Source of the DNA: Pseudonocardia sp. HH130630-07
GTDB lineage: Bacteria > Actinomycetota > Actinomycetes > Mycobacteriales > Pseudonocardiaceae
DNA length: 64,000 nucleotides
Direction of reading: 5' to 3'
Assembly: GCF_001698125.1 (NCBI RefSeq)
Contig: NZ_CP013854.1
Coordinates: 3,534,001-3,598,000 of the forward strand
Made by a program: the position numbers and the translations under genes. Positions 1 to 64,000 of the stretch are shown here, piece by piece; positions within the stretch are counted from its first letter, which is position 1; each line of letters opens with the position of its first letter. The notes below the pieces were generated by a model. The model worked only from the letters and a program-made list of their open reading frames with translations, made no database searches and was not told the DNA's origin.

Positions 1-225
1 CCGGGGTGGCGGGGAGCCGTCGTCGTGGACACCGACCGGGACGCCGTCGCGGGTGAGCCGCACCCCGGTCACGACCCGCTCCTCGGCGCGCAGGACGGCC
101 CGGACCTCGGCCAGCACCGTGCTGCGCCCCGATCCGGCCCACCCGGTCACCAGCACGACGGGCGGGCCGTCGTCGGCGCGCACGAGGTCGAGGACCTCGT
201 TCGTCGTATTCCGAACCACCGGCAC
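1..225 (-). CDS. P-loop NTP-binding protein, N-terminal part (cut by window edge)
   Basis: Seventy-five codons are readable from a GTG at 225 to the window edge with no stop. Residues around 30-38 form a Walker A loop of the form GWAGSGRST. This is close in style and position to the loop GERGSGRST of the LuxR-type regulator that diverges from it at 416. A paralogous AAA-type transcriptional regulator is the natural guess, but the part that would prove it lies outside the window. The GTG start is chosen because it is the first start codon near the N-terminus that leaves a normal distance to the P-loop; no strong ribosome binding site settles it. Confidence 0.55.
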   Translation of the reverse strand, partial: MPVVRNTTNEVLDLVRADDGPPVVLVTGWAGSGRSTVLAEVRAVLRAEERVVTGVRLTRDGVPVGVHDDGSPPPR

Positions 226-415
226 TCGATCATGATGGCGTACGCCGGGTGACGGCGCGTGCCGGGCCGGGTAACGGCTGTGACATCGAAACAGCCCGGA
301 CGGGCGTCATCGGTGCCCGGAAGGGGCAACGGCGGTGTCGGAGGATGATCAATGTTCCATGCTGACCGGCACGAGAGCCGCCGATCGTGGCCGACGTGGG
401 GGAGGAAACGGACTC

Positions 416-3112
416 ATGAGGAACGCTCCGTCCGCACCGGTCGGCAGGGAGGACGAACTCGCGGTACTCGCGGCCGACGGGCCGGGTGGTGTCGTCACGG
501 TCCTGCACGGGGAGCGCGGGAGCGGGCGCAGCACGATGCTCGCGGCGCTGGCCGACATCGGACGGTCGGTCGGGCGCCCGGTGCTGACCGTCGACCTCGC
601 CGGCCCGCGTCCCGAATGGGACCTCTACGGCGTCGTCCCGCTGCTCGACGCGGTGACCGGCCGGTTCGAGAGCCTCGGCGCGGCAGCCAATCTCGTCGGC
701 CGGACCGCCGCCTTGCGCCGCCGGTGCACCCCCGGCTCCTACCGCAGCACGGTCCGTCGCGGTGCCCTGCACGCCGAGATCGGCCGGTTGCTGGGCAGCC
801 TCGGCTCGGCGGCGCTGGTCCTGCTCGACGACGTCGACCATATCCCCGAACCCGAGCACATCGCGGTGGCCGGCCGGCTGGCCGGCCACCGGGTGATCGT
901 CACGGCCGGACGGGCGTCGGCGCTCGGTGAGGTCGCCGACGCCCTAGTGCACGCCGGGCCGATCGGTACCGAGGATCTCGCCCGGCTTGTTCGCCGGGCG
1001 CTGCGTGCGCGCCCCGACGCGCGGCTGGTCGCCGCCCTGCGCCGGGCGCTGGGCCCGCTCGTGGGCAACCCGTCGGCGGTGCTCGCCACCCTCGACCACC
1101 TGCGCCGGTCGGACCGGTTGGTCACCGTCGCACGCCGGGTGTGCCTGCGCGCGCCGCACCGCCCGCCGACGCTGCCGTCCGACGCGCTCGCGGTCACCGC
1201 GGTCGGTGATCCCGGGGACTCCGCCGAGGAGATCGTCCTGCTGGTCGACGGCCCGGCCAGGGTCCGGGTCGAGGACACGCCGCTGCTGGCCGCCGCGTGC
1301 GGCCGGACCGCCCGAGACGCCGGTCGCACCGTCGACCGGCTCGTCGCGGACGGGGTGCTGGAGGAGCACCACGGCGCGCTCGTCCTGCGCTGCCCGGCGG
1401 TCGGGGCGACGCTGCGGGCCCGGGCCGGTACCGGCCGCGTCCGTGCCCTGCACGCCGCGGTGGTCCGAGCCTCCGCGACTGTCCCGGCCCCGCCGACGCC
1501 GGAGGTTCTCAGCGACCACGTGGAGGCCGCCGGCGACGCGCTGGAGCCCGGCCGGACGTGGTCGGAGCTGCTGCACGCGCAGGCCAGGGAACGCGAACGC
1601 CGGGCTCCCGACCGCGCCGCCCGCCTGGTGCACGCCGCCGAGCGGCACGACCGCGCCGAGCCGGAGTCCGAGCCGGAGTCCGGACCGGCCACCGGCTGGG
1701 TGCTCCGGCTGCTGTTGCGCGCCGGTGACCACCGTGGCGTCGCGCACCTGGTGGCCCGCATCGTCGCCGGCGGCGCCCGGGACGCCGATCCGGAGCTGCT
1801 CGCCGCCGCCGCGGCCGCCGCGGCGCTGTCGCTGGACGAGCCGGTGCCGGACGCGGTGCACCGGGCGCTGGGTCGGGACCTCGATCCCGCGTGCCCGTTG
1901 CGGCTGGTCCGGGACTGGACCGCCGGCCAGGCGCTGGACGTGCAAGAACTGCGGGACGCGATGCGCCCGCTGCTCGCGCCGAAGGCCGGTCCGGACCGTC
2001 GCTCGCTCGGCCGGCACGCGGCCGAGACGGCCCTGCTGAGCCGCGACGTCGTCGGTGCGCTCGAGGGGCTGCTCGGCCCGGCCTACCGTCGCCCGGCCCA
2101 CGGCGGGCACCTCGGGCCCCAGCAGGTCGCCGTCGCCCTGAGCAGCGGCCGCTGGGAGGACGCGACCGACGAGGCCCGCGCCCTGTTCGCCGACCACGAC
2201 GCGGACGAGAGCACCGCGGGCTCCCGCGAGCTCGCCGCGCTGCTCGCGGCCGACGCCGCAATCTGGTCCGGCGACGAGCGCATGGCCGAGGCGTGGCAGG
2301 ACTACCTGCCGGACGACGCCGTCCGGGCCCGGCACCCGATGCTGTACGCGGCCGTACAGGCCACCCGGCTCTGGGCGGCCGGGGACGGAGCGACGGCGCT
2401 GGAGGACGGCTACCGGATCTGGACCGACGCGCAGGGCCGAGCCGGGCACGTCGGCCGGCGGTTCCTGCTGGCCCGGCTGTGCGGGATCGCCGCGATTGAC
2501 GGCCACCGGCAGTGGCACGCCCGGCTGCACGCCGCCGCCGTCGAGTGGCGGCGCAACGCCCGGGGCGCCGAGGTCATCGGCGCCGCGGAGGCGTGGGACC
2601 TCGCGGACGGACTGTTCGGCGGTGGCGCGGCGAGCGAGGCGCGCCTGGCCAGGGCGATGGAACCGGCGCGCAACCGGGGGCACCGGGCGAAGCTGTGCTG
2701 GATGCTACTCGCCGCGGGGACCGCCGTCCCAGACCCGACCGCACTGTGGGCCGAGGCGCACGCGGTCGCCACCGAGATCGACTCGCCGGTACTGCGCGCG
2801 CGGCTGCGCCGGTTGGTCGAGGAGCACGGCGTCCGGCTCCCGGTCAGCCGCCACCGCGACTCCGGGCTCACCGACGTCCAGCTGCGCATCGTCGAGCTGG
2901 TCGAGCAGGGCATGACGAACCGGCAGATCGCCCGGGACCTGCAGATCAGCGAGAAGACCGTGGAGAACCACCTGACCAGGCTGTTCGTCCGGTTCGGGTG
3001 CCGTACGCGACACGGGCTCGCCACCGCCCGGATCGCCGCTCGATGCGACGAGACCGAGGTGCGCGGAGTACTCGACGCCGAGGACCCGCTCGCTCGCCCC
3101 GTGTCCTGCTGA
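416..3112 (+). CDS. LuxR-family transcriptional regulator with N-terminal AAA ATPase domain (large, LAL-type)
   Basis: 898 residues. Residues 32-40 (GERGSGRST) are a Walker A loop, and an LVLLDDVD stretch about 100 residues later fits Walker B. The middle is an Ala/Arg-rich helical region as in MalT/LAL regulators. The last ~65 residues form a LuxR-type helix-turn-helix (SGLTDVQLRIVELVEQG, then NRQIARDLQISEKTVENH). The ATG at 416 is preferred over an in-frame upstream start because GGGGGAGG lies about ten bases upstream of it. It is transcribed away from the partial P-loop gene, so 226-415 must carry both promoters. The inducer and targets cannot be told from sequence; the neighbouring secreted glycosidase and small secreted protein are possible targets. 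Confidence 0.85.
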   Translation: MRNAPSAPVGREDELAVLAADGPGGVVTVLHGERGSGRSTMLAALADIGRSVGRPVLTVDLAGPRPEWDLYGVVPLLDAVTGRFESLGAAANLVGRTAALRRRCTPGSYRSTVRRGALHAEIGRLLGSLGSAALVLLDDVDHIPEPEHIAVAGRLAGHRVIVTAGRASALGEVADALVHAGPIGTEDLARLVRRALRARPDARLVAALRRALGPLVGNPSAVLATLDHLRRSDRLVTVARRVCLRAPHRPPTLPSDALAVTAVGDPGDSAEEIVLLVDGPARVRVEDTPLLAAACGRTARDAGRTVDRLVADGVLEEHHGALVLRCPAVGATLRARAGTGRVRALHAAVVRASATVPAPPTPEVLSDHVEAAGDALEPGRTWSELLHAQARERERRAPDRAARLVHAAERHDRAEPESEPESGPATGWVLRLLLRAGDHRGVAHLVARIVAGGARDADPELLAAAAAAAALSLDEPVPDAVHRALGRDLDPACPLRLVRDWTAGQALDVQELRDAMRPLLAPKAGPDRRSLGRHAAETALLSRDVVGALEGLLGPAYRRPAHGGHLGPQQVAVALSSGRWEDATDEARALFADHDADESTAGSRELAALLAADAAIWSGDERMAEAWQDYLPDDAVRARHPMLYAAVQATRLWAAGDGATALEDGYRIWTDAQGRAGHVGRRFLLARLCGIAAIDGHRQWHARLHAAAVEWRRNARGAEVIGAAEAWDLADGLFGGGAASEARLARAMEPARNRGHRAKLCWMLLAAGTAVPDPTALWAEAHAVATEIDSPVLRARLRRLVEEHGVRLPVSRHRDSGLTDVQLRIVELVEQGMTNRQIARDLQISEKTVENHLTRLFVRFGCRTRHGLATARIAARCDETEVRGVLDAEDPLARPVSC

Positions 3113-3135
3113 GCCGCCCGGTCGGCGCACGCGTC

Positions 3136-3168
3136 TGCCGGGCACCGTGTTTCGACACGATGCCGGCA
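3136..3168. terminator. Long imperfect hairpin between convergent genes
   Basis: The arms read TGCCGGgcaCCGTGT and ACACGatGCCGGCA around a TTCG tetraloop at 3151-3154. It sits between the LuxR-type gene ending at 3112 and the GH18 remnant ending at 3218, so it could terminate both. There is no T-tract, which is normal in high-GC actinomycetes. Confidence 0.5.
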
Positions 3169-3217
3169 GCCGACGGCCGCGCACTGCCGGCCGGTGGACG
3201 AGCGTCCCGGTACGCGG

Positions 3218-4099
3218 TCAGCCGTGGCGGGTCTCCTGCCCGTAGAGCACCGTCGTGTAGGCGGAGAGGTACTCGCCCAGATCCCCGTCGGGCAGGTTGT
3301 AGGTGAGGAGCACGCCGTAGCCGTCCTCGACGGTCCGCCGGGCGAGGTCGGCGGTCAGCTTCCGTGGGGTGCCCGCGTCATCTACGGCCGCCGCGGAGAG
3401 CTGTTGCCGGGAGAGCCTGGGGATGGTCGGCGCCGTGTGCGTCCCGTAGTAGAAGTTCCAGGTGTAGTCCAGCTTCGCGCCGACTGACTCGTGGCCTGCG
3501 ACAGTCCCTCGGTGGCCGGACCGATGTCGTAGAACGAGATGATCTTGTCCGGGAGGTGCGCCCGGAGCGCGGAGATCAGCCATCCGGCGGAGTCCGGGTT
3601 GATCGGCGGTGCGCCCGGACCGTCGTAGTCGCTGTGCTCGTCGTCCAGTTCGACGCCGTCGGGACCGTACTTCTCGACGGTCTGCGCTACCTCGGCGGCG
3701 AAGGCGCCCGCCGTCTCCGGGCTCTCGAAGTTCGCGAGGCCGGCGATCTGGTGGTTCCCGAGGATGGAGAGGGTGAACTTGGTGCCCTGCCGTTGCACCG
3801 GCCGACTCGTGGTCTCGGCGTTGTCGACGGTCTCCGGTACCTTCTCGTTGAGGAAGAGGGAGGGGCCTGTCGCCGGGGCGTGGTCGGTGTTGGCGGCGAA
3901 GACGATGGCGACGTCGAAGACCGGGGTCCCGTCCTCGAGCCGGTAGGTAGGTGGCGACGTTCTCGAACTTCTGGTCGTTGACCTCGACGTAGACCACACC
4001 GGTCAGTGGAGGTGGCGGTGCGAGGTCGTCCGCCCGGGCCGGGGCGGTTCCGATGCCCGCGAGCAGCAGGGCGAGTGCGCCGGCGGCACCCACCGCCAT
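3218..4099 (-). pseudogene. Secreted endo-beta-N-acetylglucosaminidase (endo-H-like, GH18) with two frameshifts
   Basis: Read across two frames, the protein resembles Streptomyces endo-beta-N-acetylglucosaminidase H along its length. There is a signal peptide (ALALLLAGIGTAPARA), then FDVAIVFAANTDHA, the catalytic block DGVELDDEHSDY (Glu codon at 3637-3639), ALRAHLPDKIISFYDIGP, and a C-terminal YTWNFYYGTHTAPTI. Such enzymes cut the chitobiose core of N-glycans outside the cell. The first frame change coincides with a tandem GGTA GGTA at 3942-3949; deleting four bases gives ENVATYRLEDG. The second lies near 3480. The ATG at 4099 is one possible start; a longer N-terminus up to about 4140 is equally possible and would add a basic n-region. 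Either the gene is dead or the assembly has two indels. Confidence 0.8.
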
Positions 4100-4300
4100 T
4101 CGGGATCCCACTGTTCTCGTGATCGATCTCGTCGTGAATCCACGTACTGATTCCTCGCCAGTTGCGATACTGTAATCCGATCGTGTGACACTAAAGCGTT
4201 TTAGCCAAGGCGTCGGCGAATGGCGGAACTGAGCGGCCGTGGCTGCGGCGCCGGGTCCGTGGCCGACGTCGTCCGGTGCCGTCCGGGCCCGGACACACAT

Positions 4301-4334
4301 CTGCCAGCGCCGTGTTGCGGCACGACGCCGGCAG
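4301..4334. terminator. Imperfect hairpin similar to the one at 3136
   Basis: The arms CTGCCaGCGcCGTG and CACGaCGCCGGCAG enclose TTGCGG. It lies about 100 bases past the stop of the small secreted protein gene (minus strand) and can serve as its terminator. Its arms share the pattern TGCC-GC-CGTG with the hairpin at 3136-3168. The remainder of 4100-4431 holds only the promoter side of the GH18 remnant; no other gene is seen there. Confidence 0.4.
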
Positions 4335-4431
4335 ACAGTGGTCGGGACGACGGCCGTGGGGCTGCGTCCCGGTCGTGCTCCTCCGGCGGGTGTCCGCCCC
4401 GCGGGGCGGAACGATCGAGGAGGAGGAGCGG

Positions 4432-4695
4432 TCAGGGGGTGTTCGGCGGGATGCCCGGGTTCGTGGGCAGGTTCGGCAGGTTCTCCGACGGCGGCGGCCA
4501 CTCGTCGGCGTTCCCGGCCCCGGTGCCGGTACCTGGCCCCGGCTGTACCGGGCCGCTGGTGCACGTCGGGCAGGCCACGTCCTGGCCCTGCTGTCCCGCG
4601 GCCAGTGCCGGTCCCGCGCCGGCGAGCGCGAATGCTGCCGTCGCCGCTCCGGTGATCAGTACGCGGGCGAGCTGCGGACGTCCTGTTGTCGTCAT
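4432..4695 (-). CDS. Small secreted protein of unknown function
   Basis: Eighty-seven residues from the ATG at 4695, which has GAGGAG five bases upstream. A GTG six bases further up overlaps that ribosome binding site and is less likely. Residues 1-31 are a clear signal peptide ending ALAGAGPALA. The mature part is about 55 residues, has one CPTC pair, and ends in a Pro/Gly/Asn-rich tail (NLPNLPTNPGIPPNTP). I recognise no family. The two cysteines could form a disulfide or bind metal outside the cell. Confidence 0.7.
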   Translation of the reverse strand: MTTTGRPQLARVLITGAATAAFALAGAGPALAAGQQGQDVACPTCTSGPVQPGPGTGTGAGNADEWPPPSENLPNLPTNPGIPPNTP

Positions 4696-5016
4696 CGACA
4701 CTCCTCGATGCCGGCTGGTCGCCGGCCGTCGTGTTCAGGTGCACGGCGGACGTTAGGTGCCGGACCGGACGGATCGTGCGGCCCCGTCGTTCCCGGCAGC
4801 CGGACGCGGGAGATCCCTCGCCAGTGCGCTCCGCGGGTTCGCCGCCACCAGCGTCCGGGACCAGCACCGGGTTGCTCCACCGGCGAGGGCGCGCTCTCTG
4901 TGGCGCTCGTCGAGCGGGCACCGGTCCGGTGACCGACCCCGCTCGAACGGCACGCGGTGCGGTCCGGCCGGGCCGACCACGGGGCATGGTGTGCCGTTCG
5001 GCGGGGGACCGTGGGT
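4696..5016. other. Intergenic region, no gene seen
   Basis: This 321-base stretch separates the small secreted protein gene from the end of the secretion operon. It should contain the promoter of the former and the terminator of the latter. I found no convincing reading frame, hairpin or repeat in it. Confidence 0.5.
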
Positions 5017-6120
5017 CTACCGCGCGTCGGCCCCGGACGGCCCCGCGACGTGCCGCACCCCGGTGACCTCGCCCTCCCAGTCCGACAGCGGCTGCAGGAC
5101 GACCCCGGTCGCCGAGTCGTAGGCGTTCACGACGAGCCCGCCGCCGACGTACATCCCCACGTGCCGCGGGTTGGTCGGGGAGCCGAGCGATCCGGGGGTG
5201 AACACCAGGTCGCCCGGGGCGATGCTCGCGACCGTCGCGGGCGTCCCGGCGTTCTTCTGGCTCACCGTCCCGGCCGGGATCGGCACCCCGGCTGCGGCCC
5301 AGGAGGCCAGCATCAGCCCGGAGCAGTCGAACCCGTCGGGGCCCTTGCCGCCCCAGACGTAGGGCTTGCCGATCTGGGCGAGCGCGTAGCTCACCGCGGC
5401 CCGCTGGGCCGGGTCCGCGGGCAGGGCGAACCCGGGCGGGAGCGCGCCCGGGTCGACCGGCGTCGGCGCGGTCGGCAGCCCGGCGCCGCCCTGGTCCGGG
5501 CAGGCGAACGTGGACGCCTGCCGGGCCGTCGCCGCGCCGGGGGTGGGGACGGGGTTGTCCGGCCCGACCCAGAACCGGTCGACGAGCGCGGCCGCCGGCT
5601 CCTCCTGCGGGCCGTAGCGGTCCGGGAACGCCGAGCGCTGCACGGACTGGGCGGCCTCGCCGGGCGGCATGGTCGCCCACCCGGACAGCTCGACGAGCCG
5701 GTCGAGGAAGATCCCGGTCGAGTACACTGGGTTGAGGACCTGCTCCGGCGTGCCCCAGCCCTGCGACGGACGCTGCTGGTAGAGCCCGAGCGAGTCCCGG
5801 TCCCCGTACTCCACGTTGACCAGCCGGGACTCGACGATGACCGTCGAGATCGCGATGACGGCGGCCCGCCGCGGCAGCCCGCGCCCGACGACGCCGTCGA
5901 CGATCGTCGCGGCGTTCTCGGTCTGCTCGGCGTTCCAGTCGGTCCCGCCGATGGACTGCGAGCCACCGCCGATCCCGCCGTCGCCGCCGCAGCCGCCGCC
6001 CGGCAGCGCGCCGTCGGCGGCCGCGCCGAGCATCGCGATCCCGATGCCGAGGGTGGCGGAGACGAACGTCAGCGTCGCGGCGACGACCGCCAGGACGACG
6101 GCCGGGCTCCTGCGTGCCAC
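5017..6120 (-). CDS. Membrane-anchored bifunctional wall hydrolase: muramidase-like plus NlpC/P60 domain
   Basis: 367 residues from the GTG at 6120, four bases after the stop of the ATPase gene. A single membrane helix (about residues 6-30) is followed by a lysozyme/transglycosylase-like segment containing STVIVESRL with Glu97 as likely catalytic acid and YGDRDSLGLYQQRPSQGWG. A C-terminal NlpC/P60 peptidase domain has Cys266 in GFDCSGLM and His320 in RHVGMYV. Enzymes of this make-up open peptidoglycan locally so that a conjugation or secretion channel can cross the wall. It is the last gene of the secretion operon. Confidence 0.85.
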   Translation of the reverse strand: MARRSPAVVLAVVAATLTFVSATLGIGIAMLGAAADGALPGGGCGGDGGIGGGSQSIGGTDWNAEQTENAATIVDGVVGRGLPRRAAVIAISTVIVESRLVNVEYGDRDSLGLYQQRPSQGWGTPEQVLNPVYSTGIFLDRLVELSGWATMPPGEAAQSVQRSAFPDRYGPQEEPAAALVDRFWVGPDNPVPTPGAATARQASTFACPDQGGAGLPTAPTPVDPGALPPGFALPADPAQRAAVSYALAQIGKPYVWGGKGPDGFDCSGLMLASWAAAGVPIPAGTVSQKNAGTPATVASIAPGDLVFTPGSLGSPTNPRHVGMYVGGGLVVNAYDSATGVVLQPLSDWEGEVTGVRHVAGPSGADAR

Positions 6121-6124
6121 CGGG

Positions 6125-7783
6125 TCACCCGCGCGCGGATGAGCTGCCCGGCTCGCCGCCGGCGGGGCGCGGGCCGCGCACGCCACCGGACGGGACCGAG
6201 ACGAGCCCGCGCCGGCGGGTGCCGCCGCCGGTCGGTTCCGGTGCGGGGACCGGCTCGGCACGCAGCCCGGCGTTGGTGTCGAACACCGAGCGTTCGGTCG
6301 CCGAGAGCACGGTCTGGATCTTCATGCCGGGGGTGTTCTCCAGCTTCCACAGTGCCCGCCCGGCGCCCTCCATCGCCCAGCCGGTGATGACGGCCTGCTC
6401 GCGTTCGGACAGTCCGAGGTCGTCGGCGAGCTCGTCGCCGACCCGGGTGGACTGTCCGAGCAGGATCCGGGTGGAGCACAGCGCGAGCAGGTCCTTGGCG
6501 ATCGAGACCTCCTGGGAGCCGGCGGCGCCGACCGAGAGCAGGTCCGAGGGCTTGTGCATGACCAGGAGCTGGATCTTGCGTTCGGCGCGGGACAGGCGCA
6601 GGTCGGAGTCGACGGCCTGGACCGCGCGCAGGCCCAGGCGCATCTGGCGCCACACCTCGTCGCGGACGATGATCCGGACGTCGCCGTCGTCCTGCAGGTC
6701 GGTGATCATCGAGGACCAGGAGCCGAGGCAGGTCAGCGCGACGGCGACGGCCTGGTCGCCGCGGGCGCGCAGCAGCGACAGGTCCATGGACTGGACGGGT
6801 GCGTCCCAGTCGAGGTCGAAGTTGGTGGGCTCGTCGAACAGGCCCGCGAGCGGTCCGACGACGAGGTTGGACAGGGCGTCGGTGATCTGGCGGGTGTGGT
6901 CGACGAACTGGCGGCGGTCGGCGAAGCGCAGCTCGCGCCAGAGGGCGTCGTCGGGGTCGGCGAGCCGGGCGACGACCTGGGGGATGGTGATCGGGCGCAG
7001 CTCGGTGTAGCCGTCGGCGGCCCCGACCAGGCGGGTGAGCACGGTGGAGAGCACCAGCTCGTCGGTGACGGTCGGGGAGTAGCCCTGCGCCTCGGCCAGC
7101 GCGGTGAGCATCCGGGTCCAGCGGGCGAGGACGCTGGTCAGCTCCTCGCGCTGGCGGGCGGTGTCCCAGCCGGCCCAGCGGGCGCGGACGGGGCCGAGGT
7201 CGAGCGCGTTGAGCCGGTGCGGGCTGCCGCGGCCGAGTGCGATCGGGGTGATGCCGAGCGCGCGCAGCAGCGGGGTGTACTCGCCCTTGACGTCGCCGCT
7301 GATCAGGGAGCGGACGCCGAACAGCATCATCCGCAGCAGTAGTGCGACGACGGTGGAGGACTTGCCGCGGCCCGGCTCGCCGAACACGGCGAGATTGGGG
7401 TTGGTGACCATGTCGCGCAGCACCCACTCGGTGGGGTGCACGTAGAAGGCGCCGCCGGACTGGGTGTCGTAGCCCAGCCGGGCCCCGACCGCGGGGACGC
7501 CGTTCGCGGCCAGCAGCGGGAACAGCCCGCCGACCTCCGCCGTCGTGGCGGTGTGCACCGGGACGCGGCGGGTCGCGTCGACCGCGGTCCAGCCCCGGCC
7601 CGGCTCGCGGTGGCCCTGGCGCGGTGCGGCGACCCGGTTGACGCGTTCGCGCCGCCGCCCGCCCTGCTCGCCGGGCTCCGGGCCGTCGTCGCCGGGCCCG
7701 GCCGCGTCACCGCCGCTGAACTGCGACAGCAGCTCGGCGGTGTCCCGGGATCGGACCTCGCGGTTCCTCCGCAGCGGGCTCAC
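6125..7783 (-). CDS. VirB4-like ATPase of a type IV secretion/conjugation apparatus
   Basis: 552 residues from a GTG whose last bases overlap the stop of the upstream gene (GTGA). Walker A is GEPGRGKS at residues 135-142, and RIIVRDEVW fits Walker B. LVMHKPSDL and an ILLGQSTRV block follow, as in VirB4/TraC-type and FtsK/HerA-fold motors. The first ~75 residues and the last ~35 are low-complexity and probably disordered. By analogy with the family it powers substrate transfer or channel assembly at the inner face of the membrane. No relaxase or coupling ATPase is present in the window. Confidence 0.88.
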   Translation of the reverse strand: MSPLRRNREVRSRDTAELLSQFSGGDAAGPGDDGPEPGEQGGRRRERVNRVAAPRQGHREPGRGWTAVDATRRVPVHTATTAEVGGLFPLLAANGVPAVGARLGYDTQSGGAFYVHPTEWVLRDMVTNPNLAVFGEPGRGKSSTVVALLLRMMLFGVRSLISGDVKGEYTPLLRALGITPIALGRGSPHRLNALDLGPVRARWAGWDTARQREELTSVLARWTRMLTALAEAQGYSPTVTDELVLSTVLTRLVGAADGYTELRPITIPQVVARLADPDDALWRELRFADRRQFVDHTRQITDALSNLVVGPLAGLFDEPTNFDLDWDAPVQSMDLSLLRARGDQAVAVALTCLGSWSSMITDLQDDGDVRIIVRDEVWRQMRLGLRAVQAVDSDLRLSRAERKIQLLVMHKPSDLLSVGAAGSQEVSIAKDLLALCSTRILLGQSTRVGDELADDLGLSEREQAVITGWAMEGAGRALWKLENTPGMKIQTVLSATERSVFDTNAGLRAEPVPAPEPTGGGTRRRGLVSVPSGGVRGPRPAGGEPGSSSARG

Positions 7784-9309
7784 GAGTCGAACGCCCGCTT
7801 CTGGCGGGGCAGCCCGATCCCGACCGGGAGGGCGGCGGCGACGAACGCGGAGTCCTGGGCGAGCTCGAGACGCAGCAGCCGGAACCGGCCCGACGAGTCG
7901 TTCTCCAGCCGGGCGGCGTGGTCCTCGACGTTCCAGTCCGAGGGCACGGTCACCGAGCTGGCCACGGTGAACCGGACGACCGCGTGCCCGGCCGCGACCG
8001 CGGCCTCCTGCTCGCGGGACCCGCGGCGGTTGCGGTCGTCGACCTCGGTGGTCGCGAACCCGCGGGCGGCCTTCGCGTCGATCAGGACGTTGTGCCGGAA
8101 CCGGTCGCTGCGCACCACCCGGGCGCCGGCGGCCTGGGAGAGGATCTCGTAGTGGATCTGCAGGGTGCGCCGCTCGCCCGCGGTGCGCACGGCCAGCATC
8201 GGGCCGAGCGAGCCGAAGATCGTCCCGGACTCCGGCGGCTGCACGGCGTAGGAGACCGAGGAGTACCCGTCGTGGTGGTAGGCCCGCGCGGCCGGGGCCG
8301 GGGCCAGCGCCGGACCGGCCTGGGAGATCGGCAGGCCGACGGTGCCGTCGGCGTCCGGGCGCACCAGGTGCCGGTAGGACAGCGCGCCCGCGGTGGCCGG
8401 GTTGAAGCCGGTCTTGATGGCCTCGGCGACGCCGGTCGAGGTCAGCCAGGTCACCGACTGCACCCCGAGCCCGCGCAGGCCGTCGGCGACGCCCTCCAGC
8501 AGCCGGTACAGCGCGTACGCACGCCCCGCGACGCCGCCACCGGCCGCCTTCGCCGGGCGGCGCAGTGCCTCCTCGGTGCCGGACACGGTCACGAACAGCT
8601 CGGTCCGCACCGACACCGACGCGACGTCGCGGTCGATCTCGTCGGTCACCCGGCGGGCGAGGTCGGGTGCGTCGGGGTGCTCGTGGCGGGACCGCCACAC
8701 CTCGTACTCGGTGCCGTCGTCGGGGACGGTGCGCACCAGCAGCGAGACCCGGTCGACGACCTCGCGGTGCCCGAGCGCGGCGAGCAGCGAGCCGAGCCGC
8801 CCGGCCAGGCGCTCGCACTCGGCGTCGGACAGCATCCCGACGCCGGAGTGGGTGAGCTTCGCGGTGGCGCCCCAGCGGCCCTCGGCGGTGTCGTGGATCA
8901 GGCAGACCCGGGAGCCGTGGAACTCCGGCCCGTCCGGGAACTCCAGCCGCGACAGCACACCGGGCAGGTCGGGCTCGGTCCGGTCGCCGGCCAGCCCGGC
9001 GGCGGCGCGGGACTGCCAGGGTGACCAGCGCATCAGCACTCCTGTCTGGAACATGATCAGGTCGGCCAGCCACCGGAACGCCGGGCGGCCGCGGACCGGG
9101 ACGACGATCAGCACCGCGACGACCGCGGCGAACGCCCCCCAGCCCAGCGTCTCGCTCCAGCGGTTGCGGGACATGGCCAGCAGCGCGGGGACACACGCGG
9201 CGATGACGAGGAACGCCTGGACCGGCGTCATCCCGGCGATCCAGCCGGTGCCCTCGCGGTGGGCGAGTCCGTGGTAGACCCGTGGGCCGCCGGTACTCGG
9301 TGCGCTCAT
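7780..9309 (-). CDS. PrgI/SCO6880-family membrane protein of the secretion apparatus
   Basis: 509 residues. The ATG at 9309 has GGAGGGG just upstream and overlaps the stop of the preceding gene (ATGA). Two membrane helices lie near the N-terminus (PVQAFLVIAACVPALLAM and WGAFAAVVAVLIVVPV). A large soluble C-terminal part contains an RWSPWQSRA motif shortly after the membrane section and an ending rich in polar residues. In actinobacteria this family is almost always encoded directly before a VirB4-type ATPase, as here, and is thought to form part of the inner-membrane platform. Confidence 0.82.
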   Translation of the reverse strand: MSAPSTGGPRVYHGLAHREGTGWIAGMTPVQAFLVIAACVPALLAMSRNRWSETLGWGAFAAVVAVLIVVPVRGRPAFRWLADLIMFQTGVLMRWSPWQSRAAAGLAGDRTEPDLPGVLSRLEFPDGPEFHGSRVCLIHDTAEGRWGATAKLTHSGVGMLSDAECERLAGRLGSLLAALGHREVVDRVSLLVRTVPDDGTEYEVWRSRHEHPDAPDLARRVTDEIDRDVASVSVRTELFVTVSGTEEALRRPAKAAGGGVAGRAYALYRLLEGVADGLRGLGVQSVTWLTSTGVAEAIKTGFNPATAGALSYRHLVRPDADGTVGLPISQAGPALAPAPAARAYHHDGYSSVSYAVQPPESGTIFGSLGPMLAVRTAGERRTLQIHYEILSQAAGARVVRSDRFRHNVLIDAKAARGFATTEVDDRNRRGSREQEAAVAAGHAVVRFTVASSVTVPSDWNVEDHAARLENDSSGRFRLLRLELAQDSAFVAAALPVGIGLPRQKRAFDS

Positions 9310-10757
9310 CGTGGTCCCCTCCCTCGTCGGTGGTCGTCGCCGCCGGGTGTCGTGGGGGTCGCGGGTGTGCCGGTGCTCGACGCCGGCGCCCACGCCCCGG
9401 ATCCGGCGTCCCGGCGGCGGGAGCGCCGGGTGGCGCCGGACTTGCCGGTGGGTGTGCCGGCGCCGGGGGTGCGGCCGCGGGCCGGGCCGTCCCCGGCCGC
9501 CCCGCCGCCCGGGTGGTCACCGGAGTGCCCGCCGCTGGCGCCGTCCCCGCCGCGCGGGCGCAGCGGACCGGCGGCGATCGTCTCGGCGGTGCCGCGGTCC
9601 CCGCCGACGAGTCCTCCGCCCACGAGCCCGTCGCCGCCTGCGGTGACGGTCCGGTACGCGGTGGATCCGCCCAGCTCGCCGGTGGTGGCGCCGGTGAGTC
9701 CGTCCCGCCCGGCCGGTCCGGGCGCACCGGTCCGGCTGCCGAACCGGGCGACGTTGATCGACTCGCTGGCGCCGTCGTCCCCGGCGGGCTCGGCGAACCC
9801 GCCGGACCGCCCGCGGGACCGGACCGCGTCCCCGGCCCCGGTCGCGGGATCGACGAAGGCGAGCAGCCGGAACAGCACGACCGGGCTGAACAGCGACACC
9901 AGTAGCACCGTCGTCCCGGCCAGCAGGCCGGCCACGCCGTCGGTGCCGGTGGTCACCGTGACCCCGGCCAGCAGGACGAGCGCGAGCGCCGGCTTCATCA
10001 GGACCGCGGCGAGGATCCACCGGGCCGAGCGCCAGAAGATCCCGGTCGTGGTGTCGGCGACCAGCGCGGCGGCGGTGATCGGGATCGTCGCGACCAGGAC
10101 GAGCACCGCGGCCTGCCGGAAGACGGTGAGCAGCGAGAGCCCGACCCCGGCCGGGATCGTCCCGAAGAACGCGGCCAGCCCGAGCAGCATGGACCGGACC
10201 TGCTCGTCGACCGACCCGAGATCGGGCTCCGGGCCGAACCGCCCGGCGACCTCGGGGGCGTCGAGCAGCGCGGTGAACGTGCCCCCCTCACCGAGCCGGC
10301 TGAGGAACATCGTGGTCAGGCCGTCGGCCGCGGTGAGCAGGGTGGCGACGGCGCCGGTGGTCAGCGCGATCGCGATGCCGAACTGGGCCGGGCCGGTGAA
10401 CGCGCGGAACATCCCGCGCCCGCCGCGCAGCGCGACCGAGATGAGCTGGTGGAAGAACAGGCCGAGGGCGATCATCGCGGCCAGCCAGGTCATCGACGGC
10501 CACAGCGAGGCGAAGCCGCCCCCGTCGCCGTCGCCGCCCGGGCCGCCGACCACCGCGGCGAGGTCGAACCGGCCGACCTGGTCGGTGAGCGTGAACGCGC
10601 CGCGCAGCAGCAGCGCCCCGGCGTCCCACACCTTCTGCATGGCGGCGTCGAACGACGAGGCGCCCATCGCCCCGACCGGTTCGGACAGGTAGCTGCCCAG
10701 GCCCGACCCGCCGTCCGGCGGTGGCGGCGGCTGGGCGGGGAGCACGGTGGTGATCAT
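9306..10757 (-). CDS. Polytopic VirB6/TrbL-like conjugation membrane protein
   Basis: 483 residues from the ATG at 10757 (GGAGGGAG upstream, ATGA overlap with the preceding stop). Six or so hydrophobic helices occupy residues 70-330, for example MTWLAAMIALGLFFHQLI and VGLSLLTVFRQAAVLVLVA. A cytosolic or extracytosolic Gly/Pro/Arg-rich tail of about 150 residues follows. The size, the helix cluster and its neighbours fit the VirB6/TrbL channel component; identity is by context and topology, not by a unique motif. Confidence 0.72.
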   Translation of the reverse strand: MITTVLPAQPPPPPDGGSGLGSYLSEPVGAMGASSFDAAMQKVWDAGALLLRGAFTLTDQVGRFDLAAVVGGPGGDGDGGGFASLWPSMTWLAAMIALGLFFHQLISVALRGGRGMFRAFTGPAQFGIAIALTTGAVATLLTAADGLTTMFLSRLGEGGTFTALLDAPEVAGRFGPEPDLGSVDEQVRSMLLGLAAFFGTIPAGVGLSLLTVFRQAAVLVLVATIPITAAALVADTTTGIFWRSARWILAAVLMKPALALVLLAGVTVTTGTDGVAGLLAGTTVLLVSLFSPVVLFRLLAFVDPATGAGDAVRSRGRSGGFAEPAGDDGASESINVARFGSRTGAPGPAGRDGLTGATTGELGGSTAYRTVTAGGDGLVGGGLVGGDRGTAETIAAGPLRPRGGDGASGGHSGDHPGGGAAGDGPARGRTPGAGTPTGKSGATRRSRRRDAGSGAWAPASSTGTPATPTTPGGDDHRRGRGPR

Positions 10758-11596
10758 CGCCTGATCTCCCTCCAGCCGGCGTCGACGGCCTCGGCGCTGC
10801 CCGGCCACGCCGACGGCGCGACCGCCGCGGTCGGGCCGGACGCGACGAGCCAGCGGTCGTCGACCCGGCGCATCGGCAGGCAGTTGCCCCAGCCCGCGGT
10901 CACCACCCGGCCGCGGTGCTCGACGACGAGCTCGCCGAGCACGCAGGCGACGGTGTAGGTGCCGCCGGCGGCGGTGCCCTTGGTCATCGCGGCGGTCGGC
11001 GTCCAGGAGATGGTGGTGCCCTCCGGCGCCGGGCCGGACCACGCCATCCCGGCGCCGCGGCGCAGGTCGAGCAGGTCGCGGCCGGTCCAGGTGGCGTCGG
11101 CGGGCGCCGCGCCCGGTTCGGCGGCCGCGCGGTAGGTGCGCTCCCAGACGGCGGGGTCGCCGCCGGCCAGCCCGGCCCGGGTCAGCGCGGCGAGCTGGGC
11201 GAGCGCACCCTCGGGGGTGGCCGGGAACCCGGTGGCGACGCCGTCGGCCGGGGTTCCGCCGGCGGCGGCCGGGAGGGTCAGCGGCGGCCCGGCGGTCCGG
11301 CTCGTGAGCGCGTGCGGTGACGCCGCGGCGGGCGGGAGGTCGAGCATCGGCGCGGTGGCGAGCGCGGCCTCGGACCCGGGGCCGGTGGCCGTGTCCGGGG
11401 TGTCGGTGGTGCTGCCGGCGGTGCCGCCGCGGCCCCCCAGGAACAGCCCGGCGAGTGCGGCGACGAGTGCGGTGGCGAGCAGCAGCGCGAGCAGACCGGT
11501 GCCGACGAGGACGAGCCCGGCCCGGCGCCGCCCGGGTGCCGCGGGCACCGGGCTCTGCTCCTCCGCCACGACGGCGGTTCCGCTCGCGTCGGTCAT
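10754..11596 (-). CDS. Single-pass membrane protein of the secretion operon
   Basis: 280 residues. After about 25 residues there is one membrane helix (AGLVLVGTGLLALLLATALVAALAGLFL). An extracytoplasmic domain of about 220 residues follows, with a likely disulfide pair (VACVLGE and GNCLPM). This layout resembles VirB8/TcpC-type bridging proteins, but no diagnostic sequence was recognised. It overlaps both neighbours by four or fewer bases, so it belongs to the same translation unit. Confidence 0.65.
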   Translation of the reverse strand: MTDASGTAVVAEEQSPVPAAPGRRRAGLVLVGTGLLALLLATALVAALAGLFLGGRGGTAGSTTDTPDTATGPGSEAALATAPMLDLPPAAASPHALTSRTAGPPLTLPAAAGGTPADGVATGFPATPEGALAQLAALTRAGLAGGDPAVWERTYRAAAEPGAAPADATWTGRDLLDLRRGAGMAWSGPAPEGTTISWTPTAAMTKGTAAGGTYTVACVLGELVVEHRGRVVTAGWGNCLPMRRVDDRWLVASGPTAAVAPSAWPGSAEAVDAGWREIRR

Positions 11597-11922
11597 CAGG
11601 CCGTGGTGCCCGCGAACTGGCTGATCAGGGTGTACCCCAGCCCGAACAGGACGGCGAGGGCGAGGCTGCCGATGATCATCCGGGCGCCGAGCCGGCCGGA
11701 GCCGTGGTGGTCCCACAGCCGTCCGGCGGTGGCGGCGACGATGCCGCCGAAGAACAGGCCCACGATCGACGCACCGGCGATCCACTGGAGGTAGCCCACG
11801 ACCTGCTGGATCGCCTCGAAGCCGGGCGGGGCGGCCGGGGCGACCTCGTCGAACGGCGACGGGTCCTGCGCGGGCAGGACGGCGAGCGCCTCGGGCAGCA
11901 ACCGGAGCAGGGACAGGGACAT
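11596..11922 (-). CDS. Small two-helix membrane protein, VirB2/TrbC-like by size and position
   Basis: 108 residues. A Leu-rich N-terminus that may act as a signal sequence is followed by two membrane helices (IAGASIVGLFFGGIVAATAG and IIGSLALAVLFGLGYTLI). Stop and next start share TGATG. Proteins of this form directly before channel genes often correspond to the pilin/VirB2 or TrbC component in Gram-positive systems. That role is inference from topology and context. Confidence 0.65.
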   Translation of the reverse strand: MSLSLLRLLPEALAVLPAQDPSPFDEVAPAAPPGFEAIQQVVGYLQWIAGASIVGLFFGGIVAATAGRLWDHHGSGRLGARMIIGSLALAVLFGLGYTLISQFAGTTA

Positions 11923-11977
11923 GGAGTGCCTCCGCGGCAGGACGGGCGAGCGGATCGGCTCGCCGGATGAGGGCGGG

Positions 11978-12994
11978 TCAGCGGCGCCGGGGCGACGGGA
12001 TGAGGCCCCACGCCGCCAGCAGCGGCCGGAGCGCCTCGACGGCCCGCGCCGGGGCGGGCTCGTCGGTGATCCCGGCCGGTTCCCAGCCCGCCTGGTGCGG
12101 GACGAACAGGGCGTCGTCGAGCAACGCCTCGATCCGGGACCCGGCGGCCCCCGCGACACCGGAGGGCCACTTGCGGGCCCCGTTGACGACGAGCTGGTGC
12201 ACCGGTGTGGCCATCCCGCGGTTCACCCACGGTTCCAGCCGGGCGAGCAGCTGCTCGGCCTGGCGCAGCGAGGGCCGGGTCGCGCGGACGACGAGGATCG
12301 GCCGCTGGGCGGGCAGCCCGCGGCGCAGCCAGCCGCCGGCCCCGTAGAGCGGGGTCGCGGCGGCCCGCCAGCCGCCGTGACCGAGGTCGACGACGGTGGC
12401 GTGCAACGGGTCCGGTGCGGGGTCGGGCAGCCAGTCCGGCGGGGCCGGGACCATGCCCGGGGTGATCGCGGGCAGTTCGGTGGACAGCCGGGCGAGCAGC
12501 GCGTCGTCCCGCCAGCTGTAGCGGACGGCGAGCTGCCCGGTGATCTCCTTCACCCACGGGCCGTCCTGGGTGGACGCGCAGGCCAGCCCGGAGCGGGCCG
12601 GGTCGTCGGCGTCGACGAGCAGCGTGCAGCGCTCGTCCTGCTGCAGCGCGTCGGAGATGGCGACCGCGATCGACGACGCTCCGGCGCCCGCCGACCCGGC
12701 GAGCACCGGGATGAGCGCGCCGAACGGGGCCCAGGACACCGAGCGGGAGTCCGGGAAGACGGTCCGGCCGCGCTCGCGCACCGCCCCGACGGCCGTCCCG
12801 AGGTCCTCGGCGAGGACCAGGGGGTCCCGGCCGCCGTCCGCGGCGGCCGCCGCACCGGTGACGTCCACGATCGCCTCCACATCGATGACGTCCAGTTCGC
12901 CGGCCCGCGAGCGGGCGGCCGATCCGAGCACGTGGTTCAGCTCGTAGGGCGTCCGCGGCGCTGCGGGCCGGTGGTATCGCTCGGCCGATGTCAT
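11978..12994 (-). CDS. MinD/ParA-like protein with a degenerate Walker A loop
   Basis: 338 residues from the ATG at 12994 (AAGGAGGG upstream). The fold pattern is MinD-like: a loop after FGALIPVLAG, then CTLLVDADDPARSG, then HATVVDLGHGGW, and a late PILVVRATRPSLRQAEQLL. However, the loop reads GSAGAGAS at residues 100-107. Alanine 106 stands where the nucleotide-binding lysine is expected, and the signature lysine of deviant ParA loops is also missing. It may therefore bind nucleotide weakly or not at all. It lies between the Rpf-type gene and the membrane genes of the operon. Confidence 0.7.
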   Translation of the reverse strand: MTSAERYHRPAAPRTPYELNHVLGSAARSRAGELDVIDVEAIVDVTGAAAAADGGRDPLVLAEDLGTAVGAVRERGRTVFPDSRSVSWAPFGALIPVLAGSAGAGASSIAVAISDALQQDERCTLLVDADDPARSGLACASTQDGPWVKEITGQLAVRYSWRDDALLARLSTELPAITPGMVPAPPDWLPDPAPDPLHATVVDLGHGGWRAAATPLYGAGGWLRRGLPAQRPILVVRATRPSLRQAEQLLARLEPWVNRGMATPVHQLVVNGARKWPSGVAGAAGSRIEALLDDALFVPHQAGWEPAGITDEPAPARAVEALRPLLAAWGLIPSPRRR

Positions 12995-13046
12995 CGCTCG
13001 GCCCTCCTTACGGGCGGGAAACGGGTCGGTTCGTGGACGGGGTCGG

Positions 13047-15005
13047 TCAGGACGGTGTGCCGCGCAGCCCCAGTTCCGCGGAGCAGGCCGGCCAGGCCTC
13101 CCAGCCCTGGGCGGCGAGCACTTTCTCGGCGACCGAGATCTGCTCGGTCCGGCTGGCCTGGTGCGCCGGGCCGCTGCCGCCGAACGCCTCCCAGGTCGCC
13201 GGGGCGAACTGGAGTCCTCCGGAGTAGCCGTTGCCGGTGTCGATCGTCCAGTCGCCACCGCTCTCGCACTGGGCGAGCTTGTCCCAGGTGGCGCCCTGGA
13301 CCGCGCCCCGGCCGGAACCGAACCCGGCCGCGGTGAGCTTGTCGGCCAGCTCGCGGGCGAGCGGGTCCTTCCCGGCGGCCTCGGTGACCTCGTCGACCAG
13401 CAGCGCGGCCCCGGTCTCCCAGGGCGCGGCACCCTCCGTCGCGGCTCCGGGAACGGGTTCCAGGGGGACGCCCTTGCTCGGGTCGGCGGCGGGCGCCCGG
13501 ATGGGGGCAGGGTCCGCCGCCGGAGCGGGCTCGACGGGCTTCGGCGCCGTCGCGGCCCGGCTGCCCGGTCGCACGATGTCCTCGCCCGCGGTGTCCCCGG
13601 CGCCCTCGGCCGGGGTGGACCGGGCCGCGCTGCCGCCCGTGGTGCGCTCGGCGGCGTCGTTGCCGGACCCGGACCCGGAGCTGCCGGAGTCCCGTTCGGA
13701 CCCCGATCCGCCGTCGGAGCCGGAGTCCCGCGAGTCGGCGTCGGAGTCCGAGTCCGACCCGGAGTCCGAGTCCGACGCGGAGTCCGAACCGGACCCGGAG
13801 TCCGAGTCGGTGCCGGAGTCCGAGTCGCGGGACGTCGTGTCGCCGGAACCGGAGGAGTCCGATCCGGACGAATCACTGTCCGATGTGGAGTCCTGCGCCG
13901 GTGCCGCGAACCCGGCCGCGGTGAGCCGGTCGGCGAGCACCTTCGCCAGCGGGTCCACGTCGACCGCGGCCGTGACCTGGGCGGCCAGCCGCTCGGCCCC
14001 GGCCTCCCAGGCGGCGGCACCCGGCGCGGTCGCGCCATCGGTCGCCGCGCGCTTGCCGGTGTCGGGGAGGAGTTCGAGCCGGTCCAGTGTGGTCGCCAGC
14101 TCGGCGGCCAGCGGGTCGGTGGCCGCGGCCGCGTCGACCTGGGCGACGAGGGCCCGCGCGCCGTCCTGCCAGCCGCCGGTCGTGCCGTCGGTACTGGTCC
14201 CGGTGCTGGTCTCGGTGCTGTCCGCGGTGCCGCCGTCGGTGCTGCCGGAGCCGGTCCCGGTCGTGGCCTCCGGCTCGGGAGCGGCCGCCTCGGGGGCCTC
14301 CTCCAGGTCGGCCGGGTCGAACTGCAGGTCGATGACCTGCTCGGGGACCACGGCCTCCGCCGCGGGCACGACGGCGGAGGAGATGGCGTCCGACAGCGCG
14401 GTCGCCTCGGTGTCGTTGCTCGCCGAGAGCTGGTCGACGAGCTCGCCGAGCAGGCCGGTGGTGCTGCCGTCGGCGCCCGGGGGCTCCGGGGCCTGGCCGG
14501 TGCTCGCGACCCGGTCGACGCAGCCCTCGGGCAGGTCGACGATCGGGGCGGCACCGTCCTCCGGCGCCGCGGACCCCGCGGCCGGTCGCGTCATCAGGTC
14601 GCTCGGGGTCGGGCCGTACCCGGCGGCGGCGAGCTTCACGGCGACGGCCCGCAGCCGGGGATCGGTCGTCCCGTTGAGCTGGTCGGACACGTCGACGGCG
14701 AGCTGCTGCCACCCGGCCGGCCGGGTGGCCGGGGTCAGGCCGAGCCCGGCGAGCTGGCGGGCGAGGTCCTGGGCGCGGGGGTCGTCGTTCAGGGCGGCGT
14801 CGGCCAGCAGGGTCCGTGCCTGGTCCCGGGTGGCGCCGGTGCAGGCGTCCGCGGTCACCTCGTCGGTGGACGTGCCGACCGCGAACGCCGTCAGCCCGAT
14901 CAGCGTGCTCGTGGTGAGCACGGCGATCGTCGAGCGGCGCAGCGCGGTCCCGTCCCAGCGACGGGGGACGTGCTCGGCCCAGTAGGGCTTACGCGAGCGT
15001 CGCAC
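13047..15005 (-). CDS. Secreted or membrane-anchored resuscitation-promoting-factor-like transglycosylase with Ser/Asp repeats
   Basis: 652 residues from a GTG at 15005 with GGGAGG six bases upstream. An N-terminal membrane helix or signal ([19 protein letters not shown]) is followed by repeated ~40-residue units of the form [22 protein letters not shown] long Ser-Asp stretch (plus-strand 13,670-13,880) follows, then a C-terminal transglycosylase/Rpf domain of about 80 residues with catalytic Glu581 in [10 protein letters not shown] and [18 protein letters not shown]. Rpf domains cleave peptidoglycan glycan strands. The Ser-Asp stretch could span the wall, as in staphylococcal SD-repeat proteins. 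Placement in the operon suggests a role in opening the wall for the machine. Confidence 0.85.
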
Positions 15006-15034
15006 GACGCACCTCCCGGTTCGGCCGGACCATG

Positions 15035-16444
15035 TCAGGAGTCGGCACGCTCGCCACCGCCGTCCGAGCCGCCCCGCGACCCGCCGTCCGAGCGGTCGCC
15101 GGAGCCCTCACGGGAACCGTCGCCGGAGTCCCGAGACCCGCCCGAGTCGCCCGAGTCACGGGAGTCCGCCGAGTCCCCGGAGTCGGAATCGGAGGAGGTC
15201 CCGGAGGTCCCGGCGTTCGCGTCGAGCGAGACCCCCGCCCCGTCGGCGCCGACGGTCGCGTCGACCGCGGCGCCCTCCATCGGCCACTGCCGCACCCAGT
15301 CCACGTTCATCTCGGCGCCGCCGGAGGCGTCACCGCCGAAGTAGTCGAGCTGGATGGTGAGGTGCATCGGGCCGGGCGGGTTGTGCGACGGCTCGGAGTC
15401 GGTGAACCAGGGCTCGCCGTCGACGAAGTAGGTGATCTGGTCCGCGGACCACTCGACGGCGTAGGCGTGCCACTGCGACGCGTCGACGTCCACCGAGCCC
15501 TGGGTCTGCGAGTTGTCCTCGCCGTAGTGCAGGAACCCGTCGACCTTCTGCCGGGCGCCGTCGGAGATCTCCATGAAGTCGACCTCGCCGCCGACCGGCC
15601 AGTTCTCCTCCGACGGCCAGAGCAGCAGCAGCGTGTGCAGGCTGTCCGCGGCCGGGGCGGGGGAGCGGACGCAGCCCTCCCAGCGGCCGAACTGCTGCGA
15701 CCCGGTCCAGGCCATGCCGCCGGCGTCGCCGTTCTCGGAGCCGGTGATGGTCAGCTGGCCGTCCGCGACACTGATCGCGTCCGGGGTCCGGACGCCGTTG
15801 CCGCCGTGGCCGGGGCCGTCGTACATGTTCCAGTTCTCGGAGACCGAGCTGCCGTCGAACCCGTCCTCCTGCGAGGGGGCTCCCCAGCCGTAGCGGTTCG
15901 CCGCGGTGGTGGTGCACTGACCGTCCGCGCCGGTGGCGCCGCCCGGTGCGGCCGGAGCCGCCGGATCGGTCGCCCGCCCGGAGTTCGAGGAGTCCGGGGC
16001 GTTCCCGGAACCCCCGGAGTCGCCGGAGTTCCCGGAGTCCCCCGAGTCGCCCGAGCCCGAGTCGTCGGAACCGGAGCCGGAGTCGTCGGAGCCGGAGTCG
16101 TCGGGCCGGTCCCGGTCGGGAGCGGTGGAGTCGGGCGCTGTGGAGTCCGGGGCGGTGGGGGCCGGTGCGGTGCCCTGACCCGGCTCGGTCGCCCCGGCGG
16201 CCGGGGCCTCGTAGCACTCGGCGGGGACGAACCCCGGCTCCCCGGCGCCGACCTCGGTCAGCGCGGTGCGCAGTTCCTCGGCCCGCGGGGAGGTGTCCCC
16301 CCGGAGCTCGGCGAGCACGTGCGAGGCGGTGATCCGCCACCCGCACTCGACCCCGGGCGGCGGTGCGGCGGGCATCGGGCCGGTCGCGAGCAGCGACACG
16401 GCGAGCGCGATCGCGGAACCGACCATCGCGGTCGGTCCGGTCAT
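15035..16444 (-). CDS. Secreted GH16-family glucanase-like protein with Ser/Asp/Gly linkers
   Basis: 469 residues from the ATG at 16444, overlapping the upstream stop (ATGA). A signal peptide is followed by a region with two cysteines, a DSGSDDSG-type linker, and a GH16 jelly-roll domain (about residues 180-390). The catalytic motif is E287-V-D289-F-M-E292 inside [12 protein letters not shown], preceded by [12 protein letters not shown] second DSGDSAD-type tail closes the protein. GH16 enzymes cut beta-1,3/1,4-glucans or related polymers. Such a domain in a conjugation-type operon is unusual. Its substrate might be a surface glycan of the cell itself or of the partner. Confidence 0.82.
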
Positions 16445-18165
16445 CGCGACGCCTCCGACCGGAAGCCGTGCGAGGACAGGCCACGGGCCCGCGAGGAGTG
16501 GAAGCCGTCGGCGACGGTCGCCGCCAGCTCCAGCGCCGCGTCCCGGGTCGCCGGGTGCAGCGCCTCGAGGTCGATGAGCCCGCCGGTGGACAGGTGCTGG
16601 TCGGCCGGCAGCTCGATGACCGCCCGGCAGCGGGCCCGGAAGTGGTCACGGACGATCGACTCGTTCACGTACGGCGAGTGCCGGTCGCAGCTCAGCACGA
16701 CGACGGCGTCCTCGGCCAGCTCGCGGTAGCCGTGCGTGGCCAGCCACTGCAGCGTCCGGGACGCCCGCGACGCGCCGTCCTGGGTCGGCGCGCCGACGAT
16801 GACCAGGGAGTCGGCGTGGGCGAGGCTGCCCTGCATCGCCGAGTGCACGACGCCGGTCCCCGAGTCGGTGATGATCGCCTCGTAGAACCGGGCCAGCAGC
16901 CGGAGCACCGACTCGTAGTCGGCGGCGGAGAACATCTCCGACAGCTCGGGCTCCTGCTCGGAGGTCAGGACCTGCAGCCGGCCGGCGAGGTGGGTGTACC
17001 CGGCGAGCTGGGTCGAGGAGCGGACCTGGGCGATGTTGTCGAGCAGGTCGCGCACCGTCGTCTTCGACGCCGGCTCCTCGCCGACGAGCCGGTCACCGAG
17101 GGTCCCGGCGTCCGGGTTCGCGTCGACGGCGATCACCCGGTCCCCGCGGTGCTCGGCCAGCGCGAGCCCGAGCAGCGAGGACACGGTGGTCTTGCCGATC
17201 CCGCCCTTGATGCTGCCGACGACCACGCTGTGCGGGCCGGGCAGCGGGGTGCGGATCTTCTGCAGCTGCCCGCGCAGCCGGGCCTCGGCCTCGGACAGGC
17301 CCGGGTTCCAGCGGCCGCGGGTCGCCCGGTAGACGACCGCCCGCCAGCCCTCCTTCGGCGGCGAGCTGCGCACCGGGACGAGGTTGGTCAGCACGCTCGA
17401 GCCCTCGTCCCACGGCGTGCGCTCGGCCTCGGCCGGGCGGGTGGGGGCAGGCTCGGTGACGGCGGGGCCGCTGCGGGGCCGGCCGCCCGCCGGTCCGGTC
17501 GGCCGGCCCGGCGCGGACGCGCGGTCCCTGGCCGGGCCGTCCGTACGGTCCGGAGCCGACCCGGCCGTGCGCTCCTGGGCCGACCCGGCTGTGCGCTCCT
17601 GGGCCGACCCGGCCGTGCGCTCCGAGGCCGGCCCGGCTGTGCGCTCCTGGGCCGGCCCGGCCGCGCGGTCCCGGGAGGATCCCTCCGCGGGACGCTCGGC
17701 GGTCACCCGGGACGGCCCGGGCCGCTCGCTCGCCCGGCCGGGTCCCGGACGGGGGCCGGGGCGTGTCGCCTCCTGGGTGGAGCGGGTGGCCGGGCGCCCC
17801 AGCACGGGCTCGCCGGGCGCAGTCGCCGGGACACGGCCGGCCGGTCCGCCGGTCGTCCTGGCCGGTGCCGGCTGCTCCTCGGTGCCCGCGGACCGGGCCG
17901 GGGCGCCCTGCTCGGGTGCGGCCGGGCGGGCCGGTGCGTCCGGCGCGGCCGCGCGGGCCGGCGCGTCCTGGGTGGCCGGGCGGGCCGGTGCATCCTGGTC
18001 GGCCGGGGCCTCGGCGGCCGCCGCGTCCGGGGTGTCCTGCGACTCGTCCTTGCCGACGGCCGGCTCACCGGGCGACGGCGGACGCTCGTTGGCCCACGCG
18101 GTGCCACTGTTGTCGGAGAGCCAGGACGGCGCCCCGCCGGGCTTGGTGTGATTCGTCGGCGACAT
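16441..18165 (-). CDS. MinD/ParA-family ATPase with long repetitive N-terminal extension
   Basis: 574 residues. The first ~270 residues are Pro/Ala/Arg-rich and disordered, and include 8-residue repeats of the type TAGSAQER. The ATPase part begins near residue 310 with a deviant Walker A, K320-G-G-I-G-K325-T, then VIAVDANPDAGTLG and IITDSGTGVVHSAM. A domain of this kind with a disordered extension is typical of actinobacterial secretion and conjugation loci, where it may position the machine. Its partner at 11978-12994 has lost the loop lysines, so this is probably the active member of the pair. Confidence 0.85.
   Translation of the reverse strand: MSPTNHTKPGGAPSWLSDNSGTAWANERPPSPGEPAVGKDESQDTPDAAAAEAPADQDAPARPATQDAPARAAAPDAPARPAAPEQGAPARSAGTEEQPAPARTTGGPAGRVPATAPGEPVLGRPATRSTQEATRPGPRPGPGRASERPGPSRVTAERPAEGSSRDRAAGPAQERTAGPASERTAGSAQERTAGSAQERTAGSAPDRTDGPARDRASAPGRPTGPAGGRPRSGPAVTEPAPTRPAEAERTPWDEGSSVLTNLVPVRSSPPKEGWRAVVYRATRGRWNPGLSEAEARLRGQLQKIRTPLPGPHSVVVGSIKGGIGKTTVSSLLGLALAEHRGDRVIAVDANPDAGTLGDRLVGEEPASKTTVRDLLDNIAQVRSSTQLAGYTHLAGRLQVLTSEQEPELSEMFSAADYESVLRLLARFYEAIITDSGTGVVHSAMQGSLAHADSLVIVGAPTQDGASRASRTLQWLATHGYRELAEDAVVVLSCDRHSPYVNESIVRDHFRARCRAVIELPADQHLSTGGLIDLEALHPATRDAALELAATVADGFHSSRARGLSSHGFRSEASR
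17543..17662. repeat. Five tandem 24-bp units inside the MinD-like gene
   Basis: Units start at 17543, 17567, 17591, 17615 and 17639. Each encodes eight residues of the form TAGSAQER. Because the unit is a multiple of three, copy-number change keeps the frame. Confidence 0.75.
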
Positions 18166-18187
18166 GAGTGGCTGCTACCTCGCGGAG

Positions 18188-19489
18188 TCAGGCGGTCTGC
18201 TCGGGGACCAGGAGGGGATCGACGACCAGGCGGCCGTCGTCGGGGGATCGGGTGATCGGGACGGTCATGCGAACCCAGTTCGCCTCGACGGCGACCCACC
18301 GCGGGTCGGCCTCCGGGGGGACGCTGGACGGTCCGACGATCCCGACGGGCTCGTCGTAGTCGGTGGTCGGCACCTCGGGCATCGACGCGCCCCGGCTGCG
18401 GGCGTACGTCGTGGCGCGGACCAGGACCTCGACGAACACCACGGTGTCCGACGACCGGAACAGCCGTCCCGGCAGCGGCGAGTCCGCGCGCTGGCGGCCG
18501 CGGCCGGACCAGCCCCAGGTGCTGGCCTGCGGGTCCGCGAGCAGCGAGCGGAGCACGGTCGCCCGGTGCGCGGGGTTGTCCTCGTCGAAGGACTGGAAGT
18601 CCGCGGCGAAGCGGCCCGCGAACGCCGCGGCCTCGAGGTCGGAGATCGGTTCGAGCGAGCGGACCGACCGGGTGAACGACTCCCGCATCGACGACCGCCG
18701 CACCAGCGCCCTGCGGTCGTCCGACGCCGGCTCGGGCGTCGAGCCGTACTCCGAGCCGCCGTCCGGCCGGGCGCCGTACTGCGGTGCGGCCTCGTACTGC
18801 CGTCCCGCGCCGTTGTCCGACGCCGACGGGTACTGCGCGGCGGAGCCGTACTGCGCGCCGGTGCGGTACCGGCCCGCCGGTCCGTCGCCCGGCGCCGCGT
18901 CGTACCGGTCCGACCCGCGGTACCGGTCGGACCCGTTGTACCGCTCCGAGCCGTTGTACCGGTCGGATCCGTTGTGCTGGTCGGACCCGTTGTACCGGTC
19001 GGTCCCGCTGGGCTCGGCCGAGCCGTCGTGCGGGGCGGTCCCGTTGGCCCGGGCCGACCCGGACCGCGGGGCGAACCCGCTCTGCCGGTCCGGTCCCGGA
19101 TCCTGCGCCGAGCCGTTGCGCGGGTCGGCGTCGCCGTCCCGGGACGCCCCGTTGCGCTGTCCCGATCCGTCGCCCGACCCGTTCGTGCGGAACCGGGGCA
19201 GCTCACCGTCGAGGCGCCGCTGCGGGCGGGCCAGCTCCGGCTCGTCCGTCGTGTCGGCGGTGCCGGGCCCGGAGTCCCGGTCATCACGGTCGTCGGCCGG
19301 GGCCGGAGCGGCGGAGCGCCGCCCGATGACGGAGGTCGGCGCCGCCCGCACCCGGCTCGCACGCTCGTCCGAGCGGGTCTCGGGCTCCGGCTCGTCCGAG
19401 TGGTCGCGCAGCGCGGTCGAGCCGGAGCCGAGGCCGGGGGCGGTACGCCACTGGGGGCCGGTGGGCACCGGCCGGGACTTGCGTGGCAT
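18188..19489 (-). CDS. First gene of the secretion operon, unknown function, repeat-rich
   Basis: 433 residues from the ATG at 19489, preceded by GGGGGGTGG and overlapping the stop of a short leader frame (TGATG). Residues 1-270 are polar and disordered, with six copies of a NGSDRY-like hexapeptide. Residues 285-433 form a compact domain (SFTRSVRSLEPISDLEAAAF, later VFVEVLVRATTYAR and WVAVEANWVRMTVPI) that I cannot assign. Its position as operon head and its tail-to-head coupling with the MinD-like gene suggest a structural or targeting subunit. A GTG at 19549 is an alternative start but sits on top of a ribosome binding site. Confidence 0.6.
   Translation of the reverse strand: MPRKSRPVPTGPQWRTAPGLGSGSTALRDHSDEPEPETRSDERASRVRAAPTSVIGRRSAAPAPADDRDDRDSGPGTADTTDEPELARPQRRLDGELPRFRTNGSGDGSGQRNGASRDGDADPRNGSAQDPGPDRQSGFAPRSGSARANGTAPHDGSAEPSGTDRYNGSDQHNGSDRYNGSERYNGSDRYRGSDRYDAAPGDGPAGRYRTGAQYGSAAQYPSASDNGAGRQYEAAPQYGARPDGGSEYGSTPEPASDDRRALVRRSSMRESFTRSVRSLEPISDLEAAAFAGRFAADFQSFDEDNPAHRATVLRSLLADPQASTWGWSGRGRQRADSPLPGRLFRSSDTVVFVEVLVRATTYARSRGASMPEVPTTDYDEPVGIVGPSSVPPEADPRWVAVEANWVRMTVPITRSPDDGRLVVDPLLVPEQTA
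18903..19010. repeat. Six tandem 18-bp units inside the operon head gene
   Basis: Units of the type TACCGGTCGGACCCGTTG occupy 18903-19010. On the minus strand they code for NGSDRY-like hexapeptides. The units differ at a few bases, so the array is not freshly expanded. Confidence 0.75.
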
Positions 19490-19542
19490 CAGGACCACCC
19501 CCCGGGCGTACCGTTCGGGGTCCTCAGTGGCTGGCGTGCCAC
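19489..19542 (-). CDS. Seventeen-residue leader frame coupled to the secretion operon
   Basis: A GTG at 19542 lies six bases after GGAGG. It opens an 18-codon frame whose TGA overlaps the next ATG as TGATG. The peptide would read MARQPLRTPNGTPGGWS. The ribosome binding site here is the strongest near the operon head, so ribosomes entering at the leader could be handed to the 433-residue protein. A regulatory or purely coupling role is inference. Confidence 0.4.
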   Translation of the reverse strand: MARQPLRTPNGTPGGWS

Positions 19543-19906
19543 GGTCCACCTCCTACGGGACGGGTACAGGCGCGTTCGTTCCCTGCGACGGGCCTTTGCG
19601 GGACCCGGAGCCGAACCGAATCGGACAAGTCCGTCGCCGATACCCGGGACGGTAGGACGGCACGGCTCCGAAGATCGCCTGTGAACCCTACGGCCGCCAA
19701 TCAGGGGGGTTTCACTCGCCGCCGATACCGTGGTCGACGACACGTAGCGACCAGGCGGTCTCGGGGAGTCCCTGTCCGGGCGACGGCCGGGTACGCCGAT
19801 CGTGGCGGACCGTGATCGTGTCCCGCCGGGCCGTCGTGCATCGAGCAACCGTGGCGCACGTCACTCACGGCACCGGTTCAGTAACCGCCGGGGATCGCCC
19901 GGGGCG
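19543..19906. promoter_or_regulatory. Intergenic region with a spaced inverted repeat upstream of the secretion operon
   Basis: No gene is visible. The region must hold the promoter of the operon reading left and the end of the GH2 gene. An inverted repeat GTGAACCC / GGGTTTCAC at 19681-19715 encloses about 18 bases and could be an operator. No convincing -35/-10 pair was identified. Confidence 0.35.
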
Positions 19907-21763
19907 TCAGTGGGCGTCCGTCCCGGAGCGCCGGCGCATCGCCGCCCGGCTCAGGTCCGTCCGTTCCGTGGGGACCGCGCGGGCGGCGCGGGTGACCATC
20001 TCGTGCACGACCGCCGTCGGCAGCTTCGGCTCGCGCCGCTCGGTGAGCAGGCCGTTGCGCTCCTGCGCGGTGTCGGTGAGCTGGGTGTAGCAGAACCCGG
20101 CCAGCTCCGGGTTGTCCAGGATCGCCGTGAACAGGTCCCGCAGGCGTTCCTCCAGCTCCCCGGCCGTGGCGACGGTGCCGTACCCGAACCACCGCTGGCC
20201 GGCGGCCGGTGCGTGGCTCAGCCCCCCGAACTCGGTCAGCACCACCGGCAGCGACGGGTCCGGGGCCGCGCCGTCGCCCAGCACGACCCGGCGCCGGCCG
20301 GGCCGCCGGTCCCGCAGGATCCGGCGCACCGACTCCGCACCGGCGTAGCGCTCGCGCAGCTCCGATCCGTGCTGGGCGTAGTCGTGCACGCCCCAGATGT
20401 CGCTGTGGGTGTGCTCCCAGCCGTCGTTGGAGATGACCGGCCGGGACCCGTCGACCGCCTTCGTGAGGTGGTACAGCGCGTCGAGGTAGTGCCGCTGGTC
20501 CGCGCGCACCGCCGCGTCCCACGCCCCCCAGCTCTCGTTCATCGGCACCCAGGTCACGATCGACGGGTGGCTGCGGTCGCGGCGGACCGCGGCCAGCCAC
20601 TCCTCGACGACCCGCTCGACGACGTGCGGCCCGAAGCCGAACGCGCTGGGCATCTCCTCCCAGACCAGCATCCCGATCCGGTCGCACCAGGCCAGCAGGC
20701 GCGGGTCCTCGATCTTCTGGTGGATCCGGATCCCGTTGAACCCCAGCTCCTTCGCCAGCTCGACCTCGCGGCGCAGGGCGTCCGGGGACGGCGCGGCGAG
20801 ATGGGACTCCGGCCAGTAGCCCTGCGCCAGCGCCATCCGCAGGAACACCGGCTGCCCGTTGAGCACGAACCGGCCGTCCTCGACCGCGACGCTGCGCAGG
20901 CCGAGGTAGGACCCGACCCGGTCCAGCACGCCGCCAGCGTCGTCGAGGATCTCGACGACGGCGTCCACCAGGTTCGGCCGCTCCGGTGACCACAGCAGCT
21001 CCGAGCGGTCCAGCTCCCGGCGCAGGGCCGGGATCGAGACGTCCAGCTCCTGGTGGGTGTCATAGAGGCGCACCGTCTGCCGGGCGAGCTCGGTCCCGGC
21101 CAGGGACAGCCGGACCCGCAGCTGCGCACCGGGCGGCGGCGGGGCCGGGAGCGTCACCTCGCAGCGGACGCTCGCGCCCGCGACGTCCGGCGTCCAGTGC
21201 AGCTGCCGGACGTGGGTCTCGGGGACCGTCTCGCACCACACCGGCTGCCAGATCCCGGTCGTCCGGAGGTAGAAGACACCGTGCGGCTCGGCCCGCCAGC
21301 CCTGCTTGCCCCGCGGCTGCCCGACGTCGAGCCGGTCCTCCGCCCGGACGACGACCGTCTGCCGCCCGTCGTCGGCCAGCGCGTCGGTCGCGTCGAAGGA
21401 GAACGGGGTGTGCCCGCCCCGGTGCTCGCCGAGGTAGGTCCCGTTGACCCAGACCCGCGCGTGGTAGTCGACGGCGCCGAAGTGCAGGTGCAGCCGCCGT
21501 CCGGGCCCCGGCGGCGGCTGGTCGAACCGGCGGCGGTACCAGACGACCGGGTGTGTCCCGGTGTCCCCGACACCCGAGAGCGGCGCCTCGTACGGGTAGG
21601 GCACGACGATCCTCGCCCCGAACCCGCCCGGGTCCTCGCCGGTGGCGAACTCCCACTCGCCGCAGAGGTCCGTCCGGCCCGGCCGGACGAGCTGCGGCCG
21701 GGGGTGGCCGGTGCAGCGGGTGTCCGGGCCGTGGGATCCCGCCGTGCCGTGCGGCCCCGTCAC
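19907..21763 (-). CDS. Glycoside hydrolase family 2 protein (beta-galactosidase/glucuronidase type), cytoplasmic
   Basis: 618 residues from a GTG at 21763 that overlaps the sulfatase stop (GTGA). The order is GH2 sugar-binding jelly roll (HFGAVDYHARVWVNG, LGEHRGGHTPFSFD), immunoglobulin-like domain, then TIM barrel (GFNGIRIHQKIEDPRLL). The acid/base is Glu410 in WVPMNESWGAWD and the nucleophile Glu511 in VLTEFGGLSH. There is no signal peptide, so it acts inside the cell on sugars brought in by the adjacent transporter, probably after desulfation by the neighbouring sulfatase. The exact glycosidic linkage cannot be read from the motifs. Confidence 0.88.
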   Translation of the reverse strand: MTGPHGTAGSHGPDTRCTGHPRPQLVRPGRTDLCGEWEFATGEDPGGFGARIVVPYPYEAPLSGVGDTGTHPVVWYRRRFDQPPPGPGRRLHLHFGAVDYHARVWVNGTYLGEHRGGHTPFSFDATDALADDGRQTVVVRAEDRLDVGQPRGKQGWRAEPHGVFYLRTTGIWQPVWCETVPETHVRQLHWTPDVAGASVRCEVTLPAPPPPGAQLRVRLSLAGTELARQTVRLYDTHQELDVSIPALRRELDRSELLWSPERPNLVDAVVEILDDAGGVLDRVGSYLGLRSVAVEDGRFVLNGQPVFLRMALAQGYWPESHLAAPSPDALRREVELAKELGFNGIRIHQKIEDPRLLAWCDRIGMLVWEEMPSAFGFGPHVVERVVEEWLAAVRRDRSHPSIVTWVPMNESWGAWDAAVRADQRHYLDALYHLTKAVDGSRPVISNDGWEHTHSDIWGVHDYAQHGSELRERYAGAESVRRILRDRRPGRRRVVLGDGAAPDPSLPVVLTEFGGLSHAPAAGQRWFGYGTVATAGELEERLRDLFTAILDNPELAGFCYTQLTDTAQERNGLLTERREPKLPTAVVHEMVTRAARAVPTERTDLSRAAMRRRSGTDAH

Positions 21764-23175
21764 CAGTGGTCCAGCCGTGGCGCGCTGCGGTCCTCGGTGG
21801 CCACCAGCACGTCGAGCAGCTTCTCCTGCAGCCCGGTGCGGACGTCGCGGTGCCCGGCGTCGTCCCACAGGTTGACCAGCTCGTCCGGGTCGGTGACCAG
21901 GTCGTAGAGCTCGCCGGTCCGCCCTCGACCGGTCGCCGGTGCGCCGTGGTGCACGGCCAGCTTCCAGCGGTCGTGGCGCAGCATCGTGACGTGCACCGGC
22001 GGGTCGTGGGCGTGCCCCGAGTCGCGGTACTGGCACAGCGCCCAGTCCCGCCAGCCCGTCGCGTCCCCGCGGAGCAGGCCGGTGAGCGAGTCGCCCTGGT
22101 GCGTCGGCGCGGGCGGCAGCCCGGCGAGGTCGAGCAGCGTCGGGGCCAGGTCGACCCACTGCACCAGCTCGGCCCGCCGGTCCGGCGCCGTGCCGGGGCG
22201 GCGCACGATCAGCGGGACGCGGACGGCGCAGTCGTAGTGGAACGGGCCCTTGAGCATGAGCCGGTGGTCGCCGAGCATCTCGCCGTGGTCGCTGGTGAAC
22301 ACGACGACGGTGTCCTCGGCCAGCCCCTCGGCGTCGAGCCGGTCGAGGATGCGGCCGACCTCGTCGTCGACGAGGGTCACCATGGCGTAGTACTCGGCGC
22401 GGGCGTCGGCGAGCTCGTCGTCGGTGTACTCGGCCCAGCCGCGGGCGTGCCCGGCGTAGGACCGCCGGGAGGCCTCGGCGAACAGCGTCGGCCGGGTGTC
22501 CGGCTCGTCGTCGGTGGTGACCGGGGGCGGCAGCGCCGCGGCGTCGTAGCGCTCCCGGTACTCCGGCGGTGCGCCGAAGCCGTGGTGCGGGTCGAAGAAG
22601 TTCGCGATGAGGAGGAACGGCCGGTCCCCGCGGCGTCCGGTCGTCAGGAACTCGATCGCCTCGTCGGCCACCCAGCGGCTGTAGTGCGCCTGCGTCGGCA
22701 GCGTGTCCGCCGACTCCGAGCCGTCGAGCACGGCCGCGTGCAGCTCGGGATGCGCCGCGCGCAGCCAGCGGTGGTAGGCGTTCTCCGACGAGCCCGGGTA
22801 CGGGTCGTGCGCCCAGCGGAACACCCGGAAGCCGTCGTCGGTCCGGGGCTCGGAGCGCCCGCCCCCGCAGGCCCCGAGGCGGAACTTGCCAATCAGGCCG
22901 CCGTCGGCGAGCAGCCGGGAGAACAGCGGGGCCCCGGTCGGCAGGTCCACGCCGTTGGCGTGCAGGCCGTGCGCGGCGACGTACTGCCCGGTCATCAGGC
23001 TGGCCCGGGACGGCGAGCAGACCGGGTTCTGCACGTAGCAGTTCTCGAACAGCACGCTCTCGGCGGCGAGCCGGTCCAGGTTCGGCGTCGCGACGTGCGG
23101 GTTCCCCGCGGCACCGAGCATGTCGAACCGTTGCTGGTCGGTGCAGAGGAACAGGATGTTGGGCGGCGTGCTCAC
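21760..23175 (-). CDS. Type I (formylglycine) sulfatase, cytoplasmic
   Basis: 471 residues from a GTG at 23175 overlapping the permease stop (GTGA). The start NILFLCTDQQRFD supplies metal ligands. Cys53 in NPVCSPSRASLMTGQ is the residue converted to formylglycine, and TSDHGEMLGDH and FHYDCAVRVPLIV are standard later motifs. No signal peptide is present, unlike most polysaccharide sulfatases, so the sulfated substrate must enter the cell first. Activity depends on a formylglycine-generating enzyme not encoded in this window. Confidence 0.9.
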   Translation of the reverse strand: MSTPPNILFLCTDQQRFDMLGAAGNPHVATPNLDRLAAESVLFENCYVQNPVCSPSRASLMTGQYVAAHGLHANGVDLPTGAPLFSRLLADGGLIGKFRLGACGGGRSEPRTDDGFRVFRWAHDPYPGSSENAYHRWLRAAHPELHAAVLDGSESADTLPTQAHYSRWVADEAIEFLTTGRRGDRPFLLIANFFDPHHGFGAPPEYRERYDAAALPPPVTTDDEPDTRPTLFAEASRRSYAGHARGWAEYTDDELADARAEYYAMVTLVDDEVGRILDRLDAEGLAEDTVVVFTSDHGEMLGDHRLMLKGPFHYDCAVRVPLIVRRPGTAPDRRAELVQWVDLAPTLLDLAGLPPAPTHQGDSLTGLLRGDATGWRDWALCQYRDSGHAHDPPVHVTMLRHDRWKLAVHHGAPATGRGRTGELYDLVTDPDELVNLWDDAGHRDVRTGLQEKLLDVLVATEDRSAPRLDHW

Positions 23176-24023
23176 GATTTCACGGCTCCGGCGATCCCCT
23201 CGACGAAGTAGCGTTGCAGGAACAGGAACAGCAGCAGGATCGGGATCAGCGAGATGGTCGCCGCGGCGGCCATGCCCGGCCAGTCCACCGAGTTCTCCCC
23301 GACGAAGGCCTGCATCCCGACCGCGAGGGTCCGCAGCTCGGGGTTGCTGAAGGTGAACACCAGCGGGAGCAGGAACGCGTTCCAGCTGGACAGGAACGTC
23401 AGCACGACGACGGTGGCCGTCACCGGTCCGGCGAGCGGCAGCATGACCCGGAAGAACACGGTCGGGAACCCGGCCCCGTCGATCACCGCGGCCTCCTCCA
23501 GCTCACGCGGGATCTGGCGGAAGTAGCCGGTGTAGAGCAGCACGGCGGCGACGTGCCCGCCGCCGGACAGCGCCAGGACGACGCCGGTCATGGAGTTGAG
23601 CAGGCCGAGCTGCTGGGACACCTCGACCACCGGGATGATCGTGTACCCGGCGGGCACGAACAGGGTCGCCACCATGACGCCGAGCACGACCCGGCGGCCC
23701 AGGAACGAGTACCGGGCCAGTACGTACCCGGTCATGGCACAGCGCAGCACCACGATGACCACGGTGAACAGCGTGATGAGGAACGTGTTCAGCAGGTAGG
23801 TGCCGAACTGCGCGTCCACCCAGGCACGGGCGTAGTTCTCGAAGCGCAGCTCCTCCGGGATCAGCCCGAGCCCGGAGCGGAACACCTCCAGCTGCCCCTT
23901 GAACGACGCCGCGACCACCCAGACGAACGGGTAGAGCCACAGCAGCGCGAGGACGGTCAGGACACCGGTCAGCACCCAGATCTTCGGCGGGTACCGGCGC
24001 AGCAACGGCGGCCGGGTCGTCAT
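23172..24023 (-). CDS. Sugar ABC transporter permease (MalG type)
   Basis: 283 residues from the ATG at 24023, overlapping the upstream stop (ATGA). Six membrane helices are present, and the cytoplasmic EAA loop reads ELEEAAVIDGAGFPTVFFRV. This is the second permease of a carbohydrate uptake family 1 transporter. The operon contains no ATPase, so a shared MsiK-type ATPase elsewhere in the genome probably energises it. Confidence 0.9.
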   Translation of the reverse strand: MTTRPPLLRRYPPKIWVLTGVLTVLALLWLYPFVWVVAASFKGQLEVFRSGLGLIPEELRFENYARAWVDAQFGTYLLNTFLITLFTVVIVVLRCAMTGYVLARYSFLGRRVVLGVMVATLFVPAGYTIIPVVEVSQQLGLLNSMTGVVLALSGGGHVAAVLLYTGYFRQIPRELEEAAVIDGAGFPTVFFRVMLPLAGPVTATVVVLTFLSSWNAFLLPLVFTFSNPELRTLAVGMQAFVGENSVDWPGMAAAATISLIPILLLFLFLQRYFVEGIAGAVKS

Positions 24024-24955
24024 GAGGTCGCTCCCGTCAGTCGTCGGGCGGCCCGGGCGCCGAGCAGCTGCACCACGCCGACCCCGATCAGGAACACCCC
24101 GAACAGCACGGCCGCCGCGGAGGCGAAGCCGAGCTCGGGGACGGTGGCGGTGAACGCCCAGCGGTAGACGTAGAGCTCGATCACCTCGGTCGAGAAGTAC
24201 GGGCCGCCGCCGGTCATCGTCAGCATGAGGTCGAAGATCTGCAGGTTCTGCTCGACCGTCAGCAGCGTGATGATCACCAGGAACGGGAGCAGCAGCGGGA
24301 GCCGGATCCGCCAGCACATCGTCCAGCCGGTCGCGCCGTCGACCTGGGCGGCCTCGATCGTCTCCCGCGGGACGGTCTGCAGCGCGGCGAGCCAGTAGAT
24401 CATCGTGATCCCGACCCACTTCCAGGTGTGGACGCCGACCACGGTCCAGATCGCGTTGCCCGCCGAGCCGAGCAGGTCGACGTCGGTGATCCCGAACGCC
24501 TCCAGCACCACCGTCACCGGACCGCTCGACGGATCGAGCACGAACTGCATGACGACGCCGATGATGGCGGTGGTGGTGATGGCCGGGACGAAGAACGCCG
24601 AGCGGAACAGTCCCTGCCAGGGGAGCCGGGGATGGCTCACCGCCAGCGCGAGCAGCAGCCCGAGCCCGACCCGCAGCGGGACCGTCACGACCATGAACAG
24701 CATCGTGATGCCGAACGAGTTCCAGAACAGCGGGTCGTCGAGGACGGCGGCGTAGTTCGCCAGCCCGACGAACGTCTTGTCCGCCCCGAAGCCCGGCCAC
24801 TCCAGGAACGAGTACCACCAGCTGGCCAGCACCGGCCACACCGTGTAGACGCCGTAGAGCAGCAGGGTCGGCAGCAGGAACAGGTAGATCCAGCCGTACG
24901 GGACGGCGCGGGGGCGGCCCGGCGCGGGCGCGCGCCGGGCGGAGGTGACCGTCAT
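24020..24955 (-). CDS. Sugar ABC transporter permease (MalF type)
   Basis: 311 residues from the ATG at 24955, overlapping the binding-protein stop (ATGA). Six helices are seen and the EAA loop is TIEAAQVDGATGWTMCWRI. It pairs with the permease immediately downstream to form the channel for the sugar bound by the lipoprotein. Confidence 0.9.
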   Translation of the reverse strand: MTVTSARRAPAPGRPRAVPYGWIYLFLLPTLLLYGVYTVWPVLASWWYSFLEWPGFGADKTFVGLANYAAVLDDPLFWNSFGITMLFMVVTVPLRVGLGLLLALAVSHPRLPWQGLFRSAFFVPAITTTAIIGVVMQFVLDPSSGPVTVVLEAFGITDVDLLGSAGNAIWTVVGVHTWKWVGITMIYWLAALQTVPRETIEAAQVDGATGWTMCWRIRLPLLLPFLVIITLLTVEQNLQIFDLMLTMTGGGPYFSTEVIELYVYRWAFTATVPELGFASAAAVLFGVFLIGVGVVQLLGARAARRLTGATS

Positions 24956-26397
24956 GCCGGGTAGTCCTCTCCACGGCGCCAGTCCGGGAACGCCCAGTCC
25001 GCCGGGCCGACGCCCCCGCCGATCTCGGCGATGGCCGCGTCCCGTTCGGCGGCGAGCCCGTCGGAGAGCGCGGCGAGCGCCCGGCGCGCGTCCGGGATCT
25101 GGTCGCTGAGCACGCCCTGCACGATCGCGCCGAGGTTCGGCTCGACCGGCCGCATCCTGGCCTCGACCTGAGAGATCCGCGGGTTGCGGGCCTGGACCAC
25201 CGGCCCGACGAACACCTGCTGCTCGAACATCTCGACGCAGCGCTTGTAGAGCGGGTGCGCGTCGGAGCCGGCCGTCGCGGCGGTGTCGACGGGCGGCTGG
25301 TCCATCGCCGTGGCGAGCCCGCGCTGGTACTCCGGCGACAGGGTCCGTTCCAGCAGCGCGGCGGCCGTCCCCGGTCGCCCGGACTGACCGGAGACCCAGA
25401 ACGTGCCGCCGAGCGGGGGCCGGGTCAGCACCGCGGGCCGGCCGTCCGGGGTCGGGATCGGGGCCACCGAGATCCGGTCCAGCACCTCGGGGAAGCTCCT
25501 GGTCAGGACGCCGACGTTGTAGCAGCCGTCGATCAGGTAGGCGCTGCCGCCGGCCGCCCAGCGCACCCGCGCGGACCGGGCGTCGAGACCGGTGCTGGCC
25601 GCGAAGAGCAACCGGTCCCGCTTGAAGGAGTGCAGGTAGTCGATGGCGGCGACGAACGCGTCGTCGTGGTAGCGGTACTCGCCGGTGCGCAGGTCGATCC
25701 CCTCCAGCTCGCCGGCCCGGCAGCCCGGGAAGCCCGCCGTCTGGGCCAGCTCCAGGACGAACTCGCTGAGCCGGTCGGCGAACTGCAGCGGCAGGGTCAG
25801 TCCCTCGCCGCCGGAGTCCTTCACCGCGCGGGCCGCCGCCCTGGTCTGTTCCCAGGACGCCGGCGGGTCGTCCGGATCGAGTCCGGCCCGGGCGACGGTG
25901 TCCCGGTCGTACCAGAGCAGGGCGTCGTACTGACGGGGGCTGAACAGCGGGAACGTGTACAGCTCGCCGCCGAAGGCGTGCACCCCCTCGGCCAGGACGC
26001 CGGCCGGGAACCGGGTCCGCACGGCCGCCTCGGAGTCCGCGCCGAGCGGGGAGAACCAGCCCTGGTCGCGCAGCAGGGCGACCGGGGAGCCGAGCGAGCC
26101 GGGGGAGAAGACGTCCGGCAGCTGGTTGCTGCCGTAGGCCAGCTGCAGCGCCTGGGCCAGGTCGTTCGGGTTGTACGTCGTGTACTCGACGGACGTGCCG
26201 TCGGCGCGGGTGAACGCCTCGAACGTCGAGCGCTGGAGGTCCTCCAGCGGCTCGAACTGGTCCCACCAGCGCAGGCCGCCCGAGCCAAGCGGCGGCGCGG
26301 GCCCGTCCTCCGGAGCCGGGGCGGACCCACCGCACCCGGCGACCACCGCCGTCCCCACCAGGGCGCCGAGCGTTCCGAGCACCGTCCGGCGGTCCAC
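24952..26397 (-). CDS. Sugar-binding lipoprotein of the ABC transporter
   Basis: 481 residues from a GTG at 26397 with GAGGA six bases upstream; a GTG at 26418 is an alternative. A lipobox (VGTAVVAGC) anchors it to the outer face of the membrane. The body has family 1 solute-binding features (WWDQFEPLEDLQRSTFEAF, PDVFSPGSLGSPVALL, DALLWYDRDTVARAG). It heads a five-gene operon with two permeases, sulfatase and glycosidase, all overlapping by four bases, so its ligand is probably a sulfated oligosaccharide or glycoside. Confidence 0.88.
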   Translation of the reverse strand: MDRRTVLGTLGALVGTAVVAGCGGSAPAPEDGPAPPLGSGGLRWWDQFEPLEDLQRSTFEAFTRADGTSVEYTTYNPNDLAQALQLAYGSNQLPDVFSPGSLGSPVALLRDQGWFSPLGADSEAAVRTRFPAGVLAEGVHAFGGELYTFPLFSPRQYDALLWYDRDTVARAGLDPDDPPASWEQTRAAARAVKDSGGEGLTLPLQFADRLSEFVLELAQTAGFPGCRAGELEGIDLRTGEYRYHDDAFVAAIDYLHSFKRDRLLFAASTGLDARSARVRWAAGGSAYLIDGCYNVGVLTRSFPEVLDRISVAPIPTPDGRPAVLTRPPLGGTFWVSGQSGRPGTAAALLERTLSPEYQRGLATAMDQPPVDTAATAGSDAHPLYKRCVEMFEQQVFVGPVVQARNPRISQVEARMRPVEPNLGAIVQGVLSDQIPDARRALAALSDGLAAERDAAIAEIGGGVGPADWAFPDWRRGEDYPA

Positions 26398-26460
26398 CGA
26401 TCTTCCTCGAGCGCGCACCGAGCCATCAACTCCACTGTCGACGTGCCAGCCGACGACTGT

Positions 26461-26474
26461 TTACTACGAAGTAC
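26461..26474. promoter_or_regulatory. Operator copy 1 for the sulfated-sugar operon
   Basis: TTACTACGAAGTAC, a near-palindrome with TACT/AGTA arms around ACGA, lies about 65 bases upstream of the binding-protein start. A second copy lies 55 bases further away. The binding regulator is not encoded next to it. Confidence 0.55.
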
Positions 26475-26515
26475 ATCGGCGGTCAACAGGTCCACCCACC
26501 TGCGCCGACCTGCTA

Positions 26516-26529
26516 GTACTACGAAGTAC
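26516..26529. promoter_or_regulatory. Operator copy 2 for the sulfated-sugar operon
   Basis: GTACTACGAAGTAC has perfect GTACT/AGTAC arms. The 55-base spacing to the first copy is about five helical turns, compatible with two dimers on one face of the DNA or with a small loop over the promoter. Confidence 0.55.
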
Positions 26530-26612
26530 CCGGAGGACCAGGTCCGGTGGGGTGCCCGTCGCGAACCCGGTCCGGGCCCGCCGCGCCGGTGTGCCGTGGC
26601 CCGGCCCCCGGG

Positions 26613-26618
26613 TAGGGT
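26613..26618 (+). promoter_or_regulatory. Probable -10 box TAGGGT of the leader peptide/RlmA transcript
   Basis: TAGGGT ends eight bases before the GTG at 26627. This is the spacing expected for a leaderless actinobacterial transcript whose first codon is the GTG. Confidence 0.45.
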
Positions 26619-26626
26619 CATCGACC

Positions 26627-26662
26627 GTGCAGCTGCTCGTGAAGCGCCCCCGCACCGCCTGA
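26627..26662 (+). CDS. Eleven-residue leader peptide upstream of the rRNA methyltransferase
   Basis: GTG to TGA encodes VQLLVKRPRTA (first residue Met in vivo). The frame begins where transcription is predicted to start and ends in the loop of a perfect 8-bp hairpin. The layout resembles leader peptides that control macrolide-resistance methyltransferases by ribosome stalling. The role is inferred from layout; the peptide itself matches no known stalling sequence that I recall. Confidence 0.4.
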   Translation: MQLLVKRPRTA

Positions 26663-26670
26663 GGCGGTGC
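26652..26670 (+). promoter_or_regulatory. Hairpin overlapping the leader stop codon (attenuator candidate)
   Basis: GCACCGCC and GGCGGTGC pair perfectly around the TGA stop codon at 26660-26662. A translating or stalled ribosome at the end of the leader would cover the stem, so leader translation and folding exclude each other. There is no T-tract. Confidence 0.5.
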
Positions 26671-26710
26671 ACCCCGCCGGTCGGCCCGGAACCGCCGATC
26701 GGCCTCTCCC

Positions 26711-26730
26711 GCGTGCCGACAGGGGCACGC
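26711..26730 (+). promoter_or_regulatory. Second hairpin in the RlmA leader
   Basis: GCGTGCC at 26711-26717 pairs with GGCACGC at 26724-26730 around GACAGG. It lies 55 bases before the methyltransferase start and may act with the first hairpin. Confidence 0.4.
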
Positions 26731-26785
26731 GCCGCAGACGTGTCACCGCCGTGCTCCGCTCCGGATCACCAGGGACCGCACGACC

Positions 26786-27673
26786 ATGGATCTGCACTCC
26801 GCACCCGCTCCGCACCGGCCGGCACTCGACGGCCTGACCGCCCTGCTGGCGTGCCCGCACTGCGCCGCGACCCCGCTCGCCCGGGACGGCCGCAGCCTGC
26901 GCTGCCCGATCGGCCACAGCTTCGACATCGCCCGGCACGGCTACGTCTCGTTGCTGCGCGGCGACCGCCGGCACCGGCACCTCGGTGACGACCCCGCGAT
27001 GGTCGCCGCCCGGGACCGGTTCCTCTCCGCCGGTCACTACCGGCCACTGGTGTCGACGGTGACCGCCTTCGCCGTCGAGCACGCGGGGCCGGCGGAGCCC
27101 GTGGTCCTGGACCTGGCCGCGGGTACCGGGCACCATCTCGCCGCGGTGGTCGACGCCGTGCCGGGTGCGCGCGGCCTCGCGGTCGACCTCTCCGGTGCCG
27201 CCCTGCGCCGGGCGGCCCGGGTGCACCCGCGGGTGGCCGCCGTCGCGGCCGACGTCTGGCGGGAGCTGCCCGTCGCGCCGGGCTCGGCGCAGGTCGTGCT
27301 CACCGTGTTCGGTCCGCGCAACGCCGCGGAGATCGAGCGTGTCCTCGACCGGCGCGGTGTGCTGGTCGTGGCGGGCGCGGCCCCGGACCACCTGCACGAG
27401 CTGCGGGACCTGCTCGGGACCCTCGGTGTCGACCCGCACGCACCGGCACGGCGGCGGGCGGCCTTCGCGGCCTTCGAGCCGGTCGCCCGTCAGCCGGTGA
27501 CCTGGCGGATGGCCCTGCACCCCGAGGACGTCCGGTCGCTGGTGGCGATGGGGCCGAGCGCCCGGCACCTCGATCCGGCGGAGCTGGACCGGGCCGTCGC
27601 GGCGCTGCCCGCGACGGTCGGGGTGACCGCCGCGATCGAGGTGCTGGCGATGCGGCCCCGCTCCGGGGGCTGA
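26786..27673 (+). CDS. 23S rRNA (guanine-N1)-methyltransferase, RlmA/TlrB family
   Basis: 295 residues. An N-terminal zinc site CPHC...CPIGHSFD is followed by HGYVSLL, the marker of this family. The SAM-binding motif is VVLDLAAGTGHHLAAV and the catalytic region is VLTVFGPRNAAEIERVL. Family members methylate G745 or G748 in helix 35 of 23S rRNA. The Gram-positive type confers tylosin or mycinamicin resistance when active on G748. The start follows a 160-base leader with a short peptide frame and two hairpins, and has only a weak ribosome binding site, which suggests controlled expression. Confidence 0.88.
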   Translation: MDLHSAPAPHRPALDGLTALLACPHCAATPLARDGRSLRCPIGHSFDIARHGYVSLLRGDRRHRHLGDDPAMVAARDRFLSAGHYRPLVSTVTAFAVEHAGPAEPVVLDLAAGTGHHLAAVVDAVPGARGLAVDLSGAALRRAARVHPRVAAVAADVWRELPVAPGSAQVVLTVFGPRNAAEIERVLDRRGVLVVAGAAPDHLHELRDLLGTLGVDPHAPARRRAAFAAFEPVARQPVTWRMALHPEDVRSLVAMGPSARHLDPAELDRAVAALPATVGVTAAIEVLAMRPRSGG

Positions 27674-27692
27674 CCGCCGCGGCCCGGGAGCG
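27659..27692. terminator. Hairpin at the end of the methyltransferase gene
   Basis: CGCTCCGGG pairs with CCCGGGAGCG with one bulged base, spanning the stop codon. It lies between convergent genes and could end both transcripts. Confidence 0.4.
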
Positions 27693-27715
27693 CGTGTCCG
27701 TGTCGCCGAGGTGGC

Positions 27716-28162
27716 TCAGCCCGGCGTCCGGCCCGCCTCGTGCAGGGCGAGCAGGCCCCGCACGAACGCGGTCCGGTCGCCGGCCGGGACCCGCTCGAGG
27801 AACCGGATCTCGGCACCCCGGACGGCGGTCCGGACGGTGTCACGCAGCCGCCGGCCCTCGGGGGTGAGCGCCAGCAGCCGCGCCCTGCGGTCCGCGGGAT
27901 CGGGACTGCGGGTCAGCAGCCCGCGGTGCTCCAGGTCGTCGAGGACCGGGATGATCCGGGTCTTGTCCGCGTGGATCGCCGCGGCCAGGGCCGCCTGGGT
28001 GCGCAGGGGCTCGTCGTCCAGCCGGGACAGCACGGAGTAGGCCCACATCGAGAGCCCGTGCTCGTCGAGGATCGGGCGTTCGAGCGCCATCAGCTCCCGG
28101 CCGAGCGGGACGAGCATCGCGGCGAGATCCGGGCGTGCGGAGTCCTCGGCGCCGGGCGTCAT
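27716..28162 (-). CDS. MarR-family transcriptional regulator
   Basis: 148 residues from the ATG at 28162. It has the winged-helix pattern of MarR proteins: SVLSRLDDEPLRTQAALAAA, then DKTRIIPVLDDLEHRGLLTR, then the wing PDPADRRARLLALTPEG. Such regulators usually repress their own gene and a drug- or stress-response gene. It is convergent with the rRNA methyltransferase, so control of that gene is not implied by position. Confidence 0.87.
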   Translation of the reverse strand: MTPGAEDSARPDLAAMLVPLGRELMALERPILDEHGLSMWAYSVLSRLDDEPLRTQAALAAAIHADKTRIIPVLDDLEHRGLLTRSPDPADRRARLLALTPEGRRLRDTVRTAVRGAEIRFLERVPAGDRTAFVRGLLALHEAGRTPG

Positions 28163-29047
28163 GCCGGGACGATACAGCGGGGCGCCCGCCCGGCCACGTC
28201 CTCACCGGGAGCAGCCGGCGCCGGTCCCGTTGCGAGATAAAATCGTGATCCGCGTGGGAGATCCGCGTGTGATCTTCGGGATTCGGCCGGAAAACGCCGA
28301 GACCGGGACGGGTGCGCTGTGGTATAGGCCCGGGCGCACTCTCGTGGGGGCGTTCCCCCTGCCGCTCGGCCGCCGTCCCGGGGCCGGGGTGTGCGGGAAT
28401 TCGGCGTGCGGAATTCGGGGATTCCCGGGGCGTCGGCGGTGCTCCCCGGGGAGCCGGGTGCGAGGGGGTGTGGCGGAGCCGGCCGGGCGGTCGCCCTGGT
28501 CGGTACGCAGGTCGGCGGCCGCACCGGCGTCGCGGGCAGGGCATGCCGGGACCGGTACCCCTCGGCGGTGACAGGCGGCAGGGATCGTCCGCGGGGTCAG
28601 CGAATGCTTACCAGGACAACGCACGAGGCCGATCGGGTGAACCCGTTCAGCCGCACCGCCGAACAGTCTTTCGGCGCCCCGGTTTCGGCACCGGACCCGG
28701 CCGTACCCGTATACGGCCGCGTCGCAGGTGTGACGTCCGTCGGGCGTTCGACGGGAAAGCCTCGGGTGGCGTGTCGTCCCGTTCCGCCGGCGTGCCGGAG
28801 CGTCGCCCGCCACGACCGGCCGGGGCATCGCGGCGACGGGTGCCGATCCGCCGCGGCCGGCGGCGCGGTGCCGGCCGCCTTCCGGGGCGCCGCGCGCCGG
28901 TCCGGCCGGCGCCCCTCCGGCTCCGGGCACGGCCGTCGCCCCGGGCCCGGGCCCGCGGAACGGGCGGCGCCGGGGACGACGGTGACGGTCGGTGAGGGAT
29001 TCCCCCTGCACTCCTGTTTGTGTGACTTCGGGGCCGGATCCTTCGCC
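28163..29047. other. 885-base region without a recognised gene
   Basis: Open frames here are Arg/Gly/Pro-rich and lack start signals or codon structure, so I reject them. Close to the MarR start two direct copies of GATCCGCGTG lie at 28247-28256 and 28260-28269, 13 bases apart, and could be MarR sites. Two copies of GTGCGG(G)AATTCGG occur at 28391-28420. The remainder shows nothing I can name; it could be decayed DNA next to the insertion elements or hold a non-coding RNA. Confidence 0.4.
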
Positions 29048-29059
29048 TATGCTGCAGAA

Positions 29060-29099
29060 GTGGGCGATTCCGATGTCGAGATCCGTATTCCGGCACAGT
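29060..29099 (+). pseudogene. 5' fragment of a gene of unknown function split by an insertion element
   Basis: Thirteen codons (MGDSDVEIRIPAQ) start at a GTG six bases after TATGCT (29048-29053), a leaderless arrangement. The frame runs into the left end of the element at 29100. Removing the element and one AGT copy joins it in frame to 30089-30493. The restored protein has 147 residues. Confidence 0.65.
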
Positions 29100-30086
29100 G
29101 AGCCTTTCCCAGTAGGTGCTGGTTGATCATGTGGTTCGGTCGTGCTCGACGTGGAGGAGAACGAGCGCGGCGGCGGTGATCGCGCCGATCCGCCAGGGGC
29201 AGAAGCTGACCCGACGCAGCGCCTTGAAGGTGGTCTTGAGCAGGGAGTTCCCGCGTTCGGCCACAGCCCTGACGGCGGAGTGCAGCGTGTTGACGGTGCG
29301 CTTGTCCTCCGACAGCCCACTGCCGGTGGGGGTCTTGAACGGGCAGGTCAGGCGGGTGTTCTCACCGTCGTAGCCGAGGTCGGCGAGCACGACGTGGGTG
29401 TCGTCGGTCCAGTCCTCGATCGCGTCGAGCAGGCCGGGGTGGCCGCGGGCGCAGGTGGTGTCGTGCTCGCGGCCCGGGCGCACCGGGGATGTCCACAACG
29501 GCCACCCGTCAGGCGCGGTGAGGACCTGAACGTTCCCGCCGTGGACGTGGTGCTTGCCCGACCACCACAGATCCACTCCCGGGGTCGGTCCGGGAGTGCG
29601 GGAGCGGTCAGTGTGGATCACGGTGCCGTCGAGGTGAACGTGGGTGTGCCCGGCGGTGCGGGCCGCGAGCAGCGCGCCGGGCAGTCCAGGCGCGGCGGCG
29701 GCCAGAACGTCGATGCCTTCGTGCAGGTAGCGGTAGGTACTCGACAGGCTCAGCTGGTTGTCGGCGGCGAGCTGGGCGACCCGGGTGGCGTCGAGGAACC
29801 AGCGCAGCACCAGCACCGCGTGGCGGTCACAGTCCAGCGCGCGGCGCCCGCGCCGGGTCCCGCGCCGGAGGCGTTCCTCGGCCAACAGTCGCGACAACAT
29901 GGACGCGGTGGGCTCCCCGATCGGGAGCACGGCGGTGTAGGTGACAGGATCGGGCACGCGGGACCTCGGTGGTGAGTCGATCTTTGAGCGGACCGACCTC
30001 TTCTACCGGGGTCCCGCACCCTCGTTGAGCACCTCCACGCCCCCGGCGTGTCGCCGCCAGCCGCTCCCCACTACTGGGAAAGGCTC
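29100..30086. mobile_element. IS5-family insertion sequence, probably ISL2 group, 987 bp
   Basis: Perfect 16-bp terminal inverted repeats: GAGCCTTTCCCAGTAG at 29100-29115 and its complement at 30071-30086. A 3-bp target duplication AGT occurs at 29097-29099 and 30087-30089. An ANT-type 3-bp duplication is what I recall for the ISL2 group. One transposase gene fills the element. It interrupts a 147-residue gene. Confidence 0.9.
29127..29957 (-). CDS. Transposase of the IS5-family element (DDE_Tnp_4 type)
   Basis: 277 residues, intact. An N-terminal helix-turn-helix region (LAADNQLSLSSTYRYLHEG) is followed by a DDE core. LDGTVIHTDR supplies the first Asp, VVLADLGYDGEN the second, and the NTLHSAVRAVAERGNSLLK block the Glu. 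It starts from the ATG at 29957 and lies wholly between the inverted repeats, so the element may still be active. Confidence 0.9.
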   Translation of the reverse strand: MPDPVTYTAVLPIGEPTASMLSRLLAEERLRRGTRRGRRALDCDRHAVLVLRWFLDATRVAQLAADNQLSLSSTYRYLHEGIDVLAAAAPGLPGALLAARTAGHTHVHLDGTVIHTDRSRTPGPTPGVDLWWSGKHHVHGGNVQVLTAPDGWPLWTSPVRPGREHDTTCARGHPGLLDAIEDWTDDTHVVLADLGYDGENTRLTCPFKTPTGSGLSEDKRTVNTLHSAVRAVAERGNSLLKTTFKALRRVSFCPWRIGAITAAALVLLHVEHDRTT

Positions 30087-30088
30087 AG

Positions 30089-30493
30089 TATCTGCCCGGT
30101 TATATCGTTTACAGCGAGAAGGTGTGGTTCCGATGCAGTCGGTCCGATGTGGCCGACTCGGTCCGATGTGCGTCTGTCGTCGATCCCGAGGGCACTGCAA
30201 CCGGAGGCGGTACCCGCGATCTCATCGACGCCGTAACTTCTCCGCTCCGGTCGATCACGACGGATGATCTCGAAGACAAGACGAGTACGGATCTTTTTAC
30301 TGCGGCGAGGTCTCGCGGAGTCAGCGACGACGACGGGCGCCTGGCTGACGCTCTCGGTCGCCTCTGGCTTCTCCGGATGGTCCGGTTTCGCCCAAGCGAT
30401 TCTGGGGATCAGGGGCGCCTGTGGTCGCAATGTAGCTGGGCAGAGATTGATGCAGTGCTCAATCATGTGAACGGAGTCGACTGGCAGCTTTGA
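30089..30493 (+). pseudogene. 3' fragment of the split gene of unknown function
   Basis: 135 codons including the stop continue the 5' fragment in frame: YLPGYIVYSEKVWFRC, then a mid part with DDLEDKTSTDLFTAARSRG, ending SWAEIDAVLNHVNGVDWQL. Base composition is visibly less GC-rich than the surroundings. No family is recognised. A GTG at 30122 could still start a shortened protein, so part of it may be expressed. Confidence 0.6.
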
Positions 30494-30510
30494 TCGTCCG
30501 CCGTGCTCGG

Positions 30511-31434
30511 TCAGGGCTGGAGGGCGGCGGTGAGCAGTTCGCGGGTCCGCGGGTCGGGTTCGGCGTCGATCGCCTCCAGCTCGACGCGGAGCAGGTCGTA
30601 GACCGCTTCGGCGTGGTCGAGGTGGCCGGCTCGAAGGTGAAGGGTGATCAGTGTGCGGGCGATGGCCTCGTTGCGGGGTTCCATCGTGCGGGCCCGGTCC
30701 AGGAGCTGAACGGCGGCCCGGTCGTCTCCGCGTTCGACGTCGAGCGCCACCAGTTCGTTGATGATCTCCAAGAACTTGCGCCGGGTGGTCTCGCGCAGGC
30801 TGTGCGCCCAGAGTCCGGGTAGGTCAGCGGCGTACAGATCACGATAGGAGCCGACGACCTTTCGCAGCTGGATGCGACGCCGCTCGGGTGCGTGGTCGGT
30901 GCAGGGGTCCGCGGTCGCCTGCAGGGCCCAGAGGTCGGCGGTGACGGTGCTCGGGTCCAGCGTCCAGCGGTCACCGGTGCCGATGATCTCGGCGGTGCGC
31001 TCGTCGCCTGTGGTGTCGATCAGCGTCTTGCGTAGACGGCTCAACGCCGAATGCAACGTCGTCTCCGGAGTCAGGGACTGGCTGTCGGGGCACAAGGTGG
31101 CCACGAGGTAGTCGCGGGTGGCGCCCTTGGGGTGTGCGGCCAGACAGGCCAGCAGCTCGCGGGCCAGGCGCGGGATGCGGGAGATGACCAGCGGCCCCGT
31201 CTGGCGGCCGGACGAGGCTTGGGTGGCGTCGGGGGGACGGTAGGTCAGCTCGACCGGTCCGAGTACCGATAGGTAGAGCGGCGTGTGCGGATCGTCCCGT
31301 TCGGGCTCGCGGTCCGGCGGTGCGGTCGCCTCGGTGCCGGTGCCGGTGCCGGTGCCGGTGTCGTGCTGTGTGCTGTGGTCGGTGCTGGTTGCGGGTGTCC
31401 TGGTGGGGGTGTGGGCCGGGGTGAGGGTCGCGGC
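30511..31434 (-). pseudogene. SARP/BTAD-type transcriptional regulator, 3' fragment (split by IS5-family element)
   Basis: 307 residues downstream of the insertion. After a Thr/Pro-rich linker with a GGTGCC hexanucleotide repeat (TGTGTG, plus-strand 31331-31360) comes an OmpR-type winged helix (LSVLGPVEL, ARELLACLAAHPKGATRDYL, LHSALSRLRKTL). A bacterial transcriptional activation domain follows (ADLWALQ, YRDLYAADLPGLWAHSLRE, TLITLHLRAGHLDHAEAVY). Such proteins often activate natural-product clusters. The first 25 residues lie beyond the element at 32379-32453. With the DNA-binding domain intact but promoter and start removed, it is probably silent. Confidence 0.8.
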
Positions 31435-31436
31435 TA

Positions 31437-32378
31437 GGGCGTGTCTCCCAGATAGGCGGAGCGGGGTGCGCGATGCTTGATCGGTGCCGCGTACCGCTGT
31501 CCTGACTGATGCCCAGTGGGCCCGTCTGGCGCCGCTGTTGCCCTCCTCCGAGGGTCGTCGCGGGCGCCCGTTCCGCGATGACCGCCGGGTGCTCGAGGGG
31601 ATCATCTACCGGTATCGGTGCGGGCTTCCCTGGCGCGACGTCCCAGCCGAGTTCGGGCCGTGGCAGACGTTGTGGAAGCGGCACCGCCGCTACAGCGGCG
31701 ACGGCACCTGGGACCACATCCTGGCTGCTCTTCTGGTCGAGGCCGACGCCGCCGAGGTGCTCGGGTGGGCGGTCAGCGTGGACTCCACGATCATCCGTGC
31801 CCACCAGCACGCCGCGACCCTCAAGCGCGACACAGGGGGCCGGATCGAACTACACGAATCTGCTCGCCGAACCAGCAGATCACGCGCTGGGACGGTCCCG
31901 CGGAGGGCTGTCGACGAAGATCCACCAGCTCGTTGACGGGCACGGCCGCCCGCTGGTGGTCCTCCTCGGCCCCGGCCAGGGCGGCGACTCGCCAATGTTT
32001 CCGCACCTGATGGCGCACCTGAGCATCGCCCGACCGGGCCCGGGACGACCCCGGACCCGGCCTGAACGCGTGCGCGCGGACAAGGCCTACTCCTCACGCG
32101 CGATCCGCCGGCACCTGCGCGAGCGCCGGATCATCGCTGTCATTCCGGAGCCCTCTGACCAGCAGGGACACCGCAAACGACGGGGCTCACGCGGTGGCCG
32201 ACCGCCCGCATTCGATCCGGTCGACTACCGAAACCGCAACGTCGTCGAGTGCGGGTTCTGCCACGTCAAGCAGTGGCGCGGGCTGGCCACCCGTTACGAC
32301 AAGCTCGCCCTGACCTTCCGCGGCGGCGCCGTCCTGAAGGCGATCGTCACCTGGCTCCGCGCATTGGGAGACACACCC
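31437..32378. mobile_element. IS5-family insertion sequence, IS427-like, 942 bp
   Basis: Terminal inverted repeats GGGCGTGTCTCCCA and TGGGAGACACACCC match at 13 of 14 positions, flanked by TA duplications inside CTAG (31435-31436 and 32379-32380). This is typical of the IS427 group. The transposase is encoded in two overlapping frames. The element splits a SARP-type regulator. Confidence 0.9.
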
Positions 32379-32381
32379 TAG
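31484..32381 (+). CDS. IS5-family transposase in two frames (orfA/orfB with +1 shift)
   Basis: OrfA starts at the GTG at 31484 and runs to 31936. It contains the helix-turn-helix DUF4096-type part (LTDAQWARLAPLLP, GLPWRDVPAEFGPW) and VDSTIIRAHQHAA with the first catalytic Asp. The C-terminal half is read in the +1 frame: DHALGRSRGGLSTKIHQ, RVRADKAYSSRAIRR, RNVVECGFCHVKQWRGLATRYDK, ending at 32381. The shift probably occurs near the G-run at about 31833-31837. IS427 relatives often use programmed frameshifting, but a simple indel would look the same. The stop codon uses the flanking TAG. Confidence 0.8.
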
Positions 32382-32453
32382 TCCGGCTCTGTGGGGCAGC
32401 TCTGCGCTCGTCGGCCAGCGAGCGCCGCTGAGCGGACCGGAGATCGTGCTCAT
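32379..32453 (-). pseudogene. SARP-type regulator, 5' fragment
   Basis: Twenty-five codons (MSTISGPLSGARWPTSAEL and on to the CTA codon at the insertion point). Joining across the element with one TA copy gives a continuous 332-residue protein with the fragment at 30511-31434. The ATG at 32453 lacks a clear ribosome binding site. In-frame GTG (32474) and TTG (32477) codons lie upstream, at the edge of the iron box. Confidence 0.65.
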
Positions 32454-32457
32454 CTTA

Positions 32458-32495
32458 TTGCGAATCAGATTCACCAATCAGTAAGGTTCACCTGA
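32458..32495. promoter_or_regulatory. Iron box and promoter upstream of the siderophore import operon
   Basis: ATCAGTAAGGTTCACCTGA at 32477-32495 matches the DtxR/IdeR consensus TTAGGTTAGGCTAACCTAA-like box at about 13 of 19 positions. TTGCGA (32458-32463) and TAAGGT (32482-32487) with an 18-base spacer fit a promoter reading right, with the -10 inside the box. It also covers the upstream side of the split SARP gene. Confidence 0.65.
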
Positions 32496-32511
32496 CTTCA
32501 TGGAGGTGGAC

Positions 32512-34269
32512 GTGCTCGGACGGATCGTGCAGCAATGGCGTGCTGCTCGAGTGGTGCGGACCCAGGGTTTCGACCCGGCCGCGTTCCAACAGCTCACCGC
32601 GGGGGTGGGTCGTCATCTGCGGGCCGCAGCCTGGCTGCAGGGGGTGGCGACGGCGGTACTGTTGGGGCCCTACGTTGGCATCTGGCTGATCGCGAGCGAG
32701 GTGCTTTCAGGGGGGCAGGAGGTCTGGCCGTGGGTGGGGCTCGTCGCGGGGTTCGCGGTGCTGGGGTTCCTGCTGCGGTTGGGCGCGTATGCGTTGTCCC
32801 ACACCGCGGAGGTCACCGTGGCACCGGATGTGCGACTGCGCATCGCCGACCACCTCAGCCGGGTTCCGCTCGGGTGGTTCACCGCCGGGGCGAGTAGTCG
32901 CACGGCGCTCTCCGCGATGCGGGGCGATGTGGAGGACCTCCACGCGGCGATCGCCCACGGTAGGTTGGACGTGGTGGGAGCGGTCGTCGGGCCGGTCCTC
33001 GCGGTGGGGTGGCTGCTGGTCCTGGATTGGCGGCTGGCCGTGTTGCTGCTGGTGATGCCCGCGCTCTCGACCCTGCTGATGACGCGGGCGCTGTCCGGGG
33101 CGACCGAGGTCATGCGTGCGGTGCCCGCAGCGATCGGTGCCCTGACCACTTCGGTGGCGCGGATGGTCCGCGACGTCGGGACGCTGCGGGTCGTCGGCAG
33201 GCGCGCCGACGAGCCCGTCCTAGAGGCAGTGGATCGCCTGCACGCGGCGCTGAGCACCGCGGTGCGGTTGCAGGAAGTCCGCGGGGGGCGGGCGAACGCG
33301 CTGGTGACACCGGTGCTTACGCTCGCTCTCGTACTCGCCGCGGGTGCCGGGCTGATCGCGCTTGGCTCGTTGAGGCCGGTGGACCTCCTGCCCTTCCTGC
33401 TGCTCGCGGTGTCGGTCGCCGGGGTGACGCGGATCCCGGAGACCATGCTGGCGCTGCGCACCGGGTACGCCGCCGCGACCCGCCTGCAGGCACTGCTCGC
33501 CGTCCCAGCGCTGCCGGCGCCGACGACGCCCACCGCGGTCGACGGTGCCCGGCTCGAGTTCCGGGACGTGACTTTCGGCCACGACCCGGACCGGCCGGTG
33601 CTGCACGGCATCGACCTGGTCTGCGAGCCCGGCACGGTGACCGCGCTGGTCGGGCCGTCCGGCGCGGGGAAGTCGACGGTCGCCGCGCTGGCGGGTCGGT
33701 TCTGGGACGCCACCTCCGGTGCGGTTCTCGTCGGTGGGGTCGACGTCCGTGAGGCGGCCGATCTCTACTGCACCGTGGGCTTCGTGCTCCAGGACTCCGC
33801 CGTGCCCCGCACCTCACTGCGGGACGCCATCCGGCTGGGGCGCCCCTCAGCGACGGACGCCGAGGTGGAGGCGGCCGCCCGCGCGGGGCGGATCCACGAC
33901 CGCATCCTCGAGACGCCGCGGGGCTACGACACCGTCGTCGGCGAGGAGGTGCGGCTCTCCGGTGGCGAGCGGCAACGGATCGCGATCGCCCGGCTGCTGC
34001 TCACCGATCCGCAGGTGCTCGTCCTGGACGAGGCGACCGCGCACCTAGACCCGGAGTCTGAGGCGCAGATCCTCGCCGCGCTGGCGGAGCTCGCCGCGGG
34101 TCGCACGGTGCTGATGGTCGCCCACCGACTGGCGACGATCGTCGGCGCACAGCAGATCTGTGTGCTCGACGGCGGTCGAATCGTGCAGCGCGGCACCCAC
34201 GACGAGCTGCTGCGGGAGAGCGGGACCTACCGGGACCTCTGGGAGGCGCACGAGGGGGTGGCGGCGTGA
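32512..34269 (+). CDS. ABC half-transporter for siderophore import (IrtA/YbtP-like), first subunit
   Basis: 585 residues from the GTG at 32512, with GGAGG five bases upstream; an in-frame ATG at 32500 is an alternative, but the ribosome binding site would lie inside it. A six-helix membrane domain is followed by a nucleotide-binding domain with Walker A GPSGAGKST (Lys387), signature LSGGERQRIAIAR, and VLVLDEATAHLDPE. Type IV exporter-fold pairs of this kind import ferric siderophores in mycobacteria (IrtAB) and Yersinia (YbtPQ). The coupled lipoprotein and upstream iron box support import here. No siderophore-reductase domain is fused. Confidence 0.88.
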   Translation: MLGRIVQQWRAARVVRTQGFDPAAFQQLTAGVGRHLRAAAWLQGVATAVLLGPYVGIWLIASEVLSGGQEVWPWVGLVAGFAVLGFLLRLGAYALSHTAEVTVAPDVRLRIADHLSRVPLGWFTAGASSRTALSAMRGDVEDLHAAIAHGRLDVVGAVVGPVLAVGWLLVLDWRLAVLLLVMPALSTLLMTRALSGATEVMRAVPAAIGALTTSVARMVRDVGTLRVVGRRADEPVLEAVDRLHAALSTAVRLQEVRGGRANALVTPVLTLALVLAAGAGLIALGSLRPVDLLPFLLLAVSVAGVTRIPETMLALRTGYAAATRLQALLAVPALPAPTTPTAVDGARLEFRDVTFGHDPDRPVLHGIDLVCEPGTVTALVGPSGAGKSTVAALAGRFWDATSGAVLVGGVDVREAADLYCTVGFVLQDSAVPRTSLRDAIRLGRPSATDAEVEAAARAGRIHDRILETPRGYDTVVGEEVRLSGGERQRIAIARLLLTDPQVLVLDEATAHLDPESEAQILAALAELAAGRTVLMVAHRLATIVGAQQICVLDGGRIVQRGTHDELLRESGTYRDLWEAHEGVAA

Positions 34270-35981
34270 TCCGCGCGCTGCTGGCGACGCTCGACCCGCG
34301 CACCGCCCGGCTCAACCGGGTCCAACTGGTGCGGATCGCGGTGTTCGCCGGATGCGAAGGGCTCGCCTACGGGCTGACGTTGCCGCTGATCGCGGCTCTG
34401 GTCCGCGGCGAGCTGGCGGGCCGGTGGTTGCTCGGGGTGGTGCTGGCGACCGTCACGACGATGCTCGCCCGGCAGTGGCAGATCCGCGGCGGTGTGGACA
34501 CCGCGCTCGCCACCATCCCGGCCCTGCAGAGCAGGCTCGCCCGGCACGTGGCGTCCCTGCCCGTCGGCTGGTTCACCCCGACCCGCACCGGGAGCCTGCC
34601 GCAGACCCTGTCCTGGGGCGCGATCACCGCCGGGCGCGGTGTGCCGTACTCGCTGATCGCGATGGTCGGGGGCGTGGTCACACCGGCGGTCGTGCTGATC
34701 TCGGCGGCCCTGGTCGACTGGCGGCCGGCGCTGGTGATGCTCGTCGCGGTGCCGGTGCTGTGGCTCGTCCACGGCCGCACGAGTGCGGCGCTGGACCGGC
34801 TGGAGGCACGGACGCACGCTGCGGGCGCGGAGGCGACGGCACGGGTCGTCGAGTTCGCCGACACCCAGGCCACCCTGCGCGCGGCGGGCCGCGAGGGGCT
34901 CGGTGCGGCGCTGCTGCGCGACGCCCTGGACGAGCAGTATGCGGCGGCCCGGGCGGACGTCGGGCGCGAGATCCTCGCGCGGGCCGGTTTCGGGGTCGCC
35001 GTGAATCTGGTCGTCGCGGCCGTGGTGGCGGTGATCGGGTGGGTCCTGCTGCGCGATCCGTCCGCCACGGCGGTGCTCGTGGCGCTGCTGGTGCTGACCA
35101 TCCGCTTCTCCGAGCCGATCGCGGGTCTCGGGGACGCCGCCCGTGGCATGCGCCAGGGCCGCACCGCGCTACGGCGGATCACGGAGCTCCTCGCCGAGCC
35201 GGCGCTCGCCGAGCCCGCGGAGCCACGCACCCTGCCGAGCGGTCCGCTGTCGGTGGAGTTCGACCAGGTCCGCCACCAGGTGCTCGACCTGTCGCTGACG
35301 GTGCCCGCCGGCTCGACGGTGGCCCTGATCGGAGCGTCGGGGGCAGGCAAGTCGACGGCGTTGTCGCTGGTCGCGCGGTTCGCGGACCCGGAGGCGGGCA
35401 GCGTGCGGCTCGGCGGGATCGACCTGCGCGAGCTGCGTGCGGCCGAGCTCTACGGCTCGCTCGGCGTGGTGCTGCAGGAGGTCGTGCTGCTCGACGGCAC
35501 GATCCGGGAGAATCTGCTGCTCGGCGGCGGTGACCCGGCGCGGCTGGACGAGGTCGCCGCGCTCACCGGGGTCGACGAGGTCGTCGGGCGGCTCGGGTGG
35601 GACGCGCCGGTCGGCGAGGGGGGACAGGGGCTCTCCGGCGGGGAGCGCCAGCGGATCGCGCTCGCCCGGACGGTGCTCGCGGACCCGCCGGTCGTGCTGC
35701 TCGACGAGGCCACCTCGGCACTCGATCCCGTGAACGAGCGGATGGTCGGACGGACGATCGCGGCGCTGAGCGGGCGGCGGACGTTGCTCGTCGTCGCCCA
35801 CCGGTTGTCGACGATCGCCGGTGCCGACCGCATCGTCGTGCTGGACCGTGGCCGGATCGTCGAGCAGGGGGCGCACGCGGAGCTGCTCGCCGGCGGCGGG
35901 CTGTACGCGCGCATGTGGAGGAATCGGACCGCTGCACAGGGTCTGCGGCCGGTCGGAGCTCTGGAGGAGGACCATGCGTAG
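34266..35981 (+). CDS. ABC half-transporter for siderophore import (IrtB/YbtQ-like), second subunit
   Basis: 571 residues from a GTG overlapping the upstream stop (GTGA). It has the same domain order as its partner: membrane domain, then ATPase with GASGAGKST (Lys362), LSGGERQRIALAR and VVLLDEATSALDP. Both subunits have a complete set of ATPase motifs, so the heterodimer should have two working sites. Its end overlaps the start of the binding protein. Confidence 0.88.
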   Translation: MIRALLATLDPRTARLNRVQLVRIAVFAGCEGLAYGLTLPLIAALVRGELAGRWLLGVVLATVTTMLARQWQIRGGVDTALATIPALQSRLARHVASLPVGWFTPTRTGSLPQTLSWGAITAGRGVPYSLIAMVGGVVTPAVVLISAALVDWRPALVMLVAVPVLWLVHGRTSAALDRLEARTHAAGAEATARVVEFADTQATLRAAGREGLGAALLRDALDEQYAAARADVGREILARAGFGVAVNLVVAAVVAVIGWVLLRDPSATAVLVALLVLTIRFSEPIAGLGDAARGMRQGRTALRRITELLAEPALAEPAEPRTLPSGPLSVEFDQVRHQVLDLSLTVPAGSTVALIGASGAGKSTALSLVARFADPEAGSVRLGGIDLRELRAAELYGSLGVVLQEVVLLDGTIRENLLLGGGDPARLDEVAALTGVDEVVGRLGWDAPVGEGGQGLSGGERQRIALARTVLADPPVVLLDEATSALDPVNERMVGRTIAALSGRRTLLVVAHRLSTIAGADRIVVLDRGRIVEQGAHAELLAGGGLYARMWRNRTAAQGLRPVGALEEDHA

Positions 35982-36948
35982 GGGACGGCTGGTCGCGGCG
36001 TTCGCCGTGGCCGCAGCAGTGCTGGCCGGGTGCGGTGGAGCGGCAGGGGGAGGAGGAAGTGCTCCCACCGAGGTGGGCGGTGCCTTTCCGCGCACGATAA
36101 CCCACGGCCAGGGCACGGCGGTGATCCCGGCCGCGCCGCAGCGGGTCGTCGTGCTGGGGATGGCCGACACCCAGATCGCCGCGGCCCTGGGCACGACGAT
36201 CGTGGGCGCGACCACGAACCCGTCGAGTGCGGACGGGGCCTGGCCCGGGGTGTCCCCGCAGATCCCGGCCGAGATCCGCACCCTGGACTCGATCACGCCG
36301 AATCTCGAGGCGCTCGCGTCGCTGCGCCCGGACCTGATCCTCATGACCAGTGCCCAGTCGGGGTTCTACGCCGCCTACCCGCGGATCTCCGCGATAGCGC
36401 CGACCATCTCCTACCAGAAGGGGATGCTGCTGGACTCCGGCGCGGACGTCACCCGCATCATCGGGAAGGCGCTGGGCAAGGACGCCGAGGCGGACGCGCT
36501 CGTCACCCGCTCGGTCGAGCAGCTGACGCAGTACAAGGCCGAGCATCCCGCTGTGGAGGGCACGACATACACGTTCGGCCAGTACGCGGCGGGCACCACC
36601 TACCTGGTCATCGCGCAGGACGGGCCGACCGCGCAGCTGTTCGACGCGATCGGGGTGCGGCAGCCCGCCGGGATCGCCTCGTTGCCGATCTGGCAGGCGG
36701 GGATGGCGCAGGTGGCGCCCGAGAACCTCGGTGTGCTCGACGAGGCCGACGTGGCGTTCATCGGAGCAACCGACGGTGGGGCGGCCTTCGCCGCGCAACC
36801 GCTGGTCGCCGACCTGGACCTCACCCGGGCCGGTCGCCTGAACTTTCTGACCGCGGACGAGGCCAGCTTGCTGCTGCAGCCGAACCCGGCCACCACCGGG
36901 GCGGTCCTGGAACTCGTCGCACCGAAGCTGGAGAAGGCCCGGACCTGA
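35974..36948 (+). CDS. Iron-siderophore binding lipoprotein (FhuD/FecB type)
   Basis: 324 residues. The ATG at 35974 overlaps the transporter stop and follows GGAGGAGG. A lipobox (AAAVLAGC) precedes a typical TroA/FecB-type fold: RVVVLGMADTQIAAAL, then PNLEALASLRPDLILM, then GKDAEADALV and a C-terminal VAPENLGVLDEADVAFIG. It should capture the ferric siderophore on the cell surface for the two half-transporters. Confidence 0.88.
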   Translation: MRRGRLVAAFAVAAAVLAGCGGAAGGGGSAPTEVGGAFPRTITHGQGTAVIPAAPQRVVVLGMADTQIAAALGTTIVGATTNPSSADGAWPGVSPQIPAEIRTLDSITPNLEALASLRPDLILMTSAQSGFYAAYPRISAIAPTISYQKGMLLDSGADVTRIIGKALGKDAEADALVTRSVEQLTQYKAEHPAVEGTTYTFGQYAAGTTYLVIAQDGPTAQLFDAIGVRQPAGIASLPIWQAGMAQVAPENLGVLDEADVAFIGATDGGAAFAAQPLVADLDLTRAGRLNFLTADEASLLLQPNPATTGAVLELVAPKLEKART

Positions 36949-36968
36949 TCAGGGTCGGGCGAGAGCCG

Positions 36969-36996
36969 ATGCCCGGGCCGACCACGGCCCGGGCAT
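36969..36996. terminator. Perfect 12-bp hairpin between convergent genes
   Basis: ATGCCCGGGCCG and CGGCCCGGGCAT pair around ACCA. It lies between the binding-protein stop (36948, +) and the methyltransferase stop (37003, -), so it probably terminates both. Confidence 0.75.
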
Positions 36997-37002
36997 CCTG
37001 CG

Positions 37003-37815
37003 TCACGGGGTCAGTGTGTCCCGGGCCCCGGGTCGCCGCGCTACCAGCCGGGCGTCGCCGGGGTCCGTCCGTCCGGTCGCGACGGCGTGCCGCAGCCCCT
37101 CGTCGATGAAGGCGTCCACGTCCGCACCGAGCACCTCGGCCTGCTCGGCGAACCCGGTGCACCGCAGCTTGCGGTGCACCAGGCCCAGATCGGGCGGCCC
37201 GGCGGGCGCCGGCCACAGGTCGGTGTCGACGACGGTCGGGACGAGCCCGGCCCCCTCGACGATCCGGCGTACCCGGGAGATCGGGTGCTGCCGGTTGCGC
37301 AGGGGCGCGGCGGTGAGCCGTCCGCGCCAGTGATCCCGTGCCGCCACCTCCCTGAAGGCGTCGATCACGTCACCGCCCGGCGCGTCGGGCCGGCTGTGGC
37401 TCCACTGCAGCACGAGCGCGCCGCCGGGGCGGACCGCGGCGGCCATCGTCGTCACGGCGTGGTCGAGGTCGGTCAGCCAGTGCAGCACCCATGAGCAGTG
37501 CACCACGTCGTAGGCACCCGGCTCGAGCACGTGGTGGTCGGCATCCTGGTGACTCACGGTCACATCGAGTCCCCGGCAGGCGTGCGCGGTGGCGTCGACC
37601 ATCGAGCGGGAGGCGTCGGAGGCGTCGACGTGGATCCCGCGGCCCGCCAGCGTGCGGGCCACCTCGCCGGTGCCGCAGCCGACGTCGGCCAGCCGCCCCC
37701 CGGTCGTGGGCAGCGTGTCCTCGACGAGGTCCAGCGCTGCGAGCGCGCTTGTGACCTGGTTGCTGTTGACCTGTGCGTAGTCCTCGGCTCGCCACGCGGT
37801 GAGATCGGTGGTCAT
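37003..37815 (-). CDS. Class I SAM-dependent methyltransferase
   Basis: 270 residues from the ATG at 37815. Motif I is LADVGCGTGEVARTL, followed by DASRSMVDAT and HCSWVLHWLTDLDHAV. The fold is of the trans-aconitate/ubiquinone-type group, and the C-terminal part is substrate-specific. It diverges from the NRPS operon across a 142-base region containing the iron box and could be co-regulated. A role in tailoring the siderophore (N- or O-methylation) is possible but not shown. Confidence 0.8.
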   Translation of the reverse strand: MTTDLTAWRAEDYAQVNSNQVTSALAALDLVEDTLPTTGGRLADVGCGTGEVARTLAGRGIHVDASDASRSMVDATAHACRGLDVTVSHQDADHHVLEPGAYDVVHCSWVLHWLTDLDHAVTTMAAAVRPGGALVLQWSHSRPDAPGGDVIDAFREVAARDHWRGRLTAAPLRNRQHPISRVRRIVEGAGLVPTVVDTDLWPAPAGPPDLGLVHRKLRCTGFAEQAEVLGADVDAFIDEGLRHAVATGRTDPGDARLVARRPGARDTLTP

Positions 37816-37898
37816 GGGCGCTCCTGTCCTCGGGCTGCCGGGGTCGTGGACGGGGGAAGGGTGGGAGTCGCGCACACAAGGTCACGCTCCGCGATCGT

Positions 37899-37939
37899 TT
37901 GACAACCCGATCGGCCGACCTTAGCGTTGCCTTACCTTA
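37899..37939 (+). promoter_or_regulatory. Promoter and iron box of the NRPS operon
   Basis: TTGACA (37899-37904), a 17-base spacer and TAGCGT (37922-37927) form a near-consensus housekeeping promoter. TTAGCGTTGCCTTACCTTA (37921-37939) is an iron box that covers the -10, so an iron-loaded DtxR-type repressor would block polymerase directly. Confidence 0.75.
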
Positions 37940-37957
37940 TCGTGAAAGGGGTTCACA

Positions 37958-40900
37958 GTGTCCGACGACGACCGGCTGTCACGCGCCGAGATCCGCGCCC
38001 TGGTCGCGGAGCAGCTGGGTGTGGGTCCGGAGGAGATCGCCGACGACGACAATCTCGTCGAGTTCGGTGTGCACTCGCTGCGGATGATGAAGCTGGCATC
38101 GGCGTGGCGCAGGCGGGGCTACGAGGTGACGTTCGGCGACCTCGCGCAGGTGCCGTCGGTCCGGGGCTGGCACGAGCTGCTGAGCGGACGAGCGACGGTC
38201 GCGGAGCCGGCCCCGGCGGTGGAGCGGTCGACCCCGGACGACCCGACGTTCCCGCTCGCGACCATGCAGCACGCCTACTGGGTGGGGCGCACCGACGAGC
38301 AGGAACTCGGCGGTGTCGCCGCCCACCTCTACGCCGAGTTCGACGGCGTCGGTGTCGAGCCGGATCGGCTGCGGCACGCCGTCGGCCGGCTGGTCGAGCG
38401 CCACCCGATGCTGCGCAGCCGGTTCCTCGACAACGGCCGTCAGGAGGTCCTCGACCGGCCCGGGGTCGAGGTCTTCGCGGTCGTGGACCTGCGGGAGGAG
38501 GACCCGGACACCGTGGCCGCACGGCTTGCCGAGCTCCGGCACACGAAGTCCCACCAGCGGATGCGGGCCGACCGCGGGCACGTGTTCGACGTGACCCTGA
38601 CCCGGTGCCCCGGCGGACGGACCCGGCTGCACGTGGACGTCGACATGCTCGCGGCGGACGCGCTGAGCTACCGCACCCTGCTCGCCGACCTCGCGACCTT
38701 CTACGCGGGGGACACCCTGCCCGAGCTGGGCTACGACTACCGCTCCTACCTCGGCGACCACGACCGGGCCGCCGCCGTGTCCCGCGAGCGGGAGCGGGCG
38801 TGGTGGCTGGAGCGGTTGCCGGACCTGCCTGCGCCGCCGGAACTGCCGCTCGTGCCGGAGGGTGAGCGGGCCGATCCGCTGCTCACGGTCCGCTACGCGC
38901 ACCCTCTGGGGGCGGCGTCGAAGCAGCGCCTGCTCGCCCGGGCCCGCGAGCACGGCGTCACCCCGGCCGTGGTCCTCGCCTCGGTCTTCGCCGAGGTGGT
39001 CGGCCGGTGGTCGCGCACCCCGCGCTTCCTGCTCAACGTGCCGTTGTTCGACCGCGAGCCCCTGCACCCCGACGTAGACCTGCTCGTCGGTGACTTCTCC
39101 AGCTCGATCATGGCCGACGTCGACGTCAGTGCTCCCGGCGAGTCGCTCGTCGACCGCGCCCGGCGGATGCAGTCACGGCTGCACACCGCCGCCGCACACG
39201 CGGCGCTGCCCGGTCTCGATGTGCTGCGCGAGCTCGGCCGCTTCCGCGGTGAGCCGCTGCTGGCTCCGGTCGTCTACACGAGCGGTCTGGACCTCGGCGA
39301 GCTGTTCCGCGACACGGTCTCCTCCACCTTCGGCACCCCGGTCCACATCATCTCCCAGGGCCCCCAGGTCGTGCTCGACGCGCAGTGCGTCGAGCTGGAC
39401 GGCGGGCTGCTGGTCAACTGGGACGTGCGCGAGCATGCCTTCCCTGACGGCGTGATGGCGGCGATGTACGCCCGCCACCGGGAGCTCGTCGAGGGCCTCC
39501 TGGCGGACGACCCCGATGCCTGGACCCGGCCGCTGGACGACGGTCTGCCCGCGGGCCAGCGCGATGGCCGGGCGGTCCTCGACGGCCCGTCGGTGCCGCA
39601 GAGCGGCCGACGGCTGCACGACGGCCTTCTCGCGACGGCTGAGCGCGAGCCCGAGCGCCCCGCCCTGCTCGACGCCGAGGGCGCGGTCACGACCTACGGC
39701 GAGCTGCGCGAGCGGGGTCTGCGGATCGCCGGCGCGCTGGCGGCCCGGGGAGTGGGCCGCGGGGACACCGTGTCCCTGCAGCTGCCCAAGGGGCCCGACC
39801 AGGTCGCCGCCGTGCTCGGGGTGTTCCTGGCGGGCGCCGCCTATGTCCCGGTCGGCGCGGACCAGCCCGCCGCTCGTCGCGACCGCATCCAGGCCGCGGG
39901 TGCCGTGCGGCTCGCGCTGGTCGCCGACGACCTGCTCGACGACCAGCGCGTCCCGGCGCTCGGGTTCGCCGCGGCGCTCACCGCGGATCCTTCGCCCGAG
40001 CCGGTGGCGACCACCGCCGCGGACCTCGCCTATGTGCTGTTCACCTCGGGATCGACCGGCGAACCGAAGGGTGTCGAGATCCCGCACTCCGCAGCGGTCA
40101 ACACCGTGGAGCGGTGCAACGAGCTCTTCGACGTCGGCCCGGACGACCGGTCCCTCGGGCTGTCCTCGCTGGAGTTCGACCTGTCCGTGCAGGACGTGTG
40201 GGGGCCGCTGTCGGTCGGCGGCTCGGTCGTGGTGCCGCAGGAGCGGGACCGTCGTGACGGCCAGCGGGCCGCGGCCCTCCTGCGCGCCCACGGGGTCACC
40301 CAGCTCTACTGTGTGCCCGCGCTGCTCGACATGCTCCTCGCCGCCGGCGAGGAGCACGGCCTCGGCGACCGGCTGCGCACTGTGATCGTCGGTGGTGACT
40401 GGGTGGGGGTCGACCTGCCGCGCAGGCTCCGTGCGCTCGTCCCCCGCGCCCGCTTCGCGGGGCTCGGCGGCGCGACCGAGACCGCGATCCACCACACCGT
40501 CTGCGAGGTCGGTCCGCAGGTTCCCGACGACTGGGCGGCCGTCCCGTTCGGCGTCCCCTTCGGGAACGTCGCGGCCCGGGTCGTCGACGAGGCGGGCCGG
40601 GACTGCCCGGACTGGGTGGCGGGCGAGCTCTGGATCGCCGGCGCCGGGTTGGCCCGCGGCTACCGTGGCGACCCGGACCGGACCGCGGAGCGGTTCGTTG
40701 AGCACGCCGGGCGGCGCTGGTACCGCACCGGCGACCTGGTCCGGTTCCGGCCCGAGGGCCAGGTCGAGTTCCTCGGCCGCTGCGACGACCAGGTGAAGAT
40801 CCGCGGCTACCGGATCGAGCCGGGCGAGGTCGAGGCCGCGCTGCGTGCGGTACCGGGCGTCCGCGCCGCGGTCGTCGAGGTCGTGGGGGAACGCACCTGT

Positions 40901-41437
40901 TCGCTGGCCGCCGCGGTGACCGTCGAACCCGGCACCGACCTGCCGGTCGACAGGCTGCGCGAGACGGCGGGGGAGTCCCTACCGCCTTACATGGTCCCGC
41001 GCACCGTGGTCGTGCTCGACGCGCTGCCGCTAACCGGTAACGGCAAGATCGACCGACGCGCGGTGCGCCGGGCACTGCTCGGCAGCGACACCGCGCCCGA
41101 CCACGTCGCGCCCGAGGGTGACCTCGAGACCGCGCTCGCCGAGATCGTCGGCGAGGTGCTCGGGGTACCGGAGGTCGGGGCGGAGACCGACTTCTTCGCC
41201 CTCGGCGGGGATTCCGTGCTCGGGACGCTCGCCGTGGCCCGGATCCGAGAATGGCTCGACACCTCCGACGTGGCGGTGGGTGACCTCTACACGGGCAGAC
41301 ACGTCCGAGGGCTGGCGGCGCGGCTGTCCGCCCGGCAGCGCACCCCGGGCCGGCTCGAACAGGTCGCCGCAGTGTTCCTGGAGGTCTCCCGGATGTCGGA
41401 CGCGGATGTCCACGCCGACGCCGTCGGCGGGTCGTGA
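37958..41437 (+). CDS. NRPS, ArCP-Cy-A-PCP (phenyl-oxazoline/thiazoline synthase, MbtB-like layout)
   Basis: 1159 residues from the GTG at 37958 behind AAAGGGG. Residues 1-80 are an aryl carrier domain with Ser40 in EFGVHSLR. A heterocyclization domain follows with D229-x4-D234-x2-S237. Then come an adenylation domain (YVLFTSGSTGEPKG from 692, RTGDL, NGKIDRR) and a peptidyl carrier with Ser1086 in LGGDSVLG. The chemistry expected is condensation of an aryl acid with Ser, Thr or Cys and ring closure. The A4 block reads FDLSVQDVWG, with Gln where Tyr is usual in cysteine-activating relatives, so the amino acid is left open. There is no thioesterase. Confidence 0.9.
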   Translation: MSDDDRLSRAEIRALVAEQLGVGPEEIADDDNLVEFGVHSLRMMKLASAWRRRGYEVTFGDLAQVPSVRGWHELLSGRATVAEPAPAVERSTPDDPTFPLATMQHAYWVGRTDEQELGGVAAHLYAEFDGVGVEPDRLRHAVGRLVERHPMLRSRFLDNGRQEVLDRPGVEVFAVVDLREEDPDTVAARLAELRHTKSHQRMRADRGHVFDVTLTRCPGGRTRLHVDVDMLAADALSYRTLLADLATFYAGDTLPELGYDYRSYLGDHDRAAAVSRERERAWWLERLPDLPAPPELPLVPEGERADPLLTVRYAHPLGAASKQRLLARAREHGVTPAVVLASVFAEVVGRWSRTPRFLLNVPLFDREPLHPDVDLLVGDFSSSIMADVDVSAPGESLVDRARRMQSRLHTAAAHAALPGLDVLRELGRFRGEPLLAPVVYTSGLDLGELFRDTVSSTFGTPVHIISQGPQVVLDAQCVELDGGLLVNWDVREHAFPDGVMAAMYARHRELVEGLLADDPDAWTRPLDDGLPAGQRDGRAVLDGPSVPQSGRRLHDGLLATAEREPERPALLDAEGAVTTYGELRERGLRIAGALAARGVGRGDTVSLQLPKGPDQVAAVLGVFLAGAAYVPVGADQPAARRDRIQAAGAVRLALVADDLLDDQRVPALGFAAALTADPSPEPVATTAADLAYVLFTSGSTGEPKGVEIPHSAAVNTVERCNELFDVGPDDRSLGLSSLEFDLSVQDVWGPLSVGGSVVVPQERDRRDGQRAAALLRAHGVTQLYCVPALLDMLLAAGEEHGLGDRLRTVIVGGDWVGVDLPRRLRALVPRARFAGLGGATETAIHHTVCEVGPQVPDDWAAVPFGVPFGNVAARVVDEAGRDCPDWVAGELWIAGAGLARGYRGDPDRTAERFVEHAGRRWYRTGDLVRFRPEGQVEFLGRCDDQVKIRGYRIEPGEVEAALRAVPGVRAAVVEVVGERTCSLAAAVTVEPGTDLPVDRLRETAGESLPPYMVPRTVVVLDALPLTGNGKIDRRAVRRALLGSDTAPDHVAPEGDLETALAEIVGEVLGVPEVGAETDFFALGGDSVLGTLAVARIREWLDTSDVAVGDLYTGRHVRGLAARLSARQRTPGRLEQVAAVFLEVSRMSDADVHADAVGGS

Positions 41438-42801
41438 CCGTCGCCGACGCGCGTCGGCGGCTGTTCGCCGACCGGCTGCGCCGCGTCGGGCTGGCCCGCT
41501 CCGAGGAGGAGCGGACCGGCCCGGGGGTGGACCGGGACCACGCGCTGCCGTCGTTCGCCCAGCTGCACGCCTGGCGACATCAGCAGCAGGTCCCGGGCAG
41601 CGTCGCCAACAACCTCGGGGTGCGCTTCACCCTGCGCGGCGACCTCGATGAGCGGGCCCTCGCCACAGCCCTGGACACGCTCTCTGCGCGACACGAGGTC
41701 CTCCGTACGACCTTCCACTCCGGCACGGAGCCGTGGGTCAGGGTGCACGACGCGCTGCCCGTACCCGTCGAACGGCTCGCCGTCTCGGACCCGGACGAGG
41801 TCCCGGGGCTGCTTGCCCGACGCACCGCGGTGCCGTTCGACCTCGCCGTCGGTCCGCCGTGGCGGATCGTGCTCGTCCGGAGCCGACCCTACGAGTGGGA
41901 GCTCCTGCTGGTCGTGCAGCACCTCCTGTGGGACGGGCCGACCTTCGCCGTGTTCTGCAGCGACCTGGGCACGGCCTACCGCGCGGCCCTGACGGGGGCC
42001 GAGCCGGACGGCGAGCCGCCGGGGCGGTCGCTCGTCGAGATCGCCGCCGAGGAACGTGCCGGGTGGCGTGGACGGCCGACCGCGGACGAGGACCGGCGCT
42101 ACTGGACGGATCGGCTCACCCCGGCGCCCGCCTTGGGCGGGGAGCCGGTGGGGGAGCGCGGCGCGCGGACCGACCGCAGGCTGGGGGCGGTCACCCCGGA
42201 GCGGCTGCGGGCCGCGGCGCGGGCGGCCGGGGTGACGCCGTTCGCGGTGGCGATCTCCTGCTGGGCGCAGGTGTGGGGCGCCCACACCGGCACCGACGAC
42301 GTCGCTGTCGGCACGCTCGCGGTGCGACGTGGGCCGGAGGAGGCCGCCCTGATGGGGAACTTCGCCAACCCGGTCACGCTGCGGCTGGACCTGTCCGACG
42401 GGGCGGACGCCGCCACCCGGTTGCGGCGGGCCGCGGACGAGTGCGCCGCCGCCCTCGCCCACGCCGACCTGCCGTTCCTGCCGCTGGCGGAGGAGCTCGC
42501 CGGGCACGACGGCACCGGCTCGGTCCCGTTCTTCGACAGCATCGTCGTGTTCCTCGCGGGTGACCTGGAGGGACCGCGGCTGCCGGGGCTCGCGGTCGAC
42601 TGGGCGCGCGTCGACCACGGTGGTGTGCAGTTCCCGCTGGTCCCGGTGGGGGTGGAGATCTTCGTCCGCGCCGCGGGGATCGACGTCCAGCTGACCCGCG
42701 ACCGTGACCGTGTCACCGGCGAGCAGGCCGGGAGGCTGCTCGACCGTCTCGACGACGCGCTGCGCGACACCGTCGAGGCCCTGGTGGAGCAGACCTCGTG
42801 A
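41434..42801 (+). CDS. Stand-alone NRPS condensation-domain protein
   Basis: 455 residues from a GTG overlapping the upstream stop (GTGA). It has condensation-fold landmarks: [22 protein letters not shown], then Q162-H163-LLW-D167-G168 in place of HHxxxDG, and [13 protein letters not shown] near the C-terminus. The catalytic second histidine is kept, so activity is possible. It could join the aryl-azoline unit to the next amino acid or to an external amine. Confidence 0.85.
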
Positions 42802-42980
42802 CGTGCGACCCGGTCCGCGTCGGCCCGGGGACGACCCGCGCCGGGCGGCTCCGGGCGCCGTGCACCACCCACTCCCACACCCGGCGACGAACGGCCCCGA
42901 CGGACATCCGTCCCGTCGTCACCGTCGCTCCCGTCCGCGACCGGCTGCACCCGGCCCGACCCGTGCGAGGTATCCGATGA
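42798..42980 (+). CDS. Sixty-codon frame bridging two NRPS genes, doubtful
   Basis: It starts at a GTG overlapping the condensation-protein stop (GTGA) and ends in a TGA overlapping the next ATG (ATGA), filling the only gap in the NRPS operon. The product would be Arg/Thr/Pro-rich ([20 protein letters not shown] near the end) with no known domain; it is not MbtH. Third-position GC is high, but so is second-position GC, which argues against real coding. It may only carry ribosomes across the gap. Confidence 0.25.
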
Positions 42981-45900
42981 CCCTCTCGATCGACCGGCGG
43001 GAGCTGCTGCGCCGCAGGCTGGCCGCCACCGGGCTCGACCGCTCACCGGAGTCGGTCGCGGACGACCGGCCCACCCCCGGCGCCGCCGGGCCCGAAGGCA
43101 CCGCGTCGGTACTGTCCGCGGCCCAACGGCGGATGTGGTTCCAGCAGCAGCTCACCGGTGACGGCCGGGCCTACACGTTCTGCCTCGTCCTGCGCCCACA
43201 CGGACGCCTCGACGCCGGCCGCCTCACCGCGGCGCTGCGTGCCGTCGTGCAGCGGCACGCCGTCCTGCGCACCACCTACCACGTCGGTGACGACGGCGAG
43301 CCGGTCCAGGTCGTTCGCAGCGACCTCGCCGTGGAACCGTCCGAGGTGGAGCTCGACGACTCCGCGGACACGACGGTCGACGCCGCCGCAGCAGCCGCTC
43401 GGGACGAGCCCTTCGACCTCACCACGGACGCCGCTCTGCGGGCGCGGTTCCTGACACGGAACGGCGGGATCGTGGCGGTGGTCCTGACCGTGCCGCACAT
43501 CGCCGCCGACGGCGAGTCCTTCCCGGTCGTGCTCGCCGACCTGCAGCGCGCTCACGACGGCGGGCTGCTCGAGGTGCCGCCGAACGAGGTCCGCTACGCC
43601 GACCACGCCGTGTGGCTGGCGTCGCGGCTGGGTGATCCGGCGGATCCCGGATCGGGGGCGACCGCCCGGCTGGCGTTCTGGGAGCGGACCCTCGCCGGGC
43701 TCCCGGTGGAGACCGTGCTGCCCGCCGACCGGCGTCGCGGAGCCCGGCCCAGCCACCGCGGCGGCCAGCACCGGGTGCGCCTCGGGCCGGGACTCGCCGC
43801 GGCCCTGGATCGGCTCACGGCGGCTCGCGGGGTCAGCCGGTTCGTCCTGCTGCAGACCGCAGTCGCGGTTGTGCTCGCCCGGCACGGTGCCGGGCGGGTG
43901 GTACCGCTGGGCAGCCCGGTGGACCTGCGCCCCGGCCCCGACCAGTCGGGCATCGTCGGGTTCTTCACCAACACCGTGGTCCTGCGGACCGACGTGGGCG
44001 GGGATCCGACCGGTGCCGAGCTGCTCGACCGCGTGCAGGCCGCGGACGTCGCGGCGCTGGACCACCGGGAGGTGGCGTTCGAGGACGTGGTCGAGCGGAT
44101 GGGGCCGCAGCGTCATCCCGGCCGCAACCCGCTCTTCCAGGTCATGGTCTCCGCCACCCGCGCCTGGCCGGACCTGTGGCTGGGCGGGGTCCCGGTGCGT
44201 GCGTTCGAGCCGAGCCAGGACCAGGCCCGGTTCGACCTGACCTTCCTCGTGCACGACCACCTCGACGGCGGCCCACCCGGTCTGTCGGTGCTCTACGCCC
44301 ATGACCTGTTCGACGCGGACACCGCGGCGGGGCTCCTGGACTCGGTGGTCGCCGCGCTGGGGCAGCTGGTCCGGCACCCGGACATGTGCGTCTCCGGGCT
44401 CGCCGGGTGGGGGCCCGGGGAGCCGGTCCGGGAGGACCCACCGGAGTCGAGGCGCACGCTGCGTCTGCGTCCCGGCACGTCGGGCACCGCCGTCGCCGCC
44501 GTGCTGCACCGGCTGCACGCCGAGCACCAGGCGTTGCGCACGACCCGGCCGGCGGAGGCCTTCGAGGAACCGCTGGGTGGCCCGCTGTTGCGGGCCCACG
44601 TGGACGGTGACCTGCTGCACCTCGTCACGCGGGGGCTGGACGAGGAGTCGTGGCGGCCGATCCTGGGTGCCTTCGTCGCGCTGCGCGCCGACCCCGCGAA
44701 CGTCCCCGACGTGCCTGCCGGGCCGGCGGACCGGTCCGGTCTGCTCGCCGAGCGGGCCGCGCGTGCGCAGGACCCCGGGATCGTCGACGTGGCGGAGGCG
44801 TGGGTGGACCTGTTCGAGCGGATCGACGCGGTGCGGCCCGCGCCGCGGCCCGCACCGGAGTGCCCACGGATCGCCGTGCGTGAGGTGCCCGTGGGGCGAC
44901 CGGCCGCCCGGCAGGTGGTCACGGCCGCGGTGGCGGCCGCGATCTCCGCGTTCGGCGACGCGGACCCGCTCGTGCTCTCCGTCGACGAACCCGACCGCGA
45001 CCGGCGGGTGGGGGACACGGCCGTCGTCGGGCGGTGCAGGAGGACCTACCCCGTGCTCGCTCCCGGCGATGGGCACGATCCGGAGCTGCCGGGGCCCGAC
45101 GCGGCCGTCGGGTACGGCATCGCCGCGGAGCTCTCGGGCCACACCGCGGGTGTGCTCGACGCCCCGCCCGTCCCCGACGTCACCGTCACGGTGGCGCTGA
45201 CCGATCTCGGTGACGACCCGCCCGGGCCACCGGCGCCGACCGGTGAGCGGGAGATCGCGGTGACCGTCGACGCCCGCGGAGGGGCGGTGCTCGCCCTCCG
45301 TGGCCCGGGCGCCGAGGTCGAGGCGGCCGCCGACCGGGCGGTCGCGGCCTTCGCCGCCCGGCTCGCCGAGGTCGTGGCCCTGGCTCCCGAGCATCCTGCG
45401 GGCGATCCCGCTCCCGGCACCTACGGCGACGCCCTGACCGTCGCGCCTGCGCAGCGTCGCAGGCTGGCGGACCGGTTCGGGCGGCTGCGGGCGGTCCTCG
45501 GGCTCTCCCCGCTGCAGGAGGGACTGCTGTTCCACCTGCTCGCGGCAGCGGACGACACGCAGGTCGACGACGTCTACCTCACGCAGACCGCGCTGACCCT
45601 CACCGGCCCGGTCGACCCCGACCGCCTGGGCGCCGCCGTCGCCGAGGCGGTCCGCCGGGCCCCCACGATCGCGGCGGGCTTCGCCGAGGTGGGGACACGC
45701 GCGGTGCAGGTCGTTCCCGCCGATCCCCGGGTGCCGTTCCGGTACCTCGCCGCGGCCACGGACGCGGAGGCCGAGGCTGCCGCCGCGGCGGAGCTCGACG
45801 GTCCCTTCGACGCAGCGGCGCCGCCGATGGCTCGATTCGCCCTGGTCGGGCTGCCCGACGGGCGCCACCACCTCGTCTTCACCGCCCACCACGTCCTGGT

Positions 45901-48900
45901 CGACGGATGGTCGATCCGGCTGCTGCTGCTGATGGTGCTGCGGCTCTACACCGATCCCGACGCGGTGGCCGCGCCGCCACCGTTCCGGGTCTACCTCGAC
46001 TGGCTCGACGGCCGGGACGACGACGAGTCGGAGCGTGCGTGGCGGCCCCTGCTCGACGGCATCACCCCGACCCTGCTGTGCCGCGACGCGGACGGCGTCG
46101 CGGCGACCCGGACGCAGACCGACGAGCTCACCGCGACCGTCCCCACCGATCTCGACGCCGCGGTCACCGCCCTGGCCCGCGCGACCGGGACCACCGCGGG
46201 CGGGGTGGCGGAGCTGGCCTGGGCGCTGGTCCTGATGCACACCACCGGGAACTCGGACGTCGTGTTCGGCACGGTGGTCTCCGGCCGCCCACCCGAGCTC
46301 GACGACGTCGAGCAGATGATCGGGCTGCTGTTCACCACGGTCCCCGCGCGGGTGCGGGTCCGCCCGGGCCGGACCGCGCGCGAGGTGCTCACCGAGCTGC
46401 ACGCGCAGCGCGGCGTCCGGCTCCAGCACTCCCACCTCGGTCTGTCCCGGCTCCAGCGGCTCGCGGGCCACCCGACGCTGTTCGACACGCTGTTCGTGGT
46501 GCAGAACCTGCCTGGTGCCGCGCCCGACGAGCGTTTCGGTCCGGCCGGGGACGTACGGATCGTCGACGCCGACGTCCGCGACGCCACGCACTACCCGGTC
46601 GGCATGGCGGTGACCCCCGCCCCCGAGGGCACCGCGCTTCGGCTGATGTTCCGCTCCGACGCGGTCGGCCGGGCCGAGGCACGCTCACTGATGGACCGCT
46701 ATCTCGCCGCACTGCGGGCGATCACGGCCGCCCCCGACCTGGCCCTGCACCGCATGGACCTGCGCGACGCGGAGGAGCGGGCCCACGAGGTCCTGGAGGG
46801 TGTCCGCGGACCCGTGGGGGAGGACTCGGTCGCCGACCTGCTCGAGGCCCAGGCCGCGCGCACCCCGGAGGCCACCGCGGTGGTGGCGGACACGGTCTCG
46901 GTGAGCTTCGCGGAGCTCACCGGGGCCGCCCGGCGGCTCGCCCGGCTGCTCCGCTCCCGCGGGGCGGTGGAGGAGCAGCGCGTGGCCCTGCTCCTGCCGC
47001 GGTCCGAGGTGATGGTCGTCGCCCTGTTCGGGGTGTTCGCCGCGCACACCGCCTACGTTCCGATCGACGCCGGGTACCTGGCGGGGCGGATCGCCGCGAT
47101 GATCGAGGAGAGCGGCCCCACCGTCGTCCTGGTGAGCACCGCGACGGTCGGGCTGCTGCCCGACGCGCTGCGGGGCGATCCGCGTGTCGTCGTGCTGGAC
47201 GCGCCGGAGACGGTCGCGGAGCTCGACGCGCTCCCGGCTGGCCCACTGTCGCAGGCGGAGAGGCCGCGCCCGGCAGGCCTCGACCACCTCGCGTATCTGA
47301 TCTTCACCTCAGGCTCGACCGGGCGGCCCAAGGGGGTCGAGGTGTCCTACCGCGGGCTCACCAACATGTTCGACAACCACCGCACCGAGATCTTCGACCC
47401 GGTCACGGCCGCACACCCCGGGCGCGGGCTGCGCATCGCGCACACCACCTCGTTCTCCTTCGACGCCTCATGGGAGCAGCTGCTGTGGCTGCTCGCCGGG
47501 CACGAGGTGCACGTGATCGACGACGAGATGCGCCGGGATCCCGACCGCCTCCTCGCCCACTTCGACCGGGTCCGGATCGACGCCTTCGACGTCACCCCGA
47601 CCTACGGCACCTATCTCGTCGAGGCCGGGCTGCTGGACCGTCCCCGACCACGTGCGGACACCGGGCGGTCCGACGCGACCGGTGTCGTGTTCGTGTCCCT
47701 CGGCGGCGAGGCGGTCGGCGAGCGGCTGTGGACACAGCTGCGGGCGGGGCGCGGGGTCGGCGGGTACAACCTGTACGGGCCGACGGAGTACACGATCAAC
47801 GCGCTGGGGGCGGACGTCGCCGACAGCGCGACCCCGAGCCTCGGCCTCCCGATCCGCAACACCCGCGCGGCCGTGCTCGGTGCGGGCCTGCTGCCGGTGC
47901 CGCCGGGTGCGGTCGGCGAGCTGTACCTCGCGGGCACCGGACTGGCCCGCGGGTACCACCATGCGCCGGGCCCGACCTCGACACGGTTCGTCGCCTGCCC
48001 CTTCGGCGAGCCGGGTGAGCGGATGTACCGGACGGGCGATCTCGTGCGGCAGCGACCGGACGGTGCGCTGGACTACCTCGGACGGGCGGACGAGCAGCTC
48101 AAGGTGCGGGGGGTGCGCGTCGAGCCCGCTGAGATCGTCGACGTCCTGGTCCGGCACGCCGCCGTCGGCCAGGCCGCTGTGGTGGGGGTGGACGACGGCC
48201 CCGCGGGGACCCGGCTGGTGGCCCATCTCGTGCCCGCGGCCGGGGCGACCGCACTCGACGTGGACGCCGTGAGGACGCACGCGGCGGCGCACCTGCCCGC
48301 CGCCCTGGTCCCCTCGGGCTGGTCCGTTCTCGACACCCTGCCCCGGACGGTCAACGGGAAACTCGACGCCGCCCGGCTCCCGGCCGTCGAGGGCCGGGCC
48401 GGCGGGTCCGCACCGCCCGAGACCGAGGAGGAGCGACGGGTCGCCGAGATCGTCGGCGAGGTGCTCGGCACGGGACCGGTGGGTGGGACCGACGACTTCT
48501 TCGCCCTCGGCGGGCATTCGCTGCTGGCGGTGCGGCTGGTCTCACGGCTGCGCACGGAGCTGGATCTCCCCGTCGGGGTCCGGGACGTCTACCAGGACTC
48601 CACGCCGGCCGCGCTGGCCCGCCTCGCCGCCGGTCCCCGATCGGGCCCGTCGGGGCTCGGCCCGGTGCTCGACCTGCGCGCGGGAGACCGGCCCGCCGTG
48701 TGGTGCCTCCCGCCCGCGGGCGGACTCGGCTGGGCCTACGCCGGCCTGCTCGCGCACGTCGAGTCGGACCGGCCGGTCCACGCCCTGCAGGACCCCGGGC
48801 TCGACGGCGGGCCCGCCGTCGCCGACTTCACCGCGCTGGTGGAGCACCACCTCGCGATGCTGCGTCGGCGCCGTCCGCAGGGTCCGTACCACCTGGTCGG

Positions 48901-49432
48901 CTGGTCCTTCGGCGGGCAGCTCGCCGTCGCGATGGCGGCCCGGCTGCGCGGGTCCGTCGCTTCGGTGACCCTGCTCGACTCGGTGCTGGCGACCCTGCCA
49001 CCGGGAGCCGAACCCGAACCCGACGAGGTGCTGCACCGGGAGGCCGTCGGGTTCCTAGCCCGCTCGGCGGGGGTCGACCCCGCGCTCGGGCTCACCGGGC
49101 TCGCGGACCTCGCGGCCCGCGGAGAGACCCTGCTGGGCGGTCTCGACCGGACCGGGCTGGAGCGGATCGTGGACGCCTACCTGCGGCACAGCCGGATGAT
49201 GGAACGCGCGGGCGTCGACCCGTACGACGGTGAGGTCCTGCTCGTCTCGGCGACCGCCGACAAGTCCGCCGCGCTGCGCGCCGAGCGGGACGCGGGGTGG
49301 CGTCGCCATCTGGGCGGCGAGCTGACGGTGGTCGACGTCGACGTCGACCACCACGGTGTCGGCACCGGGGCGGGCTGGCGGCGGATCGGTCCGCTCCTGG
49401 CCGAGCACCTGACCCGGACGGAGGCCCGATGA
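42977..49432 (+). CDS. NRPS, C-E*-C-A-PCP-TE
   Basis: 2151 residues from the ATG at 42977 (GAGG six bases upstream). Condensation domain 1 (about 40-480) has P173-H174-IAA-D178-G179. Residues 490-860 form an epimerization-like domain with SW and PVLAPG and GYG landmarks, but V550-T551 replace the two histidines. Condensation domain 2 has intact H971-H972-VLV-D976-G977. The adenylation domain follows ([14 protein letters not shown] from 1440; A4 FDASW), then a carrier with Ser1848 and a thioesterase with Ser1977 in GWSFGG and a late His in DHHGVG. The TE probably releases or cyclises the product although another NRPS gene follows. The adenylation substrate was not deduced. Confidence 0.88.
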
Positions 49433-52400
49433 GCACGTCCGACCTGGCTGCGCGCCGCGAGCTGTTCCGGCGCAGGCTCGCCGAGCGGGACCTCGAGAGC
49501 GCGGACTCCGGGCGGGTCACCCGCCGCGACAGCGACCGCGGGCCACTGTCGTTCGCCCAGCGACGGATGTGGCTGCACCAGCAGATCGCACCCGCGAGCC
49601 ATGCCTACAACGTCACGATCGCCACGACCTTCCGCGGCCCGGTCGACGACGGCCGCCTGCACGCCGCACTGCTCGGCGTGGTCGAGCGGCAGGAGGCACT
49701 GCGCACCACCTACCACCTGCTCGACTCCGGCGAGCCCGAGCAGCGGGTGCACGCGGAGCTCCCGCCGCCGGTGCAGCGGCTCGACCTGCGCGAGCGGCCG
49801 GACACGCTCGGCGGTGTCCTCGACGTCGCGGCTCGGACGCCGTTCGACCTGGCGGAACGACCGCTCCGGCTGGTGGTGGCCCGTACGGCGGTCGACGAGG
49901 TCGTCGTGTGTCTGGTCGTCCACCACATCGTCTGGGACGGGCTGTCCTACGCCTGCTGGAGCCGCGACCTCACCGCGCTCTACGCGGGCGCGACACCCGG
50001 TCGCACCGAGGTGGGCCCCGCGGACCTGGCGGCGCACGAACAGCACCGGTGGCCCCCACCGTCCCACGACGAGGACCTGGCCTTCTGGCGTGCAACGCTG
50101 GCCGACCCGCCCGCGCCGCCGACGCTGCCGAGCGGTCGCATCGCCCGGGGCCCGGCCACCGAGCGTGCCGAACGGGTCCGGGTCACGCTGCCGGCCGGCA
50201 CACCCGCGGCGCTGCGCTCGATCGCGCGCCGGCACGGGACCACGGACTTCGTCGCGTTCCTCGTCTGCCATCTGCTCGTGCTGCGGCGATTCACCGGAGC
50301 CGTGGACCTCACCGTCGGTACCACGGCGATGGAACGGGAGACTCCCGGTGCCGACGAGCTGGTGGGCAACTTCGGCAACACCCTGGCCCTGCGGGTGGAC
50401 ACCGGCGCGGCGACGGTCGGCGATCTGGTCGACCGGGTCGCGGAGGCCTGTGCCGGTGCGTTCAGCCATCGCGCGTTCTCCTTCGACCGGCTCGTCGACA
50501 CGCTGGGGCCACCCCGTGAACCGGGCCGCCCGCCCTGGTTCGACTCCCTGCTGGTGTTCCTGTCGGGTGAGGTCCGCGGGCCTGCGCTGCCCGATGTCGA
50601 CGTCCGGTTCGAGTCGGTGTTCGCGGGCGCGACCCCGTTCCCCCTCACCGTCCACGCCTTCGTCTTCCCCGACCGGTTCGACGTCGACGTCCACTTCGCC
50701 GCCGACCTGTTCGACCCGGTGACGGTCGGGGCGATGGCCGATGCGCTGGGATCGATGCTGCTCGCGGTAGCCGCGGATGCCGACCGCGCGGTCCCGGATC
50801 TGCTCTCCGCCGTCCCCGTCCCCGTCCCGGTCCTCGCCGAGGGGCCCTCTGGCGGCGTGGTGGCGGAGTCCGTCCCCGAGGCAGTGGCGCGCCGGGCCGC
50901 CACCGATCCGCGCGCCGTCGCGGTGCTCGCCGAGGCCGCCGCCGACGGGGAGACCACGCTCACCTACCGGGAGCTCGTCCGGCGGGCCGAGGACCTGGCC
51001 GGTCGGCTGGCCGCGCTGGGGGCCGGGCCCGAGACCGTCGTCGGGGTGGCCACCGACCGCTCGGCGGACCTCGTGGTGGGGGTGCTCGGGGTGCTCACCG
51101 CCGGTGCCGCGGTCCTGCTGCTGGACCCCGCCCACCCGACGGCCCGGCTGCGGGCCCTGCTCGCCGACAGCGGCACCCTCGCGGTGGTGGCCGGACCCGG
51201 CCGGGCGGACATCGTGCCGCCCGGGCGGCCGGTCGTGGACCCCCGGGCCGACGGCGGGTCGGGGTGGACCGCGCGACCGGTCCACCCGGACTCGGCGGCC
51301 TGGATCGGGTACACGTCGGGCTCGACCGGTGTGCCCAAGGCCATCGTCGTGTCGCACGCCGCGCTGCTCGCGCGCGCCGGATGGGCCCGGGAACGCTGGC
51401 CGGTCGGTCCCGGCGAGCCGCGGCTGGCCAAGAGCCCGGTGACGTTCGTCGACGCGATCAGCGAGATCGTCGAGACGTTGGTGTCCGGCGGCACGCTGGT
51501 CGTCGCCGACGAGGCGAAGATCCGAGACGGGGTGGCCCTCGCCGAGCTGCTGCGCAGACACGGTGTCCGCCATCTCATGGCGGTCCCGGGGCTGCTGGCG
51601 GCGATCGCGGACGCGCATCCGGACGCGTTGCGTGGGCTGGACCGGCTCGTCTCGACCGGGGAGGCCCTCACCTCGGGCTCGGCGTCCGCGCTGGCCGCGC
51701 TGGTCGACGACGGTGTCCTGCGGAACTCCTACGGCTGCGCGGAGCTGGCCGGTGACGTCGTCGACGGTCCGGTGCCCGCCGCCGTCTCGCCGGGCTGGGC
51801 GCACCCGGTCGGCGAACCCGGCCCCGGCGTCCGCGCGCTCGTGCTCGACCCGCGGCTGTGCCCCGTCGCGCCGGGCGCCGTCGGCGATCTCTACATCGGC
51901 GGTCTCCAGGTCGCCCGCGGCTACCAGGGAAGGCCCGGGGCGACGGCGGAGCGGTTCGTCGCCGATCCGCTCGGGTCCGGTGGCAGGCTGTTCCGCACCG
52001 GGGACCGGGCGCGCCGCGGACGCTGGGGGCTGGAGGTCCTCGGCCGTGGCGACGACCAGGTGAAGATCCGTGGCCAGCGGGTGGAGCTCGGCGAGGTCGC
52101 CGAGGTCGCCCGCGGCGCCGAGGGTGTCCGGGCGGCCGTCGCGTCGCTGCGCCCAGGAGCCGTGGGGGAGCGACTGGTGCTCCATGTCGTCGGTGATGCG
52201 GAGCCCGCCGCCGTCGAGGCACACCTGCGCGGTCGGGTGCCCGACGCCATGGTGCCCGCGGCGGTCGTGGTGGTGGGCGAGCTGCCCCTGCTGCCCAACG
52301 GCAAGGTCGACCGTGCCGCGCTGCCCGAGCCCCCCGCGGTCGTGAACCGGGACCGTCGGGCCGCCGGGACCCCGGCCGAGCGCGACCTGTGCCGTGTGGT

Positions 52401-53589
52401 GGGTGAGGTGCTCGGGATCCCCGACGTCCGCCCCGAGGACGACTTCTTCCTCCTCGGCGGGGACAGCATCAGCGCGATCCGGCTGGTCGCCGCGGCGCGG
52501 CGAACGGGCAGGCCGCTCGACGTGGCCGGGGTGTTCGCCGCCCGCACCGTGGCGGCGCTCGCCGCGTCGGCCCCGGACCGTGCGCAGGCCGCGGAACGAC
52601 CGGTCCTGCTCGACCCCGGGGCGCACCGGCTCCGTCGCGCCGGTGTCGGGCCCGTCGCCGCAGTTCTCACGCTGGCGGTTCCCGGCACCGCGAGGGTCGG
52701 GCCGGAGCGGCTGCGCGCCGCGCTCACCGAGGTCGCCGCCCGGCACGAGGCGCTGCGTCTGCGGGTTCGTGCCGGTCGCCGTGGCCTCTGGCGCGCCGCC
52801 GTCCTCGGGCCGGACGATCCGGCGGCGGCACCATCGGTCGTGACCGGCGGGGTGGCCGATGCGCTCGCCGCCCTGGCCCACGGCGGCGTCCTCGCTGCGC
52901 TGGTCGGGCCGGAGGGGACGACGCTGGTCGGTGCGGTCACGGGCCTGGACGCCACGTCGCTGGCGACGGTCGGTGCCGAGCTGACCGTGCTGCTCGACGG
53001 TGGGGCACCCGCCGGCCCCGGGAGCGACTGGCCGGCCCCCACCGTGGCCGGGGACGACGGCACCGCGTGGGGCACGGCGCTCGGCGAGGTCCCCACCCAC
53101 GATCCCGCCGGCCTCCCCGCGGACACCGACGGCGAGTCGGGTGGACGCTGCGCGAGGGGCCCGGTCCCGGGCCCGATCGACGAGGCCCACCTGGTCGCGG
53201 CGTTCGCGGTCGCGGTGCGCGAGCGGAGCGGCCGGGCGACCGCGGTGATCGACCGGGCCGTCCGTGGCCCGGCCACCGGGGTCGGCCCGCTGACCTCCAC
53301 CCATCCGCTGACGGCGACGGCCGGGACGTCGGTGGAGGACGTCGCCGAACAGGCGCGAGCGGGATCCGCCCACGCCGCGGGACGGCCCGGTCCGTCGGCC
53401 GGATCGCCGGTCCCCGACGTGCGGGTGGAGGTCGTCCCCGCCGGGCTGGAACCGGCCGGGGTGGCCCCGTACCGGGTCGTGGCGATGGCGGGCCTCGACG
53501 GGACCCTGCAGGTCGTGGTGGGGCCGGGGCTGCCCGCTGACCTGGCCGCGGACCTGCTGGAGCGTTGGTGGGAGGTGCTGGCCCAGTGA
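49429..53589 (+). CDS. NRPS, C-A-PCP-E*
   Basis: 1386 residues from an ATG overlapping the previous stop (ATGA). The condensation domain has H165-H166-IVW-D170-G171. The adenylation domain ([14 protein letters not shown] from 625) has an unusual A4 ([12 protein letters not shown]) with Asp and Glu, seen in some enzymes for modified or basic residues. A carrier with Ser1013 in [11 protein letters not shown] is followed by about 330 residues of epimerization-like fold that lacks the histidines (A1169-V1170 before LD1174-ATS). By gene order it comes last, yet it has no thioesterase. It should act before the TE-bearing protein. Confidence 0.88.
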
Positions 53590-53620
53590 CCGGGAGGGGT
53601 GGGACCCCCTCCCGGTCACT
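53585..53620. terminator. Perfect 15-bp hairpin between convergent genes
   Basis: AGTGACCGGGAGGGG (53585-53599) pairs with CCCCTCCCGGTCACT (53606-53620). It overlaps the NRPS stop codon and lies five bases before the stop of the opposing AMP-ligase gene. It is a strong bidirectional terminator. Confidence 0.8.
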
Positions 53621-53624
53621 CCGG

Positions 53625-55274
53625 TCAGCCCACCAGCAGGGCGGTCAGGGCCTTCTTGTCCATCTTGCCGAGGGGGGTCAGCGGCATGCTCTCGATCAGC
53701 CGGACCTCGTCGGGGACCTTGTACGCGGCGACCCCCCTCCCGTCCAGGTGGGCGGCGAGCGCGGCGCGGTCGGGTCGATGCCCGTCGCCCGCCACGACGA
53801 ACGCGACGGACCGCTCGCCCAGCTCCTGGTCGGGCCCCGCGACCAGCGCGACGGACCGGACGCCGGGATGGGCCAGGAGATGCCCCTCCACCTCCGTCGC
53901 CGCGATCTTCTCTCCCGCCCGGTTGATCTGGTCCTTTGCCCGGCCCACGACAGCCAGGTGGCCCGAGGGCAGCCGCCGCACCATGTCGCCGGTGCGGTAG
54001 AAGCCGTCGGCGGTGAAGCTGCGGGCGTTGTGCGCCCCCGCCCGGTAGTAGCCCCGGAGCGTGTACGGACCGCGGGTCAGCAGCTCGCCCTCCTCCCCGT
54101 CGGGGACCTCCGCGTCGTCCGGGCCGACGACCCGGGTCTCGTCGGCGTCGGAGATCGGGCAGCCCTGTGTCGTCGTCCGCAGCCGGTCGTCCTCGTCGAG
54201 CCTGCTCAGCGACAGCATCCCCTCGGCCATGCCGAACACCTGCTGCAGCCGCGCCCCGAACTCGGCGACCACCCGACGAGCCGTGTCGTCGGCCAGCCGG
54301 GCACTGCCGATCTGCAGGACCTGCAGGCTGGAGAGGTCCGCGGAGGTGAACTCGCGCTCGTCGAGCCACAGGGGAGTCAGCTGTGGGTTGATCGCCGCGT
54401 GGGTGACCCGCTCGCGTTCGATCAGCTCGAAGCAGTAGCCGGGGTCGGGCGTTCCCGCCATGACGACCGTGCCGCCCTGTCCCAGCGCACCGAGCACACC
54501 GGGGCAGTTCATCGTGTAGTTGAAAGCGACCGGCAGCGTGGCGAGGTACACGCAGCCCTCGGCCATCCCGGCGACCTCGGCCGCCCGTCTGCCGTTGTAG
54601 GCGTAGTCGTCGTGAGTGCGGGGGATGAGCTTGGGCAGACCGGTCGTGCCGCCGGAGAGCAGCAGCACGGCGATGTCACCGGGGCCGGCGGTCGAGGCGG
54701 GCGCACCGGCGGGCTCGGTGTGGCCCGTGGCCTCCAGCTCCGCCACCGTCACCGCACCCGTCCGGTCGCCCGGGTCGCCGAGCACCACCAGCAGCTCGAG
54801 GCTCGGCACCGCGGCCCGCACCTCGTCGGCCAGTACGCGGTGGTCGAAGCCCGCGTGGACGTCGGGCAGGACATAGGCCCGCGCTCCGCAGAGCGAGGCC
54901 AGGTGGGTCATCTCGCTGCGGCGATGGCCGGGCTGGGTGTGGACCGGGACCGCCCCGATCTTCTGCAGGGCCCACCACACCACGAGGAACTCACTGCGGT
55001 TGGGCAGCTGCACCAGGACCCGGTCGGCGGTACCCAGCCCGCGGTCGGACAGCCCACGTGCCACCCGGTCGGCGAGGGCGTCGAGCTCGCGGTAGGTGAG
55101 CCTGCGGTGGTCGTCGACCACCGCGGTGCGGTCCGCATAGGCGTCGACGAGTCGGGCCAGGACCTGCCGATACGTCTCGCCGCGCCAGAGGCCGAGCTCC
55201 CGGTAGCGATCGGCGAGCCCGCCGGGCCACGGGGTGAGGTCGAGTTCGGCGAGGGCGGTGTGATCGGTGCTCAT
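53625..55274 (-). CDS. Aryl-acid AMP ligase for siderophore synthesis (EntE/DhbE/MbtA family), salicylate-type pocket
   Basis: 549 residues from the ATG at 55274 with GGAGGA eight bases upstream. It has adenylation motifs [27 protein letters not shown] and [14 protein letters not shown], and C-terminal [10 protein letters not shown]. The family loads an aryl acid onto the aryl carrier domain, here the one at the start of the first NRPS. The pocket stretch FNYTMNC (251-257) contains Asn for the carboxylate. It ends in Cys, where 2,3-dihydroxybenzoate enzymes have Ser and salicylate enzymes have Cys. Salicylate is therefore favoured. No salicylate synthase gene is in the window. Confidence 0.88.
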
Positions 55275-55330
55275 GCTGCTGTCCTCCGATCGGCCTATAC
55301 AGACCGACAATCAGTGACTATAGTTTACTA

Positions 55331-55349
55331 TTAGGTGAGGTTAACCTAA
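55331..55349. promoter_or_regulatory. Iron box between the AMP ligase and the tail operon
   Basis: TTAGGTGAGGTTAACCTAA matches the DtxR/IdeR consensus at 17 of 19 positions, the best copy in the window. TATAGT at 55316-55321 with TTAACC 16 bases away fits a -10/-35 pair for the ligase gene. The box can repress both divergent transcripts. Confidence 0.85.
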
Positions 55350-55397
55350 TAATCGTCACTCGACAATCCACACGAGACCGATCGTCGGGAGGGGTTC

Positions 55398-56171
55398 GTG
55401 GCTGAGGTCGCCGTACGCGGAGGACCGGTCGAGTACCAGTGGCTCACGGGGGAGGAGGGCCTGGCCCCCCTAGTACTGCTGCACGAGGGGCTGGGCTGCG
55501 TCGCCACGTGGGGTCGCTTCCCGCACAGACTCGCGGCGGAGACCGGCCGGTCCGTCGTCGCCTACTCCCGGCACGGCCACGGCGGTTCTGCACCGGAGCC
55601 GCGCCCACGCCCGTTGGGCTACCTGCGCAAGGAGGCGAGCGACGCCCTGCCCGAGCTGCTCGGCGAGCTGGGAATCCTCGATCCCGTGCTGATCGGGCAC
55701 AGCGACGGGGCGTCGATCGCGCTCGCCCACGCAGCGCGCCGGCCGGTCGCGGGACTGGTGCTCATCGCGCCGCACGTGGTCGTCGAGCCACGGACCGTGG
55801 CGGGCGTCGCCGCCGCGGTCGACGAGTACGCCGAGGGCGAGCTGGCCCGCCGTCTCGCCGCGTTCCACGACGATCCCGAGGCGACGTTCCGCGGCTGGAG
55901 CGACGTGTGGCTCTCACCGGAGTTCGCGGACTTCACCATGATCGAGGAGGTCGGCCGGGTGGTCTGTCCGGTGCTGGTGATCCAGGGCGAGGACGACCGG
56001 TACGGCACCGCTCGACAGCTGGACCTGGTGGCGGAACGGGCGGCCGGGCCGGTGTGACGGGTCGAGCTGCCCGGCGTCGGCCACCAGCCCCACCTGGAGT
56101 CGCCCGGTCGGCTCTGCGCCGAGATCCGCGCGTTCCTGGAGTCCCACGTCGTCGGGCGGGTGGCGGCATGA
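55398..56171 (+). pseudogene. Alpha/beta hydrolase with an in-frame TGA at codon 220
   Basis: It starts at a GTG after GGGAGGGG. It has the nucleophile elbow LIGHSDGASIALAHA and Asp in QGEDDRYGTA. A TGA at 56055-56057 ends the frame. The same frame then continues with VELPGVGHQPHLE, which holds the catalytic His, and ends in a TGA overlapping the next gene start (ATGA) at 56168-56171. So the gene was 257 codons long and translationally coupled, and a CGA-to-TGA change is the simplest cause. The truncated product lacks the catalytic His. A role as a proof-reading or siderophore-releasing hydrolase is possible for the intact form. Confidence 0.7.
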
Positions 56172-56926
56172 GCGACTGGCTGCACCGGGTGCGCCCGGTG
56201 TCCGGGGCGCAGAGGACCACGACGGGAGACCGGCTCGTCGTGTGGCCGCACGCGGGCGGGTCGCCGGCGGCGTTCGGGTCGTTGGCGGCGGCGCTCCCGG
56301 AGATCGAGGTGTGGGGGATCGTCCCACCGGGACGTGGGCTGCGGCTCGACGAGGAGGCCGTGGTCGAGCCGGACGCGGCGGTCGCGGGGGCGGTCCGCGC
56401 CCTCGACGCGCTGCCGGGTGCCCCCGGGCGCACCGTCGTGTTCGGGCACAGCCTGGGCGGTGCGATGGCCGCGCGACTCGCCGCACACCGAGGATGCGAC
56501 CTGCTGGTCGTCTCCGGGTGGCCGGGACCCGGTCGGGTACCGCCGTCGCCGGTCGGCCGGGCGGCCGAGGAGCTCGACACCGCGGCCCTGCTGGAGTTCG
56601 TGGACCGGCTCGACGCGCCGGGGCGGGTCGAGCTGCGTGACCCCGAGCTGCAGCCGTTCCTGCTCCCGCCGTTGCTCGCGGACCTGCGGATGGGCGACCG
56701 GGTCGCCGCGTCGACGCCGGCCAGGCCCGGGATGCCGGTGGTGACGGTCGCGGGGCGTGCGGACCCGGCCTTTGGCGTCTCGGAGATCGCCGGCTGGGCC
56801 GAGCACGTGGACGTCGTCGAGGCGGTGGTCCTCGACGGCGGGCACTTCGCCGTGCTGACCGACGTCACCCCGGTCGCCGCCGCGATCCGACGCGCCCTGG
56901 CCACGAACCCGGTGGGTCTCCCGTGA
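56168..56926 (+). CDS. Type II thioesterase
   Basis: 252 residues from an ATG overlapping the end of the hydrolase frame. It has WPHAGGSPAAFGSLAAAL, then IVPPGRGLRLDE, the nucleophile in VFGHSLGGAMAARLA, and the late GGHF histidine. Such enzymes clear wrongly primed or stalled carrier domains and are common in NRPS operons. Its start depends on coupling to the hydrolase frame, so the in-frame TGA upstream might reduce its translation. Confidence 0.88.
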   Translation: MSDWLHRVRPVSGAQRTTTGDRLVVWPHAGGSPAAFGSLAAALPEIEVWGIVPPGRGLRLDEEAVVEPDAAVAGAVRALDALPGAPGRTVVFGHSLGGAMAARLAAHRGCDLLVVSGWPGPGRVPPSPVGRAAEELDTAALLEFVDRLDAPGRVELRDPELQPFLLPPLLADLRMGDRVAASTPARPGMPVVTVAGRADPAFGVSEIAGWAEHVDVVEAVVLDGGHFAVLTDVTPVAAAIRRALATNPVGLP

Positions 56927-58458
56927 CCGGACCGGGGGATCGCCACGAGCGGCTCGACGCCCTGCTCACGGACTCGGCACGGGCGAGCCCGCGCCGGATC
57001 GCGCTGGTCGACGGGGCGATCCGGCTGACCTACGCCGAGCTGGAGGCGCGGGTCGTGGAGCTGGCCGCCCGGTTGGTCGGACACGGGGTCGGACCGGGCT
57101 CCGCGGTGGGCATCCTGGTCCCGAAGGGGCACCGGGCGGCCGTCGCGCTGCTGGCCGGGCTGCGCGTCGGGGCGGTGGTGGCGCCGCTCGCGCCGAACGA
57201 CCCACCCGCCCGGCTCGCCCGGATGGCCTCGGGGGCCGGGCTCGACGTAGTCCTGGCACCGACGCCGGACGGGGCACGCCGTGCCGCGGTGGCCGCCGAG
57301 CTGGGAGTGCCCGGTGCCGAGGCCGCCGTCGGCGACGGCCTGTCCATGCTCCGCCTCGACCTGCCGCGCACGTGGGGCGCGCCCGACGGCGGGTACATCC
57401 TGTTCACCTCGGGCAGCACCGGATGGCCCAAGGGTGTCCTGCTGACCCACCGGAACGTGCTGCATTTCGTCCGCTGGGCGGTGCGGGCCCTCGACATCGG
57501 GCCCGACGACGTGTTGGGCGCCCAGGCCGCGCTCACCTTCGACCTGTCCACACTCGACGTGTTCGGCGCACTGGCCGCGGGCGCGTGCGTCACCCTGATG
57601 CCCGAGGTTCTCACCGCGTTCCCGCTCGACGTCGTCGCGTGGCTGGCGGCCGAGCGGGTCACCGTCTTCTACACGGTGCCCACCCTCTACCAGCGGATCG
57701 TCGAGGCCGGCGCGGACACCGGGACCCTGCCCACGCTGCGGACACTGCCGTTCGCCGGCGAGCCCTATCCGGTCGCGGGCCTGGAACGGCTCGTCCGCGC
57801 GTTCCCCGACGCCCGGATCGCCAACCTGTACGGCCCGACCGAGACCAACGTCTGCACCTGGACCACCCTCGCCCCGGACTGGCTGGCCGGGGACGGGCTG
57901 CCCGTGGGCCGGGCGATCGATGGCCTGTGGGTCGGACTCCTCGCCGGGGACGGCACCCTCCACACCGGGCCCGGACCGGGCGAGGTCGCGGTGGCCGGAC
58001 CCACGGTGTTCCGGGGCTATCTCGTCGAGGGTGGGCTGGAGGACCCGACCGTCGCCGTGGAGCTGCCCACCGGACCCGCCCGGGCCTACCGCACCGGCGA
58101 CCTCGGCAGGATCGACGCCGACGGCGTGCTCTGGCTGGCCGGGCGACGGGACCACCAGGTCAAGGTGCGCGGACACCGGATCGACCTGGCCGACGTCGAG
58201 GCCGCCGCCGGTGAGGTCCGGGGCGTCCGCGCCTGCGCCGCCCACGTCCGACCGGGGCCCGACGGCGGCACCCTGGTCCTGGTCGCGGCGGCCGCGGACG
58301 TCGTCGCGGAGAACGCCCTGCGGGCGGGCCTGGCGGCACGGCTTCCCCGGCGGATGCTGCCCGGGGAGATCCACCTCGTGGCGGAGCTGCCCCTCACCGA
58401 CCGCGGCAAGGTCGACCGGGCGGCCGTCGCCGCCCTCGCAGAGCCCGTCTCGGGCTGA
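56923..58458 (+). CDS. Stand-alone amino-acid adenylation enzyme (PltF/prolyl-AMP-ligase-like)
   Basis: 511 residues from a GTG overlapping the previous stop. It is a single adenylation domain with no fused carrier: YILFTSGSTGWPKGVLLTH, A4 TFDLSTLDVFG, NLYGPTETNVCTW, YRTGDLGRI, KVRGHRIDLADVE and GKVDRAAV. The block YGPTETNVCTW is one I associate with prolyl-AMP ligases of pyrrole pathways such as PltF. It should charge the free carrier protein encoded next. Proline is a reasonable first guess but other amino acids are not excluded. Confidence 0.82.
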   Translation: MTGPGDRHERLDALLTDSARASPRRIALVDGAIRLTYAELEARVVELAARLVGHGVGPGSAVGILVPKGHRAAVALLAGLRVGAVVAPLAPNDPPARLARMASGAGLDVVLAPTPDGARRAAVAAELGVPGAEAAVGDGLSMLRLDLPRTWGAPDGGYILFTSGSTGWPKGVLLTHRNVLHFVRWAVRALDIGPDDVLGAQAALTFDLSTLDVFGALAAGACVTLMPEVLTAFPLDVVAWLAAERVTVFYTVPTLYQRIVEAGADTGTLPTLRTLPFAGEPYPVAGLERLVRAFPDARIANLYGPTETNVCTWTTLAPDWLAGDGLPVGRAIDGLWVGLLAGDGTLHTGPGPGEVAVAGPTVFRGYLVEGGLEDPTVAVELPTGPARAYRTGDLGRIDADGVLWLAGRRDHQVKVRGHRIDLADVEAAAGEVRGVRACAAHVRPGPDGGTLVLVAAAADVVAENALRAGLAARLPRRMLPGEIHLVAELPLTDRGKVDRAAVAALAEPVSG

Positions 58459-58479
58459 CCCAGCGAACGGAGAACACCC

Positions 58480-58746
58480 ATGCAGGTCGAAGACGTGTGC
58501 ACCCTGGTGTCGCGCGTGGTCGCGGACGCGAGCGGGGAGACCCCGGAGATCGTGCCCGACACGCCGCTGCTGCTGTCCGGGCTGCTCGACTCGCTGACGA
58601 TCATGCGCATCGTCACCGAGATCGAGTCCGCCACCGGGGTGGCCCTCCCCGAGACGGCGATCGTCGCCCGCACGTTCCGTACCCCCGAGACGGTCCGGGC
58701 CGCCGTCGTCGCGGTGCGGGACGCCACCGCCGAGGCCGGCCGATGA
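58480..58746 (+). CDS. Free-standing acyl/peptidyl carrier protein
   Basis: 88 residues from an ATG behind CGGAGAAC. The phosphopantetheine site is Ser38 in GLLDSLTIM. It sits between the adenylation gene and two flavoprotein genes, as the PltL-type carrier does in pyrrole-2-carboxylate pathways, so oxidation is probably performed on the carrier-bound amino acid. Confidence 0.88.
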   Translation: MQVEDVCTLVSRVVADASGETPEIVPDTPLLLSGLLDSLTIMRIVTEIESATGVALPETAIVARTFRTPETVRAAVVAVRDATAEAGR

Positions 58747-59831
58747 CCGTCCTCGACGGGGTCCGCCCGGACCGCACGGCCGAGGTCGTCGCCGCTGTCG
58801 CGGGAGCGGAGTTCCGCACCCAGTGGGACGCCTACCGCACGATCGTCCCGCTCGATCCGGCGGCGTCGTCGGTCACCGCGGCCGTCGCGGCGATCGAGGA
58901 GCTCGGCGCGGCCGGCGCCGCACCGGGAGTCTGCTATGCGATGACCTCACAGCTGTTCGGACTCGCCCACCCGCTGCGGACGATGCTCGGGCCCGAGCGG
59001 CACGGCCTGATCGACGGCAGTCGGGTGCTCTGTCACGCCCTGACCGAGGAGGGCGGCGGCAGCGACCCGCTGTCGATGACCACCCGCGCAGAGCCCGGCC
59101 CCGACGGCACGTGGCGGCTCTCGGGGCGGAAGGCCTTCGTCACGGCGGCCCCGGTGGCGCAGACCGCATTGGTGTTCGCCCGCACCGCGGCCGAGCGGAC
59201 CCCCTTCTCACTGACCGCGTTCCTGGTCGACCTGGCCGCACCCGGGGTGTACCGCGACGCGACGTTCCCGAAGACGGCGCTGGTCGAGGTGCCGATGGGC
59301 GTACTGGACCTCGACGGTGTCGTCGTGCGCCCCGAGGACGTCGTCGGTGGCGAGGGCTCGGGCCTGGCCGTGCTCACCACGACCACGGTGTGGGAGCGGG
59401 GCCTGCTGCTCGCCTACGCGCTCGGCCCGATGCGCCGGGTCCTCGACGCGACCGTGGCCTGGGCCCGCGAACGGGAGCAGTTCGGCAGGCGGATGGGGAC
59501 GAGCGCGCTGGTGGCGGGCCGGATCGCGGACATGGCGCTGGCGCTGCACCGCTCGCAGGTGCTCGTGCGCGGCATGGCCGCGCGCTTCGAGGCGGGAGAG
59601 TCCGCCCGGGGTCTCGCCGACGCCGCCGCCCTGACCAAGCTCTCGGTGTCGCAGGACCACCTGGCCTTCGCCGAGCAGGCGGCGGCGCTGGGCGGTGTCC
59701 GCTCGTTCGTCGAGGACACCGGTCTCACCGCCGACCTGCTCGGCCCCGCCGCCGGGTTGGTCTATGCGGGCCCCAACGACCTGCTGCGGGTCTCGGTCGC
59801 CCGTGGCCTGGGTCTCCCGGTCGAGAACTGA
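58743..59831 (+). CDS. Acyl-CoA-dehydrogenase-fold flavoprotein 1
   Basis: 362 residues, ATGA overlap with the carrier gene. It has CHALTEEGGGSDPLSMTT (flavin contact), LSGRKAFVTAAPVAQTALVFA, and the C-terminal helix block AREREQFGRRMGTSALVAGRIADMAL. A shortened N-terminus is usual for carrier-dependent members. It is expected to abstract hydride from a carrier-bound aminoacyl group, giving an alpha,beta-unsaturated or aromatic product. Confidence 0.82.
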   Translation: MTVLDGVRPDRTAEVVAAVAGAEFRTQWDAYRTIVPLDPAASSVTAAVAAIEELGAAGAAPGVCYAMTSQLFGLAHPLRTMLGPERHGLIDGSRVLCHALTEEGGGSDPLSMTTRAEPGPDGTWRLSGRKAFVTAAPVAQTALVFARTAAERTPFSLTAFLVDLAAPGVYRDATFPKTALVEVPMGVLDLDGVVVRPEDVVGGEGSGLAVLTTTTVWERGLLLAYALGPMRRVLDATVAWAREREQFGRRMGTSALVAGRIADMALALHRSQVLVRGMAARFEAGESARGLADAAALTKLSVSQDHLAFAEQAAALGGVRSFVEDTGLTADLLGPAAGLVYAGPNDLLRVSVARGLGLPVEN

Positions 59832-59851
59832 CCCGTTCCGAGGAGGAACCG

Positions 59852-61042
59852 ATGCACGCCACCGCCCGCCGTTCCCCCGTCGAGCGCCTCGACGAGGTCC
59901 GCGCGGAACTCGCCGCGGGAGCCGGCGGGGTCGACGACGGCACCGCCGCACTCGACCCGGCCTACGACACCCTCCGCCGGGCCGGGCTCCTGTCCGCCGT
60001 GGTCCCCGCCGAGTTCGGCGGCGACGGTCTCAGCTTCCTGCAGCTGACCCGGCTCCTCGAACGGCTCGCCCTGCTCGACGGCGGGCTCGCACTGGGCTTC
60101 ACCATGCACAACGTGGCAATCGGGTCGCTGTGCGAGACCGCGGGCACTGACCTCCCACCCCGCGCGGACCGGTTCCGACGGTGGTTGCTGAGGGAGGTGG
60201 TGGAGGAACGCAAGCTGGTCGCAGCGGCGACCTCGGAGGCCGCGACGGGTGCCAAGCTGCGCGGTATCGGAACGACCTACCGGCACACGCCCGACGGTGG
60301 GTACGAGCTGACCGGACGGAAGTCGTTCGTCTCCCTGGCCGGGGTGGCCGACTACTACGTCGTCGCGGCGGCGCCCGCCGACGCGGAGGATGCCGCCGAC
60401 GGGCTGGAGGTCAGCCACTTCGTCGTCGCGCGTGACGATCCCGGCGTCGGCTTCGGCGCACTCTGGGACGGTGCCGGCCTGCGCGGGACGGCGACGGCAC
60501 CGATGTCGCTGGACGCGGTGCCGCTCCCGGCCGACCGGCTGTTCCTCGGAGTGGAGGGGATGTCGCTGTTCAAACTGGTCCGGGAGCCGCACTGGATGGT
60601 GGCGGGATACATGGGGGCGTACCTCGGTATCGCCGAGGCGACCTTCCGGGTGCTCGTCGCCGAGCTCACCGCCGATCCGGCGAAGCAGGACTGTCCGGTG
60701 GTGCAGGCGGACGTCGGGCGGATGGGTGCCGAGCTCGCCGCGGCCCGCGCGCTCGTCCACTCGGCTGCGGCCACCGTCGACGAACACCGCGGCAGCCTGG
60801 AGGCGAACACCGCGGTGCACGCGGCGAAGTACGTCGTCGGCGAGCTCGCACCGCGGCTCGCACGCGAGGCGACCGCCCGCTGCGGGTCGCGGGCGCTGCG
60901 GCGCGGCCACGAGCTCGAACGCCGGTCCCGGGAGGCGACGTTCTGCGCCGTCATGCCTGCCAAGTCCGACGAGTGCCTCGCCTACGTGGGGAAGTCCGTG
61001 CTGGCGCACGACATGTTCCGGGTGGACACGCTCGCGTGGTGA
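59852..61042 (+). CDS. Acyl-CoA-dehydrogenase-fold flavoprotein 2
   Basis: 396 residues from an ATG with GAGGAGGA upstream. It has the N-terminal helix domain (AGLLSAVVPAEFGGDGLSF), AATSEAATGAKLRGI for flavin, LTGRKSFVSLAGVADYYVV, and a C-terminal four-helix part ending AYVGKSVLAHDMFR. Its sequence differs clearly from flavoprotein 1, so the two probably act at different steps or as unlike partners. Simple pyrrole pathways need only one such enzyme, which makes this pair notable. Confidence 0.82.
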   Translation: MHATARRSPVERLDEVRAELAAGAGGVDDGTAALDPAYDTLRRAGLLSAVVPAEFGGDGLSFLQLTRLLERLALLDGGLALGFTMHNVAIGSLCETAGTDLPPRADRFRRWLLREVVEERKLVAAATSEAATGAKLRGIGTTYRHTPDGGYELTGRKSFVSLAGVADYYVVAAAPADAEDAADGLEVSHFVVARDDPGVGFGALWDGAGLRGTATAPMSLDAVPLPADRLFLGVEGMSLFKLVREPHWMVAGYMGAYLGIAEATFRVLVAELTADPAKQDCPVVQADVGRMGAELAAARALVHSAAATVDEHRGSLEANTAVHAAKYVVGELAPRLAREATARCGSRALRRGHELERRSREATFCAVMPAKSDECLAYVGKSVLAHDMFRVDTLAW

Positions 61043-62436
61043 CCCCGGTGGCCCCGCTCGCGGACGCTGTCGCAGGGCACGCCCGCGAGCGGTGGCACAA
61101 CTTCCACGCCCTTCCGCTGACCGCGATGATCGACGAGCTGCCCGACCGCTGGCGGGCCGCCTACGCCGCGGTGCTCGCCCCCGGGGCCGACCTGTCGCTG
61201 TCCGGCGCGGCCCTCGACTCGCCGTTCCGGCCGAGCGGCCCGCTGGCGCAGGCGCAGCGGCGGGCCGCCCGGTTCTTCGGTGCCGACGACACGCTGTTCG
61301 TCACCGGGGGCACGACGCTGGCCAACCACATCGCGCTCGACGCCGCTCTCGAATCCGGACCGGGGGAGCAGGCCGCCCCGCCCGTCGTCGTCCTGGACCC
61401 GAGTTGTCACCAGTCCGTGTTCTTCGCCGCGCACGGCGCCGGCGCGACCGTGCTGCCCGCGCCGTCCGGCCTGGCGTCCCGCGGAACGCGGCGGCTCGAC
61501 GCGGACGCCACCGTCGAGCTGCTGGGCGCCCGGCACCGCTCGTGTCGCCCGGTCGCGGCGGTCGTGCTCACTGCGGCCCCCTACGACGGTTCACGGCTCG
61601 CCCTGGACCGGGTGCTGCCGGCGCTCGTCGCGGCGTCGCCGCGGACCGTGTTCGTCGTGGACGAGGCCTGGGCCGCCGCGCACGCCCTGCACCCCCGGAC
61701 CGCTGCGGCCTCGACACTGTCGCTGCGATCCGAGCCGGCACGACTGATCGTCACGCAGTCCGCCCACAAGACCCTGCTCGCCCTGCGGCAGGGCGCGTAC
61801 GTGCACGTCGCCGGGGAGGAGGGACTCGTCGCCGCGGTGCGGCGGGCCTTCTTCCGGCGGCACACGTCGTCGCCGTCGTGGCCGGTCCTGGCCTCGCTCG
61901 ACCTCGCCCGCGCGCACGCCGAGCTGGAGGGGCGGGAGGCCGTCGCGCGGGCCCTGGCGCGGCGGGACCGGCTGGTCGCCGGCCTGCGCGACGACCCCCG
62001 GACCCGGGAGCTCGTCCCCACCGACGGAACAGGAGGCAACCCGATGATGGTGTCGCTGCGGCTGTCCGACGGCGTCGACGCCTCGGCCGTGCGGCGGACG
62101 CTGCTCGAGGAGCATCGCGTGGTCCTCGCCCGGGCCGTGCAGGGGTCCCTTCTGGCGCACGTCCACATCGGGGTGACCGACGCCGACGTCGACGCCCTGA
62201 CCCGGGCCCTGCGCGCGATCGCCACCGTTCCCGCGGCGGTCGGGCCCCACTGGTCCGGCGCCGTGGCCGAGGACGGTCCCGCGGTGGGCACCGTGCTCGA
62301 CGGCTTCCTGGTGACCTACCCACCCGGGGTGCCACTGGCGGGTCCGGGTGACACCTGGACCACCGACCACGCACAGGTGCTCGCCGCGCACCGGCGCGGC
62401 GGGTCCGAGGTGTTCCTCGTACCCGTCGCGCGCTGA
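61039..62436 (+). CDS. PLP-dependent enzyme of the Orn/Lys/Arg decarboxylase fold
   Basis: 465 residues from a GTG overlapping the previous stop (GTGA). It has the family pattern: RPSGPLAQAQRRAARFFGA and LFVTGGTTLANHIALDAAL, an aspartate for the pyridine nitrogen in VFVVDEAWAAAH, and the Schiff-base Lys244 in TQSAHKTLLAL. A C-terminal domain of about 100 residues resembles the small decarboxylase domain. It may make a diamine or act on a carrier-derived amino acid. A transaminase or lyase function within the same fold type cannot be excluded. Confidence 0.8.
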   Translation: MTPVAPLADAVAGHARERWHNFHALPLTAMIDELPDRWRAAYAAVLAPGADLSLSGAALDSPFRPSGPLAQAQRRAARFFGADDTLFVTGGTTLANHIALDAALESGPGEQAAPPVVVLDPSCHQSVFFAAHGAGATVLPAPSGLASRGTRRLDADATVELLGARHRSCRPVAAVVLTAAPYDGSRLALDRVLPALVAASPRTVFVVDEAWAAAHALHPRTAAASTLSLRSEPARLIVTQSAHKTLLALRQGAYVHVAGEEGLVAAVRRAFFRRHTSSPSWPVLASLDLARAHAELEGREAVARALARRDRLVAGLRDDPRTRELVPTDGTGGNPMMVSLRLSDGVDASAVRRTLLEEHRVVLARAVQGSLLAHVHIGVTDADVDALTRALRAIATVPAAVGPHWSGAVAEDGPAVGTVLDGFLVTYPPGVPLAGPGDTWTTDHAQVLAAHRRGGSEVFLVPVAR

Positions 62437-62440
62437 TCGC

Positions 62441-63877
62441 TCAGGCCGGGGCGGCGCGCCGCGCGCCGATGAGTGCGCCGGAGACCACGGCGCCGACGGC
62501 CATCGCTGCGGCGACCAGCCCGAACACCGTCGCGATGCCCTGGCCGAGCAGCTCGGGCCGCCCGACTGTCATGGCGTCGACCTGGCCGACCGCTCCGGTG
62601 AAGACCAGCCCGAGCACCGAGGTCCCGAGCGATGCGCCGACGGGGAAGAAGCTGTTGACCATCCCCGTCGCCATCCCGACCTTCTCCGGTGGCACCGCCG
62701 CCGCTGCCACCGCCTGCAGCGGGGCGTTGGCCAGGCCGTTGCCGAAGCCCCACAGGCTCAGCGCCGGGATCGCGGTCACCGGGTCCGCCGCTGCGGCCGC
62801 ATTGACCGCGATCAGCACACCGGCGACTGCGAGCATCCCGAACCCGGCCGCCAGTACCCAACGGGCGGGGACGCGGGCCTGCAGCCGCCCGCCCGCCAGC
62901 GCGCCCAGCGCGGTCGCCACGCCCAGGGGCACCAGGACGACCCCGGTAGTCAGGGCACTGAGACCGTGGCCGACCTGCAGGTAGACGATGTAGAACACCG
63001 CTCCGCCGACGGTCCCGATCCGGTTGACCATCGCAAGCACGGTGATCCCGGCGAACGCGCGGATGCGGAACAGGCCCAGGTCCAGCACCGGCGTCGGGAT
63101 CCGGCGGCAGCGCACCGAGTAGGCCGCGGCGAGCAGTACCGCGGCCACCAGGCCGACGACGGCGCCCACGGTGGCGAACCCGTTCTCCTGGGCCAGGGAC
63201 AGGCCCAGGTTCAGCGCGACGAACACCGCGGCGACCAGGGCGGCGCCGACGACGTCGAACCGCCCCGCGACGGCGGTCCCCGGCCGGTCGGCCGACACCA
63301 CACGGTAGGCGACGAGGAACGCGATGACGCCGAACGGCACGTTGACGAAGAACATCCACCGCCAGCCTCCTGCGGCGATCAGCGCGCCGCCGACCAGCGG
63401 CGCGAGGGTCGAGGCACTCGTGACGGTCGCGGTCCAGATCGCGATGGCCATCGGCCTGCGCTTCTCCTCGATCGCCCGGACCAGCAGCGGGACGACGTTC
63501 GCCGACATCACCGCGGCGGCCGCGCCCTGCACGATCCGGAAGATGTTGAGCGAGAGCATGTCCCAGGACAGCCCGCACGCCAACGACGCCAGCGTGAACC
63601 CCGCGATGCCGGCGAGGAACAGCGACCGCGAGCCCCATCGGTCCGACAGCGCGCCCGCCGGCTGCACGAGCGCGGCGAACGCGAGCGAGTAGCCGACCAC
63701 GAGCCACTGCAGGCTCACCAGCGAGGTCCCCGGTAGCTCCACCCCGATCTGCGGCAGCGCCACCGCCACGATGATCATGTCGATACCCATCAGGGCCGAC
63801 GCGATCACCACCGATGCCAGGACCCACCCTGGCCGCGACCCGTCCTGTCGGGTGCTCTCCACCTGCTCCGCCGTCAT
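62441..63877 (-). CDS. MFS exporter, DHA2 (14-helix) family, probable siderophore efflux
   Basis: 478 residues from the ATG at 63877 with GGAGG upstream. About fourteen membrane helices are seen. Motif A is GALSDRWGSRSLFLAG and motif C-like is TSASTLAPLVGGALIAAGGWRWMFFVNVPFG. Drug/siderophore exporters of this family are typical at the edge of siderophore clusters, and a weak iron box lies in its promoter region. Its stop is only four bases from that of the PLP-enzyme gene on the other strand. Confidence 0.87.
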   Translation of the reverse strand: MTAEQVESTRQDGSRPGWVLASVVIASALMGIDMIIVAVALPQIGVELPGTSLVSLQWLVVGYSLAFAALVQPAGALSDRWGSRSLFLAGIAGFTLASLACGLSWDMLSLNIFRIVQGAAAAVMSANVVPLLVRAIEEKRRPMAIAIWTATVTSASTLAPLVGGALIAAGGWRWMFFVNVPFGVIAFLVAYRVVSADRPGTAVAGRFDVVGAALVAAVFVALNLGLSLAQENGFATVGAVVGLVAAVLLAAAYSVRCRRIPTPVLDLGLFRIRAFAGITVLAMVNRIGTVGGAVFYIVYLQVGHGLSALTTGVVLVPLGVATALGALAGGRLQARVPARWVLAAGFGMLAVAGVLIAVNAAAAADPVTAIPALSLWGFGNGLANAPLQAVAAAAVPPEKVGMATGMVNSFFPVGASLGTSVLGLVFTGAVGQVDAMTVGRPELLGQGIATVFGLVAAAMAVGAVVSGALIGARRAAPA

Positions 63878-63893
63878 CGGACCTCCTCTGGAA

Positions 63894-63912
63894 TGAGGGT
63901 GACCTTACTTGA
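63894..63912. promoter_or_regulatory. Weaker iron box upstream of the exporter
   Basis: TGAGGGTGACCTTACTTGA has about 11 of 19 consensus matches. On the minus strand its core AGTAAGGTCACC nearly equals the core of the box at 32477. It lies between the exporter and the divergent gene at 63955. Confidence 0.5.
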
Positions 63913-63954
63913 TAGTGAACTACTTTCACAGAGCGGGGCAGTAGGCTCGTTCCC

Positions 63955-64000
63955 GTGAGCGAGACAGCTGGTCGTCGGCCCGGAAACCGCCCGGGGCCCA
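63955..64000 (+). CDS. Start of a regulator gene, probably TetR family (cut by window edge)
   Basis: Fifteen codons (MSETAGRRPGNRPGP) begin at a GTG seven bases after TAGGCT (63942-63947), a leaderless layout. The basic, Gly/Arg/Pro-rich opening is typical of TetR repressors just before their helix-turn-helix. Divergent placement next to an MFS exporter fits a TetR repressor of that exporter. Confidence 0.5.
   Translation, partial: MSETAGRRPGNRPGP

Follow-up and report, generated by a model that had tools for sequence, protein, structure and literature searches.

Several NRPS arrangements already described come close to the one reported here. In the linear gramicidin synthetase LgrA, a dead epimerization (E) domain stands after the last carrier of the protein (PMC8150014). 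The terminal E-like domains of MbtF-type proteins also follow a carrier and have lost the second His of the HHxxxDG motif (HVLAADPASW and HVLALDPASW in two order-mate genomes). We know of no second dead E domain on a partner protein of LgrA. The teicoplanin-type X domain is a dead member of the condensation superfamily that serves as a recruitment platform for P450s. The interface domain of siderophore NRPSs, reportedly described by Reitz in 2019, is said to be a non-catalytic domain of the same superfamily whose partner is a beta-hydroxylase. Dead superfamily members recruiting P450s are described (PMC8097023), and antiSMASH 8 includes detection of interface domains and a flag for inactive E domains (PMC12230676).

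With regard to junctions between polypeptides, the tomaymycin NRPS uses a dead carrier-like adaptor at the N-terminus of TomB: the acceptor protein has a PCP-like pseudo-domain, and this draws in the donor carrier of another chain (PMC11186497). This adaptor resembles the domain called X1 below in its place and proposed task, whereas it has a carrier fold instead of an E fold and its donor lacks a partner pseudo-domain. COM, PAX and beta-hairpin docking domains likewise connect two NRPS proteins where a carrier or an E domain meets a C domain, and the retrieved text of the docking-domain review mentions no pair like the one below (PMC9113145). They are short helices or hairpins, in contrast to two domains of about 320-390 residues. 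Among open-licence papers, we found none that treats E domains, paired or degenerate, as docking units.

The window, a stretch of 64,000 nucleotides from Pseudonocardia sp. HH130630-07, contains two forward-strand genes in which such domains lie. NRPS1 (42977..49432; 2151 aa) reads C1-X1-C2-A-T-TE, and NRPS2 (49429..53589; 1386 aa), whose start overlaps the NRPS1 stop, reads C-A-T-X2. X1 (44417..45500, about residues 481-841) and X2 (52579..53586, the last domain of its protein) are epimerization-derived pseudo-domains. C1 (43109..44395) is an LCL-like condensation domain with the motif PHIAADG, in which the second His is kept; C2 (45503..46756) has the motif HHVLVDGWS; and the carrier before X2 (52384..52566) has a GGDSI signature. 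Upstream on the same strand are a T-Cy-A-T protein (37958..41437), which shows 49-51% identity to the best match in four order-mate genomes and which we take to be MbtB-like, and a stand-alone condensation domain (41434..42801; motif QHLLWDG). Downstream of NRPS2 are an aryl-AMP ligase on the reverse strand (53625..55310; best NCBIfam model TIGR02275 for DHB-AMP ligase, 597 bits, below the cut-off), a hydrolase, a thioesterase, a stand-alone A, a PCP and two acyl-CoA dehydrogenases (the last four at 56923-61042) and a decarboxylase-like gene. Together with ABC transporter genes at 32500-35981, this setting looks like siderophore biosynthesis.

Neither X1 nor X2 received a Pfam assignment in a scan of whole NRPS1 and NRPS2, in which the C, A, T and TE domains around them were all assigned, and no NCBIfam model matched X1 or X2 alone or their counterparts in Crossiella sp. 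SN42. The preliminary description had pointed to epimerization landmarks in both stretches. These are real, namely RCRRTYPVL at residue 686 and AAVGYGIA at residue 709 in X1 and a ten-residue block at residue 1285 in X2, and they are weak in the window alone. Against HMMs built from loci gathered in this analysis (17 canonical E domains and 26 C domains), the window X2 scored 18.3 bits as E and 15.8 bits as C, and the window X1 scored 7.3 bits as E and 12.5 bits as C, of which 7.7 came from the start of the next C domain. With such scores, the window sequences by themselves leave the ancestry unsettled, and it is the homologue alignments that settle it. In hhalign, the alignment of 15 X1 homologues matched E at 98.1% (E 7.6e-14, 353 columns, end to end) and C at 39%, and that of 15 X2 homologues matched E at 99.75% (E 2.4e-27, 352 columns, end to end) and C at 97%. 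The two alignments matched each other at 97.9%. Both domains are thus similar over their full length to E-type members of the condensation superfamily, and closer to E than to C. Moreover, four-sequence profiles of X1 and X2 matched PvdL in the PDB with E near 1e-3, in a structure whose title includes an E domain.

Structure prediction, which the preliminary description had proposed, went less far. The single-chain AlphaFold models were poor (pLDDT 53.3 and pTM 0.44 for X2; 47.6 and 0.39 for X1) and are too weak for docking arguments. The best Foldseek matches were condensation-superfamily structures (ranks 1-18 for X2, with 4tx3 of the teicoplanin-type X domain at rank 14, and ranks 1-6 for X1, below which the list is a mixture), and their TM-scores of 0.23-0.34 support membership of the superfamily only. 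A mycobactin-type terminal E domain was considered as an identity for X1 or X2 and rejected, since the MbtF-like domains of the two order-mates resemble canonical E far more strongly, with 231 and 220 bits, and no X1 was found in those two loci.

The active site is degenerate in both domains. HHxxxDG is replaced in the window by VTRGLDE in X1 (44624..44653, the ten residues V550-W559 of NRPS1 numbered from 42977) and by AVTGLDA in X2 (52933..52959, AVTGLDATS from A1169 of NRPS2 numbered from 49429), and the missing histidines had been placed correctly at V550-T551 and A1169-V1170. The homologues agree: the second His is gone in 15/15 X1 and 15/15 X2, so that no domain of the 30 keeps both histidines. 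Only a minority of X1 retain the first His, against 14 of the 15 X2, the exception being the window. The Asp of the motif, which is usually thought structural, is kept in all X1 (15/15) and X2 (15/15). As a control, only 4 of 71 full-length E matches in the fetched loci lacked the second His, and two of these four were the terminal domains of the MbtF-like proteins in the two order-mates; the loss in X1 and X2 therefore exceeds chance. The catalytic Glu of the EGHGR block is also missing from its column. We rejected the idea that X1 keeps it, since the alignments place the invariant Glu of X1 (15/15) one residue after the catalytic Glu column (E4 position) of E domains. X2 has no consistent Glu at that column, and in X2 of the window the Glu region is gone along with both histidines. 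These sequence features support the view that X1 and X2 are E-derived and would be inactive as epimerases.

The main finding, which goes beyond the preliminary description, is the recurrence of the two domains as partners. The pair is present in 15 genomes: the window's (G000), Sciscionella marina DSM 45152 (G374), five of the genus of Crossiella (g14; G246-G250, G249 being Crossiella sp. SN42) and eight others, namely G042, G058, G060 and G001 of the window's genus, G383, and G760, G839 and G965 of another family (f32) of the class. Every genome with a strong X1 has a strong X2 on another polypeptide (15/15). The two genes lie in one neighbourhood of one contig in 11 genomes and on separate contigs of drafts in the other four (G058, G760, G839 and G965). 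In every case X2 closes its protein, with 0-23 residues remaining to the end of the frame, and X1 is always directly before a C domain. In the five g14 genomes, X1 is at or near the N-terminus and the X2 gene leads directly into that of X1. In the other ten, X1 is internal and forms a C1-X1-C2 block without A or T between the C domains, as had already been remarked for the window. A peptide chain may pass between these facing ends. All 30 domains, looked for in open frames only, lie in frames without stops. Since the 15 genomes carry related clusters, the co-occurrence partly reflects common descent.

Discovery of the pair was reciprocal, as eight genomes located through one domain were all found to have the other (X1 first in G383, G060 and G001; X2 first in G058, G042, G760, G839 and G965). 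The X1 profile search of 341 family genomes gave 12 matches at E <=5.2e-55, eight of which had built the profile, and the next match was at 1.3e-17; the X2 profile search of 335 class genomes gave four at <=1.3e-41 including the window, with the next at 2.0e-29. The first X1 profile still carried the start of C2 and found mostly ordinary E-C junctions in the order, and a trimmed profile was substituted for it. A direct scan of genome contigs with the window X1 gave 589 candidate stretches, none of which was confirmed. A second contig scan with the X2 alignment gave four loci, those of Sciscionella marina and Crossiella sp. SN42 and two weak ones (Methylobacterium and Pseudotabrizicola). With a single X2 sequence as query, 62 genus genomes yielded no X2 beyond that of the window; since X2 was later revealed in G058, G042, G060 and G001 by profile searches and by inspection, absence from a single-sequence search means little. 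X1 and X2 are not private relics of one genome.

As regards the neighbouring domains, the carrier before X2 reads GGDS[IF] in 13/13 examined (G246 and G250 are outside that list), and GGDSI is a signature typical of carriers preceding E domains. Among 64 C domains placed in a tree, the 12 C2 domains included, all of which follow X1, group as a single clade (96/98). This clade falls in the half with the C domains located after real E domains. In the other, after-T half (87/91) are the C1 domains of the window, G374, G383, G042, G760 and G839, whereas the C1 domains of G058 and G001, which are preceded by a real E domain, are placed to match. This pattern suggests that the C1-X1-C2 block probably arose once and that C1 was replaced in one lineage. 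The end-to-end profile similarity, the E5-like block, the GGDS[IF] carrier before X2 and the C domain of D-accepting type after X1 are all as in an ordinary E context. In contrast to it, the second catalytic His is absent throughout, X1 has no carrier before it and X2 has nothing after it. C2 lacks a donor carrier in cis in 15/15, and C1 lacks an acceptor carrier in the ten genomes with C1-X1-C2.

To estimate constraint, dN/dS was obtained by Nei-Gojobori counts. The ratios for X1 and X2 were 0.23-0.53 in all but the far pairs with G248. For X2 of G246, they were 0.27 against both G250 and G249, equal to the adjoining A domain, and 0.46 against G247; for X2 of G058, they were 0.49 and 0.48 against G060 and G001. 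X1 of G250 gave 0.38 against G246, 0.23 against G249 and 0.53 against G247, and X1 of G760 gave 0.48 against G839 and G965. The neighbouring C and A domains of the same near pairs had 0.06-0.41 and the short T domain (62-65 codons) had 0.21-0.77. In the far pairs with G248, which were given no weight, the b protein had ratios of 0.63-1.29 and the a protein 0.19-0.78; several domains, catalytic ones among them, came out near 1. X1 and X2 change faster than the adjoining C and A domains in most comparisons. Ratios below 1 in the near pairs indicate that they are constrained, mostly more loosely than their neighbours.

With slightly better than even confidence, we read X1 and X2 as two catalytically dead E domains that would act as a matched docking or adaptor pair between two NRPS polypeptides. 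X2 closes the A-T protein, here NRPS2, and X1 sits before C2, here on NRPS1, which would have to accept from the NRPS2 carrier; binding of X2 to X1 would bring this carrier to the donor side of C2. Where X1 has a C1 before it, the same A-T-X2 protein could supply in trans the A-T that C1 and C2 lack between them, and its carrier may then serve C1 as acceptor and C2 as donor. Since the missing carrier is available on the A-T-X2 protein, and X2 and X1 take the place of E in C-A-T-E-C, mutual binding would be the simplest account. In a bolder and more doubtful form of this idea, which we hold only tentatively, the two dead domains would act as a heterotypic clamp, by which a complete A-T unit is placed in trans between the C1 and C2 of another protein, with one carrier accepting from C1 and donating to C2. 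A structural or docking role had been suggested before, beside a new reaction. The fixed positions, the co-occurrence in 15/15, the purifying selection in near pairs and the missing A-T are in line with the former, and nothing we found favours the latter. The carrier signature before X2, the single clade of C2 and the end of the window X2, which has no added tail where other proteins of the cluster open with charged helical-looking stretches, also speak for the pair. On the other hand, several points count against a docking pair. The gene order in the window is NRPS1 before NRPS2, opposite to the proposed order of use; X1 and X2 change faster than their neighbours; C2 lies in the after-E half of the tree, as might be expected if the upstream carrier held a D-residue; and NRPS1 and NRPS2 begin with helical-looking stretches, by which they might dock in the ordinary way.

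It is unlikely, in our estimate, that X1 and X2 are platforms recruiting trans-acting enzymes to carrier-bound residues, as the X domain does with P450s and the interface domain with hydroxylases. Such a role is known for dead condensation-superfamily domains (PMC8097023; for interface domains PMC12230676). Trans-acting candidates are present here in the stand-alone A, the PCP and the two acyl-CoA dehydrogenases, and dehydrogenases and a decarboxylase-like gene occur in both the window and the Sciscionella clusters. However, no such genes were among the 20 neighbours scanned in the clusters of G383, G042, g14 and G060, in which transporters, siderophore-interacting proteins fused to methyltransferases, FAD monooxygenases, a formyltransferase, AMP ligases and others were identified, and no single tailoring family recurs in all. 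Unlike in the X-domain and interface-domain systems, neither a P450 nor a beta-hydroxylase gene was among the genes scanned in six clusters, which are part of the cluster genes. A common tailoring enzyme is thus the less likely partner, and with no tailoring gene common to the examined clusters, the recurring partner is the other dead domain.

A smaller probability still goes to decay, in which X1 and X2 would be what is left of real E domains, with no role but that of spacers before they disappear. Faster change than the neighbours would fit this, as would a window X2 that has lost more of its site than its relatives, and the inactive terminal E domain of LgrA is a comparable case (PMC8150014). 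However, all 30 domains are in open frames with near-pair dN/dS well under 1, and both domains always occur, always in the same places, in two families. Hardly more can be given, and if anything a little less, to chemistry carried out by X1 and X2 together, in which a composite or altered site would epimerize or otherwise change the residue on the NRPS2 carrier to be read by a DCL-like C2. A composite site is conceivable because C2 is of the D-accepting type, grouping with C domains after E. The E-type signature of the carrier, the first His (14/15) and Asp (15/15) of X2 and the invariant Glu of X1 next to the E4 position point the same way. Against it, the second His is absent in 30/30, the window X2 lacks both, the X1 Glu is one residue after the catalytic one and X2 has no consistent Glu there.

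It is easy to annotate inactive E domains and pass over them, or to predict D-residues from them wrongly. If the X1/X2 pair is a joint between proteins, it would explain C-C arrangements with a missing A-T, alter the products predicted from a group of siderophore clusters in actinobacteria and offer a large, specific docking pair for engineering. Fuscachelin-like siderophores are assembled non-linearly (PMC13251462), and this may be the kind of pathway in which such a joint would help; the clamp, if true, would provide convergent or branched peptide assembly lines with a dedicated joint. X1 and X2 would also offer a testable case of enzyme domains made into scaffolds twice, once per side of an interface.

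The second catalytic His of HHxxxDG is also missing from the terminal epimerization (E)-like domain of MbtF-like proteins at two loci from order-mate genomes of genus g53, where the motif reads HVLAADPASW (L093) and HVLALDPASW (L094). In contrast to these, a terminal E domain of a further locus, L095, retains an intact HHLVVDGVSW. Judging from these motifs, the terminal E domain of mycobactin-type synthetases may be dead in some cases. The second His is lost too from an internal E domain in the window's own genus (L129, genome G047; HEILLDPTGW), which, as far as seen, does not belong to an X1/X2 pair of E-derived pseudo-domains. Among condensation (C) domains located after a carrier, several carry HHxxxDE in place of HHxxxDG, such as HHTAADEWSF and HHHAVDEWSF (loci L021, L022, L072, L069, L068, L132 and L135).

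NRPS1 of the window and that of Sciscionella marina (L019, G374) match apart from the release domain, which is a thioesterase in the window (48698-49351) but a thioester-reductase-like NAD_binding_4 domain in Sciscionella. The region 37958-53589 contains the stand-alone C, C1, C2 and the C of NRPS2, in addition to Cy. For a linear pathway with the carriers present, this count of condensation domains seems too high by one; Sciscionella has the same set.

Downstream, at 56923-62436, lie a stand-alone A domain, a PCP, two acyl-CoA dehydrogenase genes and a decarboxylase-like gene, a set that looks like one for in-trans oxidation of a carrier-bound amino acid. One of the dehydrogenases shows some likeness to prolyl-PCP dehydrogenase, scoring 77.8 bits where the cut-off is 650. 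Two transposase-like (DDE) genes are found upstream of the cluster, at 29127-29957 (minus strand) and 31509-32381 (plus strand).

Follow-up and report, generated by a model that had tools for sequence, protein, structure and literature searches.

A predicted N-hydroxypyrrole starter cassette and a short PLP decarboxylase in a putative siderophore gene cluster of Pseudonocardia sp. HH130630-07

In the genome of Pseudonocardia sp. HH130630-07, we analysed a window of 64,000 nucleotides (NZ_CP013854.1, positions 3,534,001 to 3,598,000 of the forward strand), which carries a siderophore-type NRPS gene cluster. Taken together, it is highly probable that this cluster includes a starter cassette for N-hydroxypyrrole-2-carboxylate, leading to an N-hydroxypyrrole-oxazoline siderophore, and that a PLP-dependent enzyme encoded in the same operon feeds the third NRPS (NRPS3) of the assembly line. 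The product is probably an undescribed siderophore peptide in which N-hydroxypyrrole serves as iron-binding cap. N-Hydroxypyrroles are rare among natural products, and the copper binder chalkophomycin has been called the first one with N-hydroxypyrrole as metal ligand (PMC11177257). If our reading is true, an N-hydroxypyrrole-capped siderophore would extend the use of this ligand from copper to iron.

The cassette consists of five ORFs on the plus strand, in which an initial annotation of the window had already seen an adenylation enzyme, a carrier, two flavoproteins and a PLP enzyme forming one unit. In this order, they encode a stand-alone proline adenylase (ChmJ/HrmK-like, 56923-58458; AMP-binding, 3e-68), a carrier protein (ChmI-like, 58480-58746; PP-binding, PF00550, 3.8e-08), the acyl-CoA dehydrogenase-fold proteins ACAD1 (58743-59831) and ACAD2 (59852-61042), both matched by Acyl-CoA_dh_M/1, and a short OKR-fold PLP decarboxylase (61039-62436; OKR_DC_1, PF01276, 4.7e-31). 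Coordinates, order and coupling of the unit were confirmed. Overlaps of 4 nt (GTGA/ATGA) occur at the thioesterase/adenylase, carrier/ACAD1 and ACAD2/PLP junctions, the remaining gaps in the five-gene run measure 20-21 nt, and the translational coupling of the five genes is real. The identical order is found in Sciscionella marina; the five-gene set, whose co-occurrence elsewhere had been left to a neighbourhood search, thus recurs and is not a chance arrangement. A near-consensus iron box of the IdeR/DmdR type (TTAGGTGAGGTTAACCTAA, 55331-55349) lies between the divergent ligase and hydrolase genes, with two mismatches to the consensus, and no such match is expected by chance (100 shuffles). 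While the iron box of the initial annotation was thereby recovered, the operon behind it is longer than assumed: the box is located 1.6 kb upstream of the adenylase gene and directly ahead of an alpha/beta-hydrolase gene, which together with a type II thioesterase gene (56168-56926, plus strand; PF00975, 3e-12; the Sciscionella cluster has a copy with 42% identity) opens the operon 5' of the adenylase gene and outside the range 56923-62436 originally given.

All features of an iron-regulated siderophore system are present, namely the iron box, a siderophore-binding protein, an exporter and an NRPS with a Cy domain. The proposed aryl-azoline siderophore line was right. Two ABC transporter halves (32500-34269 and 34266-35981, plus strand; Pfam; Sciscionella homologues with 51% and 53% identity) are followed by the binding protein of the FepB/FhuD class (35821-36948, plus strand; PF01497, 1.8e-14; PRK10957, 4e-17) and, on the minus strand, a SAM methyltransferase (37003-37875; Pfam; 42% identity to a copy in the cluster of Rhodococcus yunnanensis). 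The ChmL-like line start NRPS1 (37958-41437, plus strand) has the architecture ArCP-Cy-A-PCP with the Thr/Ser-like A code DLQYIGLIHK and is 64-66% identical to its Sciscionella counterpart and 52% to that of R. yunnanensis. Next on the plus strand are a stand-alone condensation domain with a QHLLWDG motif (41434-42801; 45% identity to Sciscionella, 40% to Rhizobium) and NRPS2 (42704-49432, true start probably at about 42980; C - degenerate C/E-like - C - A - PCP - TE; A code DAWDSGLINK), which is 46% identical over 1978 aa to a Rhizobium etli protein. N-Hydroxyornithine may be the NRPS2 substrate; Lys/Orn N-oxygenases are present in the genome outside the window. NRPS3 (49297-53589, plus strand, with its true start downstream of 49297) comprises C - A - PCP - partial C/E-like. 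Its A code VDSMVTSGDK is presumably beta-amino-acid-like, judged against reference codes, and a literature search for NRPS A-domain codes yielded no match. An MFS exporter is encoded on the minus strand at 62441-63877 (TIGR00711, 3e-63).

The predicted PltF-like adenylase and free carrier were borne out by their sequence motifs. The adenylase code DLLYPALVCK, in which residue 331 was assigned by hand, is PltF-like and predicted to be proline-specific, the enzyme is 40-52% identical to the adenylases of N-hydroxypyrrole loci, and the carrier has a GLLDSL site. The two flavoproteins are indeed distinct. ACAD1, a predicted ChmH-like prolyl-carrier dehydrogenase, retains the catalytic Glu218 (VWERG), which aligns with the catalytic Glu of 5zw0, 4irn and 6cxt (Ala in the 6af6 variant); WER is conserved in all 44 homologues checked. 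In ACAD2, a predicted ChmG-like N-oxygenase of carrier-bound proline, Met249 takes the place of this Glu. According to Foldseek with the structure model, its fold is closest to the N-oxygenases KijD3 and DnmZ (best matches KijD3, DnmZ and 3mxl; KijD3 on top with 25% identity). An alignment-based search of genome contigs located the ACAD2 family at 52 further loci, most of them with adenylase, carrier and ACAD1 genes adjoining. That known routes use a single flavoprotein, as stated in the initial annotation, is wrong or outdated: the N-hydroxypyrrole pathways of chm and hrm use two each, one N-oxygenase and one dehydrogenase (PMC11177257).

Why should a pyrrole-type cassette carry a second flavoprotein and a PLP enzyme? 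The closest PDB matches of ACAD1 are the prolyl-carrier dehydrogenases 5zw0 and 4irn, and the cassette could make plain pyrrole-2-carboxylate or a pyrroline with ACAD2 as helper or second dehydrogenase, as HrmM and HrmN were formerly interpreted (PMC11177257). We regard this as quite improbable, since PHWM, the motif with Met249 in place of Glu, occurs in 48 of 53 ACAD2 homologues, the nearest folds are N-oxygenases, ChmG has been shown biochemically to N-oxygenate carrier-bound proline before ring oxidation by ChmH, and ChmH is inactive on the prolyl-carrier alone (PMC11177257). Barely plausible is the route favoured in the initial annotation, in which an amino acid on the carrier is desaturated stepwise by both flavoproteins and then, still carrier-bound, decarboxylated by the PLP enzyme. 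Coupling and the shared order in Sciscionella fit such a route, but ACAD2 lacks the catalytic Glu and resembles N-oxygenases, and from the distribution of the PLP gene we reject an on-carrier decarboxylase. Three Rhizobium plasmids carry this gene with the NRPS line and a salicylate synthase but without pyrrole genes, so that the PLP enzyme falls outside an on-carrier route; in R. yunnanensis it sits beside NRPS3, most ACAD2-family loci have no PLP gene within reach, and it is missing from most N-hydroxypyrrole loci. Five genomes of Gordonia/Jongsikchunia that carry N-hydroxypyrrole genes gave no PLP match, and in each of the four tested the best match to NRPS3-A has a different code. Wider searches covered 299 genomes from the order, 396 from the phylum and 62 from the genus; apart from this genome, they returned distant or isolated homologues only (that in G506 adjoins miaB, not an NRPS gene), and a single-sequence search of genome contigs with the PLP enzyme returned no matches.

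By this distribution, the PLP enzyme is assigned to the siderophore NRPS line. The PLP genes of related lines form one clade (98/97), and S. marina and R. yunnanensis combine NRPS line, PLP gene and N-hydroxypyrrole genes. The motifs HQS, DEAW and SxHK are conserved, and the PLP-binding K244, the stacking H124 and the pyridine-N-contacting D208 are invariant among five relatives, while against a curated decarboxylase model the enzyme scores 71 bits (cutoff 968) with the central domain alone aligning, and its predicted structure is weak (pLDDT 64). Since a PLP gene and an A domain of the type [VI]DxM[VL]TSGDK co-occur in four of four lineages, the sequence pattern suggests that the enzyme probably acts on an acidic amino acid in free form, decarboxylating it for NRPS3 (perhaps Asp to beta-alanine, or a related pair). 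Among OKR-fold decarboxylases, those with a known function act on basic amino acids, which counts against an acidic substrate. A real but doubtful possibility is therefore that Lys, Orn or Arg is decarboxylated to a di- or polyamine, which the conserved and apparently active stand-alone C domain would couple in a VibH-like manner. However, the PLP gene tracks the NRPS3 A-domain type across four lineages, it and the NRPS3 gene overlap in Rhizobium and are neighbours in R. yunnanensis, and NRPS3 could not adenylate an amine lacking a carboxylate. The identity of the cap depends on the ChmK-like AMP ligase (53625-55310, minus strand), the predicted loader of N-hydroxypyrrole-2-carboxylate onto the ArCP of NRPS1. 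Its best-scoring model is that for DHB-AMP ligases, TIGR02275 (597 bits, below the cutoff of 723.55), Rhizobium runs the same line with a salicylate synthase, and two salicylate synthases are encoded elsewhere in this genome, so that the lack of such a gene in the cluster is by itself compatible with a salicylate cap. A line capped with salicylate or DHB, with N-hydroxypyrrole placed elsewhere in the molecule or in a second metabolite, nevertheless appears unlikely. The ligase pocket FNYTMNCPG is of a type common to nine of nine ligases beside N-hydroxypyrrole genes (this one and eight others), as opposed to HNFPLACPG in four of four salicylate-line ligases compared. Moreover, ChmK was likewise predicted as DHB/salicylate ligase, yet loads N-hydroxypyrrole (PMC11177257), and the sister cluster in Sciscionella has no salicylate synthase above the family cutoff.

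By analogy in family, residues and gene set, adenylase, carrier, ACAD1, ACAD2, hydrolase and ligase most likely correspond to ChmJ, ChmI, ChmH, ChmG, ChmF and ChmK, whose biochemistry has been described (JACS 2024, PMC11177257). From this we infer the chemical steps, in which the adenylase would load proline onto the free carrier, ACAD2 would oxygenate its nitrogen and ACAD1 would then oxidise the ring to N-hydroxypyrrole. The free acid would be released by the ChmF-like hydrolase (55398-56057, plus strand), which is 50-61% identical to hydrolases adjoining N-hydroxypyrrole genes. Its codon 220, ahead of the region with the catalytic His, is an in-frame TGA, and in-frame homology runs on to about 56170. 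Relatives of the hydrolase are intact (254-264 aa), as is the gene in S. marina and R. yunnanensis, whereas the sequence here does not predict a functional ChmF-type hydrolase. Judged from the sequence, free-acid release is in doubt in Pseudonocardia sp. HH130630-07 and the chm-type pathway may be impaired, so that the adjoining thioesterase perhaps takes over. The truncation concerns chm-type release only, since the core of four genes (chmGHIJ, hrmKLMN) does not include ChmF. The ligase would re-activate N-hydroxypyrrole-2-carboxylate onto the ArCP, and NRPS1 would join this cap to a Thr/Ser-type oxazoline, giving an iron-regulated siderophore whose cap binds iron, with the PLP enzyme supplying NRPS3 with a separate building block. 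In expecting an unusual building block, the initial annotation was right.

More tentatively, and somewhat short of an even chance, we propose that actinobacteria and rhizobia share a siderophore family with one peptide line, exchangeable salicylate and N-hydroxypyrrole caps, N-hydroxypyrrole-oxazoline as a natural ligand of Fe(III), and a PLP-dependent OKR-fold decarboxylase dedicated to the line, switched from basic to acidic substrates to make the beta-amino acid. As a practical rule, FN[YF]T[WM]NCPG versus HNFPLACPG separates N-hydroxypyrrole from salicylate ligases, which annotation confuses, and the substrate of the PLP enzyme becomes a one-assay question.

Among known systems, the Lys/Orn/Arg decarboxylases LdcI, SpeF and AdiA share the OKR_DC_1 domain and PLP-site motifs with the PLP enzyme, which differs in length (about 465 versus 700-750 aa), forms a separate clade and reaches no curated model. 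The uncharacterised salicylate NRPS siderophore clusters on the Rhizobium plasmids (pRsp8C3a, pRt1078, K1/93) share NRPS2 (46% identity), NRPS3 (37%), the stand-alone C domain (40%), the ligase (48%) and the PLP enzyme (42%), whereas a salicylate synthase replaces the N-hydroxypyrrole genes, a Thr adenylase acts in trans and a TonB receptor is present. The pyrrole/pyrroline pathways of PltE/PltF/PltL, RedW, Bmp3 and AnaB/C/D have in common proline adenylase, carrier and an ACAD with catalytic Glu, but employ one flavoprotein and no N-oxygenase. Hormaomycin is not a siderophore, and its pyrrole is also chlorinated. Its hrmKLMN genes constitute the same four-gene N-hydroxypyrrole set (PMC11177257). 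Kasichelins (kas) share the aryl-oxazoline, a beta-amino-acid linker and a three-module line, but have a catechol/phenol cap and beta-alanine/BAIBA proposed to stem from pyrimidine breakdown, with no PLP decarboxylase described (PMC12305651). The closest system is chalkophomycin, chmFGHIJK(L) of Streptomyces and Lentzea (PMC11177257, PMC11085572), with a shared Pro adenylase, free ACP, hydrolase, DHB-type ligase, KijD3-like ACAD-fold N-oxygenase with Met, ACAD with Glu and T-Cy NRPS start; four of the five cassette genes thus occur in a characterised pathway, and the PLP gene does not. SznF/GrbD-type N-nitrosating or graminine genes and a PKS are absent from the annotated ORFs of our cluster, and its hydrolase is interrupted. 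In return, the cluster of Pseudonocardia sp. HH130630-07 has an iron box and a FepB/FhuD-type binding protein, and adds to the chalkophomycin set NRPS3 with its beta-amino-acid-like A domain, a stand-alone C domain, a thioesterase and the PLP decarboxylase.

Inspection of the open reading frames and protein families in the window bore out the five-gene cassette of the initial annotation in position, order and family: an adenylation enzyme (A, 56923-58458), a carrier protein (PCP, 58480-58746), two acyl-CoA-dehydrogenase-fold proteins (ACAD1, 58743-59831, and ACAD2, 59852-61042) and a PLP enzyme (61039-62436), all on the forward strand. The five genes do share an operon, but it begins further upstream than the initial annotation placed it: an alpha/beta-hydrolase gene (start at 55398) and a thioesterase gene (start at 56168) come first. 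Overlaps of 4 bases join thioesterase and A, PCP and ACAD1, and ACAD2 and the PLP gene. The iron box TTAGGTGAGGTTAACCTAA at 55331-55349 is not expected by chance, and the gene of a ‘DHB-AMP ligase’ (53625-55310, reverse strand) diverges from this same box. While the underlying observation thus stands, the chemistry proposed for it does not: the on-carrier route of desaturation followed by decarboxylation is replaced by known N-hydroxypyrrole chemistry.

The ligase was compared with relatives from both contexts. Nine ligases whose genes neighbour an N-hydroxypyrrole set have the stretch FN[YF]T[WM]NCPG in common; they come from the window, Sciscionella, Saccharothrix, four Gordonia, Jongsikchunia and R. 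yunnanensis. In four salicylate-type ligases (three Rhizobium plasmids and Nocardia pseudobrasiliensis) the shared sequence is HNFPLACPG. This stretch lines the acid pocket of DhbE-type ligases. Outside the window, the genome encodes two salicylate synthases above the family cutoff (C2:54491-55720 and C1:4103687-4104952), which is why we only infer N-hydroxypyrrole as the cap. These two synthases suggest that the strain makes further aryl siderophores.

The NRPS line, on the forward strand, consists of NRPS1 (37958-41437; ArCP-Cy-A-PCP), a stand-alone C domain (41434-42801), NRPS2 (ORF 42704-49432, true start probably near 42980; C-(degenerate)-C-A-PCP-TE) and NRPS3 (ORF 49297-53589, true start further downstream than 49297; C-A-PCP with a partial C-like end). 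The A code of NRPS2, DAWDSGLINK, is identical across three lineages. Residues ~565-930 of NRPS2 and the C-terminus of NRPS3 are degenerate condensation/epimerisation-like stretches, which lack the HHxxxDG motif and are retained in relatives. Judged from domain order and codes, the product likely combines an N-hydroxypyrrolyl-oxazoline with a beta-amino acid and another single residue, possibly with extra acylations.

The PLP enzyme is a short protein of the OKR fold with intact PLP-site motifs. Among 61 other genomes of the genus, no homologue was found except for one distant match in a single genome. On plasmids of Rhizobium etli 8C-3, R. tumorigenes and Rhizobium sp. K1/93, the PLP gene lies within a salicylate-synthase siderophore cluster and overlaps the NRPS3 homologue by 8 bp; pyrrole genes are absent from these three clusters. 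In Sciscionella marina, the A-PCP-ACAD1-ACAD2-PLP gene order recurs together with the whole NRPS line, and R. yunnanensis has the line and the N-hydroxypyrrole genes, with the PLP gene adjoining NRPS3. The PLP proteins of all these siderophore clusters, including that of the window, form one clade (98/97), separate from the homologue of genome G506, from Azospirillum and from classical decarboxylases. On the Azospirillum plasmid (L034, 9872-13924), the homologue is not part of an NRPS cluster; its neighbour is an 852-aa AMP-binding protein. In the four PLP-bearing lineages, the NRPS3 A codes read VDSMVTSGDK, IDTMVTSGDK, IDAMLTSGDK and VDTMVTSGDK, and their Val/Ile-Asp start is presumably a feature of domains for beta-amino acids. 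None of the five Gordonia/Jongsikchunia genomes with N-hydroxypyrrole genes has the PLP gene, and in all four of these that were searched the best match to the NRPS3 A domain has another code. Based on this co-distribution and the beta-amino-acid-like code, we propose that the PLP enzyme would make the beta-amino acid for NRPS3, a role predicted from sequence.

An IS5-type transposase (29127-29957) lies left of the cluster, while IS110, Mutator and DDE transposases and an integrase follow on its right (L120, 4973-7374 and 15403-17146). Given these flanks and the 61 congeners without a close PLP homologue, the cluster was probably acquired horizontally; the flanking elements would fit an island.

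Scanning named genomes with an ACAD2 alignment yielded 53 loci, of which 52 are close relatives; A, PCP and ACAD1 adjoin in most, and often the hydrolase as well. As the chalkophomycin (chm) study reported 97 organisms and mentioned siderophore transporters and NRPSs nearby (PMC11177257), the N-hydroxypyrrole cassette itself is already known. A plasmid of Streptomyces sp. NBC_01369 (L032, 15178-23924) carries the N-hydroxypyrrole set followed by genes for a flavin reductase, aspartate 1-decarboxylase (panD), an SDR, a phytanoyl-CoA dioxygenase and a zinc dehydrogenase. No NRPS lies within reach of the set, which makes this a different, non-assembly-line context. In five Granulosicoccus-type MAGs (L088, L089, L090, L093 and L096), ACAD2-family proteins of 40-43% identity lack the Met of the PHWM motif and have no ACAD1 gene beside them, possibly reflecting a different activity.

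The ChmF-like hydrolase gene (55398-56170) is interrupted by a single in-frame TGA at 56055-56057. Homology continues on either side, the catalytic-His region follows the stop without a change of frame, and in relatives the gene is intact. Either the TGA is a sequence error, or the thioesterase substitutes for the hydrolase, or the pathway was recently damaged in this strain.

The A domain has the PltF-type proline code DLLYPALVCK (residue 331 read by hand). ACAD1 has prolyl-carrier dehydrogenases as nearest relatives and retains their catalytic Glu (Glu218, in VWERG), while ACAD2 has Met249 at the matching position; the structure model of ACAD2 (pLDDT 87) most closely resembles the N-oxygenases KijD3, DnmZ and 3mxl, with plain acyl-CoA dehydrogenases close behind. 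The same traits have been described for ChmH and ChmG in the biosynthesis of chalkophomycin, in which ChmG N-oxygenates prolyl-ChmI, ChmH next forms N-hydroxypyrrole, ChmF releases it hydrolytically and ChmK, a predicted DHB or salicylate ligase, loads it onto ChmL (PMC11177257). Counterparts of ChmF, ChmG, ChmH, ChmI, ChmK and ChmL are all present in the window. The chemistry predicted for the cassette is a known one, and what is new here is the gene combination and the predicted role of the PLP enzyme.
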